Under the pieces are notes generated by a model. The model saw nothing but the letters and a program-made list of their open reading frames with translations, made no database searches and was not told the origin of the DNA. Source: Antedon bifida (Eukaryota > Echinodermata > Crinoidea > Comatulida > Antedonidae). Taken from it: a stretch of DNA of 64,000 nucleotides. Position 1 is the stretch's first letter, and the number at the start of each line of letters is the position of its first letter. A program made the position numbers and the translations under genes. Shown one piece after another: positions 1-64,000 of the stretch. The DNA lies in assembly GCA_963402885.1 (NCBI GenBank), contig OY727102.1, positions 11,656,001 to 11,720,000 on the forward strand. Direction: 5' to 3'.

Positions 1-349
1 TTTTTTGATAATTTTATGATCTGAAAAAAAATTTAATGTTAAAATTAGTAAGGCCCCACTTGGAAAAATGATATGACTTTAAGATCATTTATACATTATT
101 GGATTTTGTATATCCAAGATAATAGGAAGAATTTGAACTGTAGCCGGGTGAGCAACACAAGGACATATCGCTTGTCATTGGTCAATTTGAACCTTGGGTT
201 ATCTCTAGTGAGAACCAAGCTTTAATGGACGTCTATGATACTGGAAAAAATTAGCCTACAGTAACCAGTAGCTACAATAAATGTACCATATTATTAGAGT
301 AGTAGAAATACACAATGAAAGATGGGAATGGGAAACTTTATAATGTTAC

Positions 350-3300
350 CTGCTCTATGAGTTCCATAATATCTTCGTGTTTGTTTGGTTCATCAAAGAT
401 CATTGTAAAATTAATAGAACAAATCTCCATGAGGAATTCGTGTTCATCAACGCTCGGTTCAAACGTTATGAAATCTGATATGTCTATTTCATTTTGGCAG
501 ATCATATGTGCGACCATCCAAATATCTGTATGATTGGCGGTATCACGGAACAGAGCCATTATCTGTTGAACAAGAAAAAAAAAAAAAGTATGTATGGTAC
601 AATACTTAATATTGTACACTCAACACCATTTAGGTACAGTCAATGTAGGATCCAGAATTTTGTAATATGGGGTATTAGCCCAGGGCCTAAAGTTGGGGGT
701 TATACAGTAGCCCATCCCCCAACAGGCACAGATCCATGGGGGGCCCATGCAAAAGATTGGATATTAAATTAAGCTCACCCCTTCATGTCACTATTTTTAG
801 GGCCCTCCCCCCGCCCCTTATATCAAAATCCTTGATCCGCCACTGACCTAAATGGATCCGGCAATGCAGATTGGATTTCATTGGAGTCAAGAAACAAATG
901 GATTAGGAAGTACACAACTTTTAATATATAAGTTTTACCTTTTGCAGGTGAAGTGTTGATTCTCTCAATGCATCAATTACAAAATGAGTATGATTCAAAT
1001 ACATATCAAGTAATTTGAATGTAGAGTTACTGCCAAGCAGTCTGTCTATAGGGGTGTCACCAAGACGTACGCCATCTACAAAATAAAAACAACGAAAATG
1101 TTACAAAACTTGATGGCAAATCTGACTCTACTAATCTTTGTTCTTATTGGGGGAGAAATGTGCGAAATGAAATTTGATAATAACTTTAGAATTTATAATT
1201 ATCTGTACAAATGTATGATTCAATTTACATATATAGCTTACCTCCAAGATTCAGAAAACTTGGCAGGTCATCCATTCCAGTCAGATTAAATAAACTGTGC
1301 AATATTAACTGCCAATCAAGTTCCTCTTCTTTCAGAGTAGATAGGTGTTCTCTAGTCTGTTGGAAAAATGACTTGTCTTTAGGATCAGTTCTTTTGTATA
1401 TCTAAGATAATATGAAGAAATTGAACTGTAGCCAGGCGAGCAACACAAGGACATATCGCTTGTCATTAGTCAATTGGAACCTTGGGTTATCTCTAGTGAG
1501 AACCAAGCTTTAATGGACATCTATGATACTGGAAAACATTTAGGTATAGCCTACAGTAACCAGTAGCTACAATAAATGTTTCTATTAAGGCAGGGTAGTA
1601 GAAATACACAATGAAAGATGGGAATGGGAAACTTTATAATGTTACCTGCTCTATGAGTTCCATAATATCTTCGTGTTTGTTTGGTTCATCAAAGATCATT
1701 GTAAAATTAATAGAACAAATCTCCATGAGGAATTCGTGTTCATCAACGCTCGGTTCAAACGTTATGAAATCTGATATGTCTATTTCATTTTGGCAGATCA
1801 TATGTGCGATCATCCAAATATCTGTATGATTGGCGGTATCACGGAACAGAGCCATTATCTGTTGAACAAGAGAAAAAAAAGTAAGTATGTATTGTACAAT
1901 ACTTAATAAGTTAAGTTCACTCAACACCATTTAGGTACAAATCAGTGTAGGAATGTTGTAATACAGGGTATGGGGATTGGCCCAGGACCTCAAGTTGGGG
2001 TGTTATACAGTAGCCCCACCCCCACCCCCACAAGGATCCAAGGGGGAACATCCCCCCCCCCCACCAAATTGTAATGCAAAAGATACTGTAGGACATCAAA
2101 TTAAGCTCAGCCCTTCATTTCACTATTATTAGGCGGATACAAATCCTGGATCCGCCACTGACCTAAATGGATTCGGCTATGCAGATTGGATTTCATAGGG
2201 GAAACAAATGGATTAGGAAGTACAAAGCTTTCAATATAAGTTTTACCTTTTGCAGGTGAAGTGTTGATTCTCTCAATGCATCAATTACAAAATGAGTATG
2301 ATTCAAATACATATCAAGTAATTTGAATGTAGAGTTACTGCCAAGCAGTCTGTCTATAGGGGTGTCACCAAGACGTACGCCATCTACAAAATAAAAACAA
2401 CGACAATTTTACAGTATATACAATACTTGATTGCAAATCTGACTCTACTAATCTTTGTTCTTATTGGGGGAGAAATGTGCGAAATGAAATTTGATAATAA
2501 CTTTAGAATTTATAATTATCTGTACAAATGTATGATTCAATTTATATATAGAGCTTACCTCCACGGCCATACTTTATTTCATTCCACCATGTTTGATTAG
2601 AGAAGGCCCCATCAAGAATACTTAGGCAGTATCCAATTCTGTTGAAAAAGAAAACCATAGTAGAAAAGTTATGTCAAGTAATGTGATGTGCCCAAATATG
2701 GTAGTGATATCCCCAAATATGGTAGTAATATGCCCAAATATGGTAATGATACATCATCATGTCCATATATGGGCATATCACATAAAGTTTGAGAGTGTAG
2801 ACAGAGCTTAAGGAATAAATAAAATCCCAAGTATCGTATTGTTGATGGTAATTATATCAAATATGTTTTGATATATTAATAAAAGGAATTGAATTGTATG
2901 TATATAAAATCTGCTCATTCTATTCACTAGATAATCTCAATACAATTTCAATTGCATAATTCTAGTCACAGGTGATAAGGAAATTAAAACTGCCATATTC
3001 TCATCACAGTAGTAAAAAACTGTTTACACAAATAATAATCACATTGATGTTGATTAGGTTCATTATTTTAATGGAGCTTTCAACAATACCATACAGCAAA
3101 TAATAATTTGATATTGGCATTAATTGTATACAAAAGTTCATTAATGTATTTAACGTTTCAATAACATGAAATAATACATACGTTTCGGCAGAGAACCATT
3201 CCTCTACTGGTGTGTTTGACAGAATCTCAAATATTTCCATAAATGCTTGCGTCATATCATCATCAAGAATGTATTTAAGTGCCTCAAGATCTACATTCAG

Positions 3301-6300
3301 AAAACGTGGCAGGTCATCCATTCCAGTCAGATTAAATAAACTGTGCAATATTAACTGCCAATCAAGTTCCTCTTCTTTCAGAGTAGATAGGTGTTCTTTA
3401 GTCTGTTGGAAAAATGACAATACAATTTTTAGAATCCCATCCATCTTTGTAAAACAATATGATGTGCCCATATATGGACATGATGATGTCATATCACTAC
3501 CATATTTGGGCACATCACACTTTTTTTGTCAAACTAGTTTGATAGTGTAGACACGCTTGAAACATATGAATTGATTGATGATTGGATTAAAAAAATAAAT
3601 AAATTAAAAATATTACCCAATCTGAATCGTACCACTCTAATACCTCTGTTTTGTCAAATAAATCGTTATATGGTGTAATAAGTGATGTACTATGTATTTT
3701 GCTATTTATAAATAAACAAATTTGAAAAACGATAAGAAATGTTGAAACCGACAAAAACATCTTTTTGAAAAATAAATAACTAAATCCTGTAATGACCCAA
3801 GGACACCATCATAACTGTACAGTAAGTGTAAATGGGGTCAAAGGTTACCTTTTTTGCAATAAGTATTGCGTCCATTCCGGATATGAGATCAACCCAAAAT
3901 TGAGTGACATTATTCATGCAAAGGACCTCTTGAATGCTCTGCACATCCACCATTTCATCAAACTCTAAGAGTTCTGTAAAACTTGAAGTATCGTTACAAA
4001 CGTTCAATAAGTCCATCCATCCATTTTCATCTTCAAACAATGACAATAACTATGAAAATAGAAATACAAATAATTATTAATAATATGAGTCAAATGGACA
4101 AATTGTCATTTTTATTTTACATTTGTTTTGAAAAGTAGGTTTTATTACCTTTCCAAAATTTATAGATGCATTTTTAAATCCCTCTTTCACATCGATTACA
4201 TCGCCAAAATGATCGTCTAAAATCATCTCTAATACCCCGTCTCTATACAGATCTTCCAATCTTGTACCATTTCCTAAAAAAATATAAAAAAATAAATTAT
4301 TTATCCTTTGATTTCTATTTGCCTTGTTGTTGGAAAATGTTTAGTACTAAAAGTTGTAAGCATGTTGTGATAGACAATTTTGATCAAATTACTCTTATAA
4401 GGTACTATTAAAATATTAATGTGTTTTATGAAAATAAAAAACAAGCCCGGGAAATTAATTTATCATTTTCAATAAAGAACATAGTGTATATGAATAAAGC
4501 CACATTCGCATTTGATATGTTTCATGCAACAGAAAATGCAATTTTGTTCAATGGAAAATCAAATATCTGTGAAATGGGACATGTGTGAATGGATCCTAAC
4601 ACTCTCAAAGATTTATGTACAGTAACTTACGTTTCTCTTCTGTTTCGTAAAAAAAGTCTAGAAAAGGTTCGATACTAGATTTCATATTCATCCACCATTC
4701 TTCATCCCCAAACAGGCTATCCATCATCTCAAACAAATGCTCAATTCTACAGTATTTCGATGGTAATGATAAAAATAGTTCTAGTTAAAAATTGTACTGT
4801 AACTCTCCCAATATCGAAAACTCTTTGGTTGTTCTATGTCTGGTTTAATAAATTAAATATTTTTAAACGTATTTGGGAACTTTTGGGCCTCAAGATTGGT
4901 TTTGAGAGAGTCTGGTATTGGGGGAGATAAAAATGGAGGTCAACTGTATTAATATGCGACCTACGTGTCATATTCTATGTCACCGCTCTGCAAATCCTGA
5001 AACAACTTCAAACCATCTCGTACAGCAATCAGCATATCATACGAGTTTCCTAACCCTCTGATCAATTCTTGTAGTTCGGGAAAGGCGTCCAATTTCACTA
5101 AAACATTGAGGGCGTCTTCGATGGCGGCTACCCAATCATACCACTCGTTTCCAGAAATTGCTGACGTAAATCTGGCAATCTATGGAGAAAGAGGTCATGA
5201 TTTTATTTTAATTGTCAAATGGAGGGAGTACATGCCTCAATCACAACCCCCTGTATTCACCCCAGTGATTTAATACATGGATACTCTAATTGGACCAGAA
5301 TATGTCACATATATAAATAAATAATATATTTGAATATTTAGATGATTTAGGATAAGTGATAATGATTAGGATAATGAGTTAGGTTAACTTATTATATACC
5401 GTTTACACTAAATAGGACTTGCTACTGCTAGGCTGATTGTAGCAGGACTATTCAGCCAACACAAAGAAAAAAACTAATATAATTAACATATTTTAATTAA
5501 TAATAGGTAATTATTTCATATAAAATATTACATAGTACTGTACCTGTAAAACTAAGTATTCAATGTTTAACTGTTCCTGAAACTCTCCGATTATTTCCGG
5601 GATCGAGGTGATGTTTACTCGACAAAGTTCTTGTGATATTTTTGTAACATCCGATCCCCGAGGAAAATCAAGATATTTTTGTAACTCTGTTTCGTTGCAG
5701 GTAATTCGATAAAAATCAACATACCCAGTTATATCTAACAACTAAAATGTGAAAGAAAACAAATCAAGTCAAAGCCAAACAAAAACTAAAAATATATCAT
5801 AATTCACTTTCATGGGCAATTAATCCAGCCTCGTTCACATGGTTTCTGGGTTATTAGCTCAATTTATAACATCTTTAAAAATAAGAATAACATTATTTAC
5901 CTCATTAACATTGATAAAAGAATTTAAAAACGCATCTACTACATCTGGTTCAAGTTGTATTTTACTTTCCAAAAACCAAGCTACGTGAGATTCATTTTTG
6001 AATAAGTCTCCAACCCTATAGTCAACATCTGAAAACAATACAGAGTATATATTCAAATATTGACACATAACAAAAATCACATTTAATTTGCCTGTTCATC
6101 AGACTATGAAGGATGTGGTCATATCAATTTCATCAATTGATTGAAAGATATAGTTTCACCACGTGGCGTCACATAAATGTTAAACTCTATTTACAATATC
6201 AAACTGGTTGACCAAAAAGTGTGATGTGCCCAAATATGGTAATGATATGCCCAAATATGGCAGTGATATGACATCATCATGTCCATATGGCCACATCACA

Positions 6301-9300
6301 TTTTTTTTTTTGATAGTGTAGACAGAGCTTTAGTCTCCTCCAGGATTTCAACCCTACAGTATAATTCCAAACTATGGCCTCATGTTGAAATTAATTCAAT
6401 TTATATTATTCATTCCATTACAAATGCACAAAACAAAATACTGTACAACAATAGAAAGAATCATCACTATACAGTATAAACTATGCCTTTTGAATAGCTG
6501 AATGCCATTGCACTTTTATTTGTCACACAGCACAGTAAAGTTAAATCTGATACCAGATGTTGAACAATGTTCCCTATTTCTATGAATATCAGAGCAAAAT
6601 ATGCTATACTTGTATATAGTTTGTAAGATAGTATAGCATACAAACAATCTACAGTAGAACTCCAATTTGGGATCAAACAAAGTATTAATAATGGGTGTCC
6701 ACTAAATAGGATTGGCTGATGTTAAAACATTTATTACCACTTGCTTGTTTCATGGGAAAGTGTCTCCCCTTTTTAATAGGGATGTCCCCTGGATAGGGGT
6801 ATCTCCTGAATCCCAAAAAAAGAGGTTTCACTAGGTAAAACTGCCATACAGTTTTATAGATTTTAGGCTACAAATAAATTTTATGATTCTTCTATATGGT
6901 TTTATTATTATTGATTTTAACTATGCCTTGATGTTCTTTTTTTTACTATATTTAATGAGGGTGATCCATCCAGCAATTGCTGATTATTAGGGACCCTCAG
7001 AGTTCACAAGACAAACATATACACAAGGTGCTCTACATAAACAAAGTCTTATTACAAGTCTTTGGGAGTGGAGTTGTAATTTTGTCCTTAGAAAAAATCC
7101 TGACATGTGACGGGACTTGAACCCAGGACCCTTGGAGTGGTAGCCAAGCATCATAACCACCAAGCCACAACTCCACTGTAATGTGCTTGTGTTTTTGTAT
7201 ATAATGGCTTTTAAGGTTAACCCTAAGTGTCCACTGAATAAGGGTTGGCTGTTACAGTACACATGTGAGTGTGTCCCCCTAGTACAGTAGGTTGTATTTC
7301 CTTAACATGTGTCTGAAAGGAGGGGTTCTACTGCTGAAATGAAAAGATACCAGAACTACATGAATAATACAAAATAGAGTAAATATACATACTTGTGATA
7401 TTAATGCCAGCTTGGAGACCATCTGCTAACTCCATCAATGGTTCAATGCTCCCAGAGATCCCGTTCAAAGACTCTGTTACATTCTCATTACTGATAAGAG
7501 GTTCTAACGAATCGAATACTGCGGATATACTATAAAATAATTCAAACAATTTATTAAAATAAAATAGCTAATAATAAAGCAATTTTTGGAAATGATACGC
7601 AATGTGTTTAATAATTGTTTAAAAATAATTAACCTTTTTTTCATTCCTGATAATGATCAAAATTAATAAAGATCGAAATGTTGAATCATGGCTTCACTCT
7701 CCTTATTTGGAGTCAGTTTTATACTATGTTATTCAATTAGTTTGGGAAAACAAATTATTTTCAAATAAATGACATTCGAAAAATTGTGAAAACATGACGT
7801 TTTTAGCAAACCAACCAATCCATGTGTTTTGCCATCAAATTCATTAAAAAAAATATAAAGGTACACAATTTGAAATGTTTTTTGCCAAAACATAAATTGA
7901 ACGTATCTTTTTATAGGAGTATTTATGTCTACCATGCTTATTTTGGGTTTTATTGTATGAAGGACAGTGTGTATGCGTGCACACACATATACTGAACACT
8001 TATTACCTGGCTCCAGCGTAGCTTGGTACCGAATTACTTTCAATAGTACTGCTGTTACCCGGTATGCAGGCCGTCTCGAGATCACACATGTAAGACTGCA
8101 TGAAGTCAACAGCCCCACTGCTTGGCATTGCTTTTGCATTGTAGTAACCTATACAATATAGTAGAAACAAATGTATATACAATAAAATTATAGTGTTTAT
8201 ACTACCTAGGCCTATTATTACATTATTATTATTATGTAATAAAATATATGAAAAGAACACTGTGTAGAAGACATTTATTATTGCCATTGGGCGTTTCAAA
8301 TTGAATTTTTATTTTTCAAAAGCAATGTTTTTCAAGATTTTACCATATTTAGGTCTAGGCCATCATGCCGTCATCATGTGGACCCTGCGTCTCGGCTGCG
8401 CATTGGCTCTAGTCTAGGCCTATGCCTCCTACGTACTAGGTAGGGCCTAGCTATCTAGGGCCTAGAGTAGTAGTAGAGGCCTTACTTTAGTAGGAGTAGT
8501 ATGAGGCCTAGGCTAGCTAGCGATCTAGTCTTTTAAGGCCTCTGATAGCATTATATGTTTTTAGTGTTGGGCCTAACACTGATAAAAACATACCTGAAGA
8601 AACTATATTAATATGGCCAAAGAATAATCAAAATTAACATAATATTATTGTTTTAGTCAAAAAAGTTTTGATTTGACCGCTCTTGATTTTACTCGATTAT
8701 GTTGACGCCCTCTACAACAAACTTTTTTTTTAACGCGTTCGCAGTGCAGTCATGTCTCTCTTCTATTCTCCGATTCGGAGCGAAGCATGCAAAGCCCGAA
8801 AAAACACCACTATTAAATAAGAATAATCAAAATTAAATTGTGTAAAAAATGTTTAAAAAATAAATAAATAAATAAAAAATAAAAAAATAAAAAAAATAAT
8901 AATAATAGGTCCTAATAACAAATTGGGCGTTAACTAAAGATACTACGGGAAAAATATTACATACTGTATTGTTTATTATTTAGGCCTATAATAAATGCTA
9001 AATACTTTAATTACCAGTATTAGTAGACTTATGACTGGCCACTTATAAATTATCAATTAATCTTAAAGCGAAACACCATACGTCAAATTATTGTTTTCAT
9101 CATCAGGCTTAAGATAATTTTCTTACATATTTTAATACTGTGGATATTAAATACGCTTTTATTTGTATTCCGGATAATTTTAATTAATTAAAATCTTCAG
9201 CTTTTAGTAGTAAACAACGTCTGTGTTTTGCTGTGCTTTAAGACGGTTCTTGATGTTATTGTGGTATGGACTAAAACTAATTAATCTGATGATGAACTAG

Positions 9301-12300
9301 CACGATCACCCTCGGAAAGCCCACAGCAATCAACATAGAACGATGAATTAAAGGTGCTGTTTTTCTGTAGGATTGTTCATAACGTTTATCATATATGTGT
9401 TTTTTTTATAGTGGTGGATTTTAAATAGTGCGGCTAACAATTACCCATGCTTTTAAAGCAATGGTCTAGTAGGTCGCTGCTCATTATGTAGTAATATTTT
9501 TGTTTTTAAATGGACGTATCTAGCTATTTAATTCGCTGAATTGAAAATTATTAGTATTTAAAATTATTTATTTGAAAAAAAATTATCCCTGTACTATAAT
9601 AGGAAAGGGATTGTCATATTGAGGGTCGCCATACTGTACAGGTTAAACTATTATTTCTCCGCTGTTAAAAATAATATTGTATCTCTTTCTAAGTATAAAT
9701 TACTCAATACAAATACTTTACGCTTGTTTCACACATTTATGTAGCACTAATAAGAAATCGCTTTCAAAAACTTCATATCTATTTTGTTTTGCTTGTATTT
9801 ATATATTATTATTATGACGATATTTGGCAAATGCTGCCAAGTCGGACATCTTTGAATAGCTGTCAAAATATATTCGTTTCTTTAATATTTATCTGACCTA
9901 TCTTCCACAAGGTCAACATTATAAGTATGTGAAAATTGTGCAAAGTCACCAGAACCACTGTCCCGTTTGAATAAGGCTTACTTGTAAAAATAGAATGACC
10001 TTTGTTAAAGTTTGCATTCAGACGGGTAATGTTTCAAGTGACTATTATGTGGGTGTTGTGCTAGTCTGCTATATCACGCAGTTAGATGATGCACGTGATG
10101 TGAATCACATCGTCCTTAATTTCTTTAACTACCTACCTACCTACCTACCTACCTACCACCTACCTACCTACCTACCTACCTACCAACCAACCAACCTACC
10201 ACCGCCGCGGCCCACCCAACATAGAAGTTCGAAACTCTTAGTTGTAGTCTTATATTTGAAAATATTTAAAATTTAGAATCATTTTCTTTGATCAAATAAA
10301 ATGAATTATGTTCGAGTATTTGTGAGGAAAACTATAAAAAATGATTTTTCCAAATACCGTTCTTGCACTCACACTATTCCACTATGGCAAAACAATACGT
10401 TTGACGTCATAGCGCGTCTACTAAGGACTACTAAACCTAAATCATTGATAAAAATATATACTAGTGCACTTATTTTTTTAATGTATGAATTTAAAATACA
10501 TTTCGCACTCTGTCATTATAATAGCTATCGCACTTTGTAATAAAAGTGTCACACTCTCATGTTGTCGCACTTTGTAATAAAAGTGTCACACTCTCATGTT
10601 GTCGCACTTTGTAATAAAAGTGTCACACTCTCATGCTGTCGCACTTTGTAATAAAAGTGTCACACTCTCATGTTGTCGCACTTTGTAATAAAAGTGTCAC
10701 ACTCTCATGTTGTCGCATTCTGTAATAAAAGTGTCACACTCTCATGTTGTCGCACTTTGTAATAAAAGTGTCACACTCTCATGTTGTCGCATTCTGTAAT
10801 AAAAGTGTCACACTCTCATGTTGTCGCACTTTGTAATAAAAGTGTCACACTCTCATGTTGTCGCACTTTGTAATAAAAGTGTCACACTCTCATGTTGTCG
10901 CACTTTGTAATAAAAGTGTCACACTCTCATGTTGTCGCACTTTGTAATAAAAGTGTCACACTCTCATGTTGTCGCACTTTGTAATAAAAGTGTCACACTC
11001 TCATGTTGTCGCACTTTGTAATAAAAGTGTCACACTCTCATGTTGTCGCACTTTGTAATAAAAGTGTCACACTCTCATGTTGTCGCACTTTGTAATAAAA
11101 GTGTCACACTCTCATGCTGTCGCACTTTGTAATAAAAGTGTCACACTCTCATGTTGTCGCACTTTGTAATAAAAGTGTCACACTCTCATGTTGTCGCATT
11201 CTGTAATAAAAGTGTCACACTCTCATGTTGTCGCACTTTGTAATAAAAGTGTCACACTCTCATGTTGTCGCATTCTGTAATAAAAGTGTCACACTCTCAT
11301 GTTGTCGCACTTTGTAATAAAAGTGTCACACTCTCATGTTGTCGCACTTTGTAATAAAAGTGTCACACTCTCATGTTGTCGCACTTTGTAATAAAAGTGT
11401 CACACTCTCATGTTGTCGCACTTTGTAATAAAAGTGTCACACTCTCATGTTGTCGCACTTTGTAATAAAAGTGTCACACTCTCATGTTGTCGCACTTTGT
11501 AATAAAAGTGTCACACTCTCATGTTGTCGCACTTTGTAATAAAGTTGTCACACTCTCATGCTGTCGCACTTTGTAATAAAAGTGTCACACTCTCATGTTG
11601 TCGCACTTTGTAATAAATTTGTCACACTCTCATGTTGTCGCACTTAATACAATAGCCACACACTTATAATATGTTGTACTTTGTAATAAAAGTTATCACT
11701 AGCTATGGAAAATGCGGCAAATAGTGATGTACAAGGATCTGGGTGGTAATTACGGACTAGAGTTACAAGTTAAGCGACATTATACTTACAGTTTGTATGC
11801 TGTTCAGGCGGAAAATCACTACGTATGATGGCAACTGCTGCAAACACTGCGATTGGCCATATTACGGAAATAACCGTAAGGACCTACAATGATACAAATA
11901 TTAATTAAGCGAAATGATAATTAATTTGTTTTTAAATAAGATGTGATGTAAAGAGATGCACTGTGAAATTACAAACACAAATTATGAAAATAAATCAAGC
12001 AGCATTTTGTTGATTGATACCGTATACAACGCATGTAAGCCACTTTGTAGATTTTGTTCAACTAATTCGATTATTACACAGTGTGTTGATGTTAAATAAA
12101 AGTTAACGATTATTTAATTGTCAGTACAGTACAAGAGAAATTAAGTAGTAGGCCTACATTAAGGAGCCACCCAGGCTTATTAATTGGTGACCTACTACCC
12201 ACCAAAGTGTCGATACTTGGCCCATGAAACCACTTTTTAGAGGGCAAAGGCTTGATGGTATAAACAGTAGAAATAACAGTTAGCCCCCCACACAAGAGAA

Positions 12301-12612
12301 ACACTTTATATATCATTGTGGCCTATTATTAAAATGTTTTATACTTCGGGCCGCTGGGAAAAAAATTTCCTGGTCCTGAGACTATGGAAAATAATGTGAT
12401 AAACAATTGATGAGATGAGATAATAATAGTGTAATTTTAATTTATATGAAAAAATAAAATTAAAGTGTGACTTACAGGTGCCCGGATTCGTAGCCTAATA
12501 TCTTTCCAAATCAGCAGGCTTAATTGTTGTAGAGCACCCATGCTGTTGGTATACTGCCTCGCAATGAGGATCTACACTCAAAACCCACTAGCAGTTAACT
12601 TCGAACTCCAAC
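350..12612 (-). CDS. ABCA-subfamily ABC transporter, N-terminal part (exons 1-17; 3' end outside window)
   Basis: Seventeen exons with GT-AG borders splice in frame on the minus strand: 12612-12476 (ATG at 12541), 11883-11790, 8148-8007, 7529-7393, 6028-5901, 5741-5544, 5179-4965, 4746-4631, 4273-4149, 4049-3849, 3402-3182, 2638-2559, 2383-2247, 1858-1646, 1356-1242, 1075-939, 562-350. They give about 846 residues without a stop. Exon 1 encodes an amphipathic start (LLIWKDIRLRIRAP); exon 2 gives the first membrane helix (VISVIWPIAVFAAVAII) followed by FPPEQH; exon 3 has AKAMPSSG, matching the conserved P-NKAMPSAG block after TM1 of ABCA1/4/7. The rest is Asn-glycosylation-rich extracellular domain 1. 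ABCA proteins move lipids across membranes, but the nucleotide-binding domains lie beyond the left edge, so substrate and exact orthologue are unknown. Extracellular domain 1 is already longer than the roughly 600 residues of ABCA1, partly because of an exon duplication. A 5' UTR acceptor at 12613 implies an upstream noncoding exon, perhaps ending near 15801 (weak). Confidence 0.85.
626..855. mobile_element. Short TIR element (hAT-like MITE) in an ABCA intron, copy 1
   Basis: The ends are inverted repeats: CCATTTAGGT at 626 and ACCTAAATGG ending at 855, followed inward by a GGATCC/GGATCAAGG-type block with CAGTGGCGGATC on the minus strand. CAGTGGCGGATC is typical of hAT-type nonautonomous elements. 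The interior is G- or C-rich and has no ORF. Confidence 0.5.
1242..1356 (-). CDS. Hybrid exon 15 of the ABCA gene (fusion of exon 11 and exon 12 ends)
   Basis: The 5' part is nearly identical to exon 11 (3402-3182), starting with T(R/K)EHLSTLKEEELDWQLI and ending at LPSFLN. The last bases, CTTGGAG before GTAAGC, correspond to the end of exon 12 (2559) rather than exon 11. The exon is 115 bp, starts in phase 0 and ends in phase 1 like exon 12, so it joins exon 16 in frame. A short homology (CTTGAGG in exon 11, GTGGAGG in exon 12) lies at the join. Usage as an exon is inferred from intact splice sites and frame. Confidence 0.7.
1927..2170. mobile_element. Short TIR element (hAT-like MITE), copy 2 in the duplicated unit
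   Basis: Same element as at 626-855, at the homologous place in the second unit, with CCATTTAGGT and ACCTAAATGG ends and a C-run interior. It was carried along by the exon-block duplication, so the insertion predates the duplication. The interior differs by several indels. Confidence 0.5.
2675..2811. mobile_element. MITE with CCCAAATATGGTAGTGATAT repeats, copy 1 (left TIR degraded)
   Basis: It contains three tandem CCCAAATATGGTARTRATA units, then ATCATCATGTCCATATATGGGCATATCACAT and an end AGTGTAGACAGAGCTTA. Three further copies lie at 3457, 6180 and 13566; the last shows both terminal inverted repeats. There is no coding capacity. Confidence 0.65.
3457..3559. mobile_element. MITE of the CCCAAATATGG family, copy 2 (inverted relative to copy 1)
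   Basis: The interior reads GATGTGCCCATATATGGAC followed by CATATCACTACCATATTTGG, the reverse complement of copy 1, and ends in TTTGATAGTGTAGACA. It overlaps the intron just upstream (in gene sense) of ABCA exon 11, so exon 11 lies between two oppositely oriented copies. Confidence 0.65.
6180..6332. mobile_element. MITE of the CCCAAATATGG family, copy 3
   Basis: A degraded left TIR (TTAAACTCTATTTACAATAT) and a good right TIR (ATAGTGTAGACAGAGCTTTA) enclose two CCCAAATATGG units and CATCATCATGTCCATATGG. It lies in the intron between ABCA exons 4 and 5. Confidence 0.7.
6985..7180 (-). mobile_element. tRNA-derived SINE
   Basis: On the minus strand the head is tRNA-like: an A-box-like TGGCTTGGTGGTT (7155-7167) and a B box GGGTTCAAGTCCC (7112-7124), about 70 bp in all. 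An unrelated body follows, ending in GAACTCTGAGGGTCCCTAAT. The spacing of the two boxes fits an internal RNA polymerase III promoter. It sits in an ABCA intron. It lacks a clean acceptor stem, so it is a SINE head and not a functional tRNA gene. Confidence 0.65.
8340..8540. repeat. Cluster of TAGGCCTA / CTAGGCC motifs
   Basis: A 200-bp stretch is dense in AGGCCTA, GGGCCTAG and CTAGCTAG. The same motif appears in denser clusters at 40500-40735, 50505-50670, 52010-52080, 57600-57670 and 59500-59560, and singly throughout. It is a low-complexity palindromic repeat of unknown role. Confidence 0.5.
10128..10200. repeat. (CTAC)n microsatellite
   Basis: Tetranucleotide CTAC/ACCT units with a few interruptions (CTACCACC, CCAACCAA). 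It lies in ABCA intron 2 just before the 37-bp minisatellite. Confidence 0.9.
10527..11645. repeat. 37-bp minisatellite array, about 30 units
   Basis: Each 37-bp unit contains TGTCGCACTTTGTAATAAAA followed by GTGTCACACTCTCATGT. Units are nearly identical. Variant units with GCATTCTG occur at 10716, 10790, 11197 and 11271, and variants with CATGCTG at 10633, 11114 and 11558. The two halves of each unit (TGTCGCACTTT and AAAAGTGTCACA) are roughly inverted, so each unit could form a short hairpin. The last copies (after 11590) are degenerate. There are no unique spacers. The array lies in ABCA intron 2. Confidence 0.95.
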
Positions 12613-13565
12613 CTAGAAAAATATTATATCCAGTTATGAATGAACAAAACAACTAAGCTGTAATTCTTTTGCGTCAGTGATGAAAGATAATTAATTGTTA
12701 CGGTAGTTATTGACAAATGGTTGGCTATTGTGGGTTACTTATGACCAACACCACTCTGTATTTACTTAATCACAGTAAATAATGCTTTCTTGTAATTAGC
12801 CGTAAGCAATATAATTTTCTTCTGAATATAGCATAAAATGTCAAAAACTTAGTATGGGGGTGTAAAATACCTAAAAGATTTTTTTAAATTATTTTACTAT
12901 TGATTTAGTAAATTTATACAACTATTAAAACACTGTATTTGATTCGGGTCATAACACAATTTGTATAAGCTGATATGATTTTATTTAACATGGGGATTTG
13001 TATACCTGGATATGTTATATGGCAACGTACTATTTCATTAAAGACAATTAATTAGGTAGGTCTGTTAATGAAAGCAAAATAAAAAATAATAATAAAATCA
13101 GTGCAGTATTAATATTTATACGTACTGATGATGAATGGCGAATAAACAGTACAGTATGTTGACTAATGGCATAATAATGGTTTTAATAATAATATTCAAT
13201 CATCATTATTAGTACAATACTTCGGATTTACTGGCAGGAAGTAATTATTGTCATGAGATATGATGAGTATCGTACTTATATCTTCTCCCATCCCACTAAT
13301 GCCCACATTTCGAAAAAGGTGTTTAACATCCACAACATATTCTATTACTCAACGTCTCAGACAGAGTGAATAATACATAGCCGTTCGATGATCAAATAGA
13401 GTCAATATTGCATGATGCTTATTTTCTATTATAACATTATAACATAACTGTCGGAAGTACATTAATTCAGTATTTGCAATGCAATATAATATCCTATTTT
13501 AAAAAAAAGGTCATTGGTTGTATTCACCCTGTGAATTTAAATGTTTGATATTGTATTATACTATA

Positions 13566-13718
13566 TTAAGTTCTGTCTGCACTATAAAAAAAATGTGATG
13601 TGCCCAAATATGGTAGTGATATGCCCAAATATGGTAGTGATATGACATTATCATGTACGTATGGACATATCAATTTTTTCTGTCACATAAAGTTTGATAT
13701 AGTGTAGACAGAGCTTTA
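13566..13718. mobile_element. MITE of the CCCAAATATGG family, copy 4 (complete)
   Basis: This is the best-preserved member: left end TTAAGTTCTGTCTGCACTAT, right end ATAGTGTAGACAGAGCTTTA, which are inverted repeats. The interior has two CCCAAATATGGTAGTGATAT units and ATGACATTATCATG. Length is about 153 bp. TTA/TAA at the borders would fit a Harbinger-type TTA duplication, which is an inference. Confidence 0.75.
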
Positions 13719-16380
13719 TGTTAAAATTGCACCGTTTTAATACTATTGGTAGTAAAAAAGTTTATAATAATAACATGTACTTTAAAAAGAATAATGGTGC
13801 ATCATCCATAATACGTGACATACTCAACTTTTGTGGGACGTCGCTTACACTAGTATACAGGTTTGTTCACGTCACCAGCAATTAAGTGTTATTGAATACA
13901 AAAATGGGTGAAGCCTTTTTTTATGTTTGCTAACTTTTCTTCTTTGTATTGATATAACAGCATTGCAGAGTGAAATATGATATGAAATCAATAACAAAAT
14001 GTAAAGTACAAAGCAGCTCACTTTGTTTGCCGATATGCACTATTATAGAGCAAATTGCACAGTCAGAAATTTAGGCCTACTCATCATTCCTAAAAGTTAA
14101 GTTAATAAGTGCCGAGACTATACCGGTTCTGAAGTTTAGGCCCGTGAAGTTGAACAATACTTTTCCCACCCCCATTAATATAACGCCTATAATAAGCAGA
14201 ACTGTATGAAGCAGAAGGGTAGAACACAATCCATATTCCGACACACATGGCTTAGGCATATTATGCCTGAGTATGATTTAAATGTTTTGAATAATTCGCA
14301 ACGCCTATACATAACCTACAACTGTATCCAATTTTAAGGAAAGGGTTGGCTTGTGTTGTGGTAAGAAAATATAGAAAAATCAAGTCATCAGTATTGATAA
14401 AACGCCATTAAAATAATTATAATAGACTAAAATAATGAGGTATACTGCTTTCTAACGATCCAACAATAAAGGGGAGATCTGTTCTGATTTTATATGCTTC
14501 CATTCCACTCCTCACACCAGCCTACTAGTTGCGTCCTTAATACAAGTTTTTGTTATAATATCAATACATAACAGACATATACTTGAAACTTTAAAAAATC
14601 CAGGTAAGTATTCAAATTCATCCTACTCTCCAATTAGCTTATTTCGTTCCAAACAGCTAAACATGTTTGACATATCGATTAGCAATGATATGCAGATATC
14701 TACGTAAATGTATTTAACAAAAGACTTATACTTTATCGATCGATTGGGATGCATCCAGTCAGCGTGTTGTCACATTGCATATCATTCGAACACAAATAAT
14801 AATATTAATTTATTGCATGTGTGGCTGATCACTAAACCTTTACAACGGTGGCACACAAACGGTACGTTCTTAAAAGTATACAGATATAAACAAAGAAAAA
14901 AAATCAGTATGGTTACGGTGAACCCAGGAACAAAAGCAATAAATACTACACCATCGCACACCCGCACCCACCCCCCAAATCAACAAACAAACAAAAATGG
15001 TTCTTTGACATCAGATAACAGAATTTAACAGATATGTGTGATGCTGTAAAACAAGTAGCGTCATACTGTTTCACACTATCCATATATTTCGTACCTAGGC
15101 CCACGCATTGCAGTTACCGTAAATAAAGTTTACAGTTAATAATCAACAATCATCAACATATCAGAAGATATGCACAAAATATCAATTACCATATATTGTA
15201 AATTGGTAACTACTTTTTAAATATCCTTTACCATAAAATATAATACTTTTATCAAGGCAGTACATAGCTTTCGACAATGCAACCGATACAAGAAGTCACA
15301 ATACTGCTTTTGTTGGATCGGACGGGTTTACAAGGAATTAAGACGACCTCATATATAATTCTGTTCGAACTTCTTAATAACAGGTCTAAGTCAATGAGAG
15401 GCATAACAAGTACCTAAAACCATTGTCAGTATGAAATGGCAACTAATACTTATGAAATCGTAAGATACTAATATGTTGATCTTAATTTGATGTGTCCTTT
15501 GATATAAAGGACTCATTTCGTACTCTTGAGGGTAGAGAGACGAGTAGAAAACACCTATATCTGCCGCTGTAGGACACATTGCACCATAATTATTAATAGG
15601 TTTATAATAGAATTATACTATCGCATACGGTAATACCACCAGAAGACGAAAAAAACCCGAATGGTCGACACACATGTTATAATGTAACGTATTTCTTTTT
15701 GGAAACACGATGTACCTGACTTTTGCTAGATACATTAATGCTTAAAAATACAAACTGATAATATACTATTCATATTACTGAAAAATATAAATATCCCTAC
15801 CTGCTAGTTTGTAATGAAATGTTCCGTAAGCTTGTGACAAGTACGTTCCACACGGCGTAGGGTATTCCTTTGAATTCCATGTGAAAGCCGAACGCTTTAT
15901 TACAATTGTTACGCTTCAATGGAGCCGTGGAAAGATAAACAAACTAAAATGACACTACACAACTAATATGTTATAAATAGAAAATAATAAGAAGGCTACA
16001 TTTATAGCACTATTTCGTGAACAGAGTGCTTTATTGGCTAAATAAAGTGACTTAATAATTATTTAAAAAATGTAATACAAGGTCATGTACATGATATTGA
16101 TTATTGTTATAACTTCAAGTTTCGATCTTTCTAAAACTAAGCTTTTTTTTTGTCTTGGAATTTTAAACCCGCAATGATAGACTTTTACATCCGTTTACAT
16201 GAATGGAACAGGACCGACGATTCTACAGGGAAGAGATCATTATAGTTTCTCTCTTCACTGTTAACCGTTTTGTACTTCGGAGAGCATGACTCTGTTTAAC
16301 ATGGTCATCATCAAGCAAAACATCTCGAATGTATCATATTTTACCAAAGTTGATTTATATTTTTGATGATAATTAATTAA

Positions 16381-16440
16381 TATAGGTCTGGATGCTAGGC
16401 ACTAACTATGATCTGAAGGTCATGGGTTCGATTTCTTAAC
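16381..16440 (+). repeat. Weak tRNA-like / SINE relic
   Basis: GGTCATGGGTTCGATTTC resembles a T-arm B box, and GGCACTAACTATGATCTGAA precedes it at roughly anticodon-arm distance. No acceptor stem pairs, so it is at most a decayed tRNA-derived repeat. Confidence 0.25.
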
Positions 16441-17385
16441 TCATAAAGTTTCTCAAATATAGATTTGTGGCTCTACAGATTATTTAGTAACATTTTTTTT
16501 TCATTTCAATATCAAATATATTTGATTCCCTAACGCTGAAATTAGTTATTACTCCCGCAAGAACAATCATGCATAAAGTTGTGTGCGTAATAATAAATAT
16601 GGAAAATTAACAAAACATGAACATTTAAAATAAAAGCATAATTAACATCAACCTTTTCATGTAATATGTACAATTAGAATATATATTTTATTTATGTAAT
16701 CAATAATTATTATGTAAACTAACTAAACGCACAATCATAGATTTATGGCAAAAAATGTGACAAATCTGTCACTTTTTAACAATATCTGCTTGTATGAAAA
16801 CGCGTTGCAAATTGTTGTTGTCATTGATTATTATCAGTCTCCGACCAGAAGCCACTGATCAACTAGGTGGAATTTTACTAATTTCAGGCGAGTTATTTTC
16901 TTCTTGTATTTTTTAATAAGTCATACAATTGTTTCATTTTCTCTAAATGTTGTCTTATTTTTTTGAGAGGAAGAATAAAAAGACAATTATTTTGTAATAA
17001 CCAAATTGGGTGTAATTCCTATATTAGTCGAGACTAGATTAGATCGTATTTAGGGCCTACTATTGAACACACTGCTAAACACAATATTGTTGTATATTGA
17101 GGAAGATCTATGTAGGCCTAATACAAAATTAATTAAATGTAGATATAAAAAAATAATTAGGCCTACACATTTCAACATGGCTACAACTACTAATTTCAAT
17201 CTTGTACCTGGTTGATTTATATGAATTCGGTGTTATATAGATAATTAACCCTAGACAATGAAACCAATCTTCCATGAGTTTGTTGGACTCTCTAGTACAA
17301 TATCTGCCACAATAACATAGATGATCTTGTTATTTCAACAGGGATGAATGAAGCGAAGGTATGCTGGGACTAAAAAGACCTACAT

Positions 17386-20300
17386 ATGGCCGAACACCAC
17401 ACTAAAAACTTCTCTTTGGCAGTTATTTGTCTAACAGCAACTGTAACACTGACACTTATGGCATACAGTTTCAGCAGCGAAAGTAAGAATATAATTATGT
17501 TATAGCTTCCATATTAAACACGTAATGATATAATTTTGCTTTTTTACAATTTTATTTTTAAAAAAGAATCTCTATGATTAATATTGTGGATGTTAAAAAT
17601 ACATTTCTGTTGACGATAAATCAATATACAACAAGGCCAACAGCCATAAGTCGCGTGCTAAGCATAGTGATACCAGACCGACCGACCGACCGACCGCCCG
17701 ACCGACATAGTGAACTATAGAGTCGCGTCCACGCGACTAAAAATATCATATATAAGAAAAAAGTTTATTATTATGATATCTTTCAAATTATGTGAATGCT
17801 TAAACAATTTCAGAATTTACACCAGATTGGGAGACAGGGAACAGTGTTGGCTCTTCATAGACTATGTGTTCTATCACATATCACACATTTATTTTAATAC
17901 TTAGGGCATGTATTCTTAAAGTTCATAAATATAGCCTTCTCCACCACTCTCTTGAATTTTCTTATTTTAAAGTGCTTAAGGCCATTAAGAGGATGTCTTA
18001 AAAGACACAAAATAAATATATATTTAAAAAAACACAGAAACAAAAAGAAGACGAAAAACAACAGGCAGAAAGGCAAAAAAAAAAACGGTTGAAATGTTTA
18101 AAATTAATAAGGGTAAACGAACGGTCTGTATTTAGTAACTAGCAAATGACAACTGATGGTTAAAAATTGAGTGAATGTTTTAAAGGCACTAATACTTAAA
18201 TAGAAAATTATAATAGTGTATACATTAGGAGCTGGATCATGATTCCATTATGAAATAATGAAAATTAAAACAAATTCTTATAATAAAACGTCATGGCGGC
18301 CGAATATTTTGAAATAGCCGGTACGCATAGGCCTATTGTGAATTTTTAGGACATCATCTGGGAACAAAAGTTATTTATACGTAAAATATTCATAGTATAA
18401 CAATAACGTTCTGTATCTCTATTTATCTAGAAGAGTATTTGCGACTTATACACACACGAGCCTTCTACAATCTAGCTAAGATGATATCATGCACGACCAA
18501 CCTCAGCAGTTATGCTGTGTTTGAAGACTATCATGACTACGGTTGCTGGTGTGGTCTTGGCGGCGGTGGAAGTATAGTTGATGATTCAGACATGTAAGCT
18601 CTCTCCATACCTTTCTTCTTTCTTCGGTTGTTAGGTTCCATTATTCAATGTGACGCTCTACGTCATGGAAAGCAGAAAGTTGTGTTGACTTTGCCTTTTA
18701 AAATAATACTAAGGCGTATTTAGGTGAAAGGCACGAGTTGATGCACTTGCGCAATGTTTTATAAGAATGAAAATTGTTAATCATTCCAATTGTGGTTTAT
18801 TCTAAAGTTATTCAAATGTAGAACTACGTCAAAGCATGGAGGAATATGTCCTGCATAATCAAAGCGTCAGTAATGATGATTAATTAAAGAATGCAATATT
18901 TTATCAATTGACATTTAAAATAATACAACTGTAAAAATTCCATTTCGTCAATTTAAATGTCATTTAAGTTATGTACTGTATGCTTACTTTTACTGTACAT
19001 TATCAGTCAATAGTTCTTCTATTTTAGGGGATCCTCTTTTAGTATCTCTGTCATAAATAAAATGTGTGTTTTACTTATGTTTTAACCTAAAGTTATTTGC
19101 ATAAACTACTCAGTCAATTAAATTTAAATACATCAATAACTATAGATATACATTAACATTTTTAATGTAGTATAAAAACAGTATTATAGTTGTATAGTAA
19201 TTGTAAACACATGTTAATTTAAACAATAGAAACAATATTTGTTTTGTTTTAAAGTTGATGCATGATCAGAAAATTTCTGCCTGGAGAATTTTTGTAGTTT
19301 CATTTCAAGTTTCAAGTTTATTGTACAAAATACAATATAATAATACAGAACATAAATTAATAAAATACAATTGTGTGTGGATGACGCATTAAGCCAAGGC
19401 TTTAAGTTTGGTCCTCCAGATAAGTAAATATATATTTGATTATTTAATTTAAGTGAGAGAAAAAAAACACCTTCTTCTTTCGTCAAATTGACAAATAAAA
19501 AAGCACAAAAAGGAAAAAAAAGAACAGTCTAAAGGCAATAATTACTAATGTTCTAAATAGTTTGAAATAAGTACTTGTTTGTATTTTTTTTTTAAATGCA
19601 TTTATGATGGGTATTGCTTTTCGATTGAGTGGTAAGTTATTCCATATATAAGGTACATTGTAAATAAAAGATGTTCTTCTAAGTAAAATAGTATGCTTTT
19701 CGTATAATAGGTTTTTTGCAGTTGAAGATCTGGTGTTGTAAGAATTATTAACATTTTGAAAATAGGAGTAAAATTGAGTTGGTAATTTATTATGATTTAG
19801 TCGGAACATGAATAATGCTGTTTGTAGTTATATATCAAATATATTTAAAGTATTGAGAGATTGTAATGTTTACAAGGATTAACACCACCCTTTATTTGAT
19901 AACATTTGTGTAAGGTTGGCAGGAAAAATGCACAATTAATGACAATGGCCGCTGTTGACAGCAAAGGCACCTTTGTGGAGAAATTGAGTAGGTTACCAAC
20001 AATCAGCGTCTGTCGAGGCGGTGGCAGACGACAAACGTGCTTTGGTAAAAATGGGGCGGTGGTTGGTAAACATTTCCAGCCGTCATTGTCTTTGTGACCG
20101 ATGACGTGAAACCTACCTTAAATAAAAGTAGTCATACATTGAACAGGCTATCTGAGTTTACACTGCCAATAACTAGTTCCCTTGTTCAGATGTTCAAATG
20201 ACTACGGTACATAATTATTAATAAATATTTGTTTAAACCACTAGGCCTCTATGTGTTGATATGAAGGTCCCTATCTATTCAAATAATAATGTTTAACAAA

Positions 20301-21846
20301 ATGTGTGTCCATGACGTAATATGGACAGTTTACATATGGCGTGCACAATTAAAATGCTGAATGCAGAAAATACTCAATAATTATTATCTGTTCATTCAGA
20401 GTATAATTATGTATGTGCGTTATGCGACAACATCCTGCTGACATTCCAATCCACAACAGTTAGATATTAATTTACACCTAACCAAAAATAATCGATGTCA
20501 CACAGGTATCCCATGTGCTATTAGCAGACACGATACATAATGTATATTGTCGCTAGACATGATATCGTGTGTCAATAAAGTAAAAAAAGTCCTACTTTAA
20601 TTTTGTGTTGTTTATAGGTGCTGTTACCAACATGATGACTGTTATTCGAATGCATCCTGCCCTCTTGATGTCACCAGATACATACTTAGTTACAATTACA
20701 AACTTCTATGCGAAAGTACAAACACATCTCTTATAACATGCAGTAAGTATAATACAGAGGCAGCTCTTATTAATTACCATATGATTTTAGATCTTTCTTC
20801 TTTAGGAGAAATCGGTTGAACATTTCCTGTCCAGCTGTCAGCACATAGCACCACGAAATAGGAAATAAGAAAATCAATAAAATGAATAATTGCGCATAAT
20901 TATCATTGAAATAGTAGTAGTCTTTGGAAAACATATTTTAACCGAAATACATTCATTTTTTGTAAAAGGCACTATACATTAATTAAGATAATTTCCTTCT
21001 AACAATACCTTATTGAATAATGTATTTATAAAAAAAAAACATATATCAAAAAATGATGAACGATCAATGTAGTTGGTCAACCCAAACTAGAAAGATAAAT
21101 AGTAAATAATTATTTACACCCGCCCATCAAATGAATACGCAACACGCGTAATTATATTCCGGTTCCATTATAACTGTATTATATGCTTTAACTTTAGTTA
21201 CGAATTCATTATTCTTGACAATAGCAATTGCTATTATTTTAAAGATTTATCTATTCGTCTATTTGACAATGTCCTACCATGGAGAATAATTTATTTCTCC
21301 ATGTTCATACACAATGTATTATTGCGCCGCTCCTTTAGACAGTTATATTCAAGAGAACGCAATCATTAGGAAACAGTTACCATGCGGTAGCTTATAGTTG
21401 ACTACGGCTAAACAAGGCCAACAGCCATTAAGTCGCGTGCTACAATGCATAGTGATACCGGACCGACAGACAGACCGACCGACATAGTGAACTATAGAGT
21501 CGCGTCCACGCGACTAAAAATGGGTATTTGGAAACTCGGACTGCGCACACCCAAAAGCACGTCTGGGAAAAGGGAGTCTATGAAAACAGTTGCTGATAAT
21601 TAATATTGAGATGCATGTAGACAGTAGTTATCATGAGATGAGCGGCGTTTTTTGTAAGAAATATTTCTTGCTTTTATTATAGAATCTTCAAGCTGGTTTC
21701 AACTGTTTCCATCATGCGCAGAAGCTATCTGCACATGTGACCTTGTGATAGCTGAATGCCTCGCAAAAACACGACCCTCATACAATTCGACTTATACAAA
21801 TATGGATAGGGAAGTTTGCGACGATAGTGATGGCGACAGACTTTGA
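17386..21846 (+). CDS. Secreted phospholipase A2 (four exons, 182 aa)
   Basis: Exons 17386-17482, 18431-18593, 20618-20742 and 21683-21846 join in frame with GT-AG borders (phases 1, 2, 1) and end in TGA. Residues about 10-29 form a hydrophobic N-terminal signal or anchor (LAVICLTATVTLTLMAY). The mature part carries the sPLA2 calcium loop YGCWCGLGGGG and, across the exon 2/3 junction, the active site CCYQHDDCY with the catalytic His-Asp pair, followed by a Cys-rich C-terminal part with CTCDLVIAECL. sPLA2 hydrolyses the sn-2 ester of phospholipids using Ca2+, normally outside the cell. The length and the GLGGGG loop resemble group I/II-type enzymes. Digestive, defence or venom-like roles are all known in the family and cannot be separated here. 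A short upstream ATG at 17345 stops within ten codons. A possible poly(A) signal, AATAAA, is at 22381. Confidence 0.88.
17631..17744 (+). mobile_element. CCGA-microsatellite hairpin element, copy 1
   Basis: Order: AAGGCCAACAGCCATAAGTC, AGTCGCGTGC, GCATAGTGATACC, a (GACC)n run, GACATAGTGAACTATAGAGT, then the hairpin AGTCGCGTCCACGCGACT and AAAAAT. AGTCGCGT near the left and ACGCGACT at the right are inverted repeats. Copy 2 at 21412 is nearly identical outside the microsatellite. It lies in PLA2 intron 1. Confidence 0.7.
19300..19809 (-). pseudogene. 5'-truncated CR1/L2-like LINE (C-terminal end of reverse-transcriptase ORF plus 3' tail)
   Basis: The minus-strand open frame 19809-19483 begins with FRLNHNKLPTQF and contains YNTRSSTAKN and NVPYIWNNLP, the motif typical of the extreme C-terminus of CR1/L2/Jockey-group ORF2 (…WN-LP…). 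Downstream on the minus strand the sequence ends in ACAATAAACTTGAAACTTG, the short TTGAAAC-repeat tail common in such LINEs. Only the last roughly 500 bp are present. It lies in PLA2 intron 2. Confidence 0.75.
19941..20090. mobile_element. Possible small TIR element
   Basis: GACAATGGCCGCT at the left and AGCCGTCATTGTC at the right are inverted with two mismatches and enclose 150 bp that is G-richer than its surroundings. No clear target duplication was found, so it could be chance. Confidence 0.3.
21412..21521 (+). mobile_element. CCGA-microsatellite hairpin element, copy 2
   Basis: Same order of blocks as at 17631, with a shorter GACC/GACA run, and the same terminal hairpin AGTCGCGTCCACGCGACT followed by AAAAAT. 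It lies in PLA2 intron 3 in the same orientation as copy 1. Confidence 0.7.
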
Positions 21847-24063
21847 GATGAACACACTGATAATGGAATAAGTTTTTTCAAAGCTACATAAGAAATGGTG
21901 GTGGGACAGAGTTACGAGACCAATTCACTTTACGGCAACATTTTTGATGTAATGATAAAGATAGGGATATGTACAGTTTTCAGACGAATAATTCGACTTA
22001 TAGGCCATGCAGTATACAGTAATAGTGTTGTGATAATATACACAATTTATTTTTATACTATCATTTGCTTCTTCCAATGCGATATTTCTCGATCCATGGA
22101 GACGGTTTGAAACATTTTTGATCAGAGAGGAAAACAATTTTATTATTAGGCTGCTATAATAGCGCCCTAAAGTTAACGTATTTTGCCATTAGTAACCTAT
22201 TTTGCCAAAGCATAGCGCCCTCAGTTTGACGTATTTTCTCAAAGTTACCGTTTATTTTGGCATTGTAACAAACTGTAACTCCAAATATGATTAAATAGAT
22301 ATGAATCTCGGCATTATTAAAAGACAGGAAAACTGGATCAAACGATCGGAAATGTAACACTTATAAATCAAATCGATCTAAATAAAAGCCCTAAACATTT
22401 TGCGATCATGCTTTGAATATCAAATGAATAAGCGAGTGAAAAATAGCTGGTACAACTCTGAACGACCACTATGGGAATGCGAGAATATATGCAACAACAC
22501 TTCACTATAAATGATACATGTAAGTGTAAACAATTAAAGTTGATGAAGTATAATTAATTATATAATAAAAACGATATAAGTACACGCGTGGTAAAGTGCT
22601 ACCACCGTTTACATATTTATTAAAACTGTCCATAACAAAACCATCATCCACAATCTGTCAGACAGGTACAGTACTGTACAATTATGGAAAACAATTACAT
22701 TTTTGAAATGTTGTCATATCAATCGCATGCAGTTTTCTTTTTTTTTTTAACGAAAATATAAATACCAAGAGAAGCACCCGGTAATAGGACAGAAAAACCA
22801 AGATATACTAAATACTCTTTTTCTTCAGGGATCATTATTCGACTGCAGTAACTACAATGTTTACTTAAACAATGGAAGAGGTTTGTTCGTTTCTATGTAA
22901 GAAGCAGTCACTAAAGAAACAGTTGCTTGAACAAAAGCTTCCTTACATAAGCAGGTTAAGAAATAACGAAAATTTAGTTACTGCAGCAACTATGATAATT
23001 TTGACATGGACCCTTAACGGTCTGGTCACAGCGTAGTGTATACAATACATTGCTAAAAAACCCAAAACACATAAGATCAATATAGAATTAAATAAAAACA
23101 CAAAGTAGGATACAAATAGTCATACTTAAATAATATGTTAATACGAAATTTTCTCCCATATCTGTATACGGCGCATTACCTGTATACATAATTGGATTTA
23201 ACAAATAGTGCGATGACGTATCATAGCATATAATTTATATAAATTCAGAAAATTTTGAATGCAAGAACATAAACAGCACATCATCACCATTAATATCAAA
23301 TACATATAGAGTAAATACAATAGTATACCACGCATAATACAATAGGCCTACAATTTAAAAAACAATAAAACACACAGTACCCGTAAAAATAATAAAACAA
23401 CTTGAATTGATATTACAACAAATTACAAATGAAAGTACACAGCTCACTTCTTTAGGTGAATTAAGTTTTTGTGACCACAGTGTTTACAAAAACTTTGTCA
23501 ATATAAAACACATTCACAAATCATTTATTTAATTAACGTTATACGTTTCAAATTAATAAGAAAATATTGTAATTTTATATTGTTGTATTATGTGGGGATA
23601 CAACACTGAGAATTAGGTTTTGTCACACCCCAAACTGGGGTTTGTTTTGATTCAATGACCTTTATTAACTATTGTCAAAATCATTTTCTATAACGGCAAC
23701 TAATTATTGACTATTGCAATAAATACAAACTTCTTTAAAATTAAACCTTAATTATTTAACAATACGTATAAAACATTTTGAAACAATTAATGTAGTGTTA
23801 TTCTGTACAATGTTTTACCACGGCAAAACATTTCAGCAATTACTAGTTTAACAATATCAACTTGGTATCTTCAAAATATTACACAATTTATTGCTAACTG
23901 TTGATAACTGTTAGTTGACAATAAACACAGTGTAATAACTACATTGGCACAAGCACCAACAATTCATGTTCAGGCTTTCATACTTCATAATCAATCAATC
24001 AATACCAGCATTATTAAAATCCACCAAAACCTGTTACAAAGGACACTTTCAAAACATTTAATT
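21847..24063. other. 3' intergenic stretch between convergent PLA2 and PRDM genes
   Basis: AT-rich sequence with no coding exon seen. It should hold both 3' UTRs. AATAAA occurs at 22381 (plus strand), and TTTATT at several places between 23480 and 23700 (minus strand) could be a PRDM poly(A) signal. A short repeated phrase (GCGCCCT…GACGTATTTT) appears near 22160-22240. Nothing else was recognised. Confidence 0.5.
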
Positions 24064-27000
24064 TTACTGAGGGTTACCCTTACGAGTGTGCTTCCGAACA
24101 AAATGGCGTCTTAGATGTGCAGAGAACAAGTATCTCATTGGACATATTTTACATTTATGTGGATACTTGTCTGGGTGTTGCTTCCGATGCAGTAACAGTT
24201 CTCGTTGCGTCTTGAACCTCAGAGAGCAGTGTGAACATTCATTCGGTTTCAAGTGTTCAATCTCTTCATGCTCGGCAAACTCCTCCAATGTTGGAAATTC
24301 CTTATAGCAACGGCCACATGAGTAACTGCTATTGTCTAGAACTTGGTCTGCACTAGATTCAACTTTTAGATTACTCGGTGATGTTGCTATATTAGATTTA
24401 ATATTTTGTACATCTGCTTCCTCCGTAATAGTTATTTTATCATTGCTCTTACGATCCTTTCCAGTGGGTTTAGAAGCATGCGCACTGAGGGTATGGCGTT
24501 TGAGATAACCAGACACTCTAAAGCCCCGGCCGCATATATTGCATATGTGCTGCCGAATTTGTTGGCACCTCTGAGTGTGTTCATCAAAGTCACTGATTGA
24601 TTGAAAGTTAAATCCACAAAGTGTACAGCTGTGAACAATCTTACATCGATTTAGCCTTGTGTGTTTCTTTAAAGTAGCCAGACTGCTGAAACTATTGCCA
24701 CATGTTTGACAAATCCGTCGTTTCTTGACCTTGTTACTGGTTGATTGCATCTTCCGAATTACGTCCTTATGAAATGTTTTTGGTTTTTTAACACACGTAA
24801 TTCGATGTTTACCTAAACCAGAGTTCCTTAAGAATGTTTTCCCACATACACCACACTGGAAGTGTTTCTTTCTATCGTGATCCTCCTCCTGTTTATGTTT
24901 AACCACATCAGCTCCTTCAGCAAACGTTGTTCCATTTTTTTCACCAGAGAAAACCTTCAATTGAAACTCTGGGCAACAAACATAATCATGTTCAACCAGC
25001 TTTTCTTCGTTATCAAAAGATGTGCCACACTTACGACATATGAACAGATCATCTGTCATCTCAGATTTATGAACATCCATTTTGTTTGGTTCAGTTTTAC
25101 TTGTGTCAACTCTAGTAATGGCTTGCTTTTTTTTACGGGCCCTGCCAGCACAGTTTCTGACATGACTTCCTAAATAATAATGTTTGTCAAATCGCATCAA
25201 ACAATATTTACATCCATATTTTTTCTTACTTGTTGATGGCCCAGAACCTATAGGAGGATATCTGTCACCAGCAATGTTTGGCATACATGTTAATCCATGT
25301 GCGTTGAGTCCTTTCATCTTCTTAAATGTCTTTCCACAGATTTTACAAGAATAACCCGAACCATCACTCCGAGGATTAGAAAATTCTGAACTTTCAGGTT
25401 CACTTGTAATATCTGGCATACAAAAACGCTGGTGCATCCTAATACCTTTGAGACGTGTAAAAGACCGGCAGCAACCTGAGCAATTAAAAATTTTGCCTTT
25501 TCTTGCTGTAGGCTTTATCCCATCTTCTGATAGAGCTTTTCTTTGTTGCACAGTGCAAACCATCTTATGCGCAATAAGAGTACTGCGTTTTGCAAAGACT
25601 CTAAAGCACTCAGCACATTTGAGAGGACCAGGAGTATTATTTTTAAGCTTGTGGAAGACAGATCTTTTACGACAATACACCTTGTGGTTGCCTAATCCCC
25701 GTAATGTATGGAATCTTTTCCCACACTTATTACACTTAAACTTTAATGCTGGCTGGGCAATGGTTTCTTCCTTGGACTCATCAATATTTTCATTTGTTTT
25801 GTTTTCACTACTTAATTTAGTATTCTCAGAGGAGCCTGGATTTTTGTTAAAATTCTGCATGACATTTACATCAATTGGATTTCCAGAATTCTTTCTTCCT
25901 TTACACTTGATTCGATGACTTCTAAACAATGTGTATGTTTTGAATTTCTGAGAGCATATGCTGCAACCATACATCTTTGTGTTTGAAGTAACAGTGAATA
26001 CAACTGCTCTACCCAAGGCTGGACAATGGTTGACATGTCGCGATAGACCCTTTAAACAAACAAATGATCGTTTACAGGCGAGGCAAACATTCAACTTAAG
26101 TTTCCTAAGCTTACTTTCTTCATTTTCCACAGGATGCGAACTCTTCAAGTGGCCCTTTAAAAGACTACAGCTAACAAAATCTTTTCCGCAAAGACCACAT
26201 CCATAATATGAAGACTTGCGTTCATCATTTGAAATCTTAGTGCCATCACAAGATTGTTCATGTGCCAACAACACTTTGTGGCTAGAAAAACCTACCTTGC
26301 AGAATTGACAGTAGACTGGCTGTTTTTTCATTCTATAAATCATTGATTTATTATATGTACCCATCTTGCATAATGTTACATGTCTTGTGTGTTGTGATCG
26401 ACCATAGAATCCTCGATGACATACGGGGCAGATAAGAGTTGGTTTTTCTTTGTAACTATTTAGCATACACTTATGATGTTTTAGCACCGAAGAATCTCGA
26501 AATGATTTCTTGCATGTGGAGCAAGAATGTGGATATTGCTTGTGAGACATCATATGATTCTTAAGATGGCATCTTAATTTGAAAGATTGAAAACACTCAC
26601 TGCATTTATGCGGTCTATCTGTATGTTCTTGTTCCATGTGCCTTTTAAGTGCATTACTTGATTGGAGTGGCAGAAAGCATTCCAGGCATTTGTACTTCTC
26701 TGTAGAAGCAGGACAAATTGATGATTTATAATCTTTCGGTAGGCCGATTTTGCATAACTTTACATGTTTGATGAACTGGCTGTGTACTGAAAATGTGTAG
26801 CCACAGTAGTAGCAGACAAGAGACTCTCTTTCAGATGCGGCAGTTGACTCGATTATTTCTTTATGCCTGCCTTTTATGTGTTTCATAAGCTTTGATCGGG
26901 ATTGAAATTTAAAACTACAAAACTGGCAGGCAAAGGGTTTATCAGAAAGATGCTGGTATTCATGTGTATCCAAATATGATTTACTTCTGAACTCTTTCAT

Positions 27001-28945
27001 ACAGAAGCGACAGTTTTGCATATACTTTCCACCATGCTTTAACCTATGATGTGCCCGTAAGCTACCCAGTTTAGTAAAGCCAGTTCCACAAATGAAACAA
27101 GGAAACGCTCTACCTACTTCTGAGCTATGAAACATTTTGAAATGTTCAGCCAAATCAGACTGGCCTTCGAAACAAACAGAACAGACTTTACAAATAGCTA
27201 GTTTCTGATTGTTAGTGTGCATCTCTTCATGTTTTTGTAAGGATCCTTTCTGAATAAAAACGCGCCCGCAGTAGGTACACCTATACCGGCCTAAATCTTC
27301 CATATGTGTGTTTTCGTGTTTCATCAAGGCACTTCTTTGAGCAAACTGTGCACCACACTGTACACACATGTAAGGCTCATTTCCACGGACGGTTTTTCCT
27401 GGTGGACAGGTTCCTTTGTAATGCACTGGTTCTGTACGATTACGTGGTTCATAGTTCAAAGATTTCTCAATCAATTCTATTTGGTTTTGTTGGAGATACT
27501 CAGTAAGATCAAAACTAAGTTCTTCATCTAAAAAAAGAAATAAAACACAATAATACTGATTTAAAATATACAAAATAATCATTTACATGAAAATTCATAT
27601 TTATAGCATATATATTTGTGTTCTGGGTAATCTTAATGCTCTGTTGTGATACTGTACATGTATAGAAGAGGATTAAATGAAATAGGAAGAGCATTTGATT
27701 CCCACACAATTTGTGTATCTGGTTGTTTAATCATGATTGGGTTTCATGAAAGAAAAAAAGATGATTATGATAGTTAAAATCATTATTTCTTACCATTACC
27801 AAGAATTTCTGAACTATCTTTCAATTCAGTAGCAGTACTTTGGTTCACCAGCTGACTTTTGTCATTATTCTGTGTAGTAATATGAACTGGCTGTGATAGA
27901 GCTTCTTCTTCATTAGTACAATCAGAGTTGACAATTTCAACATTAGAATGGGACACAAGAAGCTGTTCAGATTTTTTTATTGTTCTCAGTGTGCGAAAGA
28001 AAATGCTGCCGTCGTAAAAGACAGCCTCGAGATTGGTCTCTTTTCGATTTCTACCACCATTAACAAATATCATCCAGTTACACATACGCTCATTAAACTG
28101 GTTTTCAAGATCTTCTGAAGTTTTTGATGCCTGGAAATCCTGTAAGCAAATAGTATTAAATAATATGTTTTTTAATTTTTTTTTCTTTATTTATCTATAC
28201 TGTACTTTAAACAAACATACAACATTATACAAGGTTGAAACTTTATACAGTACTAATACTAATAGATAGTGTGTTTAAATGATGTTCTATGTATGTTTTT
28301 AAACTTAGTAGAGCTAGAACCCTACTGTATATTTATATAGAAGAGAAATAAGTGCATTTCATTCCCAGAAAATGTGTGTATCTGGTTGTTTAATTTTTTA
28401 ATTAATACTTTTAAGACTAATTTTTAAAAACCATGCATTATCACTAAGATATTCAGTAAATCTAGTTCTTACCTTCCATTCTTCTATTGCTATACCATCT
28501 GGGCCTTCATAAGGACCAAATACACAGCCTTTCGAGAAGATGTTTTGGGCCCAGACACCTGTTCTTGTGACATGAGTTTCAGTAGGCTCAATTGTTAAAC
28601 CATCTGGGAGTGTACGACGAGCACGGTTGTAAATACCTTTAACAAAGTTCCTATCCTTGATATGTTGTACAGCTGATAAAACAAGCAGAGTATTTCTCGC
28701 ATCACCAGATGCTGTGAAAATAAAATTACATATTTTTGGCATTTTGGCAAGAAATTGAATATGCTAAAAATACTACAATCCAACCTCATAAATTCTTTTT
28801 TTTTCTTGAACGAGGTGAATTTCAGCTTTTAATAAATTAAATCTCTTTATTTGTATTACTGTTTTGAATGTAAAACACATATTATTGTCATATAGTCATT
28901 ACATAATTTAGAAAACTCCTTACCGGAAACAATTTTTTGAACCAT
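24064..28945 (-). CDS. PRDM-family zinc-finger protein: PR/SET domain plus about 28 zinc fingers (four coding exons, 1356 aa)
   Basis: Exons 28945-28924, 28711-28473, 28139-27794 and 27527-24064 join in frame (phases 1, 0, 1). The start is MVQKIVS; an upstream ATG in the same exon stops at once. Residues about 45-165 form a PR domain: LPDGLTIEPTETHVTRTGVW, FGPYEG, then CNWMIFVNGGRNRKETNLEA, FFRTLRTIKKSEQLLV. PR domains are SET relatives found in PRDM transcription regulators and some methylate histones; activity here is not shown. After an acidic linker the last exon encodes about 28 fingers; fingers 1-6 and the last four are C2H2, while most central ones end in H-X(3-5)-C (C2HC type). The protein is probably nuclear and DNA-binding. 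Which PRDM subfamily it belongs to is not clear. A 5' UTR exon probably lies near 31395. Confidence 0.88.
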
Positions 28946-29625
28946 TCTTTATACTGTCACCATACTGCACCAGTCCTATCTAAATCAAATATACAGAAAT
29001 ACAAAATATTATTATAGTACTGTACACAATATTAAAAAAAAACATGAAAAATAATTAATAAAATCGGACTTTGAATAGGCGATTTTGCAGTTTTAATAAA
29101 GTAATTCATTTCCATAGGAAACAACTATTTTATTGTAGTATGCTCTGGAGGTGTTTCACTAACTAAAAATAGATAATAAAGAAATAAGTTATGCTTAGTT
29201 CTTTTCTGAGGATGTTTCTGATGGATTTCTGACACAAATCTTCTATGAGGAAAAAAAAATCAAAATTCTTAAAAATGAGGAAGGAAATCAATAAATTGTA
29301 GAACAAGTACTTTAAATACAGTATCAGTAAGTCTTTCAAATTTACCTTCAAACAAAAAATTTCCGTACTGCAAGTTTTATTTTTTATACTACTATTTTGA
29401 ATTTATCTAGATATTATTTTCAGTTATTTAACTACTTAATTGTGGAATATCTCAGTGACTACAAGATCGAATACAGTAGGTGGGTTAAAATAAGTCTATT
29501 ATAGGCCTATTTGTTTCTGGGTTCACCCCATTGATTTTGTATACATTTCTTTTAATATCTTTATTTTTACGAACACACGATTTATGATCGTGTGCCACCA
29601 TTGCAAAGGTGTAGTTTCCATCGGA

Positions 29626-30870
29626 TTACGGTCGAAGCGGCCGCCAACCAAAGCGGCCGCTAGTTCAATAACGGTAATTTGTATGGAACGCCGTGTGCGC
29701 TTTGATTGTCGTTGTTTTGTAATCTTTGATTGTCATTGTTTCGACATGTTTTCTTTACCTCGGACGTAAATAACAATCTAAATTATTATGTAATTTATTC
29801 TCTTTTTTTACAGATTGAATGTGATACGTTCTTTTAAACGAAATGGCGAATCGATGATTACTTACTTTAACTGTTCTAACCTGATATATATGTTTAATAA
29901 AGTCAATAAAATACATTGTGGTGTTTGTATTGTATATTAATATAATATATAATAAGCCAATTATTAAGAATAATATATATATATTTTCAATAAAGTATAT
30001 CAAAATATATATACAGTATTTGTTATTGTATATTAATTAATTAGTAAAGTAACTACTGTACTGTTCTGTAGTAGTGTTCGCAATAATAATTACAATAACA
30101 TGATGACATCAATTTATTTATTTAATATCCTAAATTATTTTATACCTTCAGATATATAAATATTGATCAATTTAAAATGAGTTTTAAATACTAAAATAAG
30201 ATGCAAGTGTCTGTACGGTACGGTAATTAATTACGCGAATTTCTGCTAATAACTACACGGCCGGCCAGGAATAGTGCTGTTGAAGGTCGCGTTTTCGTCC
30301 CCATGTTGCTTTATTGAAAACACAAACAATGTATTACAATGGAATAACACTTAATGTATAACACACCCTATTACTAATCAATAAAAAAACAAGATTCGAT
30401 AGTACAGTGTAAATGAGATATAAAGATTCGGCAATACCGTACGTAAATTATTATTGCAATACTGTATGAAGATTCGATAGTAAAGTAAATGAGATATAAA
30501 GATTCGGCAATACCGTACGTAAATTATTATTGCAATACTGTATGAAGATTCGATAGTAAAGTAAACGAGATATAAAGATTCGGCAACACCGTACGTAAAT
30601 TATTATTTAGTTAGTTAATATTAAAATACAAATAAAATATACATTAATTTTTCGGCAGGCAAACTTAATTATTATAGAAATACAAAGATTCAATAGTACA
30701 TGATTTGGCTTATATTTATTGGTTTGACCATACATACAGCTGTAACTCAACTCGCCATAGGCCATGGTGTTGACAACGACAATCAAAGATTAAAGCGCAC
30801 ATGGCGTTCCATACAAATGACGATATTAAACTGGCGGCCGCTTTGGTTGGCGGCCGCTTCGACCATACTC
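29626..30870. mobile_element. Inverted-repeat element with paired NotI sites in both arms
   Basis: Arms at about 29626-29740 and 30768-30870 are inverted copies: both contain GGTCGAAGCGGCCGCC, AACCAAAGCGGCCGC, TTTGTATGGAACGCC, GTGCGCTTT and TTGATTGTCGTTGT. GCGGCCGC occurs at 29637, 29653, 30834 and 30850, which is striking in such AT-rich DNA. The 1-kb interior is AT-rich and has a tandem array. A foldback or MITE-like origin is inferred; no target duplication was identified. An 8-bp hairpin (CACACGAT…ATCGTGTG) lies just left at 29574. Confidence 0.6.
30391..30607. repeat. Tandem repeat, three units of about 76 bp
   Basis: Units start with AAGATTCGATAGTA at 30391, 30469 and 30545. Each continues through GAGATATAAAGATTCGGCAA and TACCGTACGTAAATTATTAT. 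It lies inside the inverted-repeat element upstream of the PRDM gene. Confidence 0.9.
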
Positions 30871-31500
30871 CGTTTCCATCAATTTATTTTTCAAAACCTC
30901 CTCCAAACCACTTTAACATCGACTGGAACTATAGTAACAGAAGACAATTCATAAAACATGTGAAAAACATCAATTATAATATATGCCTACTAGCCTAGCC
31001 CTATTGGATATTTCAGGTCACAGTGACAATGCAAACATTCAAGTCTAGGTACTGTAGTATAGTAGTAATAGGCCTATCGATAAGGCTAGACTGTATGTAT
31101 AGCGTATAAACCATTGAATCAGCATTAAGAATGCATATCATTGCAAAGCTGACCTCCTAAATGGGCTGAAACGGCTAGGCTAAGGCCGAATCGTCTCGGT
31201 CCGAAACGTCCCTTTGTTGGCCTAATCGCCTTCCTACCAAAACAGCCTAGGCTAGGCTTAGCTGGTTCTATTTAATAGAGCCTAACTAGCCTACATAATA
31301 TGAAACAAAGTGTAAACGGTATATTATAAGTTACCTTAGCTTGTCCTAAATCATCTAAATATTCAAACATATTGATTTATATAGAGATACATACCTTTAT
31401 TGCATAATTTAATTTTGCTATTTCAAGCGCTTTCTTCAGAATCCGATGTGTGTGCTTTTTCATTATGCGTGAATAGCGCCACCAACCATGGAAATCAACA

Positions 31501-32520
31501 ATCGTCCTCTTTCGTATAAACACCGAATAAACGGCACAAATTGTAAAAAAAAAACTTGTATTATTAGAGAGGATACACTAAAATGTGGGTGGCGCTCATA
31601 TAAGCATACGTTCGTTCGAATTAATTACGAAATCGAAAGAAATTACTTGTGAAGCAAGTATTTTCATCTACTTAGTATAAAGTAAAATTACTTTAGAGCA
31701 GGGCAAACATTAATAATTAATTAATTATTGAATGACATTTTGTTTTTAAAAATAAATAAGTTTTAATTATTTCACATTTAAAAAATCACATAGGCCTATT
31801 GGTACGAGGTTTGATGACTTTTTCTAGGATTTCTGATTTTGGTTTGTACCATTCAAATTCCCGAATGTAGCATCAAAGATCATGTAGCATGTAGCCTAAA
31901 CGTGTTCTGAAAAAAAACTCTACATTTTTTTATTCCGATTCGACTGTTCAACTAAAACGTCAACTCATCGACAGTAACTCAATTTCAGCAAATAGATATG
32001 CATCATTATAAGGAAGTTATATACAGTGTTGCAATAATAATATTATCACTTCCTTATTGTAATGCTTATAAAGTCTTATGTTATCTTTGTCATACATAAC
32101 TATAATAATTATGCATATTATTACAATACAAAGAACTATAATAGGATACCTATATTATTTGAATAGATAGTATTCAAAGGCATAGTATAGTGTATAGTGG
32201 TACTAAATGGTGTCGTGGTTCATTGATATCTTTGCCGCTCATAACGAAGCTATACTGGGATTCAGTCAAAAAGGCGCGTACGCATGCGTTATATGCGCTA
32301 CGCACTTAATTGTATTGCCATATGATGAAATATGACCTGAAATTTATGAGTACCAAATTATATTTCATTGTGATTCATGCTTGTGAAGATATGACTACAA
32401 ACGTAATTTCCTTAAATCCTGCGTAGACCGCGTAATTTTTGATTGCGCACCGTGAAAAACATAACCACATCGAGTCCAGGCCATAAGGAATATACTCTAA
32501 AAAATTGACTTAGCTAGATG
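31501..32520. other. Intergenic AT-rich stretch
   Basis: No exon, RNA gene or recognisable repeat was found apart from scattered AGGCCTA motifs. Genes on both sides diverge, PRDM to the left and the secreted orphan to the right. Confidence 0.4.
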
Positions 32521-32537
32521 AAACATATATACAAGTT

Positions 32538-32640
32538 AGTGTTTACCGACCGACCGACTAACCGACCGACTAACCGACCGACCAACCGACCGATCAACCG
32601 ACCGACATAGTGAGCTGTAGAGTCTAAAAAGACTAAAAAG
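32538..32640 (+). mobile_element. CCGA-microsatellite hairpin element, diverged copy 3
   Basis: TAGTGTTTACCGACCGACC leads into a CCGA/CTAACCGA run, then GACATAGTGAGCTGTAGAGT and CTAAAAAGACTAAAAA. It lacks the perfect terminal hairpin of copies 1 and 2 but keeps the GACATAGTGA-CTRTAGAGT block. It belongs to a different subfamily, shared with the copy at 34056. Confidence 0.6.
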
Positions 32641-32934
32641 GTGAATGTGGGAGAAGGGTTGTTACCTCGCCAGGAGACAAGAATTGCCGCAGATGTAGTT
32701 ATTGACTGTACAATGTTTGACGCTTCGCACACGCACCCAAACCCAGTTTAGCTTTATTTTGAGCTGCGAAATGGATAAATGCACCAAGAACCAAGAGACG
32801 TGCTACTAGACTCGGGTGCAATATCACATTCTTTGTTTGCATATAAAAAGAACTTGTAGGCTATTCTAGTTAAGAATCGTAGTTTAGATAACTACTAAAT
32901 TCGTTAAGCTCTTTAAAAAACGGTTGCAAATGAA

Positions 32935-33275
32935 AATTGGGCGCTAACCAAAACTGATTAAACATGTTAATACATTTAGATTTTAAATTGTCAAGAGCTG
33001 AAAGCGAAAGATATCAAAGAAAGAGAGTGAAAGAAAATAGTTTTTTCTTTTGTTATGGGTGTGGTAATGAATTTCCTTGTTTAGCAGATACTTGATGAGA
33101 GACCGCAATCGTTCAATTTCATTTCGCCACAATTATTTATCGACCAAGCACCTCATAGTTTTAAGTCGTGTAGATGTAAACCGCACCATTTTAAGGTATG
33201 TTATATTTCTTTTGCATTTTAAAATTAACCCTTAACCACCGTAGTTTCCAACCAGGCCAGTTGCCACAAGGTTTG
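32935..33275 (+). promoter_or_regulatory. Promoter/first-exon-like segment, copy 1
   Basis: This segment is related to 34268-34705. Shared blocks in order are GGGCG(C/T)TAAC, GCTGAAAGYGAAAGATAT, AGAGTGAAAGAAAATA, TTTTGTTATGGGTGTG, TAATGAATTTCC, TTCAACTTCATTTC-like, AAGCACC, AGTTTTAAG, and a 3' AAG followed by GTAT. GAAAGCGAAAG fits the IRF-type GAAANNGAAA consensus. AAG at 33195 followed by GTATGT is a good splice donor, so this may be a noncoding first exon. Function is inferred. Confidence 0.35.
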
Positions 33276-34055
33276 CTACCACAATGCGTTTTCATTAAAA
33301 TTGGATTCTGCCAAAATTTTTGTATATAGCTGTTTTGCTTTCATGTTATAGGTCTAGACTCAATTGTATTTTTAAAGTTATTTAATTACATTCTTGTTCA
33401 TAACTTTCGTATAATTTAAGTCAGGTTTAGATATTGTAATTCAATTTTTTTAGTTAAACTTCGAAATAATAAAGCAGACAAATTTATTATAAATTAACCA
33501 GTTAAAGTCCGGACAAACTCACTGTAACTCGTACTACTTTTAGGCATCAGTTGTTCCTTTTAACTTGAGAAACTCAAAGATGGCGTTTTTTATCACTCAT
33601 CGTGAACAGTGACTATATTCGTGGTTTTTTTAACTTTAAATTTAGTATTGTACACATGTTTCTCCCATGGGGGATGCGGAAACTTTTGGCGCTTGTTGCT
33701 GACGCAACCCCTTGACCGCTTGTTGTGTCGAATAAATAAATGAAAAAAAAGACATGTTAAACCGTATGTACTAATAATTCAATTAATTCAGTCATCACTA
33801 TACTGTAATATAAATTGTGTATCTACACTATGTACGTAACATCTTTGGAACACTTAGTTAACTTTTGTTTATTTTATGCATTTTCTAACCTCGAATGTTA
33901 GTATTGTTCTAGTTACCTTATTTAATTTATTACTTTCATTTTTAAAATTAAGTACTTTAACTTTAAGGTTTCTTTGTTTTCCTAATTTGTTTTATTTTGG
34001 CTGCACTCCCAAGTTAAAAAAACCCCCCAATAAATACATATTCTATGTACGATAA

Positions 34056-34166
34056 CAAGGCCATACATGACTGCAGTCGCGTGCTCAAGTTAGTGTTTAC
34101 CGACCGACCGACCAACCGACCGAATGACCACCGACCGACCGACATAGTGAGCTGTAGAGTCTAAAA
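34056..34166 (+). mobile_element. CCGA-microsatellite hairpin element, diverged copy 4
   Basis: CAAGGCCATACATGACTGCA, GTCGCGTGCTC, TTAGTGTTTACCGACC, a CCGA run and GACATAGTGAGCTGTAGAGT. It lies in front of the second promoter-like segment, just as copy 3 lies in front of the first, so it was probably duplicated with it. Confidence 0.6.
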
Positions 34167-34267
34167 TAGCTTACCTAATTTAGGTAATATATAAATATAA
34201 CACTACGCTCTCTATCTAAAGAACAAAATGTCTCGATGGGTTTCAAACCTATGTGTAGCGATATGAA

Positions 34268-34705
34268 AAGCTGGGCGTTAACATTATACTAAACTTTATG
34301 CCTACTAAACTGGTTTTGAATCTGTAAAGCGCAAAAGCAAAATTATCGAAGTGCTGAAAGTGAAAGATATTCAAGTAAAAGGAACAGAGTGAAAGAAAAT
34401 ACTTTTTGTTATGGGTGTGTTAATGAATTTCCTTTGTTTATCAGACTGGTGAAAGGCCAATCTTTCAACTTCATTTCGGCTATTCGGCTACTATTCGGCT
34501 ACTATTCGGCTACTATTTCTCATCGAACAAGCACCACCTAAGTTTTAAGCGTTAGCAAGAAACCGCATCCCAATTCCAAGGTATATTATTATTTTTAGCG
34601 CATTTTCAACGGCTGCTGTCAGAAATGGTGTTGTCTTTGTTGCTTCTTGAATTTACAGATAAACTGCTGAACTTGTTACCACCCAGGCCAGTTGCCACAC
34701 GATGG
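34268..34705 (+). promoter_or_regulatory. Promoter/first-exon-like segment, copy 2
   Basis: Diverged duplicate of 32935-33275 about 1.35 kb away. GAAAGTGAAAGATAT keeps the GAAANNGAAA motif. Its own peculiarity is a three-unit TTCGGCTACTA repeat near 34485-34516. CCAAG at 34580 followed by GTATAT is a candidate splice donor that could join the acceptor at 35107 of the next gene. The small open frame at 34625 looks incidental. Confidence 0.35.
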
Positions 34706-35038
34706 ACAGTTAACACAATTGTTGACACCATAGCTCTTTTGAGATTAAAACAATACTGTACATTGTGTATAATTAGTACGGTAGTATATTCAAATAAAAC
34801 AAATCAAATATATTCTTATTCCATAACACTTAAAAATAAGGTTATGTACAGAAAATCATCAACAGTTTCGTTTTTTCATTCATTTATTAATCTATCGATA
34901 TGATAATTCGGATTTTAAAAAAAACCAGTATTTATATTACGATAACTCCCATAGAGAATCATTATGTTGGTGAATTATTATAGCTTCTGTTAACAATGAA
35001 CAGATTTAAAACAACGAGTAAATGAACTGAAAGTTTTA

Positions 35039-35061
35039 ACACACACACACACACACACACA
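35039..35061. repeat. (AC)n microsatellite
   Basis: About eleven AC units, just before the putative acceptor of the following gene. Confidence 0.9.
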
Positions 35062-35185
35062 TCCGTTTGACATAAAATTGACATACATATATCCGTTTTT
35101 TCCCCAGAAATGTACTTATATCATCACATACTTTTGATTTAATAAAGTAGTTTAGATTAACAAAATGTGTACCTCTTTTGCAGAG

Positions 35186-36112
35186 ATGGGTACAAAGCGA
35201 AGAGCATGTTACCTACTCCTGATGTTGTTGCTCGATACTTTCAATTTTGGATCCCAGCACACTTTGCGTGGTAGGAGTATCAATGGTGGGCCTACATTCA
35301 AGCAGAGCCAATCTACAGGTACCGTTAACGATGAAGATAACACTGACGTATCCACTCGATCTTGGGCAGCTGAAGAAGCAGGTCTAAGTACGCCACAACC
35401 AAACCAAGATGAAGAAGAAAGGCTTATCCTTGACATCACCCAAGACATCCTGGAAAACAGTGCCAATCTTCGGGAAGCTAATGACATACTGGAAAAGATG
35501 GACCAGATCCAGACGGATTCATTGTTGACATCGAAACAGTTTTACATTGACATCATCAAGTCTGCATTGAATAGAAGTGAGTTCGATATACCTCAGTCAA
35601 TGCCAGCATTCAACTGCAGTGAACTTAAAGATGACACGATGAACCTGATGGAACAATCGATACCCTTTGCTGTAGAGTTGAGCGACTTTTCGCTACTTTT
35701 GATATTTGTAATATTGGACTGCCACAAAGAAAGTTTAAGCATGTTGACTGAATTAGAAAACAAGGTTGGTGGGTCAGAAGACCTGTTGGATGTGCTGTTG
35801 TACTTTATAGAAAGTTTAGAAAATACACAAGATGGCAATACTATGCTACACACAGTGATGCCGGAAGTAGTGAATGCACCAGATGCATCTGCTGACAGTG
35901 CTGTAGAGCTGATCGTCAACGAGGCACGCATTCTGGACACTTATCTTCATGAGACAGCGGTCCGTCCCAAGGTATGTAACTGGAATCTACTCGCCATGGA
36001 AACCTGCCAAGAAGTTTTCAACAAACAAGATCAATTTGAGACGTTGTCCGAGGCAAAGTCAATGTGTGAACAACTCCACGGTGAGAAAAGAGGGCGGTGT
36101 GCATTTCTCTAA
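35186..36112 (+). CDS. Secreted protein of unknown family (308 aa, single coding exon)
   Basis: The open frame starts at 35165, but the second ATG (35186, GAGATGG context) gives a cleaner signal peptide: KRRACYLLLMLLLDTFNFGS. A strong acceptor (TTTTTTCCCCAG ending at 35107) suggests a 5' UTR intron; after it a small upstream ORF at 35109 ends at 35141. The mature protein is acidic, with a Ser/Thr/Asn-rich N-terminal stretch, then a mostly helical part (EEERLILDITQDILENSANL and following) with one hydrophobic patch (FSLLLIFVILDC), and a C-terminal Cys cluster: CNWNLLAMETC, MCEQLHGEKRGRCAFL. N-glycosylation sequons are NRS and NCS. I do not recognise a domain. The intact 927-bp frame with a signal peptide argues for a real gene rather than a transposon ORF. 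The hydrophobic patch could instead be a second membrane segment. Confidence 0.6.
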   Translation: MGTKRRACYLLLMLLLDTFNFGSQHTLRGRSINGGPTFKQSQSTGTVNDEDNTDVSTRSWAAEEAGLSTPQPNQDEEERLILDITQDILENSANLREANDILEKMDQIQTDSLLTSKQFYIDIIKSALNRSEFDIPQSMPAFNCSELKDDTMNLMEQSIPFAVELSDFSLLLIFVILDCHKESLSMLTELENKVGGSEDLLDVLLYFIESLENTQDGNTMLHTVMPEVVNAPDASADSAVELIVNEARILDTYLHETAVRPKVCNWNLLAMETCQEVFNKQDQFETLSEAKSMCEQLHGEKRGRCAFL

Positions 36113-36283
36113 GGAGACGTATAGCTAACTAGCTCTTCAACGCTTTTCGTTAAAATATCGGATTTTGCTAGAATTTTGCTTTAAAAAGGATATATACAGG
36201 GTGCATTACCCTCAAAGAAAGCCTAAGGTAAAAAAGCATATGATTTTTTAGTGATTAATAGCCGGAATCAATACTTGTAAAAG

Positions 36284-37372
36284 ATGACGACTACGATAGC
36301 CGGTTCGGATGTCCCGCCAAAAGATCATGTGACCCAAGACGCGGGTACGAAACTGGGCTACAATAAAGTGAAACCAGTGTTCATGAAAGTAGATGAAGTT
36401 AACATGACAGGAGATTCTTTTGTAGAAACCCAAGATATTTACAAGGCTATACTGAAATCAGTGAAAAGCCAAAATATTGTTGGTATACAGCGTATCAAAA
36501 ATCTATGGAGGATTTATATTGGAACACATCAAGATAGGGTTTGCCTAATAACAGCTGGGTTAAACCTAAGAGGTAGAAATGTTACCATTTATGATAGGAA
36601 CCCATATCTGCCATACGACACAGATGCTACCCGCATTATTGTTAAAGATCTGCCTTTATCTGTATCGGATGAAGAAATTAAAACAAGCCTTCTGCGTTTT
36701 AATTGCAAAATACTGGGATCTATACAACGGATGAAACTGAGAGTAGACGGGCAATTAACAAATTGCCTAAATGGAGACCGGGTACTATACGCTGAAACCC
36801 TTAAAACACCTTTGCCAAGGTTTGTAAGCGTTTTAAATTTCAAAACGAGAATGTTTCACGATGGTCAAATAGATGAAAGAATTAAGTGCTCAAAATGCCT
36901 TAAAAATGGTCATAGTGCGAAAACATGTTCCAATAAGCTTGTCTGTCACGCCTGTGGTTTGGAGGGTCATAAAAAGGACCAATGTGGTGCAGAAAAGCTG
37001 TTACACAATGATTCGGGTGAAATTCTCATCCAAGAAATGTGGGAACGTGTCATAGAAAAAAAGGCTCTCGACACTGATAAGCCAGCTAAAGCTAAAGATA
37101 AAGATGAATCATTATCAGAGGAAAGTGAAGAGAGTGACGAAGAGGACTATGAGGAAAGCGAGCCAACAAAGGAGAAACAAAAGAAACAAGGAAAGATAAC
37201 AACTTTTATGAATGCTCCAGCTAGCTCCAGCGTAGGCCTTCAAGTGGCGAAAGAGAAAGAAAATAACAAGAAAGAAGAGGAACAAGCTGAGCCAGAAATC
37301 TCACCCTCGATGCCGGGAACGAAAAGAAGACGCAAAGCAAGTAAAAATAAGAATGACGGACAAAAGAAATAA
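36284..37372 (+). CDS. LINE ORF1 protein: RNA-binding with two CCHC zinc knuckles (362 aa)
   Basis: Residues about 110-190 (DATRIIVKDLPLSVSDEEIK and following) look like an RRM-type fold. Two zinc knuckles follow at about 200-235: CSKCLKNGHSAKTC and CHACGLEGHKKDQC (C-X2-C-X4-H-X4-C). The C-terminal third is charged and low-complexity (acidic EES/EESEESDEED, then basic KRRRKASKNKN). This layout is that of ORF1 of Tx1-group LINEs, which binds the element RNA. The frame is intact. An in-frame internal Met is not needed, because the start at 36284 is the first Met of the frame. Confidence 0.8.
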   Translation: MTTTIAGSDVPPKDHVTQDAGTKLGYNKVKPVFMKVDEVNMTGDSFVETQDIYKAILKSVKSQNIVGIQRIKNLWRIYIGTHQDRVCLITAGLNLRGRNVTIYDRNPYLPYDTDATRIIVKDLPLSVSDEEIKTSLLRFNCKILGSIQRMKLRVDGQLTNCLNGDRVLYAETLKTPLPRFVSVLNFKTRMFHDGQIDERIKCSKCLKNGHSAKTCSNKLVCHACGLEGHKKDQCGAEKLLHNDSGEILIQEMWERVIEKKALDTDKPAKAKDKDESLSEESEESDEEDYEESEPTKEKQKKQGKITTFMNAPASSSVGLQVAKEKENNKKEEEQAEPEISPSMPGTKRRRKASKNKNDGQKK

Positions 37373-37578
37373 GTTTGTAGACACACCAATCTAAAAAGTG
37401 TATAATAGTATATATAATATTACATATTACAGATACCAACAACCATTTTGTATGCCATGTATTTTAAGCGCCGCATGTGTATTACAGTATGTGTATGTGT
37501 ATACTATACTTTATATATAGACAAATAAGTTAGCTGTTTGGTGTATACAACTTAATTAATTTATCAGCTAACATATAG

Positions 37579-40025
37579 ATGGATAAAGCAAGCATTAATT
37601 GCGTCTCTATAAACGTAAGAGGCTTACGTAACATAGATAAACAAAGGCAGATACATAGTTGGTGTCAAGACCAAAAGGCTGACATTGTACTTATACAAGA
37701 AACACACCTTACACCTGACTTATTTGGCAAATTTAATTTAGTTTGGAACAGTACTTGCATACATAGCACTGGTTTTTCAAATAGTGCAGGGGTATCAATA
37801 ATATTCTTAAATGAATTCAATTTTAAGATTACTAACGAATGTATCGATAAAAATGGAAGATATATAATTCTAAATGTTGAAATTAATGGTAAAATGCATG
37901 TTTTTGTAAACGTATATGCTCCTAACAATTATAAAGTAAGAAGCTCATATTTCAGAAAGTTAAATGAGACCATTTTGGATATTGTTGACTTAAACAACGA
38001 TATAATTATTATCGGCGGGGACTTCAATTGTATTTTGGACAGAAAATGGGACCAAAAGAACAGTAAAGACAGAAAAGATACATCTGTTTTTACACTTAAA
38101 AATTTTATTAAAAAATTTAATTTAAAAGATGCCTGGAGAAATAAAAATCCAGAAAAATTACAATATACCTGGCGTAGAAAATCTAAGCAAATTTACAGAC
38201 GGCTTGATTACTGGTTGACTTCTAAACAAATTCTTGATCACGATGACGTAATATCATGTGATATAAGACCAGCTATCTTGACAGATCATCAAGCAATTTC
38301 AATTAAAATCAGTTTTGATGAGTCCAAAAGAGGCCCAGGTTATTGGAAATTTAATAACAACCTATTGCAAAATACTGATTACCAAAACTATATTACAAAT
38401 GTAATTAAAAAAACCCAAACCAATGAAAATAACCTTAGCCCAGATGTATTATGGGAATTATTAAAAGCCAAAATTAAAGACGTTTCAATCTACTATGGCA
38501 AAAAAATCAATAAAGAAAAAAAAATAAAAAAAGTAAAACTAGAAAAAGAAATAAAAAAACTAAATGATTCTTTATTAAAAAATGATTATACTGCCAATGA
38601 GAGCATAGAAGCAAAAATTGCAAAAAAAACAAAAAAGCTGGAAAATATTTATGATAATGAAACAAAAGGTGCATATATACGTTCTAGAGTAAAATGGATT
38701 GAAGAGGGCGAACGTAGCACTAAATATTTTCTTAGTCTGGAAAAAAATAAGGGAAAAAAAAACCAAATCAAATGTTTACAAAACGAGAAGGGTAGAGTAC
38801 TAACAAAGACAAAGGAAATCCTTTGTGAAGAAGTTAGATTTTATAGGCATCTATATGCAAATAAGGGTATATCCCGTAAACAAATAAACACTTACCTAGA
38901 TAAATCAAATGTAACGAGTTTAACTGAAGAAGAAAAGGGGACATGTGAAGGTATTGTCACACTAAATGAATGTACCAATGCAATTAAAAAAATGAAATTA
39001 AATAAAACTCCCGGATGTGATGGCTTGACCGTTGAGTTTTATTTACATTTCTGGGATGACATTAAACACATTGTTTGTGACGCTCTAAATGCATGTTATT
39101 TTAACAATGAAATGAGTTCTACACAGAAACGTGGTATTATAAGCCTATTATACAAAAAAGGTGATAAAAAATTGCTTGAAAACTGGCGTCCTATCACTTT
39201 ATTAAATACAGACTACAAAATTTTAACTCAAATTCTATGTATGAGACTTCATAAAGTAATTGAAAATGTAGTTGACAATGACCAAAAGGGGTACATTAAA
39301 GGACGATTCGCTGGAGAAAACGTCCGTCTAATTAATGATATTCTATATTATACAACAGAAGAACAAATCGAAGGAGCTATTTTATCCCTTGATTTTAGAA
39401 AAGCCTTTGATTCTGTAAATAGAGATTTTATGTTTAAGGTACTAAAAAAATTTAATTTTGGAGACTCCTTTTTAAAATGGGTAAATACAATTTATAGTAA
39501 AACTGAATGTGTTATTGTTAATAATGGTTGGATATCAGAAAGTTTTGAAATGGAATGCGGAATAAGACAGGGTTGCCCATTGTCGGCGTTACTCTTTATT
39601 TTAGTAGTAGAAATTATGGCGTGTAATATAAGAAAAGATAAATGCTATAAAGGAATATCTTTACCTAACAATGATAATGGTGAGGAAGTTCGCATTGCGC
39701 ATCTGGCGGATGACACTGTACTCTTTGTGGGAAATGAAAAAAGTATAGAGATTGGTTTAAATATTGTTAATAAGTTTGGTAAAGTGTCTGGTATGAATTT
39801 AAATAAAAAAAAAACCAACGCTATATGGATTGGCAAAAATATAAACAAAATTGAAAAACCATGCAGTCTAAATTGGGTTAATGAACCAATTAAGATTTTG
39901 GGTATTTATGTGGGATATAATGAGAACAAATGCAGTGAATTGAATTGGGATAGTAAGGTGGCAAACTTAGAAATGCTACTCAATAGATGGAAAGGAAGAA
40001 ACCTAACCTTTTTTGGCAAAGTTAC
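37579..40025 (+). CDS. LINE ORF2, part 1: APE endonuclease and reverse transcriptase
   Basis: The APE-type endonuclease (residues 1-235) shows INVRGLR, QETHLT, NVYAPN, IGGDFNCILD, RRLDYWL and LTDHQAI. The reverse transcriptase (about 440-760) shows NWRPITLLNTDYKIL, LSLDFRKAFDSVNRDF, GIRQGCPLSALLF and the catalytic HLADDTVLF. The phrases ISLLYKKGDKK and NWRPITLLNTDYKIL are typical of Tx1/L1-type LINEs. The element would nick target DNA and copy its RNA at the nick. The element sequence stops at FFGKVT; in the chromosome the frame reads on into the palindrome and stops at 40198-40200, giving an aberrant tail. So this copy is inactivated by insertion, not by point mutation. Confidence 0.88.
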
Positions 40026-40789
40026 TATGGCAAGCCTCAGCTGTCTGAAGTATTCAAAATATTATATTATTATATCATTTTTTTATTATATTATATATTG
40101 TATTGTAATGAATTATACGTTTTGCATTATATTACTTGGTTTTAGCATTATATTATATCTATTTCTAATATATTATGTGAAAAATGTAACAAATTATTGA
40201 CTTTTTGTATTATATTATTCGGTTTTGGCATTATATTATGAACATTTACTATTATATTATTAATAAAATACATTATATTATAATATAATTGTATTATATT
40301 AAACGCATTTACCTTACTTTATAACATACAACATTATTATATTATACGGATTCGTTAGTTATATTATTATTTTGTATGATGTTTATTATACGTCACGACT
40401 TATTTCAGTTCTTCTAACTCTTTCTCTCCCTCCCCCTGCTCACTAACAATCAGCGGCAGAATCTGAATTGTGTGACTGTTGAAGAATAACTAATTATCTT
40501 TACTACGTACTAGGCCTAGGCCTACTAGGGGATCTAGCCTAGACGTAGCTAGTTAGACAAGTGACCAAGGACCACCGGACAGCTACAACTAATACTACAA
40601 TACAATAATACTACTACAATAACTAATACTGCTACTACCTAGGCCTAGCTAGTAGAGTACTAGGTAGCTACTACTAGGCTCTAGGGCGTATGTATGATGT
40701 TAACTACTAGGCCTAGGCCTACTAGTACTAGGCTACCCAGCTAGCAATGACACGTTGGGCCGACGTTGGTTTAAGGTCAACAGTTACGT

Positions 40790-41275
40790 TGGCCCAACAG
40801 CTTTATGCGACGTAGGCCCGACGTAATTTTTTCCATCGGCCCTTAGTGGGCCCAACGTGTTGGTCAGACGTTGGTACAACGCGTTGGGCCAACGTCGGTA
40901 TAACGTCATTGTTTACGTTGGCTTATGAACTTTCTGCGACGTAGGCCCGACGTAGATTTTTCCATCGGCCCTTGGTGGGCCCAACGCGTTGGGTAGACGT
41001 TGTCCCAACGCGTTGGGCGAACGTCGGTATAACGTCAATGTTTACGTTGGCTTATCAACTTTCTGCGACGTAGTCCCGACGTATTTTTTTCCATCGGCCC
41101 TTAGTGGGCCCAACGCGTTGGGTAGACGTTGTCCTAACACGTTGTGCCAACGTTGGTATAACGTCTTTGTTTACGTTGGCTTATCAACGTTCTGCGACGT
41201 AGGCCCGACGTAATTTTTTACATCGGTCTTTAGTGGACCCAACGCGTTAGACAGACGTTGGTGCAACGTCATTGT
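40790..41275. repeat. 129-bp tandem repeat, about four units
   Basis: TGCGACGTAGGCCCGACGTA recurs at 40806, 40935, 41064 and 41193, exactly 129 bp apart. Each unit also holds TTCCATCGGCCCTTAGTGGG and one or more CAACGCGTTGGG-type palindromes. It forms the left subterminal block of the 4.2-kb element. Confidence 0.9.
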
Positions 41276-43479
41276 TGCCATCTTTGGCCTAATGCGTTGG
41301 ACAAACGTTGACCCAACCTCTTGGTTTAACGTCGGCTGAACGTCATAGAATACGGTATCCCAGCTTCTGATGACGTTGGTGTAGTAGAATCAGTACATTA
41401 GATACATTTTGCAGCCCAATATGTACGTTGGAACATCGTCGGTTCAATGACAACTTGGCGCAAAGTAACAAATATGGCATTAACCCTGTTAAAACACAGA
41501 TATGATGATAAAACAATATTTTAGCACTGGGTGATTTAAACTAATGGGTTTGTAGAGTTTTGCAACTAAAACCCGATAAAAACAGACAATACCAATATTA
41601 ACAAAAGTATTATGTTAAAACAACGTTTTAGCTTTGGATATTTTCAGTTACAGTTGTAACTAAAACTATTTAAAAACAGTTGATAATACGCAAGACGCAG
41701 ATATATGTTAAATAATGTTTTTAATAAATATATCCTATTAACGGATACCGTAGAGACAAAACAATTTAACTAAAATTATACATCTGTTTCCTAATAGAAA
41801 AAATACGGTTTAATTTTAAAGACATAAAGTACTGTAGGTCTACATTTTATATTACTGTATAACTTTACTATTCTATACAAAATACAATAAATACATATTA
41901 AAACAACAATATTTTTTACTTAATTTCAGTCATACCAGTCAGTAAAGACCAGTGTATTTTTCTTTGGCTTAAGACACGTTTATACTGTACAGTACTACGA
42001 TAAGTAGATAAACATACTGTACATTTTTCTTACGGAAAACAAAAGAAATCGACAAGGTTTTCAACCTAGAACTATGGGATAACTATTTATGCCATTTATG
42101 TCTTTGTATTGTAGTCAATAAGAACAATAACATTATTATCACGATATTATTGCTCTTACTAAAACTGACGTCATCTGATTCATTGTGAAAATATTATTTT
42201 CATAGACAGCATAGATTGAAAATGTAATAAAGAATTCTAAGGTTATTAATGTACTGTATATACCTATATAAACACAAATGTTTGTTTCTTATTAAGATCT
42301 ACCTTAAGTAGGCCTACTTCTTTTTATGTTACAATTACAATTTGCAACACGACTGTACATAATTCGAACTTCAAATAGTTCTAGTTGTGTTTCTCATTCT
42401 AATTCAACATTAGTGTCCTTATCAAATTTAAAAAGTACATATCACATCGCACATAAGATACATTGTTCTACGACTGTAAAGCAGAGTGACGATTGGACCA
42501 TTTGAGGTATAAATTGTTGCCACGTCATCCGGTCTTATACTGGTATATTTCTGTAAAAAAATTATTAACGATATGATAGAAATGTGTTTATGATATGATG
42601 ATGCTAAAAATGCTGTGTTCCAATTAAAAGAGGGATAAATTATATTTTGCTTAAATTGTCAGTGTAGTAGACTACATATTAGCTTCATAAAACTACAGAC
42701 AGGCATGCAATATCAAATGGCGATTAATAAAATATGGGATTATATTTAGCAGTATTAAGGTCCTATCCTATAACTATAACTTAGAAATGAATACATATTA
42801 CAATACTCTAATAATGACAAGAGGTATAAATTAATCAATACGTATTTATTTTATTTTACGAATATTTTGATATTCAAGGTAATAGCTATTTTAAGTAAAC
42901 ATCAAAACTATAAAGAAGTGGTAGTGTTATGCGCGGTTTGAACGATCACTCAGAGGTATTACAAGAATATGAATATATAGGCCTACAGTACTGTTACACC
43001 GGTTCGCTCAATGGCAAAACGGTGATGTAAAAACTTGGATATATATCAATTGTACGATTTGTAATCAACGAAAACATTTTAAACTAACCTAAAATTTAAA
43101 AATACAAAATCTTACCAGCAAAATAATAACAAGCAACATTAACTGAAGAGCAAGATGATAGCAGTTACCAATTCAAAATTCAAATGGAGACTTCCGTCGT
43201 TAGGTAAAGTACAGTTAAGTGAATGGAATGTGACCTAGGTTCTCCCATTAGAGTAATTAATGTCACTCGTAGTGGCTAAAACAATATAATTAATAGTTTT
43301 TATCAGAGGAGGGCTCTCTGTATTCTGGTTCCCTGGTTTTAGTTATATGGTATACCTGAGTACATCTCACTGAAGATGCCTTAATTACAAATTTTAACTC
43401 CAACTACACGATGCTTCTATTTGAGTCGATGTCCAAGAGTTGGGATGACGTATGGAATCCAACCGAATGTGTAACTATC

Positions 43480-44950
43480 CGCCAATTATGATATGTTTGA
43501 CGTTCGGCTGACGTTGGATCAACAACTTGCAGATGATGTAGACATGCACCTATTTTTTTTTCAAACTTCAAACGTTGGGTCGACGTTAGAATTATACACA
43601 TTGTTAGCCGATGTCGGCGCAACGTGAAAAAATGACTATAGTGCGTACGGTCGATTTGCTAACGTTGATCCAACGACTATGGAGACGTTAAATCAATGGA
43701 AATTTGTCAAATTGCCAACGTTGCGACGACGTTTGAACTACATGTCAAGTAGATGACATTAGACAGCACTTGTTTTTTGTAAAATTGTAAAAATCCAAAC
43801 GGTGGGCTAACTTTAGATCCTACGCAATTGTTAAAACTATTAGCCGACGTCGGCGCAACGTGAAAATATGACTATTATTGCGTCGACATTTGCTAACGTC
43901 GAAACAACGACTACATCGACGTTAAATCAACAGGAATTTGCTGACTTAGAAAATAGTATGTATTTCCAACGTTTCGACGACGTTAATTTTGACAACTTTT
44001 AGCCAACGTTGGCGCAAGTGCCCACGATATTTCGACGTTTAAATGACGTTGGATCAACAACTTGTATGACGTTAGAAGACATGCACATATTTTCTGTTAA
44101 AATTCTAACGTCGGGTCGACGTTAGAATTCCTACTCAATTTTTACAACTATTAGTCGATGTCGGTGCAACGTAAGACAAATGACTATATTGTCGACATGT
44201 TCTAACGTTAAATCAACGACTAATGGCGACGTTGAACCAACGGAAATTTTCCGACTTGACAAGTTGTAATATATTGTCAATTGGCCAACGTTGCGACGAC
44301 GTTTTAAATTTGACAACTTTTTACAACTTTTAGCCAACATTGGTGCAACGTGCCCACAATATTGTCGACGTTGGACTGACGTTGGATCAACAACTTGTAT
44401 GACGTTAGACATGCACCTATTTTGTGTTAAAATTCCAACGTCGGGTCAACGTTAGAATTCCTACACAATTGTTACAACTATTAGTCGATGTCGGCACAAC
44501 GTAAGAAAATGACTAGGCAGCGTCGACATTTGATAACGTTGAGCCAACAACATATAGCGACGTTAAATCAACGGAAATTTGCCGACTTAAAAAGTTGTAA
44601 TACAATGTCAAATTGCCAACGTTGCGACAACGTTAGAATTTTGACAACTTTTTACAACTTTTAACCAACGTTGGTACGACGTGTCAAAAACAACTCTAAT
44701 ATGTTGACGTTTGTAGACGTTGTGCCAACCAATGATAACGACGTCAAACAGACGTTGGATTTATGTTATCCCAAGGCACATTTGTCGGCACATTTTTCAA
44801 CGGAAATACGACGTCAGCAAGACGTTAGACTAACAACCATTAAATTCACGACTTATAGTAAACGTTGTCATAACGTTGTAACAACGTCGGTCATTTGCCC
44901 GCGACTTTGTCGACGTTTGCCAACGCTTGCCGACGTCGAGCCAACGTCAA
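43480..44950. repeat. Long-period (about 333 bp) degenerate repeat with CAACGTYG motifs
   Basis: GACGTTGGATCAACAACTTG occurs at 43510, 44045 and 44378, and the series GACGTTAGAC…GTCGGGTCRACGTTAGAATT…AGTCGATGTCGGCRCAACGT…GCCAACGTTGCGACGACGTT recurs between them. The last two full units are 333 bp apart. It forms the right subterminal block of the 4.2-kb element. Confidence 0.75.
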
Positions 44951-47900
44951 ATTGCTAGCTGGGTAGGCCTAGACTTAAGTTGTAGTAGGCTAGGGCCGGG
45001 CCTGCTGCCTTAGGCTAGGCTACTACTACTACTAGGCAGTCAGCCCATGATGGGTACGAGTAAGCCAAAATTTTGGATAAGTAAACCAAAATTTGGGTAC
45101 GAGCGAGTTGGCATGGGTACGGGTTGACCTGTATCCTTCTAGCTAATTGTACTAGGCCTAGGCCTCAAGTAAGTCTACGCTACCCAGTCCGGCTACAATA
45201 TGGTTTATTTTGTTTTATAGCTTTATTGATAGCTGGGTTCAAATCTGGGTTGGGATGGCTTTTTCTCATTCAAAAACAGATTTCCTTATCATAATAAAAT
45301 AATATATGAATTTATTTGTAATATTGTAATGTATACATAATATAAGTAATTGCCATTGCATTTATTATTATTTATTATATATTATACGGTTACCCCTTAA
45401 TTATACTATAGTATAATTTCCTTGTTATATTTTACAATATTTTCTTCATAATTCTACAATTTTGTCTTTCACAGCACAAATTTATCATACTGAATCATCA
45501 CACACCAAGTCTCATAAATTTCTACTGTATTTGTCCAAGCTACTCCAGCTACATGGTATTGCCTTGAGGCTAAACTACACGGTTTACTGGCACTACCATT
45601 ATTCCTGGCTCGTCAACCTGGACCACATAAGCACAGTTTCAGTTTCAGTTTATTTACCATTTCAATTTCTGAACATAAGAGATGAACAACTTATATGGAT
45701 GGATAACCGTAAGAGCGAAGCTCGTTTACCGGTCACCCGTTAGTGCAGTAACATTACGGACAACATAAAGACAGGACAAAGGTGCAATACATGTGAACAC
45801 TTGTGTTTGCAACCCCTTGGATAAAATAATATATTTATATAAAGGAGAAAGTTAGATATTATAATATTTCTTTTCGATCATACAATGATAATTTTAAAAT
45901 TAATTAAATCCTAAGAAGTCATACTACTGATTCAAAATAGTGACTGACTTACACCCTGTGGTCAAGACTTGCTCTTATGCTTATTTCCTCCAACATACAG
46001 AGTACATAGGACTATTTTTATTCATAACTGTTGAATTGCATCCCAATACACAGTACCTATTGGTATTACAGTATAACTAAAAATACAAAGGCAACTAACA
46101 CAGATAGTTCCATATATACAGTACTCTCTTATAAATAGATGTATCTCTCCAATCTACTCCCAACTACCTAATCTAATAATAGTACTATTAGCATACTACT
46201 ATACACTTTGTAGACAAGAAGTAAGTTGTATACACCTAGAGGACTTATGGTAGTACAGTCGAACGCCCTCTCACTGGCCCGGTCAACATAATCTATACCT
46301 AGATTATTGCAGTAATTAAAGTACATTATTACAGAAATTTTTTTTTTGTTGCAGAAATCAAAGTTATGTGTATAGAAAGCAGTACTCGTATTAAAAACTA
46401 AGCAGGTTGTACTCTTGAACGCAAACTGGCAGGATATTTTGAATATTTTTTATTGTTGAAATGAATGGAATCCTAACTTCATTTTCTACGAACTGGAGAC
46501 GAAGACATATTATGACCCTTTTATTTAAATTTATTTGAATAGACCTCCATGTAAATTCATTAAAGGCTACATGATTGTTTTATATTTTAATATGTGATAC
46601 TAATAGTAGAAAATTATTTATATAATGAGGACTAAGAATCTGATATTCACTTGCATTCTCATCTTTTTAAAATTTTATTTATAATGCTGGTAATGAGTTT
46701 AAAATTTAATTATATTGACTAGTTTTGATAATAATTATGTCCTTATAAATTCATTTACATTTCTTTTGTGTAATATAGTTCATATATTATGTATTAAATA
46801 AATTGGTAAGGCCCTGTACTGTTATTATTTAAGGAAAGTTTATATACACTTATTTTATGCCTACCAATATTAGTATAATTGTTTATATAAATATTTTGTC
46901 TAATTGCCTTGATTTTTTGTATAGGCCAATGGCATCAATGTTTTTCTCAAAGCAAATTAGCCTAATAATGCCACATTTAGACACATGATTCATTGATTTC
47001 TGATATTCTGTACTTGTGTATGCATTACTAAAATAACCTAGTAGTTAATATATTTCATTTGTAATGTATGTATAAACATTCATTTTTTTTTCACATTTTT
47101 AAATTTAAACATTATTACAATACCTACCTTTCTGATATTGTTACTATTGTATGATATTTTTTGAGGCAGATTGTTTTCAATAAAAAAAAATTTTAACAAA
47201 CAATTATTTTGACTTATACTGTACTATGTTAGTTCAGGAGATGAAGTGTGTGTGGGCAGAATCTGGTGTGATGTGTGGTGTGTATATTTGTCACTTTAAG
47301 ACCTAAATTAGATGTTTTCTGAAGAAAAGAAGTAAAAGGATACGCTTTCAAACAACTCCAAGAAGATTCACACAAAAATAATTACTTTCCAATAAAATAG
47401 TATAACAGTGTATATTACAGTACATTGAATAAACTCGAGCGGAAAAATAACGCACATAAAAAAACATTCATTTTCTTGTCGAAAAGTGCCCTCTCTAGTT
47501 TTCTATTAATTTATTAATAATTATTATTAATTAATGAGTAATAGGAACATATTTTTAACATTCAATGCTGGAAACTGGTTCTACTCCTAACAAAGTTTAA
47601 TACCTCCAAATTTCATCAACGTATTCAAAGCACTTAAATAAATATCATCTAACATTACAAATCCAGGTTTTGATAGAATTTTGCTTAAAAACATATACAA
47701 AAAACATCGATAAAAAATACTTTTCGTATTCAAAAACATTTGATACTTGGTATAAATGTTCAATATAGGTTGCTCCATCCATATTGCAAAAAAAAAATAA
47801 CTATCAAGCCATATCACTGATTTTTTAAATTTACGTTTTTACAAAATGTACACTTATGAAAGACTATACAATTCCAACTCATTTTTTTCAAGCTAATAAC

Positions 47901-50900
47901 TATTTTGAAAAAACAACCAACAAAAAACGTTCATGAATGCAATTTTGTTTCTGTGAATAGAGCAACCTATAGTGAACATTTATACCAAGTATCATCTGTT
48001 TTTGAATACGAAAAGTATTTTTTATCGATGTTTTTTGTATATGTTTTTAAGCAAAATTCTATCCAAAACCCGAATTTTTTATGTTAAATGTGATATTTAA
48101 TATTGAAGTGCTTTGAATACGTTGATGAAATTTGGAGGTATGAAACTTTGTTAGGAGTAGAACCAGCTTCCAGCATTGAATGTTAAAAATATGTTCATAT
48201 TACTCATTAATTAATAATAATTATTAATAAATTAATAGAAAACTATAGAGGGCACTTTTCGACAAGAATATGAGTGTTTTTTTATGTGCGTTATTTTTCC
48301 GCTCGAGTTTATTCAATGTACTGTAATATACACTGTTATACTATTTTATTGGAAAGTAATTATTTTTGTGTGAATCTTCTTGGAATTGTTTGAAAGCGTA
48401 TCCTCTTACTTCTTTTCTTCAGAAAACATCTAATTTAGGTCTTAAAGTGACAAATATACACCTCACACCACCAACCTCCAACACACCAGATGCCCACACA
48501 CATTTCATATCCTGAACTAACATAGTACAGTATAAGTCAAATTAATTGTTTTAATTTTTTTTTATTGCTGCCTCAAAATATATTATACAATAGTAACAAT
48601 ATCAGAAAGGTAGGTATTGTAATAATTTTTAAATTTAAAAATGTGAAAAAAAACTTAATGTTTATACATACATTACAAATGAAATATATTAACTACTTGG
48701 TTATTTTAGTAATGCATACTCAAGTACAGAATATCAGAAATCAATGAATCATGTGTTTAAATGTGGCATTATTAGGCTAATTTGCGTTGAGAAAAACATT
48801 GATGCCATTGGCCTATACAAAAAATCAAGGCAATTAGACAAAATATTTATATAAACAATTAATACTAAGTAGGCATAAAATAAGTGTATATAAACTTTCC
48901 TTAAATAATAACAGTATAGGGCCTTACCAATTTATTCAATACATAATATATGAACTATATTACACAAAAGAAATAATGATTATCAAAACTAGTCAATATA
49001 ATTAAATTTTAAACTCATTACCAGCATTATAAATAAAATTTTTAAAAGATGAGAATGCAAGTGAATATCAGATTCTTAGTCCTCATTATACACAATGATT
49101 TTCTACTATCACATATTAAAATATAAAACAAACATATAGCCTTTAATGAATTTACATGAAGGTCTATTCAAATAAATTTAAATAAAAGGGTCATAATATG
49201 TCTTCGTCTCCAGTTGTTGCAAAGAAGTTAGGATTCCATTCATTTCAACAATAAAAAATATTCAAAATATCCTGCCAGTTTGCGTTCAAGAGTACAACCT
49301 GCTTAGTTTTTAATACGAGTACTGCTTTCTATACACATAACTTTGATTTCTGCAAAAAAAAAAAAAAAAATCTCTGTAATAATGTACTTTAATTACTGTA
49401 ATAATCTAGGTATAGATTATGTTGACCGGGCCAGTGAGAGGGCGTTCGACTGTACTACCATAAGTCCTCTAGGTGTATACAACTTACTTCTTGTCTACAA
49501 AGTGTAAGTAGTATGCTAATAGTACTATTATTAGATTAGGTAGATTGGAGAGATACATCTATTTATAAGAGAGTACTGTATATATGGAACTATCTGTGTT
49601 AGCCGCCTTTGTATTTTTAGATATAATACCAATAGGTACTATGTATTGTATGATAAAAAAGAAATATTATAATATCTATCTTTCTCCTTTATATAAATAT
49701 ATTATTTTATCCAAGGGGTTGCAAACACAAGTGTTCACATGTCTTGTTATGTATTGCACCTTTGTCCTGTCTTTATGTTGTCCGTAATGTCACTGCACTA
49801 ACGGGTGACCGGTAAACGAGCTTCGCTCTTATGGTTATCCATCCATATAAGTTGTTCATCTCTTATGTTCAGAAATTGAAATGGTAAATAAACTGAAACT
49901 GAAACTGTGCTTATGTGGTCCAGGTTGACGAGCCAGGAATGATGGTAGTGCCAGTATACCGTGTAGTTTAGCCTCAAGGCAATACCATGTAGCTGGAGTA
50001 GCTTGGACAAATACAGTATGATAAATTTGTGCTGTGAAAGACAAAATTGTAGAATTATAAAGAAAATATTGTAAAATATAACAAGGAAATTATACTATAG
50101 TATAATTAAGGGGTAACCGTATAATATATAATTAATAATAATAAATGCAATGGCAATTAGGGCCTAGGTACTATTACAAATAAATTCATATATTATTTTA
50201 TTATGATAAGGAACTCTGTTTTAGAATGAGAAAAAGCCGTCCCAACCCAGATTTGAACCCAGCTATCAATAAAGCTATAAAACAAAATAGACCATATTGT
50301 AGCCGGACTGGGTAGCGTAGACTTACTTGAGGCCTAGGCCTAGTACGATTAGCTAGAAAGAAGGATACAGGTCAACCCGTACCCATGCCAACTCGCTCGT
50401 ACCCAAATTTTGGTTTACTTATATTTGGTTTACTACTCGTAACCATCATGGGCTGGCTGCCTAGTAGTAGTAGTAGTAGTAGTAGCCTAGCCTAGCCTAA
50501 GGCAGCAGGCCCGGCCCTAGCCTACTACAACTTAAGTCTAGGCCTAGCCTAGCCTAGGCTAGTACTAGTAGGCCTAGGCCTAGTAGTTAACATCATACAT
50601 ACGCCCTAACCCCCCTAGAGCCTAGTAGTAGCTAACCTACCTAGTACTCTACTAGCTAGGCCTAAGTATTAGCAGTAGTAGTTATTGCATTAGTAGCATT
50701 ATTGTATTGTAGTATTAGTTGTAGCTGTCCGGTGGTCCTTGGTCACTTGTCTAACTAGCTACGTCTAGGCTAGATCCCCTAGTAGGCCTAGGCTAGGCCT
50801 AGTACGTAGTATAGTTATTCTTCAACAGTCACACAATTCAGATTCTGCCGCTGATTGCTAGTGAACAGGGGGAGGGAGAGAAAGAGTTAGAAGAACTGAA

Positions 50901-51278
50901 ATGAGCCGTGACGTATAATAAACATCATACAAAATAATAATATAACTAACGAATCCGTATAATATAATAATGTTGTATGTTATAAAGTAAGGTAAATGGG
51001 TTTAATATAATACAATTATATTATAATATAATGTATTTTATTAATAATATAATAGTAAATGTTCATAATATAATGCCAAAACCGAATAATATAATACAAA
51101 AAGTCAATAATTTGTTACATTTTTCACATAATATATTAGAAATAGATATAATATAATGCTAAAACCAAGTAATATAATGCAAAACGTATAATTCATTACA
51201 ATACAATATATAATATAATAAAAAAATGATATAATAATATAATATTTTGAATACTTCAGACAGCTGAGGCTTGCCATA

Positions 51279-51337
51279 AAGTTACCATTTTAAAAAGTTT
51301 AGCTTTGTCTAAACTAACATACAATGCATGTATAATT
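51279..51337 (+). pseudogene. LINE ORF2, part 2 (17-codon fragment between two palindromes)
   Basis: 51279-51285 (AAGTTAC) repeats 40019-40025. From there the sequence reads VTILKSLALSKLTYNACII, exactly what is expected after FFGKVT in Tx1-type ORF2. It ends at ATAATT (51332-51337), where the second palindrome begins. This fragment is the proof that palindromes 1 and 2 are separate insertions in one LINE copy. Confidence 0.85.
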
Positions 51338-54300
51338 TATGGCAAGCCTCAGCTGTCTGAAGTATTCAAAATATTATATTATTATATCATTTTTTTATTA
51401 TATTATATATTGTATTGTAATGAATTATACGTTTTGCATTATATTACTTGGTTTTAGCATTATATTATATCTATTTCTAATATATTATGTGAAAAATGTA
51501 ACAAATTATTGACTTTTTGTATTATATTATTCGGTTTTGGCATTATATTATGAACATTTACTATTATATTATTAATAAAATACATTATATTATAATATAA
51601 TTGTATTATATTAAACGCATTTACCTTACTTTATAACATACAACATTATTATATTATACGGATTCGTTAGTTATATTATTATTTTGTATGATGTTTATTA
51701 TACGTCACGACTTATTTCAGTTCTTCTAACTCTTTCTCTCCCTCCCCCTGCTCACTAACAATCAGCGGCAGAATCTGAATTGTGTGACTGTTGAAGAATA
51801 ACTAATTATCTTTACTACGTACTAGGCCTACTAGGGGATCTAGCCTAGACGTAGCTAGTTAGACAAGTGACCAAGGACCACCGGACAGCTACAACTAATA
51901 CTACAATACAATAATACTACTACAATAACTAATACTGCTACTACCTAGGCCTAGCTAGTAGAGTACTAGGTAGCTACTACTAGGCTCTAGGGCGTATGTA
52001 TGATGTTAACTACTAGGCCTAGGCCTACTCCACTAGTACTAGGCTAGGCCTAGACTTAAGTTGTAGTAGGCTAGGGCCGGGCCTGCTGCCTTAGGCTAGG
52101 CTACTACTACTACTACTAGGCAGTCAGCCCATGATGGGTACGAGTAAGCCAAAATTTTGGATAAGTAAACCAAAATTTGGGTACGAGCGAGTTGGCATGG
52201 GTACGGGTTGACCTGTATCCTTCTAGCTAATTGTACTAGGCCTAGGCCTCAAGTAAGTCTACGCTACCCAGTCCGGCTACAATATGGTTTATTTTGTTTT
52301 ATAGCTTTATTGATAGCTGGGTTCAAATCTGGGTTGGGATGGCTTTTTCTCATTCAAAAACAGATTTCCTTATCATAATAAAATAATATATGAATTTATT
52401 TGTAATATTGTAATGTATACATAATATAAGTAATTGCCATTGCATTTATTATTATTTATTATATATTATACGGTTACCCCTTAATTATACTATAGTATAA
52501 TTTCCTTGTTATATTTTACAATATTTTCTTCATAATTCTACAATTTTGTCTTTCACAGCACAAATTTATCATACTGAATCATCACACACCAAGTCTCATA
52601 AATTTCTACTGTATTTGTCCAAGCTACTCCAGCTACATGGTATTGCCTTGAGGCTAAACTACACGGTATACTGGCACTACCATTATTCCTGGCTCGTCAA
52701 CCTGGACCACATAAGCACAGTTTCAGTTTCAGTTTATTTACCATTTCAATTTCTGAACATAAGAGATGAACAACTTATATGGATGGATAACCGTAAGAGC
52801 GAAGCTCGTTTACCGGTCACCCGTTAGTGCAGTAACATTACGGACAACATAAAGACAGGACAAAGGTGCAATACATGTGAACACTTGTGTTTGCAACCCC
52901 TTGGATAAAATAATATATTTATATAAAGGAGAAAGTTAGATATTATAATATTTCTTTTCGATCATACAATGATAATTTTAAAATTAATTAAATCCTAAGA
53001 AGTCATACTACTGATTCAAAATAGTGACTGACTTACACCCTGTGGTCAAGACTTGCTCTTATGCTTATTTCCTCCAACATACAGAGTACATAGGACTATT
53101 TTTATTCATAACTGTTGAATTGCATCCCAATACACAGTACCTATTGGTATTACAGTATAACTAAAAATACAAAGGCAACTAACACAGATAGTTCCATATA
53201 TACAGTACTCTCTTATAAATAGATGTATCTCTCCAATCTACTCCCAACTACCTAATCTAATAATAGTACTATTAGCATACTACTATACACTTTGTAGACA
53301 AGAAGTAAGTTGTATACACCTAGAGGACTTATGGTAGTACAGTCGAACGCCCTCTCACTGGCCCGGTCAACATAATCTATACCTAGATTATTGCAGTAAT
53401 TAAAGTACATTATTACAGAGATTTTTTTTTTGTTGCAGAAATCAAAGTTATGTGTATAGAAAGCAGTACTCGTATTAAAAACTAAGCAGGTTGTACTCTT
53501 GAACGCAAACTGGCAGGATATTTTGAATATTTTTTATTGTTGAAATGAATGGAATCCTAACTTCATTTTCTACGAACTGGAGACGAAGACATATTATGAC
53601 CCTTTTATTTAAATTTATTTGAATAGACCTCCATGTAAATTCATTAAAGGCTACATGATTGTTTTATATTTTAATATGTGATACTAATAGTAGAAAATTA
53701 TTGTGTATAATGAGGACTAAGAATCTGATATTCACTTGCATTCTCATCTTTTTAAAATTTTATTTATAATGCTGGTAATGAGTTTAAAATTTAATTATAT
53801 TGACTAGTTTTGATAATAATTATGTCCTTATAAATTCATTTACATTTCTTTTGTGTAATATAGTTCATATATTATGTATTAAATAAATTGGTAAGGCCCT
53901 GTACTGTTATTATTTAAGGAAAGTTTATATACACTTATTTTATGCCTACCAATATTAGTATAATTGTTTATATAAATATTTTGTCTAATTGCCTTGATTT
54001 TTTGTATAGGCCAATGGCATCAATGTTTTTCTCAAAGCAAATTAGCCTAATAATGCCACATTTAGACACATGATTCATTGATTTCTGATATTCTGTACTT
54101 GTGTATGCATTACTAAAATAACCTAGTAGTTAATATATTTCATTTGTAATGTATGTATAAACATTCATTTTTTTTTCACATTTTTAAATTTAAACATTAT
54201 TACAATACCTACCTTTCTGATATTGTTACTATTGTATGATATTTTTTGAGGCAGATTGTTTTCAATAAAAAAAAATTTTAACAAACAATTATTTTGACTT

Positions 54301-57300
54301 ATACTGTACTATGTTAGTTCAGGAGATGAAGTGTGTGTGGGCAGAATCTGGTGTGAGGTGTATATTTGTCACTTTAAGACCTAAATTAGATGTTTTCTGA
54401 AGAAAAGAAGTAAAAGGATACCCTTTCAAACAACTCCAAGAAGATTCACACAAAAATAATTACTTTCCAATAAAATAGTATAACCGTGTATATTACAGTA
54501 CATTGAATAAACTCGAGCGGAAAAATAACGCACATAAAAAAACATTCATTTTCTTGTCGAAAAGTGCCCTCTCTAGTTTTCTATTAATTTATTAATAATT
54601 ATTATTAATTAATGAGTAATAGGAACATATTTTTAACATTCAATGCTGGAAACTGGTTCTACTCCTAACAAAGTTTAATACCTCCAAATTTCATCAACGT
54701 ATTCAAAGCACTTAAATAAATATCATCTAACATTACAAATCCAGGTTTTGATAGAATTTTGCTTAAAAACATATACAAAAAACATCGATAAAAAATACTT
54801 TTCGTATTCAAAAACATTTGATACTTGGTATAAATGTTCAATATAGGTTGCTCCATCCATATTGCAAAAAAAAAATAACTATCAAGCCATATCACTGATT
54901 TTTTAAATTTACGTTTTTACAAAATGTACACTTATGAAAGACTATACAATTCCAACTCATTTTTTTCAAGCTAATAACTATTTTGAAAAAACAACCAACA
55001 AAAAACGTTCATGAATGCAATTTTGTTTCTGTGAATAGAGCAACCTATAGTGAACATTTATACCAAGTATCATCTGTTTTTGAATACGAAAAGTATTTTT
55101 TATCGATGTTTTTTGTATATGTTTTTAAGCAAAATTCTATCCAAAACCCGAATTTTTTATGTTAAATGTGATATTTAATATTGAAGTGCTTTGAATACGT
55201 TGATGAAATTTGGAGGTATGAAACTTTGTTAGGAGTAGAACCAGTTTCCAGCATTGAATGTTAAAAATATGTTCATATTACTCATTAATTAATAATAATT
55301 ATTAATAAATTAATAGAAAACTATAGAGGGCACTTTTCGACAAGAATATGAGTGTTTTTTTATGTGCGTTATTTTTCCGCTCGAGTTTATTCAATGTACT
55401 GTAATATACACTGTTATACTATTTTATTGGAAAGTAATTATTTTTGTGTGAATCTTCTTGGAATTGTTTGAAAGCGTATCCTCTTACTTCTTTTCTTCAG
55501 AAAACATCTAATTTAGGTCTTAAAGTGACAAATATACACCTCACACCACCAACCTCCAACACACCAGATGCCCACACACATTTCATATCCTGAACTAACA
55601 TAGTACAGTATAAGTCAAATTAATTGTTTTAATTTTTTTTTATTGCTGCCTCAAAATATATTATACAATAGTAACAATATCAGAAAGGTAGGTATTGTAA
55701 TAATTTTTAAATTTAAAAATGTGAAAAAAAACTTAATGTTTATACATACATTACAAATGAAATATATTAACTACTTGGTTATTTTAGTAATGCATACTCA
55801 AGTACAGAATATCAGAAATCAATGAATCATGTGTTTAAATGTGGCATTATTAGGCTAATTTGCGTTGAGAAAAACATTGATGCCATTGGCCTATACAAAA
55901 AATCAAGGCAATTAGACAAAATATTTATATAAACAATTAATACTAAGTAGGCATAAAATAAGTGTATATAAACTTTCCTTAAATAATAACAGTATAGGGC
56001 CTTACCAATTTATTCAATACATAATATATGAACTATATTACACAAAAGAAATAATGATTATCAAAACTAGTCAATATAATTAAATTTTAAACTCATTACC
56101 AGCATTATAAATAAAATTTTTAAAAGATGAGAATGCAAGTGAATATCAGATTCTTAGTCCTCATTATACACAATGATTTTCTACTATCACATATTAAAAT
56201 ATAAAACAAACATATAGCCTTTAATGAATTTACATGAAGGTCTATTCAAATAAATTTAAATAAAAGGGTCATAATATGTCTTCGTCTCCAGTTATTGCAA
56301 AGAAGTTAGGATTCCATTCATTTCAACAATAAAAAATATTCAAAATATCCTGCCAGTTTGCGTTCAAGAGTACAACCTGCTTAGTTTTTAATACGAGTAC
56401 TGCTTTCTATACACATAACTTTGATTTCTGCAAAAAAAAAAAAAAAATCTCTGTAATAATGTACTTTAATTACTGTAATAATCTAGGTATAGATTATGTT
56501 GACCGGGCCAGTGAGAGGGCGTTCGACTGTACTACCATAAGTCCTCTAGGTGTATACAACTTACTTCTTGTCTACAAAGTGTAAGTAGTATGCTAATAGT
56601 ACTATTATTAGATTAGGTAGATTGGAGAGATACATCTATTTATAAGAGAGTACTGTATATATGGAACTATCTGTGTTAGCCGCCTTTGTATTTTTAGATA
56701 TAATACCAATAGGTACTATGTATTGTATGATAAAAAAGAAATATTATAATATCTATCTTTCTCCTTTATATAAATATATTATTTTATCCAAGGGGTTGCA
56801 AACACAAGTGTTCACATGTCTTGTTATGTATTGCACCTTTGTCCTGTCTTTATGTTGTCCGTAATGTCACTGCACTAACGGGTGACCGGTAAACGAGCTT
56901 CGCTCTTATGGTTATCCATCCATATAAGTTGTTCATCTCTTATGTTCAGAAATTGAAATGGTAAATAAACTGAAACTGAAACTGTGCTTATGTGGTCCAG
57001 GTTGACGAGCCAGGAATGATGGTAGTGCCAGTATACCGTGTAGTTTAGCCTCAAGGCAATACCATGTAGCTGGAGTAGCTTGGACAAATACAGTATGATA
57101 AATTTGTGCTGTGAAAGACAAAATTGTAGAATTATAAAGAAAATATTGTAAAATATAACAAGGAAATTATACTATAGTATAATTAAGGGGTAACCGTATA
57201 ATATATAATTAATAATAATAAATGCAATGGCAATTAGGGCCTAGGTACTATTACAAATAAATTCATATATTATTTTATTATGATAAGGAACTCTGTTTTA

Positions 57301-58359
57301 GAATGAGAAAAAGCCGTCCCAACCCAGATTTGAACCCAGCTATCAATAAAGCTATAAAACAAAATAGACCATATTGTAGCCGGACTGGGTAGCGTAGACT
57401 TACTTGAGGCCTAGTACGATTAGCTAGAAAGAAGGATACAGGTCAACCCGTACCCATGCCAACTCGCTCGTACCCAAATTTTGGTTTACTTATATCCAAA
57501 ATTTTGGCTTACTCGTAACCATCATGGGCTGGCTGCCTAGTAGTAGTAGTAGTAGTAGTAGCCTAGCCTAGCCTAAGGCAGCAGGCCCGGCCCCAGCCTA
57601 CTACAACTTAAGTCTAGGCCTAGCCTAGCCTAGGCTAGTACTAGTAGGCCTAGGCCTAGTAGTTAACATCATACATACGCCCTAACCCCCCTAGAGCCTA
57701 GTAGAAGCTAACCTACCTAGTACTCTACTAGCTAGGCCTAAGTATTAGCAGTAGTAGTTATTGCATTAGTAGTATTATTGTATTGTAGTATTAGTTGTAG
57801 CTGTCCGGTGGTCCTTGGTCACTTGTCTAACTAGCTACGTCTAGGCTAGGCTAGATCCCATAGTAGGCCTAGGCTAGGCCTAGTACGTAGTATAGTTATT
57901 CTTCAACAGTCACACAATTCAGATTCTGCCGCTGATTGCTAGTAACCAGGGGGAGGGAGAGAAAGAGTTAGAAGAACTGAAATGAGCCGTGACGTATAAT
58001 AAACATCATACAAAATAATAATATAACTAACGAATCCGTATAATATAATAATGTTGTATGTTATAAAGTAAGGTAAATGGGTTTAATATAATACAATTAT
58101 ATTATAATATAATGTATTTTATTAATAATATAATAGTAAATGTTCATAATATAATGCCAAAACCGAATAATATAATACAAAAAGTCAATAATTTGTTACA
58201 TTTTTCACATAATATATTAGAAATAGATATAATATAATGCTAAAACCAAGTAATATAATGCAAAACGTATAATTCATTACAATACAATATATAATATAAT
58301 AAAAAAATGATATAATAATATAATATTTTGAATACTTCAGACAGCTGAGGCTTGCCATA
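51338..58359. mobile_element. Giant palindromic (foldback) element, copy 2 (uninterrupted)
   Basis: It is 7022 bp with the same TATGGCAAGCC…GGCTTGCCATA ends. The left arm is 51338-54858 (3521 bp), the loop about 54859-55032 (174 bp), the right arm 55033-58359 (3327 bp). The target duplication is ATAATT (51332-51337 and 58360-58365). The arm difference of 194 bp is explained by the same left-only stretch as in copies 1 and 3, near 52965-53135. Sequence agreement with copy 1 looks very high, with mainly microsatellite and small indel differences. Small open frames in the arms occur twice per copy on opposite strands and show no protein-like features. Confidence 0.9.
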
Positions 58360-58821
58360 ATAATTGATGTACCAGATGATGTTATTTTTAAAATAAATAA
58401 ATTGATATATAACTTTTTATGGAATGGAAAAACAGAAAAAATAAAAAGAAAAACTTTAATCGGTAAAATGATTAAAGGGGGCATAGGTATGCCTGATTTC
58501 GCATTACACATAAACTCGCTGAAAATGATATGGGCAAGAAAATTACTGTGTAGAAAACACGTAAGATGGAAAATCTTACCACTATACTATTTTAACAAAT
58601 TTGGAACCGAACAACTAATTTTAAGTATGTCAAATATCAATTTTAAAAATAACATGGGCTTAGATAATATACCATCTTTTTATTATAATGTTCTAAAGTG
58701 TTGTGTTGAATTTAATAATATGAATAATGAAGATACAATTAACAAGTATGAAGAAGTGATAAAGCAAAACTTATGGGGTAATAATTATATTAAATATAGA
58801 AACAAACCACTATTCTTTAAG
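58360..58821 (+). pseudogene. LINE ORF2, part 3 (C-terminal region)
   Basis: 58360-58365 (ATAATT) repeats 51332-51337; the frame then continues DVPDDVIFKINKLIYNFLWN, then IKRKTLIGKMIKGGIGMPDF, the conserved FLW-GK/L-GGLGMPD block behind the reverse transcriptase of Tx1-like elements. The frame is open for 152 codons up to NKPLFFK, where palindrome 3 starts (58822). Sequence after that belongs to the palindrome although the frame stays open to 58941. Confidence 0.82.
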
Positions 58822-61800
58822 TATGGCAAGCCTCAGCTGTCTGAAGTATTCAAAATATTATATTATTATATCATTTTTTTATTATATTATATATTGTATT
58901 GTAATGAATTATACGTTTTGCATTATATTACTTGGTTTTAGCATTATATTATATCTATTTCTAATATATTATGTGAAAAATGTAACAAATTATTGACTTT
59001 TTGTATTATATTATTCGGTTTTGGCATTATATTATGAACATTTACTATTATATTATTAATAAAATACATTATATTATAATATAATTGTATTATATTAAAC
59101 GCATTTACCTTACTTTATAACATACAACATTATTATATTATACGGATTCGTTAGTTATATTATTATTTTGTATGATGTTTATTATACGTCACGACTTATT
59201 TCAGTTCTTCTAACTCTTTCTCTCCCTCCCCCTGCTCACTAACAATCAGCGGCAGAATCTGAATTGTGTGACTGTTGAAGAATAACTAATTATCTTTACT
59301 ACGTACTAGGCCTAGGCCTACTAGGGGATCTAGCCTAGACGTAGCTAGTTAGACAAGTGACCAAGGACCACCGGACAGCTACAACTAATACTACAATACA
59401 ATAATACTACTACAATAACTAATACTGCTACTACCTAGGCCTAGCTAGTAGAGTACTAGGTAGCTACTACTAGGCTCTAGGGCGTATGTATGATGTTAAC
59501 TACTAGGCCTAGGCCTACTAGTACTAGGCTAGGCCTAGACTTAAGTTGTAGTAGGCTAGGGCCGGGCCTGCTGCCTTAGGCTAGGCTACTACTACTACTA
59601 CTAGGCAGTCAGCCCATGATGGGTACGAGTAAGCCAAAATTTTGGATAAGTAAACCAAAATTTGGGTACGAGCGAGTTGGCATGGGTACGGGTTGACCTG
59701 TATCCTTCTAGCTAATTGTACTAGGCCTCAAGTAAGTCTACGCTACCCAGTCCGGCTACAATATGGTTTATTTTGTTTTATAGCTTTATTGATAGCTGAG
59801 TTCAAATCTGGGTTGGGATGGCTTTTTCTCATTCAAAAACAGATTTCCTTATCATAATAAAATAATATATGAATTTATTTGTAATATTGTAATGTATACA
59901 TAATATAAGTAATTGCCATTGCATTTATTATTATTTATTATATATTATACGGTTACCCCTTAATTATACTATAGTATAATTTCCTTGTTATATTTTACAA
60001 TATTTTCTTCATAATTCTACAATTTTGTCTTTCACAGCACAAATTTATCATACTGAATCATCACACACCAAGTCTCATAAATTTCTACTGTATTTGTCCA
60101 AGCTACTCCAGGCTACATGGTATTGCCTTGAGGCTAAACTACACGGTATACTGGCACTACCATTATTCCTGGCTCGTCAACCTGGACCACATAAGCACAG
60201 TTTCAGTTTATTTACCATTTCAATTTCTGAACATAAGAGATGAACAACTTATATGGATGGATAACCGTAAGAGCGAAGCTCGTTTACCGGTCACCCGTTA
60301 GTGCAGTAACATTACGGACAACATAAAGACAGGACAAAGGTGCAATACATGTGAACACTTGTGTTTGCAACCCCTTGGATAAAATAATATATTTATATAA
60401 AGGAGAAAGTTCAGGCCCGTAGCCAGGGGGGGTTTTTATGGTTCGGGCGAACCCCCCTTTACAGCGAACCCCCCTTAACCGACTGCGAACCCCCATCCCC
60501 AACATGCCTAACACCTCACCCTCATCTTCGAAAATCTTCCAAATACGTGCCCAACAGTACAAAAAGTTGTTCGTAAATTGAAAAATTCGTAAACTCGTTC
60601 GGAATAACTCATACAGTACCTTCTTCCCTGTATGAGCGTACTTCGAGCGATACGTGTCTGTAAATTTCTAAGAGTTGCAAATGAATTGCCGATTTTAACC
60701 TGAAAAATAAATGTTTGGTCCTAACATGATTTTGACGCGTCTCACAGCGAGCTGGGGCACGAACGATTCGTACAAAGGACACCGCGCGTACCAATTGTTT
60801 AGATCACTGGCAGTCAGGCAGCATGCATAAAGTATATAGCCTTCCGACATACATCAGTATTTATGTGTGGTTATGAAGGATTATAGTGAATATTAATATT
60901 TTACACTATAATATCTATGGTATCATGTACTGTAGTTCACATTATGGCATCCGATTATTTTTTCTAGACCACCAGCCGATACGTATCAATATCACCTATT
61001 TACATAATTGGCATATTTAATTTCCTCAACAAATTGCTGTAAATGAATATTATAGATAGAGCTATAATAAGAATTGCATTTGCCTTCACCCAGTGTGCTT
61101 TTTTCGGGGCTTCTCCTAGACGTACGTTCGCATTGAACTTGAACGCAAAACAAAATACAGAGTAAATGATCAAACAATCGGCGGTTGCGCACAGAGCACG
61201 CGCATCTAACATACGGCAACAAATGTTATCGTCCTTTAAATAATCCACGAGTCCAAGTACGATCGTTTTGCTCATTGGTAGCATGCTGCATGAGAGTGTC
61301 TTTTCCGGCCATCTAAGAGTGTCATTTAACAAAATTCGCTTCGCCTCAGGCCCCACCCCAGGGGGGGGGGGGTGGGTGACGCAAATACATAGTGTCCGAA
61401 CCCCCCCTTGATAGATCCTGCCTACGGCCCTGAAGTTAGATATTATAATATTTCTTTTCGATCATACAATGATAATTTTAAAATTAATTAAATCCTAAGA
61501 AGTCATACTACTGATTCAAAATAGTGACTGACTTACACCCTGTGGTCAAGACTTGCTCTTATGCTTATTTCCTCCAACATACAGAGTACATAGGACTATT
61601 TTTATTCAAAACTGTTGAATTGCATCCCAATACACAGTACCTATTGGTATTACAGTATAACTAAAAATACAAAGGCAACTAACACAGATAGTTCCATATA
61701 TACAGTACTCTCTTATAAATAGATCTATCTCTCCAATCTACTCCCAACTACCTAATCTAATAATAGTACTATTAGCATACTACTATACACTTTGTAGACA

Positions 61801-64000
61801 AGAAGTAAGTTGTATACACCTAGAGGACTTATGGTAGTACAGTCGAACGCCCTCTCACTGGCCCGGTCAACATAATCTATACATAGATTATTGCAGTAAT
61901 TAAAGTACATTATTACAGAGATTTTTTTGTTGTTGCAGAAATCAAAGTTATGTGTATAGAAAGAAGTACTCGTATTAAAAACTAAGCAGGTTGTACTCTT
62001 GAACGCAAACTGGCAGGATATTTTGAATATTTTTTATTGTTGAAATGAATGGAATCCTAACTTCATTTTCTACGAACTGGAGACGAAGACATATTATGAC
62101 CCTTTTATTTAAATTTATTTGAATAGACCTCCATGTAAATTCATTAAAGGCTACATGATTGTTTTATATTTTAATATGTGATACTAATAGTAGAAAATTA
62201 TTGTGTATAATGAGGACTAAGAATCTGATATTCACTTGCATTCTCATCTTTTTAAAATTGTATTTATAATGCTGGTAATGAGTTTAAAATTTAATTATAT
62301 TGACTAGTTTTGATAATAATTATGTCCTTATAAATTCATTTACATTTCTTTTGTGTAATATAGTTCATATATTATGTATTAAATAAATTGGTAAGGCCCT
62401 GTACTGTTATTATTTAAGGAAAGTTTATATACACTTATTTTATGCCTACCAATATTAGTATAATTGTTTATATAAATATTTTGTCTAATTGCCTTGATTT
62501 TTTGTATAGGCCAATGGCATCAATGTTTTTCTCAAAGCAAATTAGCCTAATAATGCCACATTTAGACACATGATTCATTGATTTCTGGTATTCTGTACTT
62601 GTGTATGCATTACTAAAATAACCTAGTAGTTAATATATTTCATTTGTAATGTATGTATAAACATTCATTTTTTTTTCACATTTTTAAATTTAAACATTAT
62701 TACAATACCTACCTTTCTGATATTGTTACTATTGTATGATATTTTTTGAGGCAGATTGTTTTCAATAAAAAAAAATTTTAACAAACAATTATTTTGACTT
62801 ATACTGTACTATGTTAGTTCAGGAGATGAAGTGTGTGTGGGCAGAATCTGGTGTGAGGTGTATATTTGTCACTTTAAGACCTAAATTAGATGTTTTCTGA
62901 AGAAAAGAAGTAAAAGGATACGCTTTCAAACAACTCCAAGAAGATTCACACAAAAATAATTACTTTCCAATAAAATAGTATAACAGTGTATATTACAGTA
63001 CATTGAATAAACTCGAGCGGAAAAATAACGCACATAAAAAAACATTCATTTTCTTGTCGAAAGGTGCCCTCTCTAGTTTTCTATTAATTTATTCATAATT
63101 ATTATTAATTAATGAGTAATATGAACATATTTTTAACATTCAATGCTGGAAACTGGTTCTACTCCTAACAAAGTTTCATACCTCCAAATTTCATCAACGT
63201 ATTCAAAGCACTTAAATAAATATCATTTAACATTACAAATCCAGGTTTTGATAGAATTTTGCTTAAAAACATATACAAAAAACATCGATAAAAAATACTT
63301 TTCGTATTCAAAAACATTTGATACTTGGTATAAATGTTCAATATAGGTTGCTCCATCCATATTGCAAAAAAAAAAATAACTATCAAGCCATATCACTGAT
63401 TTTTTAAATTTACGTTTTTACAAAATGTACACTTAAATGAAAGACTATACAATTCCAACTCATTTTTTTCAAGCTAATAACTATTTTGAAAAAACAACCA
63501 ACAAAAAACGTTCATGAATGCAATTTTGTTTCTGTGAATAGAGCAACCTATAGTGAACATTTATACCAAGTATCATCTGTTTTTGAATACGAAAAGTATT
63601 TTTTATCGATGTTTTTTGTATATGTTTTTAAGCAAAATTCTATCCAAAACCCGAATTTTTTATGTTAAATGTGATATTTAATATTGAAGTGCTTTGAATA
63701 CGTTGATGAAATTTGGAGGTATGAAACTTTGTTAGGAGTAGAACCAGTTTCCAGCATTGAATGTTAAAAATATGTTCATATTACTCATTAATTAATAATA
63801 ATTATTAATACATTAATAGAAAACTATAGAGGGCACTTTTCGACAAGAATATGAGTGTTTTTTTATGTGCGTTATTTTTCCGCTCGAGTTTATTCAATGT
63901 ACTGTAATATACACTGTTATACTATTTTATTGGAAAGTAATTATTTTTGTGTGAATCTTCTTGGAATTGTTTGAAAGCGTATCCTCTTACTTCTTTTCTT
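58822..64000. mobile_element. Giant palindromic (foldback) element, copy 3 (right part beyond window), carrying a hAT-like insertion
   Basis: It begins TATGGCAAGCCTCAGCTG directly after LINE ORF2 codons at 58821. The left arm runs to about 63358, the loop to 63534, and the right arm from 63535 off the window edge. A 1021-bp element sits in the left arm (60412-61432). The left-only stretch is present (61497-61665), so all three copies have the same orientation relative to the LINE. The right end and target duplication cannot be seen. Confidence 0.85.
60412..61432. mobile_element. hAT-like nonautonomous element inserted in palindrome copy 3
   Basis: Ends CAGGCCCGTAGCCAGG and, at the right, CCTGCCTACGGCCCTG are imperfect inverted repeats of the CAGGGCCGTAG(C/G)CAGG type known from hAT elements. 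Flanking AAGTT (60407-60411 and 61433-61437) is a 5-bp target duplication; the empty site GGAGAAAGTTAGATATT is seen in palindrome copies 1 and 2. The subterminal runs are G/C-rich. A 118-residue minus-strand open frame (61356-61000) has hydrophobic stretches but no transposase motif. Confidence 0.8.

Follow-up and report, generated by a model that had tools for sequence, protein, structure and literature searches.

Giant palindromic foldback elements, probably of IS3EU type, clustered in a LINE of the crinoid Antedon bifida

The window analysed here is a 64,000-nucleotide stretch of Antedon bifida DNA (assembly GCA_963402885.1, contig OY727102.1, positions 11,656,001 to 11,720,000 of the forward strand), and coordinates are counted from its first letter. 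Using self-BLAST and the junction sequences we identified in this window a 7.0-kb inverted-repeat element with three copies, two of them complete and the third clipped by the window end, which together interrupt a LINE ORF2. The features of the region are as follows:

37579..40025, plus strand: LINE ORF2, 5' part, host of the insertions (endonuclease and reverse transcriptase; Pfam, 815 aa)
40019..40025 (left) and 51279..51285 (right), plus strand: target-site duplication AAGTTAC of copy 1 (junction sequences)
40026..40735, plus strand: copy 1, outer part of left arm (99.1-100% identity to copies 2 and 3)
40734-40735 and 44964-44965: TA duplication of the 4228-bp insert (junction sequences)
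40736..44963, no strand: nested insert in copy 1, 4228 bp, with 13-bp inverted ends CCCAGCTAGCAAT..ATTGCTAGCTGGG
44966..51278, plus strand: remainder of copy 1 (left arm as far as 47781, loop at 47782-47953, right arm at 47954-51278)
51286..51337, plus strand: LINE ORF2 between copies 1 and 2, terminating in ATAATT
51332-51337 (left) and 58360..58365 (right), plus strand: target-site duplication ATAATT of copy 2
51338..54859, plus strand: copy 2, left arm, 3522 bp
51373..51656, plus strand: copy 2, left-end array of ten ATTATATTA boxes, mostly in 21-bp phase, plus one opposite-strand box
54860..55031, no strand: copy 2, loop, 172 bp
55032..58359, minus strand: copy 2, right arm, 3328 bp
58041..58324, minus strand: copy 2, right-end mirror array of ten ATTATATTA boxes
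58366..58821, plus strand: LINE ORF2, in-frame continuation to copy 3 (joined frame without a stop)
58822..60411, plus strand: copy 3, outer part of left arm (self-BLAST)
60407-60411 and 61433-61437: 5-bp duplication AAGTT of the 1021-bp insert
60412..61432, no strand: nested insert in copy 3, 1021 bp, with ends CAGGCCCGTAG..CTACGGCCCTG
61433..64000, plus strand: remainder of copy 3, starting with the second AAGTT and clipped by the window end (left arm as far as 63359, loop at 63360-63534, then the initial 466 bp of the right arm)

Of the three, copies 1 and 3 are each split by a nested insert, and copy 2 (51338-58359) has none. The first-pass annotation of this DNA had described foldback inverted repeats with arms of 3.3-3.5 kb, a loop of about 174 bp, net lengths of 7023 and 7022 bp for copies 1 and 2, and shared ends. 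Self-BLAST and the junctions bear out the palindromes, we found the same two net lengths, and by coordinates the loops measure 172, 172 and 175 bp in copies 1, 2 and 3; the ends are indeed shared, as the five exact occurrences of TATGGCAAGCC (three) and GGCTTGCCATA (two) in the window are all at the five visible element tips. The count of three copies needs qualification: two are complete and the third is partial, its right arm being visible for 466 bp only. In copy 2 the arms make up 6850 of the 7022 bp, with the 172-bp loop between them, i.e., the long arms and little middle expected of a foldback element.

The 5' part of the LINE ORF2 matches Pfam RVT_1 (E 1.4e-36) and Exo_endo_phos (E 4.9e-16), and the ORF2 sequence between copies 1 and 2 and after copy 2 amounts to 52 + 456 = 508 bp, in agreement with the roughly 510 bp previously described as interrupted. 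When both complete copies were removed together with one duplication each, an open LINE frame of 985 codons with no stop was recovered, which matches the LINE protein P0002 across both junctions at 41% identity; five of five LINE proteins compared span the whole rejoined frame (about 40-42% identical). As the rejoined frame is stop-free, the LINE ORF was open over its visible part. The target duplication is 6 bp at copy 2 and 7 bp at copy 1, the latter being alternatively readable as 6 bp and an extra A or, with the right end taken to stop one base earlier, as 8 bp (AAAGTTAC); these are the two copies at which duplications are visible, the right side of copy 3 lying beyond the window. With two distinct duplications, and copy 3 at a third site, there were several independent insertions, and the palindrome transposed whole, each time to a different place in the same LINE. 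All three palindromes (40025-58822) have one orientation and are clustered in about 510 bp of the LINE; local hopping is a plausible source of this cluster, target preference being the other option.

Comparison of the arms showed the palindromes to be less regular than the near-perfect ones first described. The two arms of copy 2 have 115 differences over 3243 aligned positions (96.5% identical without gaps) and many indels, one of 161 bp, so that identity with gaps falls to about 92% (92.2-92.3% in the two largest self-BLAST pieces), and the longest perfect duplex between them is the outermost 279 bp. The copies are mutually far closer, at 99.5-99.8% identity with gaps excluded: copies 1 and 2 have 15 differences over 7000 aligned positions, and copy 3 has 19/4145 and 16/4143 differences from copies 1 and 2, respectively. 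From this mutual identity copies 1 and 2 would appear to be young. Across the five arms compared, namely both arms of copies 1 and 2 and the left arm of copy 3, 93 of 3219 ungapped columns (2.9%) have a fixed difference between left and right arms, and 28 gap events are likewise fixed. In the copy and arm alignments copy 1 was rejoined at 44955 where 44966 is correct, and the 11 extra bases, absent from the palindrome of copy 2, account for an 11-base gap and for rows 733-745. The fixed arm divergence exceeds that between copies by a factor of ~6 to 14 and is older than the copy split, so the palindrome was already formed before it multiplied. At three sites (columns 3382, 3437 and 3492) the copy 3 left arm has the right-arm base; we do not claim arm-to-arm gene conversion here, as mutation in an ancestor shared by copies 1 and 2 explains these sites equally well.

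The element ends are highly structured. All five visible ends have the termini TATGG..CCATA. A search of the window with the 11-base end, allowing up to 2 mismatches, gave 12 matches (5 exact, 7 inexact) vs 10.9 expected by chance, and so gave no sign of further copies in the window. Exact searches with a 30-base end pattern in viral contigs and with a 25-base end pattern in prokaryote genomes gave 0 matches each, as expected for an animal element; the genome of the window itself may be outside the search set. In the copy 2 left arm exact ATTATATTA boxes are at offsets 35, 59, 100, 121, 183, 204, 225, 246, 267 and 310, with no exact box inward of the last of these, so that the internal repetition of the arms is confined to their outer ~320 bp. 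On both strands of the window there are 58 matches to ATTATATTA, 55 of them within the five visible ends (eleven per end), and ten in the outer 400 bp of the copy 2 left arm were reached by 0 of 1000 dinucleotide shuffles (mean 0.37), the motif having been chosen post hoc with the data already seen. Spacings between boxes are near multiples of 21 bp, a phase matched by 0 of 20000 uniform random placements and, over periods of 10 to 39.5, equalled by 0 of 2000. Among the eight units with an exact box, a comparison that is illustrative only because the units were picked for that box, twelve spacer positions are variable, with 3 to 6 of the 8 agreeing; two or three further units of the array have degenerate boxes.

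The same outer region is conserved between arms. The first 279 ungapped columns have no difference at all among the five arms, and hence 0 fixed arm differences vs 8.1 expected (P = 2e-4), and the first 370 have one vs 10.7 expected (P about 2e-4), both column limits having also been set after the data were seen. This suggests selection or homogenisation at the element ends. We regard the phased boxes as probable, putative transposase-binding sites; as 21 bp is close to two helical turns, they would all face one side of the helix. The phase by itself is no proof of binding sites, a decayed tandem repeat being also phased. There is a tested parallel in the P-superfamily element Galileo, in which the THAP domain of the transposase binds several sites within the long repeats (PMC3688188).

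No recognisable coding capacity was found, as the first-pass annotation had supposed of an element multiplied without genes of its own. None of the six stop-masked frames of the copy 2 left arm, the arm scanned, had a Pfam match, and there was no Rfam match in 40000-64000. The longest stop-free frame of copy 2 has 108 aa (52501-52824), and a protein search with it returned one candidate and none at E 1 or better; its 63-aa C-terminal piece had one weak Pfam match (E 0.064, 13.2 bits vs a cut-off of 43) that we regard as chance.

Taking these features together, we think it probable that the element is a non-autonomous foldback DNA transposon, most likely a derivative of the IS3EU superfamily that has lost its transposase gene, is reduced almost wholly to two very long terminal inverted repeats and is moved in trans. 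Fungal IS3EU families have ends TAYGG..CCRTA and 6-bp target duplications, and those carrying TET genes have inverted repeats longer than 30 bp (PMC12730594); for IS3EU generally, the ends are given as 'always TA..TA' and the duplication as 'usually 6 bp' (PMC10045372). The TATGG..CCATA termini of the present element fit both end descriptions exactly at five of five visible ends, TAYGG..CCRTA being a consensus of fungal families that may not be the animal one, and the usual 6-bp duplication fits one of the two visible copies (copy 2). Unlike IS3EU, our element has arms of 3.3-3.5 kb, no visible transposase, and at copy 1 a duplication of 7 bp (or 6 bp and one base). A transposase encoded at another genomic locus would recognise both the TATGG end and the boxes phased over the outer ~320 bp, excise the whole 7-kb palindrome and insert it at staggered cuts, leaving the 6-7 bp duplications. 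We favour such a transposase in trans as the economical account, since it would explain at once the ends, the target duplications, the box array and how an element with no recognisable genes can move; that the mover is an IS3EU transposase we infer from the ends and duplications.

The arms could have been born by inverted duplication of one end in faulty gap repair, or by the union of two diverged copies. Gap repair after excision may have copied one end twice; the authors of PMC4168063 invoke faulty gap repair with template switching for defective Galileo copies. A composite origin, in which two diverged 3.4-kb elements in opposite orientation became one mobile unit, would leave the mobility the same and change only the birth of the palindrome, and we consider it possible but on the unlikely side. 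The excess of fixed arm divergence (93/3219) over the divergence between copies (15/7000 to 19/4145) implies that the palindrome is old or else that its two parents were unlike, and so is compatible with it; against it, TATGGCAAGCC is absent at the inner arm ends even at 2 mismatches, so these inner ends are unlike the ends of the same transposon.

A second alternative keeps the foldback mechanism and assigns the movement to a different transposase, that of Dada (6-7 bp duplications), P/Galileo (7-8 bp) or the Mutator foldbacks (8-10 bp), and this we judge unlikely. Dada fits by length, as its duplications of 6 or 7 bp cover both copies, and one Dada-tV copy sits in a hAT transposon rather than in an RNA gene; many Dada families target multicopy RNA genes, however (PMC8869645), and here the target is a LINE ORF2, with no tRNA gene found by ARAGORN in the window and none of the Rfam families in 40000-64000. 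Galileo does make giant foldbacks with 7-8 bp duplications (PMC4168063), but the 6 bp at copy 2 falls outside both P and Mutator, and TATGG..CCATA corresponds to the published IS3EU ends (PMC12730594). We thus rejected the P superfamily, though the 7 bp of copy 1 would fit it, and also the Mutator foldbacks, given duplications of 6 and 7 bp with symmetric ends, though copy 1 is readable as 8 bp; IS3EU is a better match than either P/Galileo or the Mutator foldbacks, whose duplications are 8-10 bp (Tetris) and 9 bp (Tm1).

Returning to an IS3EU-type passenger, its survival had been presented as paradoxical given the usual instability of long palindromes. This does not hold up against work on yeast, where a longer spacer and arm divergence each lower inverted-repeat instability (PMC10164571): in the wild type, a spacer of 200 bp in place of one of 12 bp reduced rearrangements about 20-fold, and divergence reduced instability, the yeast arms being 320-bp Alu sequences vs arms of 3.3-3.5 kb here. 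The main result of that study is that spaced, diverged repeats turn potent in long single-stranded DNA, where the protection is lost (PMC10164571). We would give little credence to a long-lived palindrome lineage in which the hairpin has been heritable for many generations, with arms ~3% apart and identical end arrays, as an IS3EU passenger that combines multi-site, same-face binding with a kilobase source of double-stranded RNA directed against its partner.

More doubtful still is the possibility that the element was kept because read-through hairpin RNA gives rise to small RNAs acting on a partner transposon or on the host. In a predicted one-strand transcript, 3131 bp of the arms would be paired and 53 stretches of at least 21 bp would be perfect, which favours such a role; yet the end array and the end conservation are already explained by transposition alone.

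Finally, foldback read artefacts do occur in long-read data (PMC12870357), but it is extremely improbable that sequencing or assembly joined the two strands of one molecule into a false palindrome, the refutation named beforehand in the first-pass annotation: a folded read would yield identical arms, whereas these differ by 115 substitutions and many indels, and the recurrence of 93 arm differences among independently inserted copies, both complete copies being flanked by their own target duplications with the LINE frame open over both empty sites, speaks for real DNA and is a strong argument against such an artefact.

Long inverted repeats in an echinoderm transposon have reportedly been described before, in the sea urchin TU elements (1983), the likeness being by description and not by sequence. 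Foldback transposons with arms of the present length are already known. Galileo copy 112 of Drosophila willistoni, of the P superfamily, has the same architecture and is larger (9021 bp, arms of 4246/4680 bp, no transposase segment, identical target duplications), and Galileo copies 147 and 145 have extended arms of similar structure as independent insertions; in contrast, Galileo duplications are 7-8 bp, and copy 112 is single and has ~140-bp tandem repeats in its arms (PMC4168063), whereas here the full-length 7-kb palindrome occurs in at least two complete insertions. Tetris of Drosophila virilis is likewise a non-autonomous foldback with long inverted repeats for which no partner was found, but its arms reach 1735 bp, with ~220-bp tandem repeats, its duplications are 8-10 bp and a Mutator affiliation is suggested (PMC4079207). 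Tm1 of root-knot nematodes also has foldback-like composite inverted repeats and non-autonomous family members, but belongs to a Mutator/Foldback family with 9-bp duplications (PMC3169594).

The suggestion that this is an undescribed family is hence right only in part: its ends are those of the IS3EU signature (PMC12730594), and the 9021-bp Galileo foldback is published (PMC4168063). What seems to be new is the combination of IS3EU-type ends on a giant foldback, the 21-bp phased array and a crinoid host; no new principle of mobility is involved. A limited literature search found no published giant foldback with IS3EU ends, the one listed paper to hold both 'IS3EU' and 'foldback' (PMC8268682) dealing there with other matters. 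If the IS3EU assignment is true, one more transposase superfamily gives rise to giant foldbacks, which would support the view that the foldback form evolves independently from different lineages (cited in PMC4079207). With its two complete copies and its defined array at the ends, the recent triple insertion is also suited to testing the handling of palindromic 7-kb cargo by a transposase, and the way in which diverged arms and a 172-bp loop keep such DNA heritable.

The nested inserts are of two kinds. Near one of its ends the 4228-bp insert in copy 1 has a tandem array of 129-bp units (4.0 copies), and near the opposite end there are 331-bp repeats (2.1 copies); the insert is rich in ACGTTGG/CCAACGT and has a single stop-free frame of at least 100 aa (104 aa). 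The ends of the 1021-bp insert in copy 3 (60412-61432) can also be given as CAGGCCCGTAGCCAGG and CCTGCCTACGGCCCTG, and judging by its ends we take this insert to be hAT-like. Elsewhere in the window there is a C2H2 zinc-finger gene (24064-28763, minus strand), whose protein (24067-27582) shares 97% identity with one of Antedon mediterranea over 98% of its length, the next relatives being two Anneissia japonica proteins (51% and 48%). From this one gene the host would be a feather star (Crinoidea) at or near Antedon. An ORF upstream of it (28398-28763) has what we take to be the look of a PR domain, and the gene is possibly PRDM9-like. A 37-bp satellite occupies 10528-11645 (30.2 copies, 97% matches), and self-BLAST revealed a local tandem duplication at 104-2563 (104-742 vs 1392-2046, 90.7%; 826-1246 vs 2141-2563, 93.5%), which contains a small, repeated minus-strand ORF.
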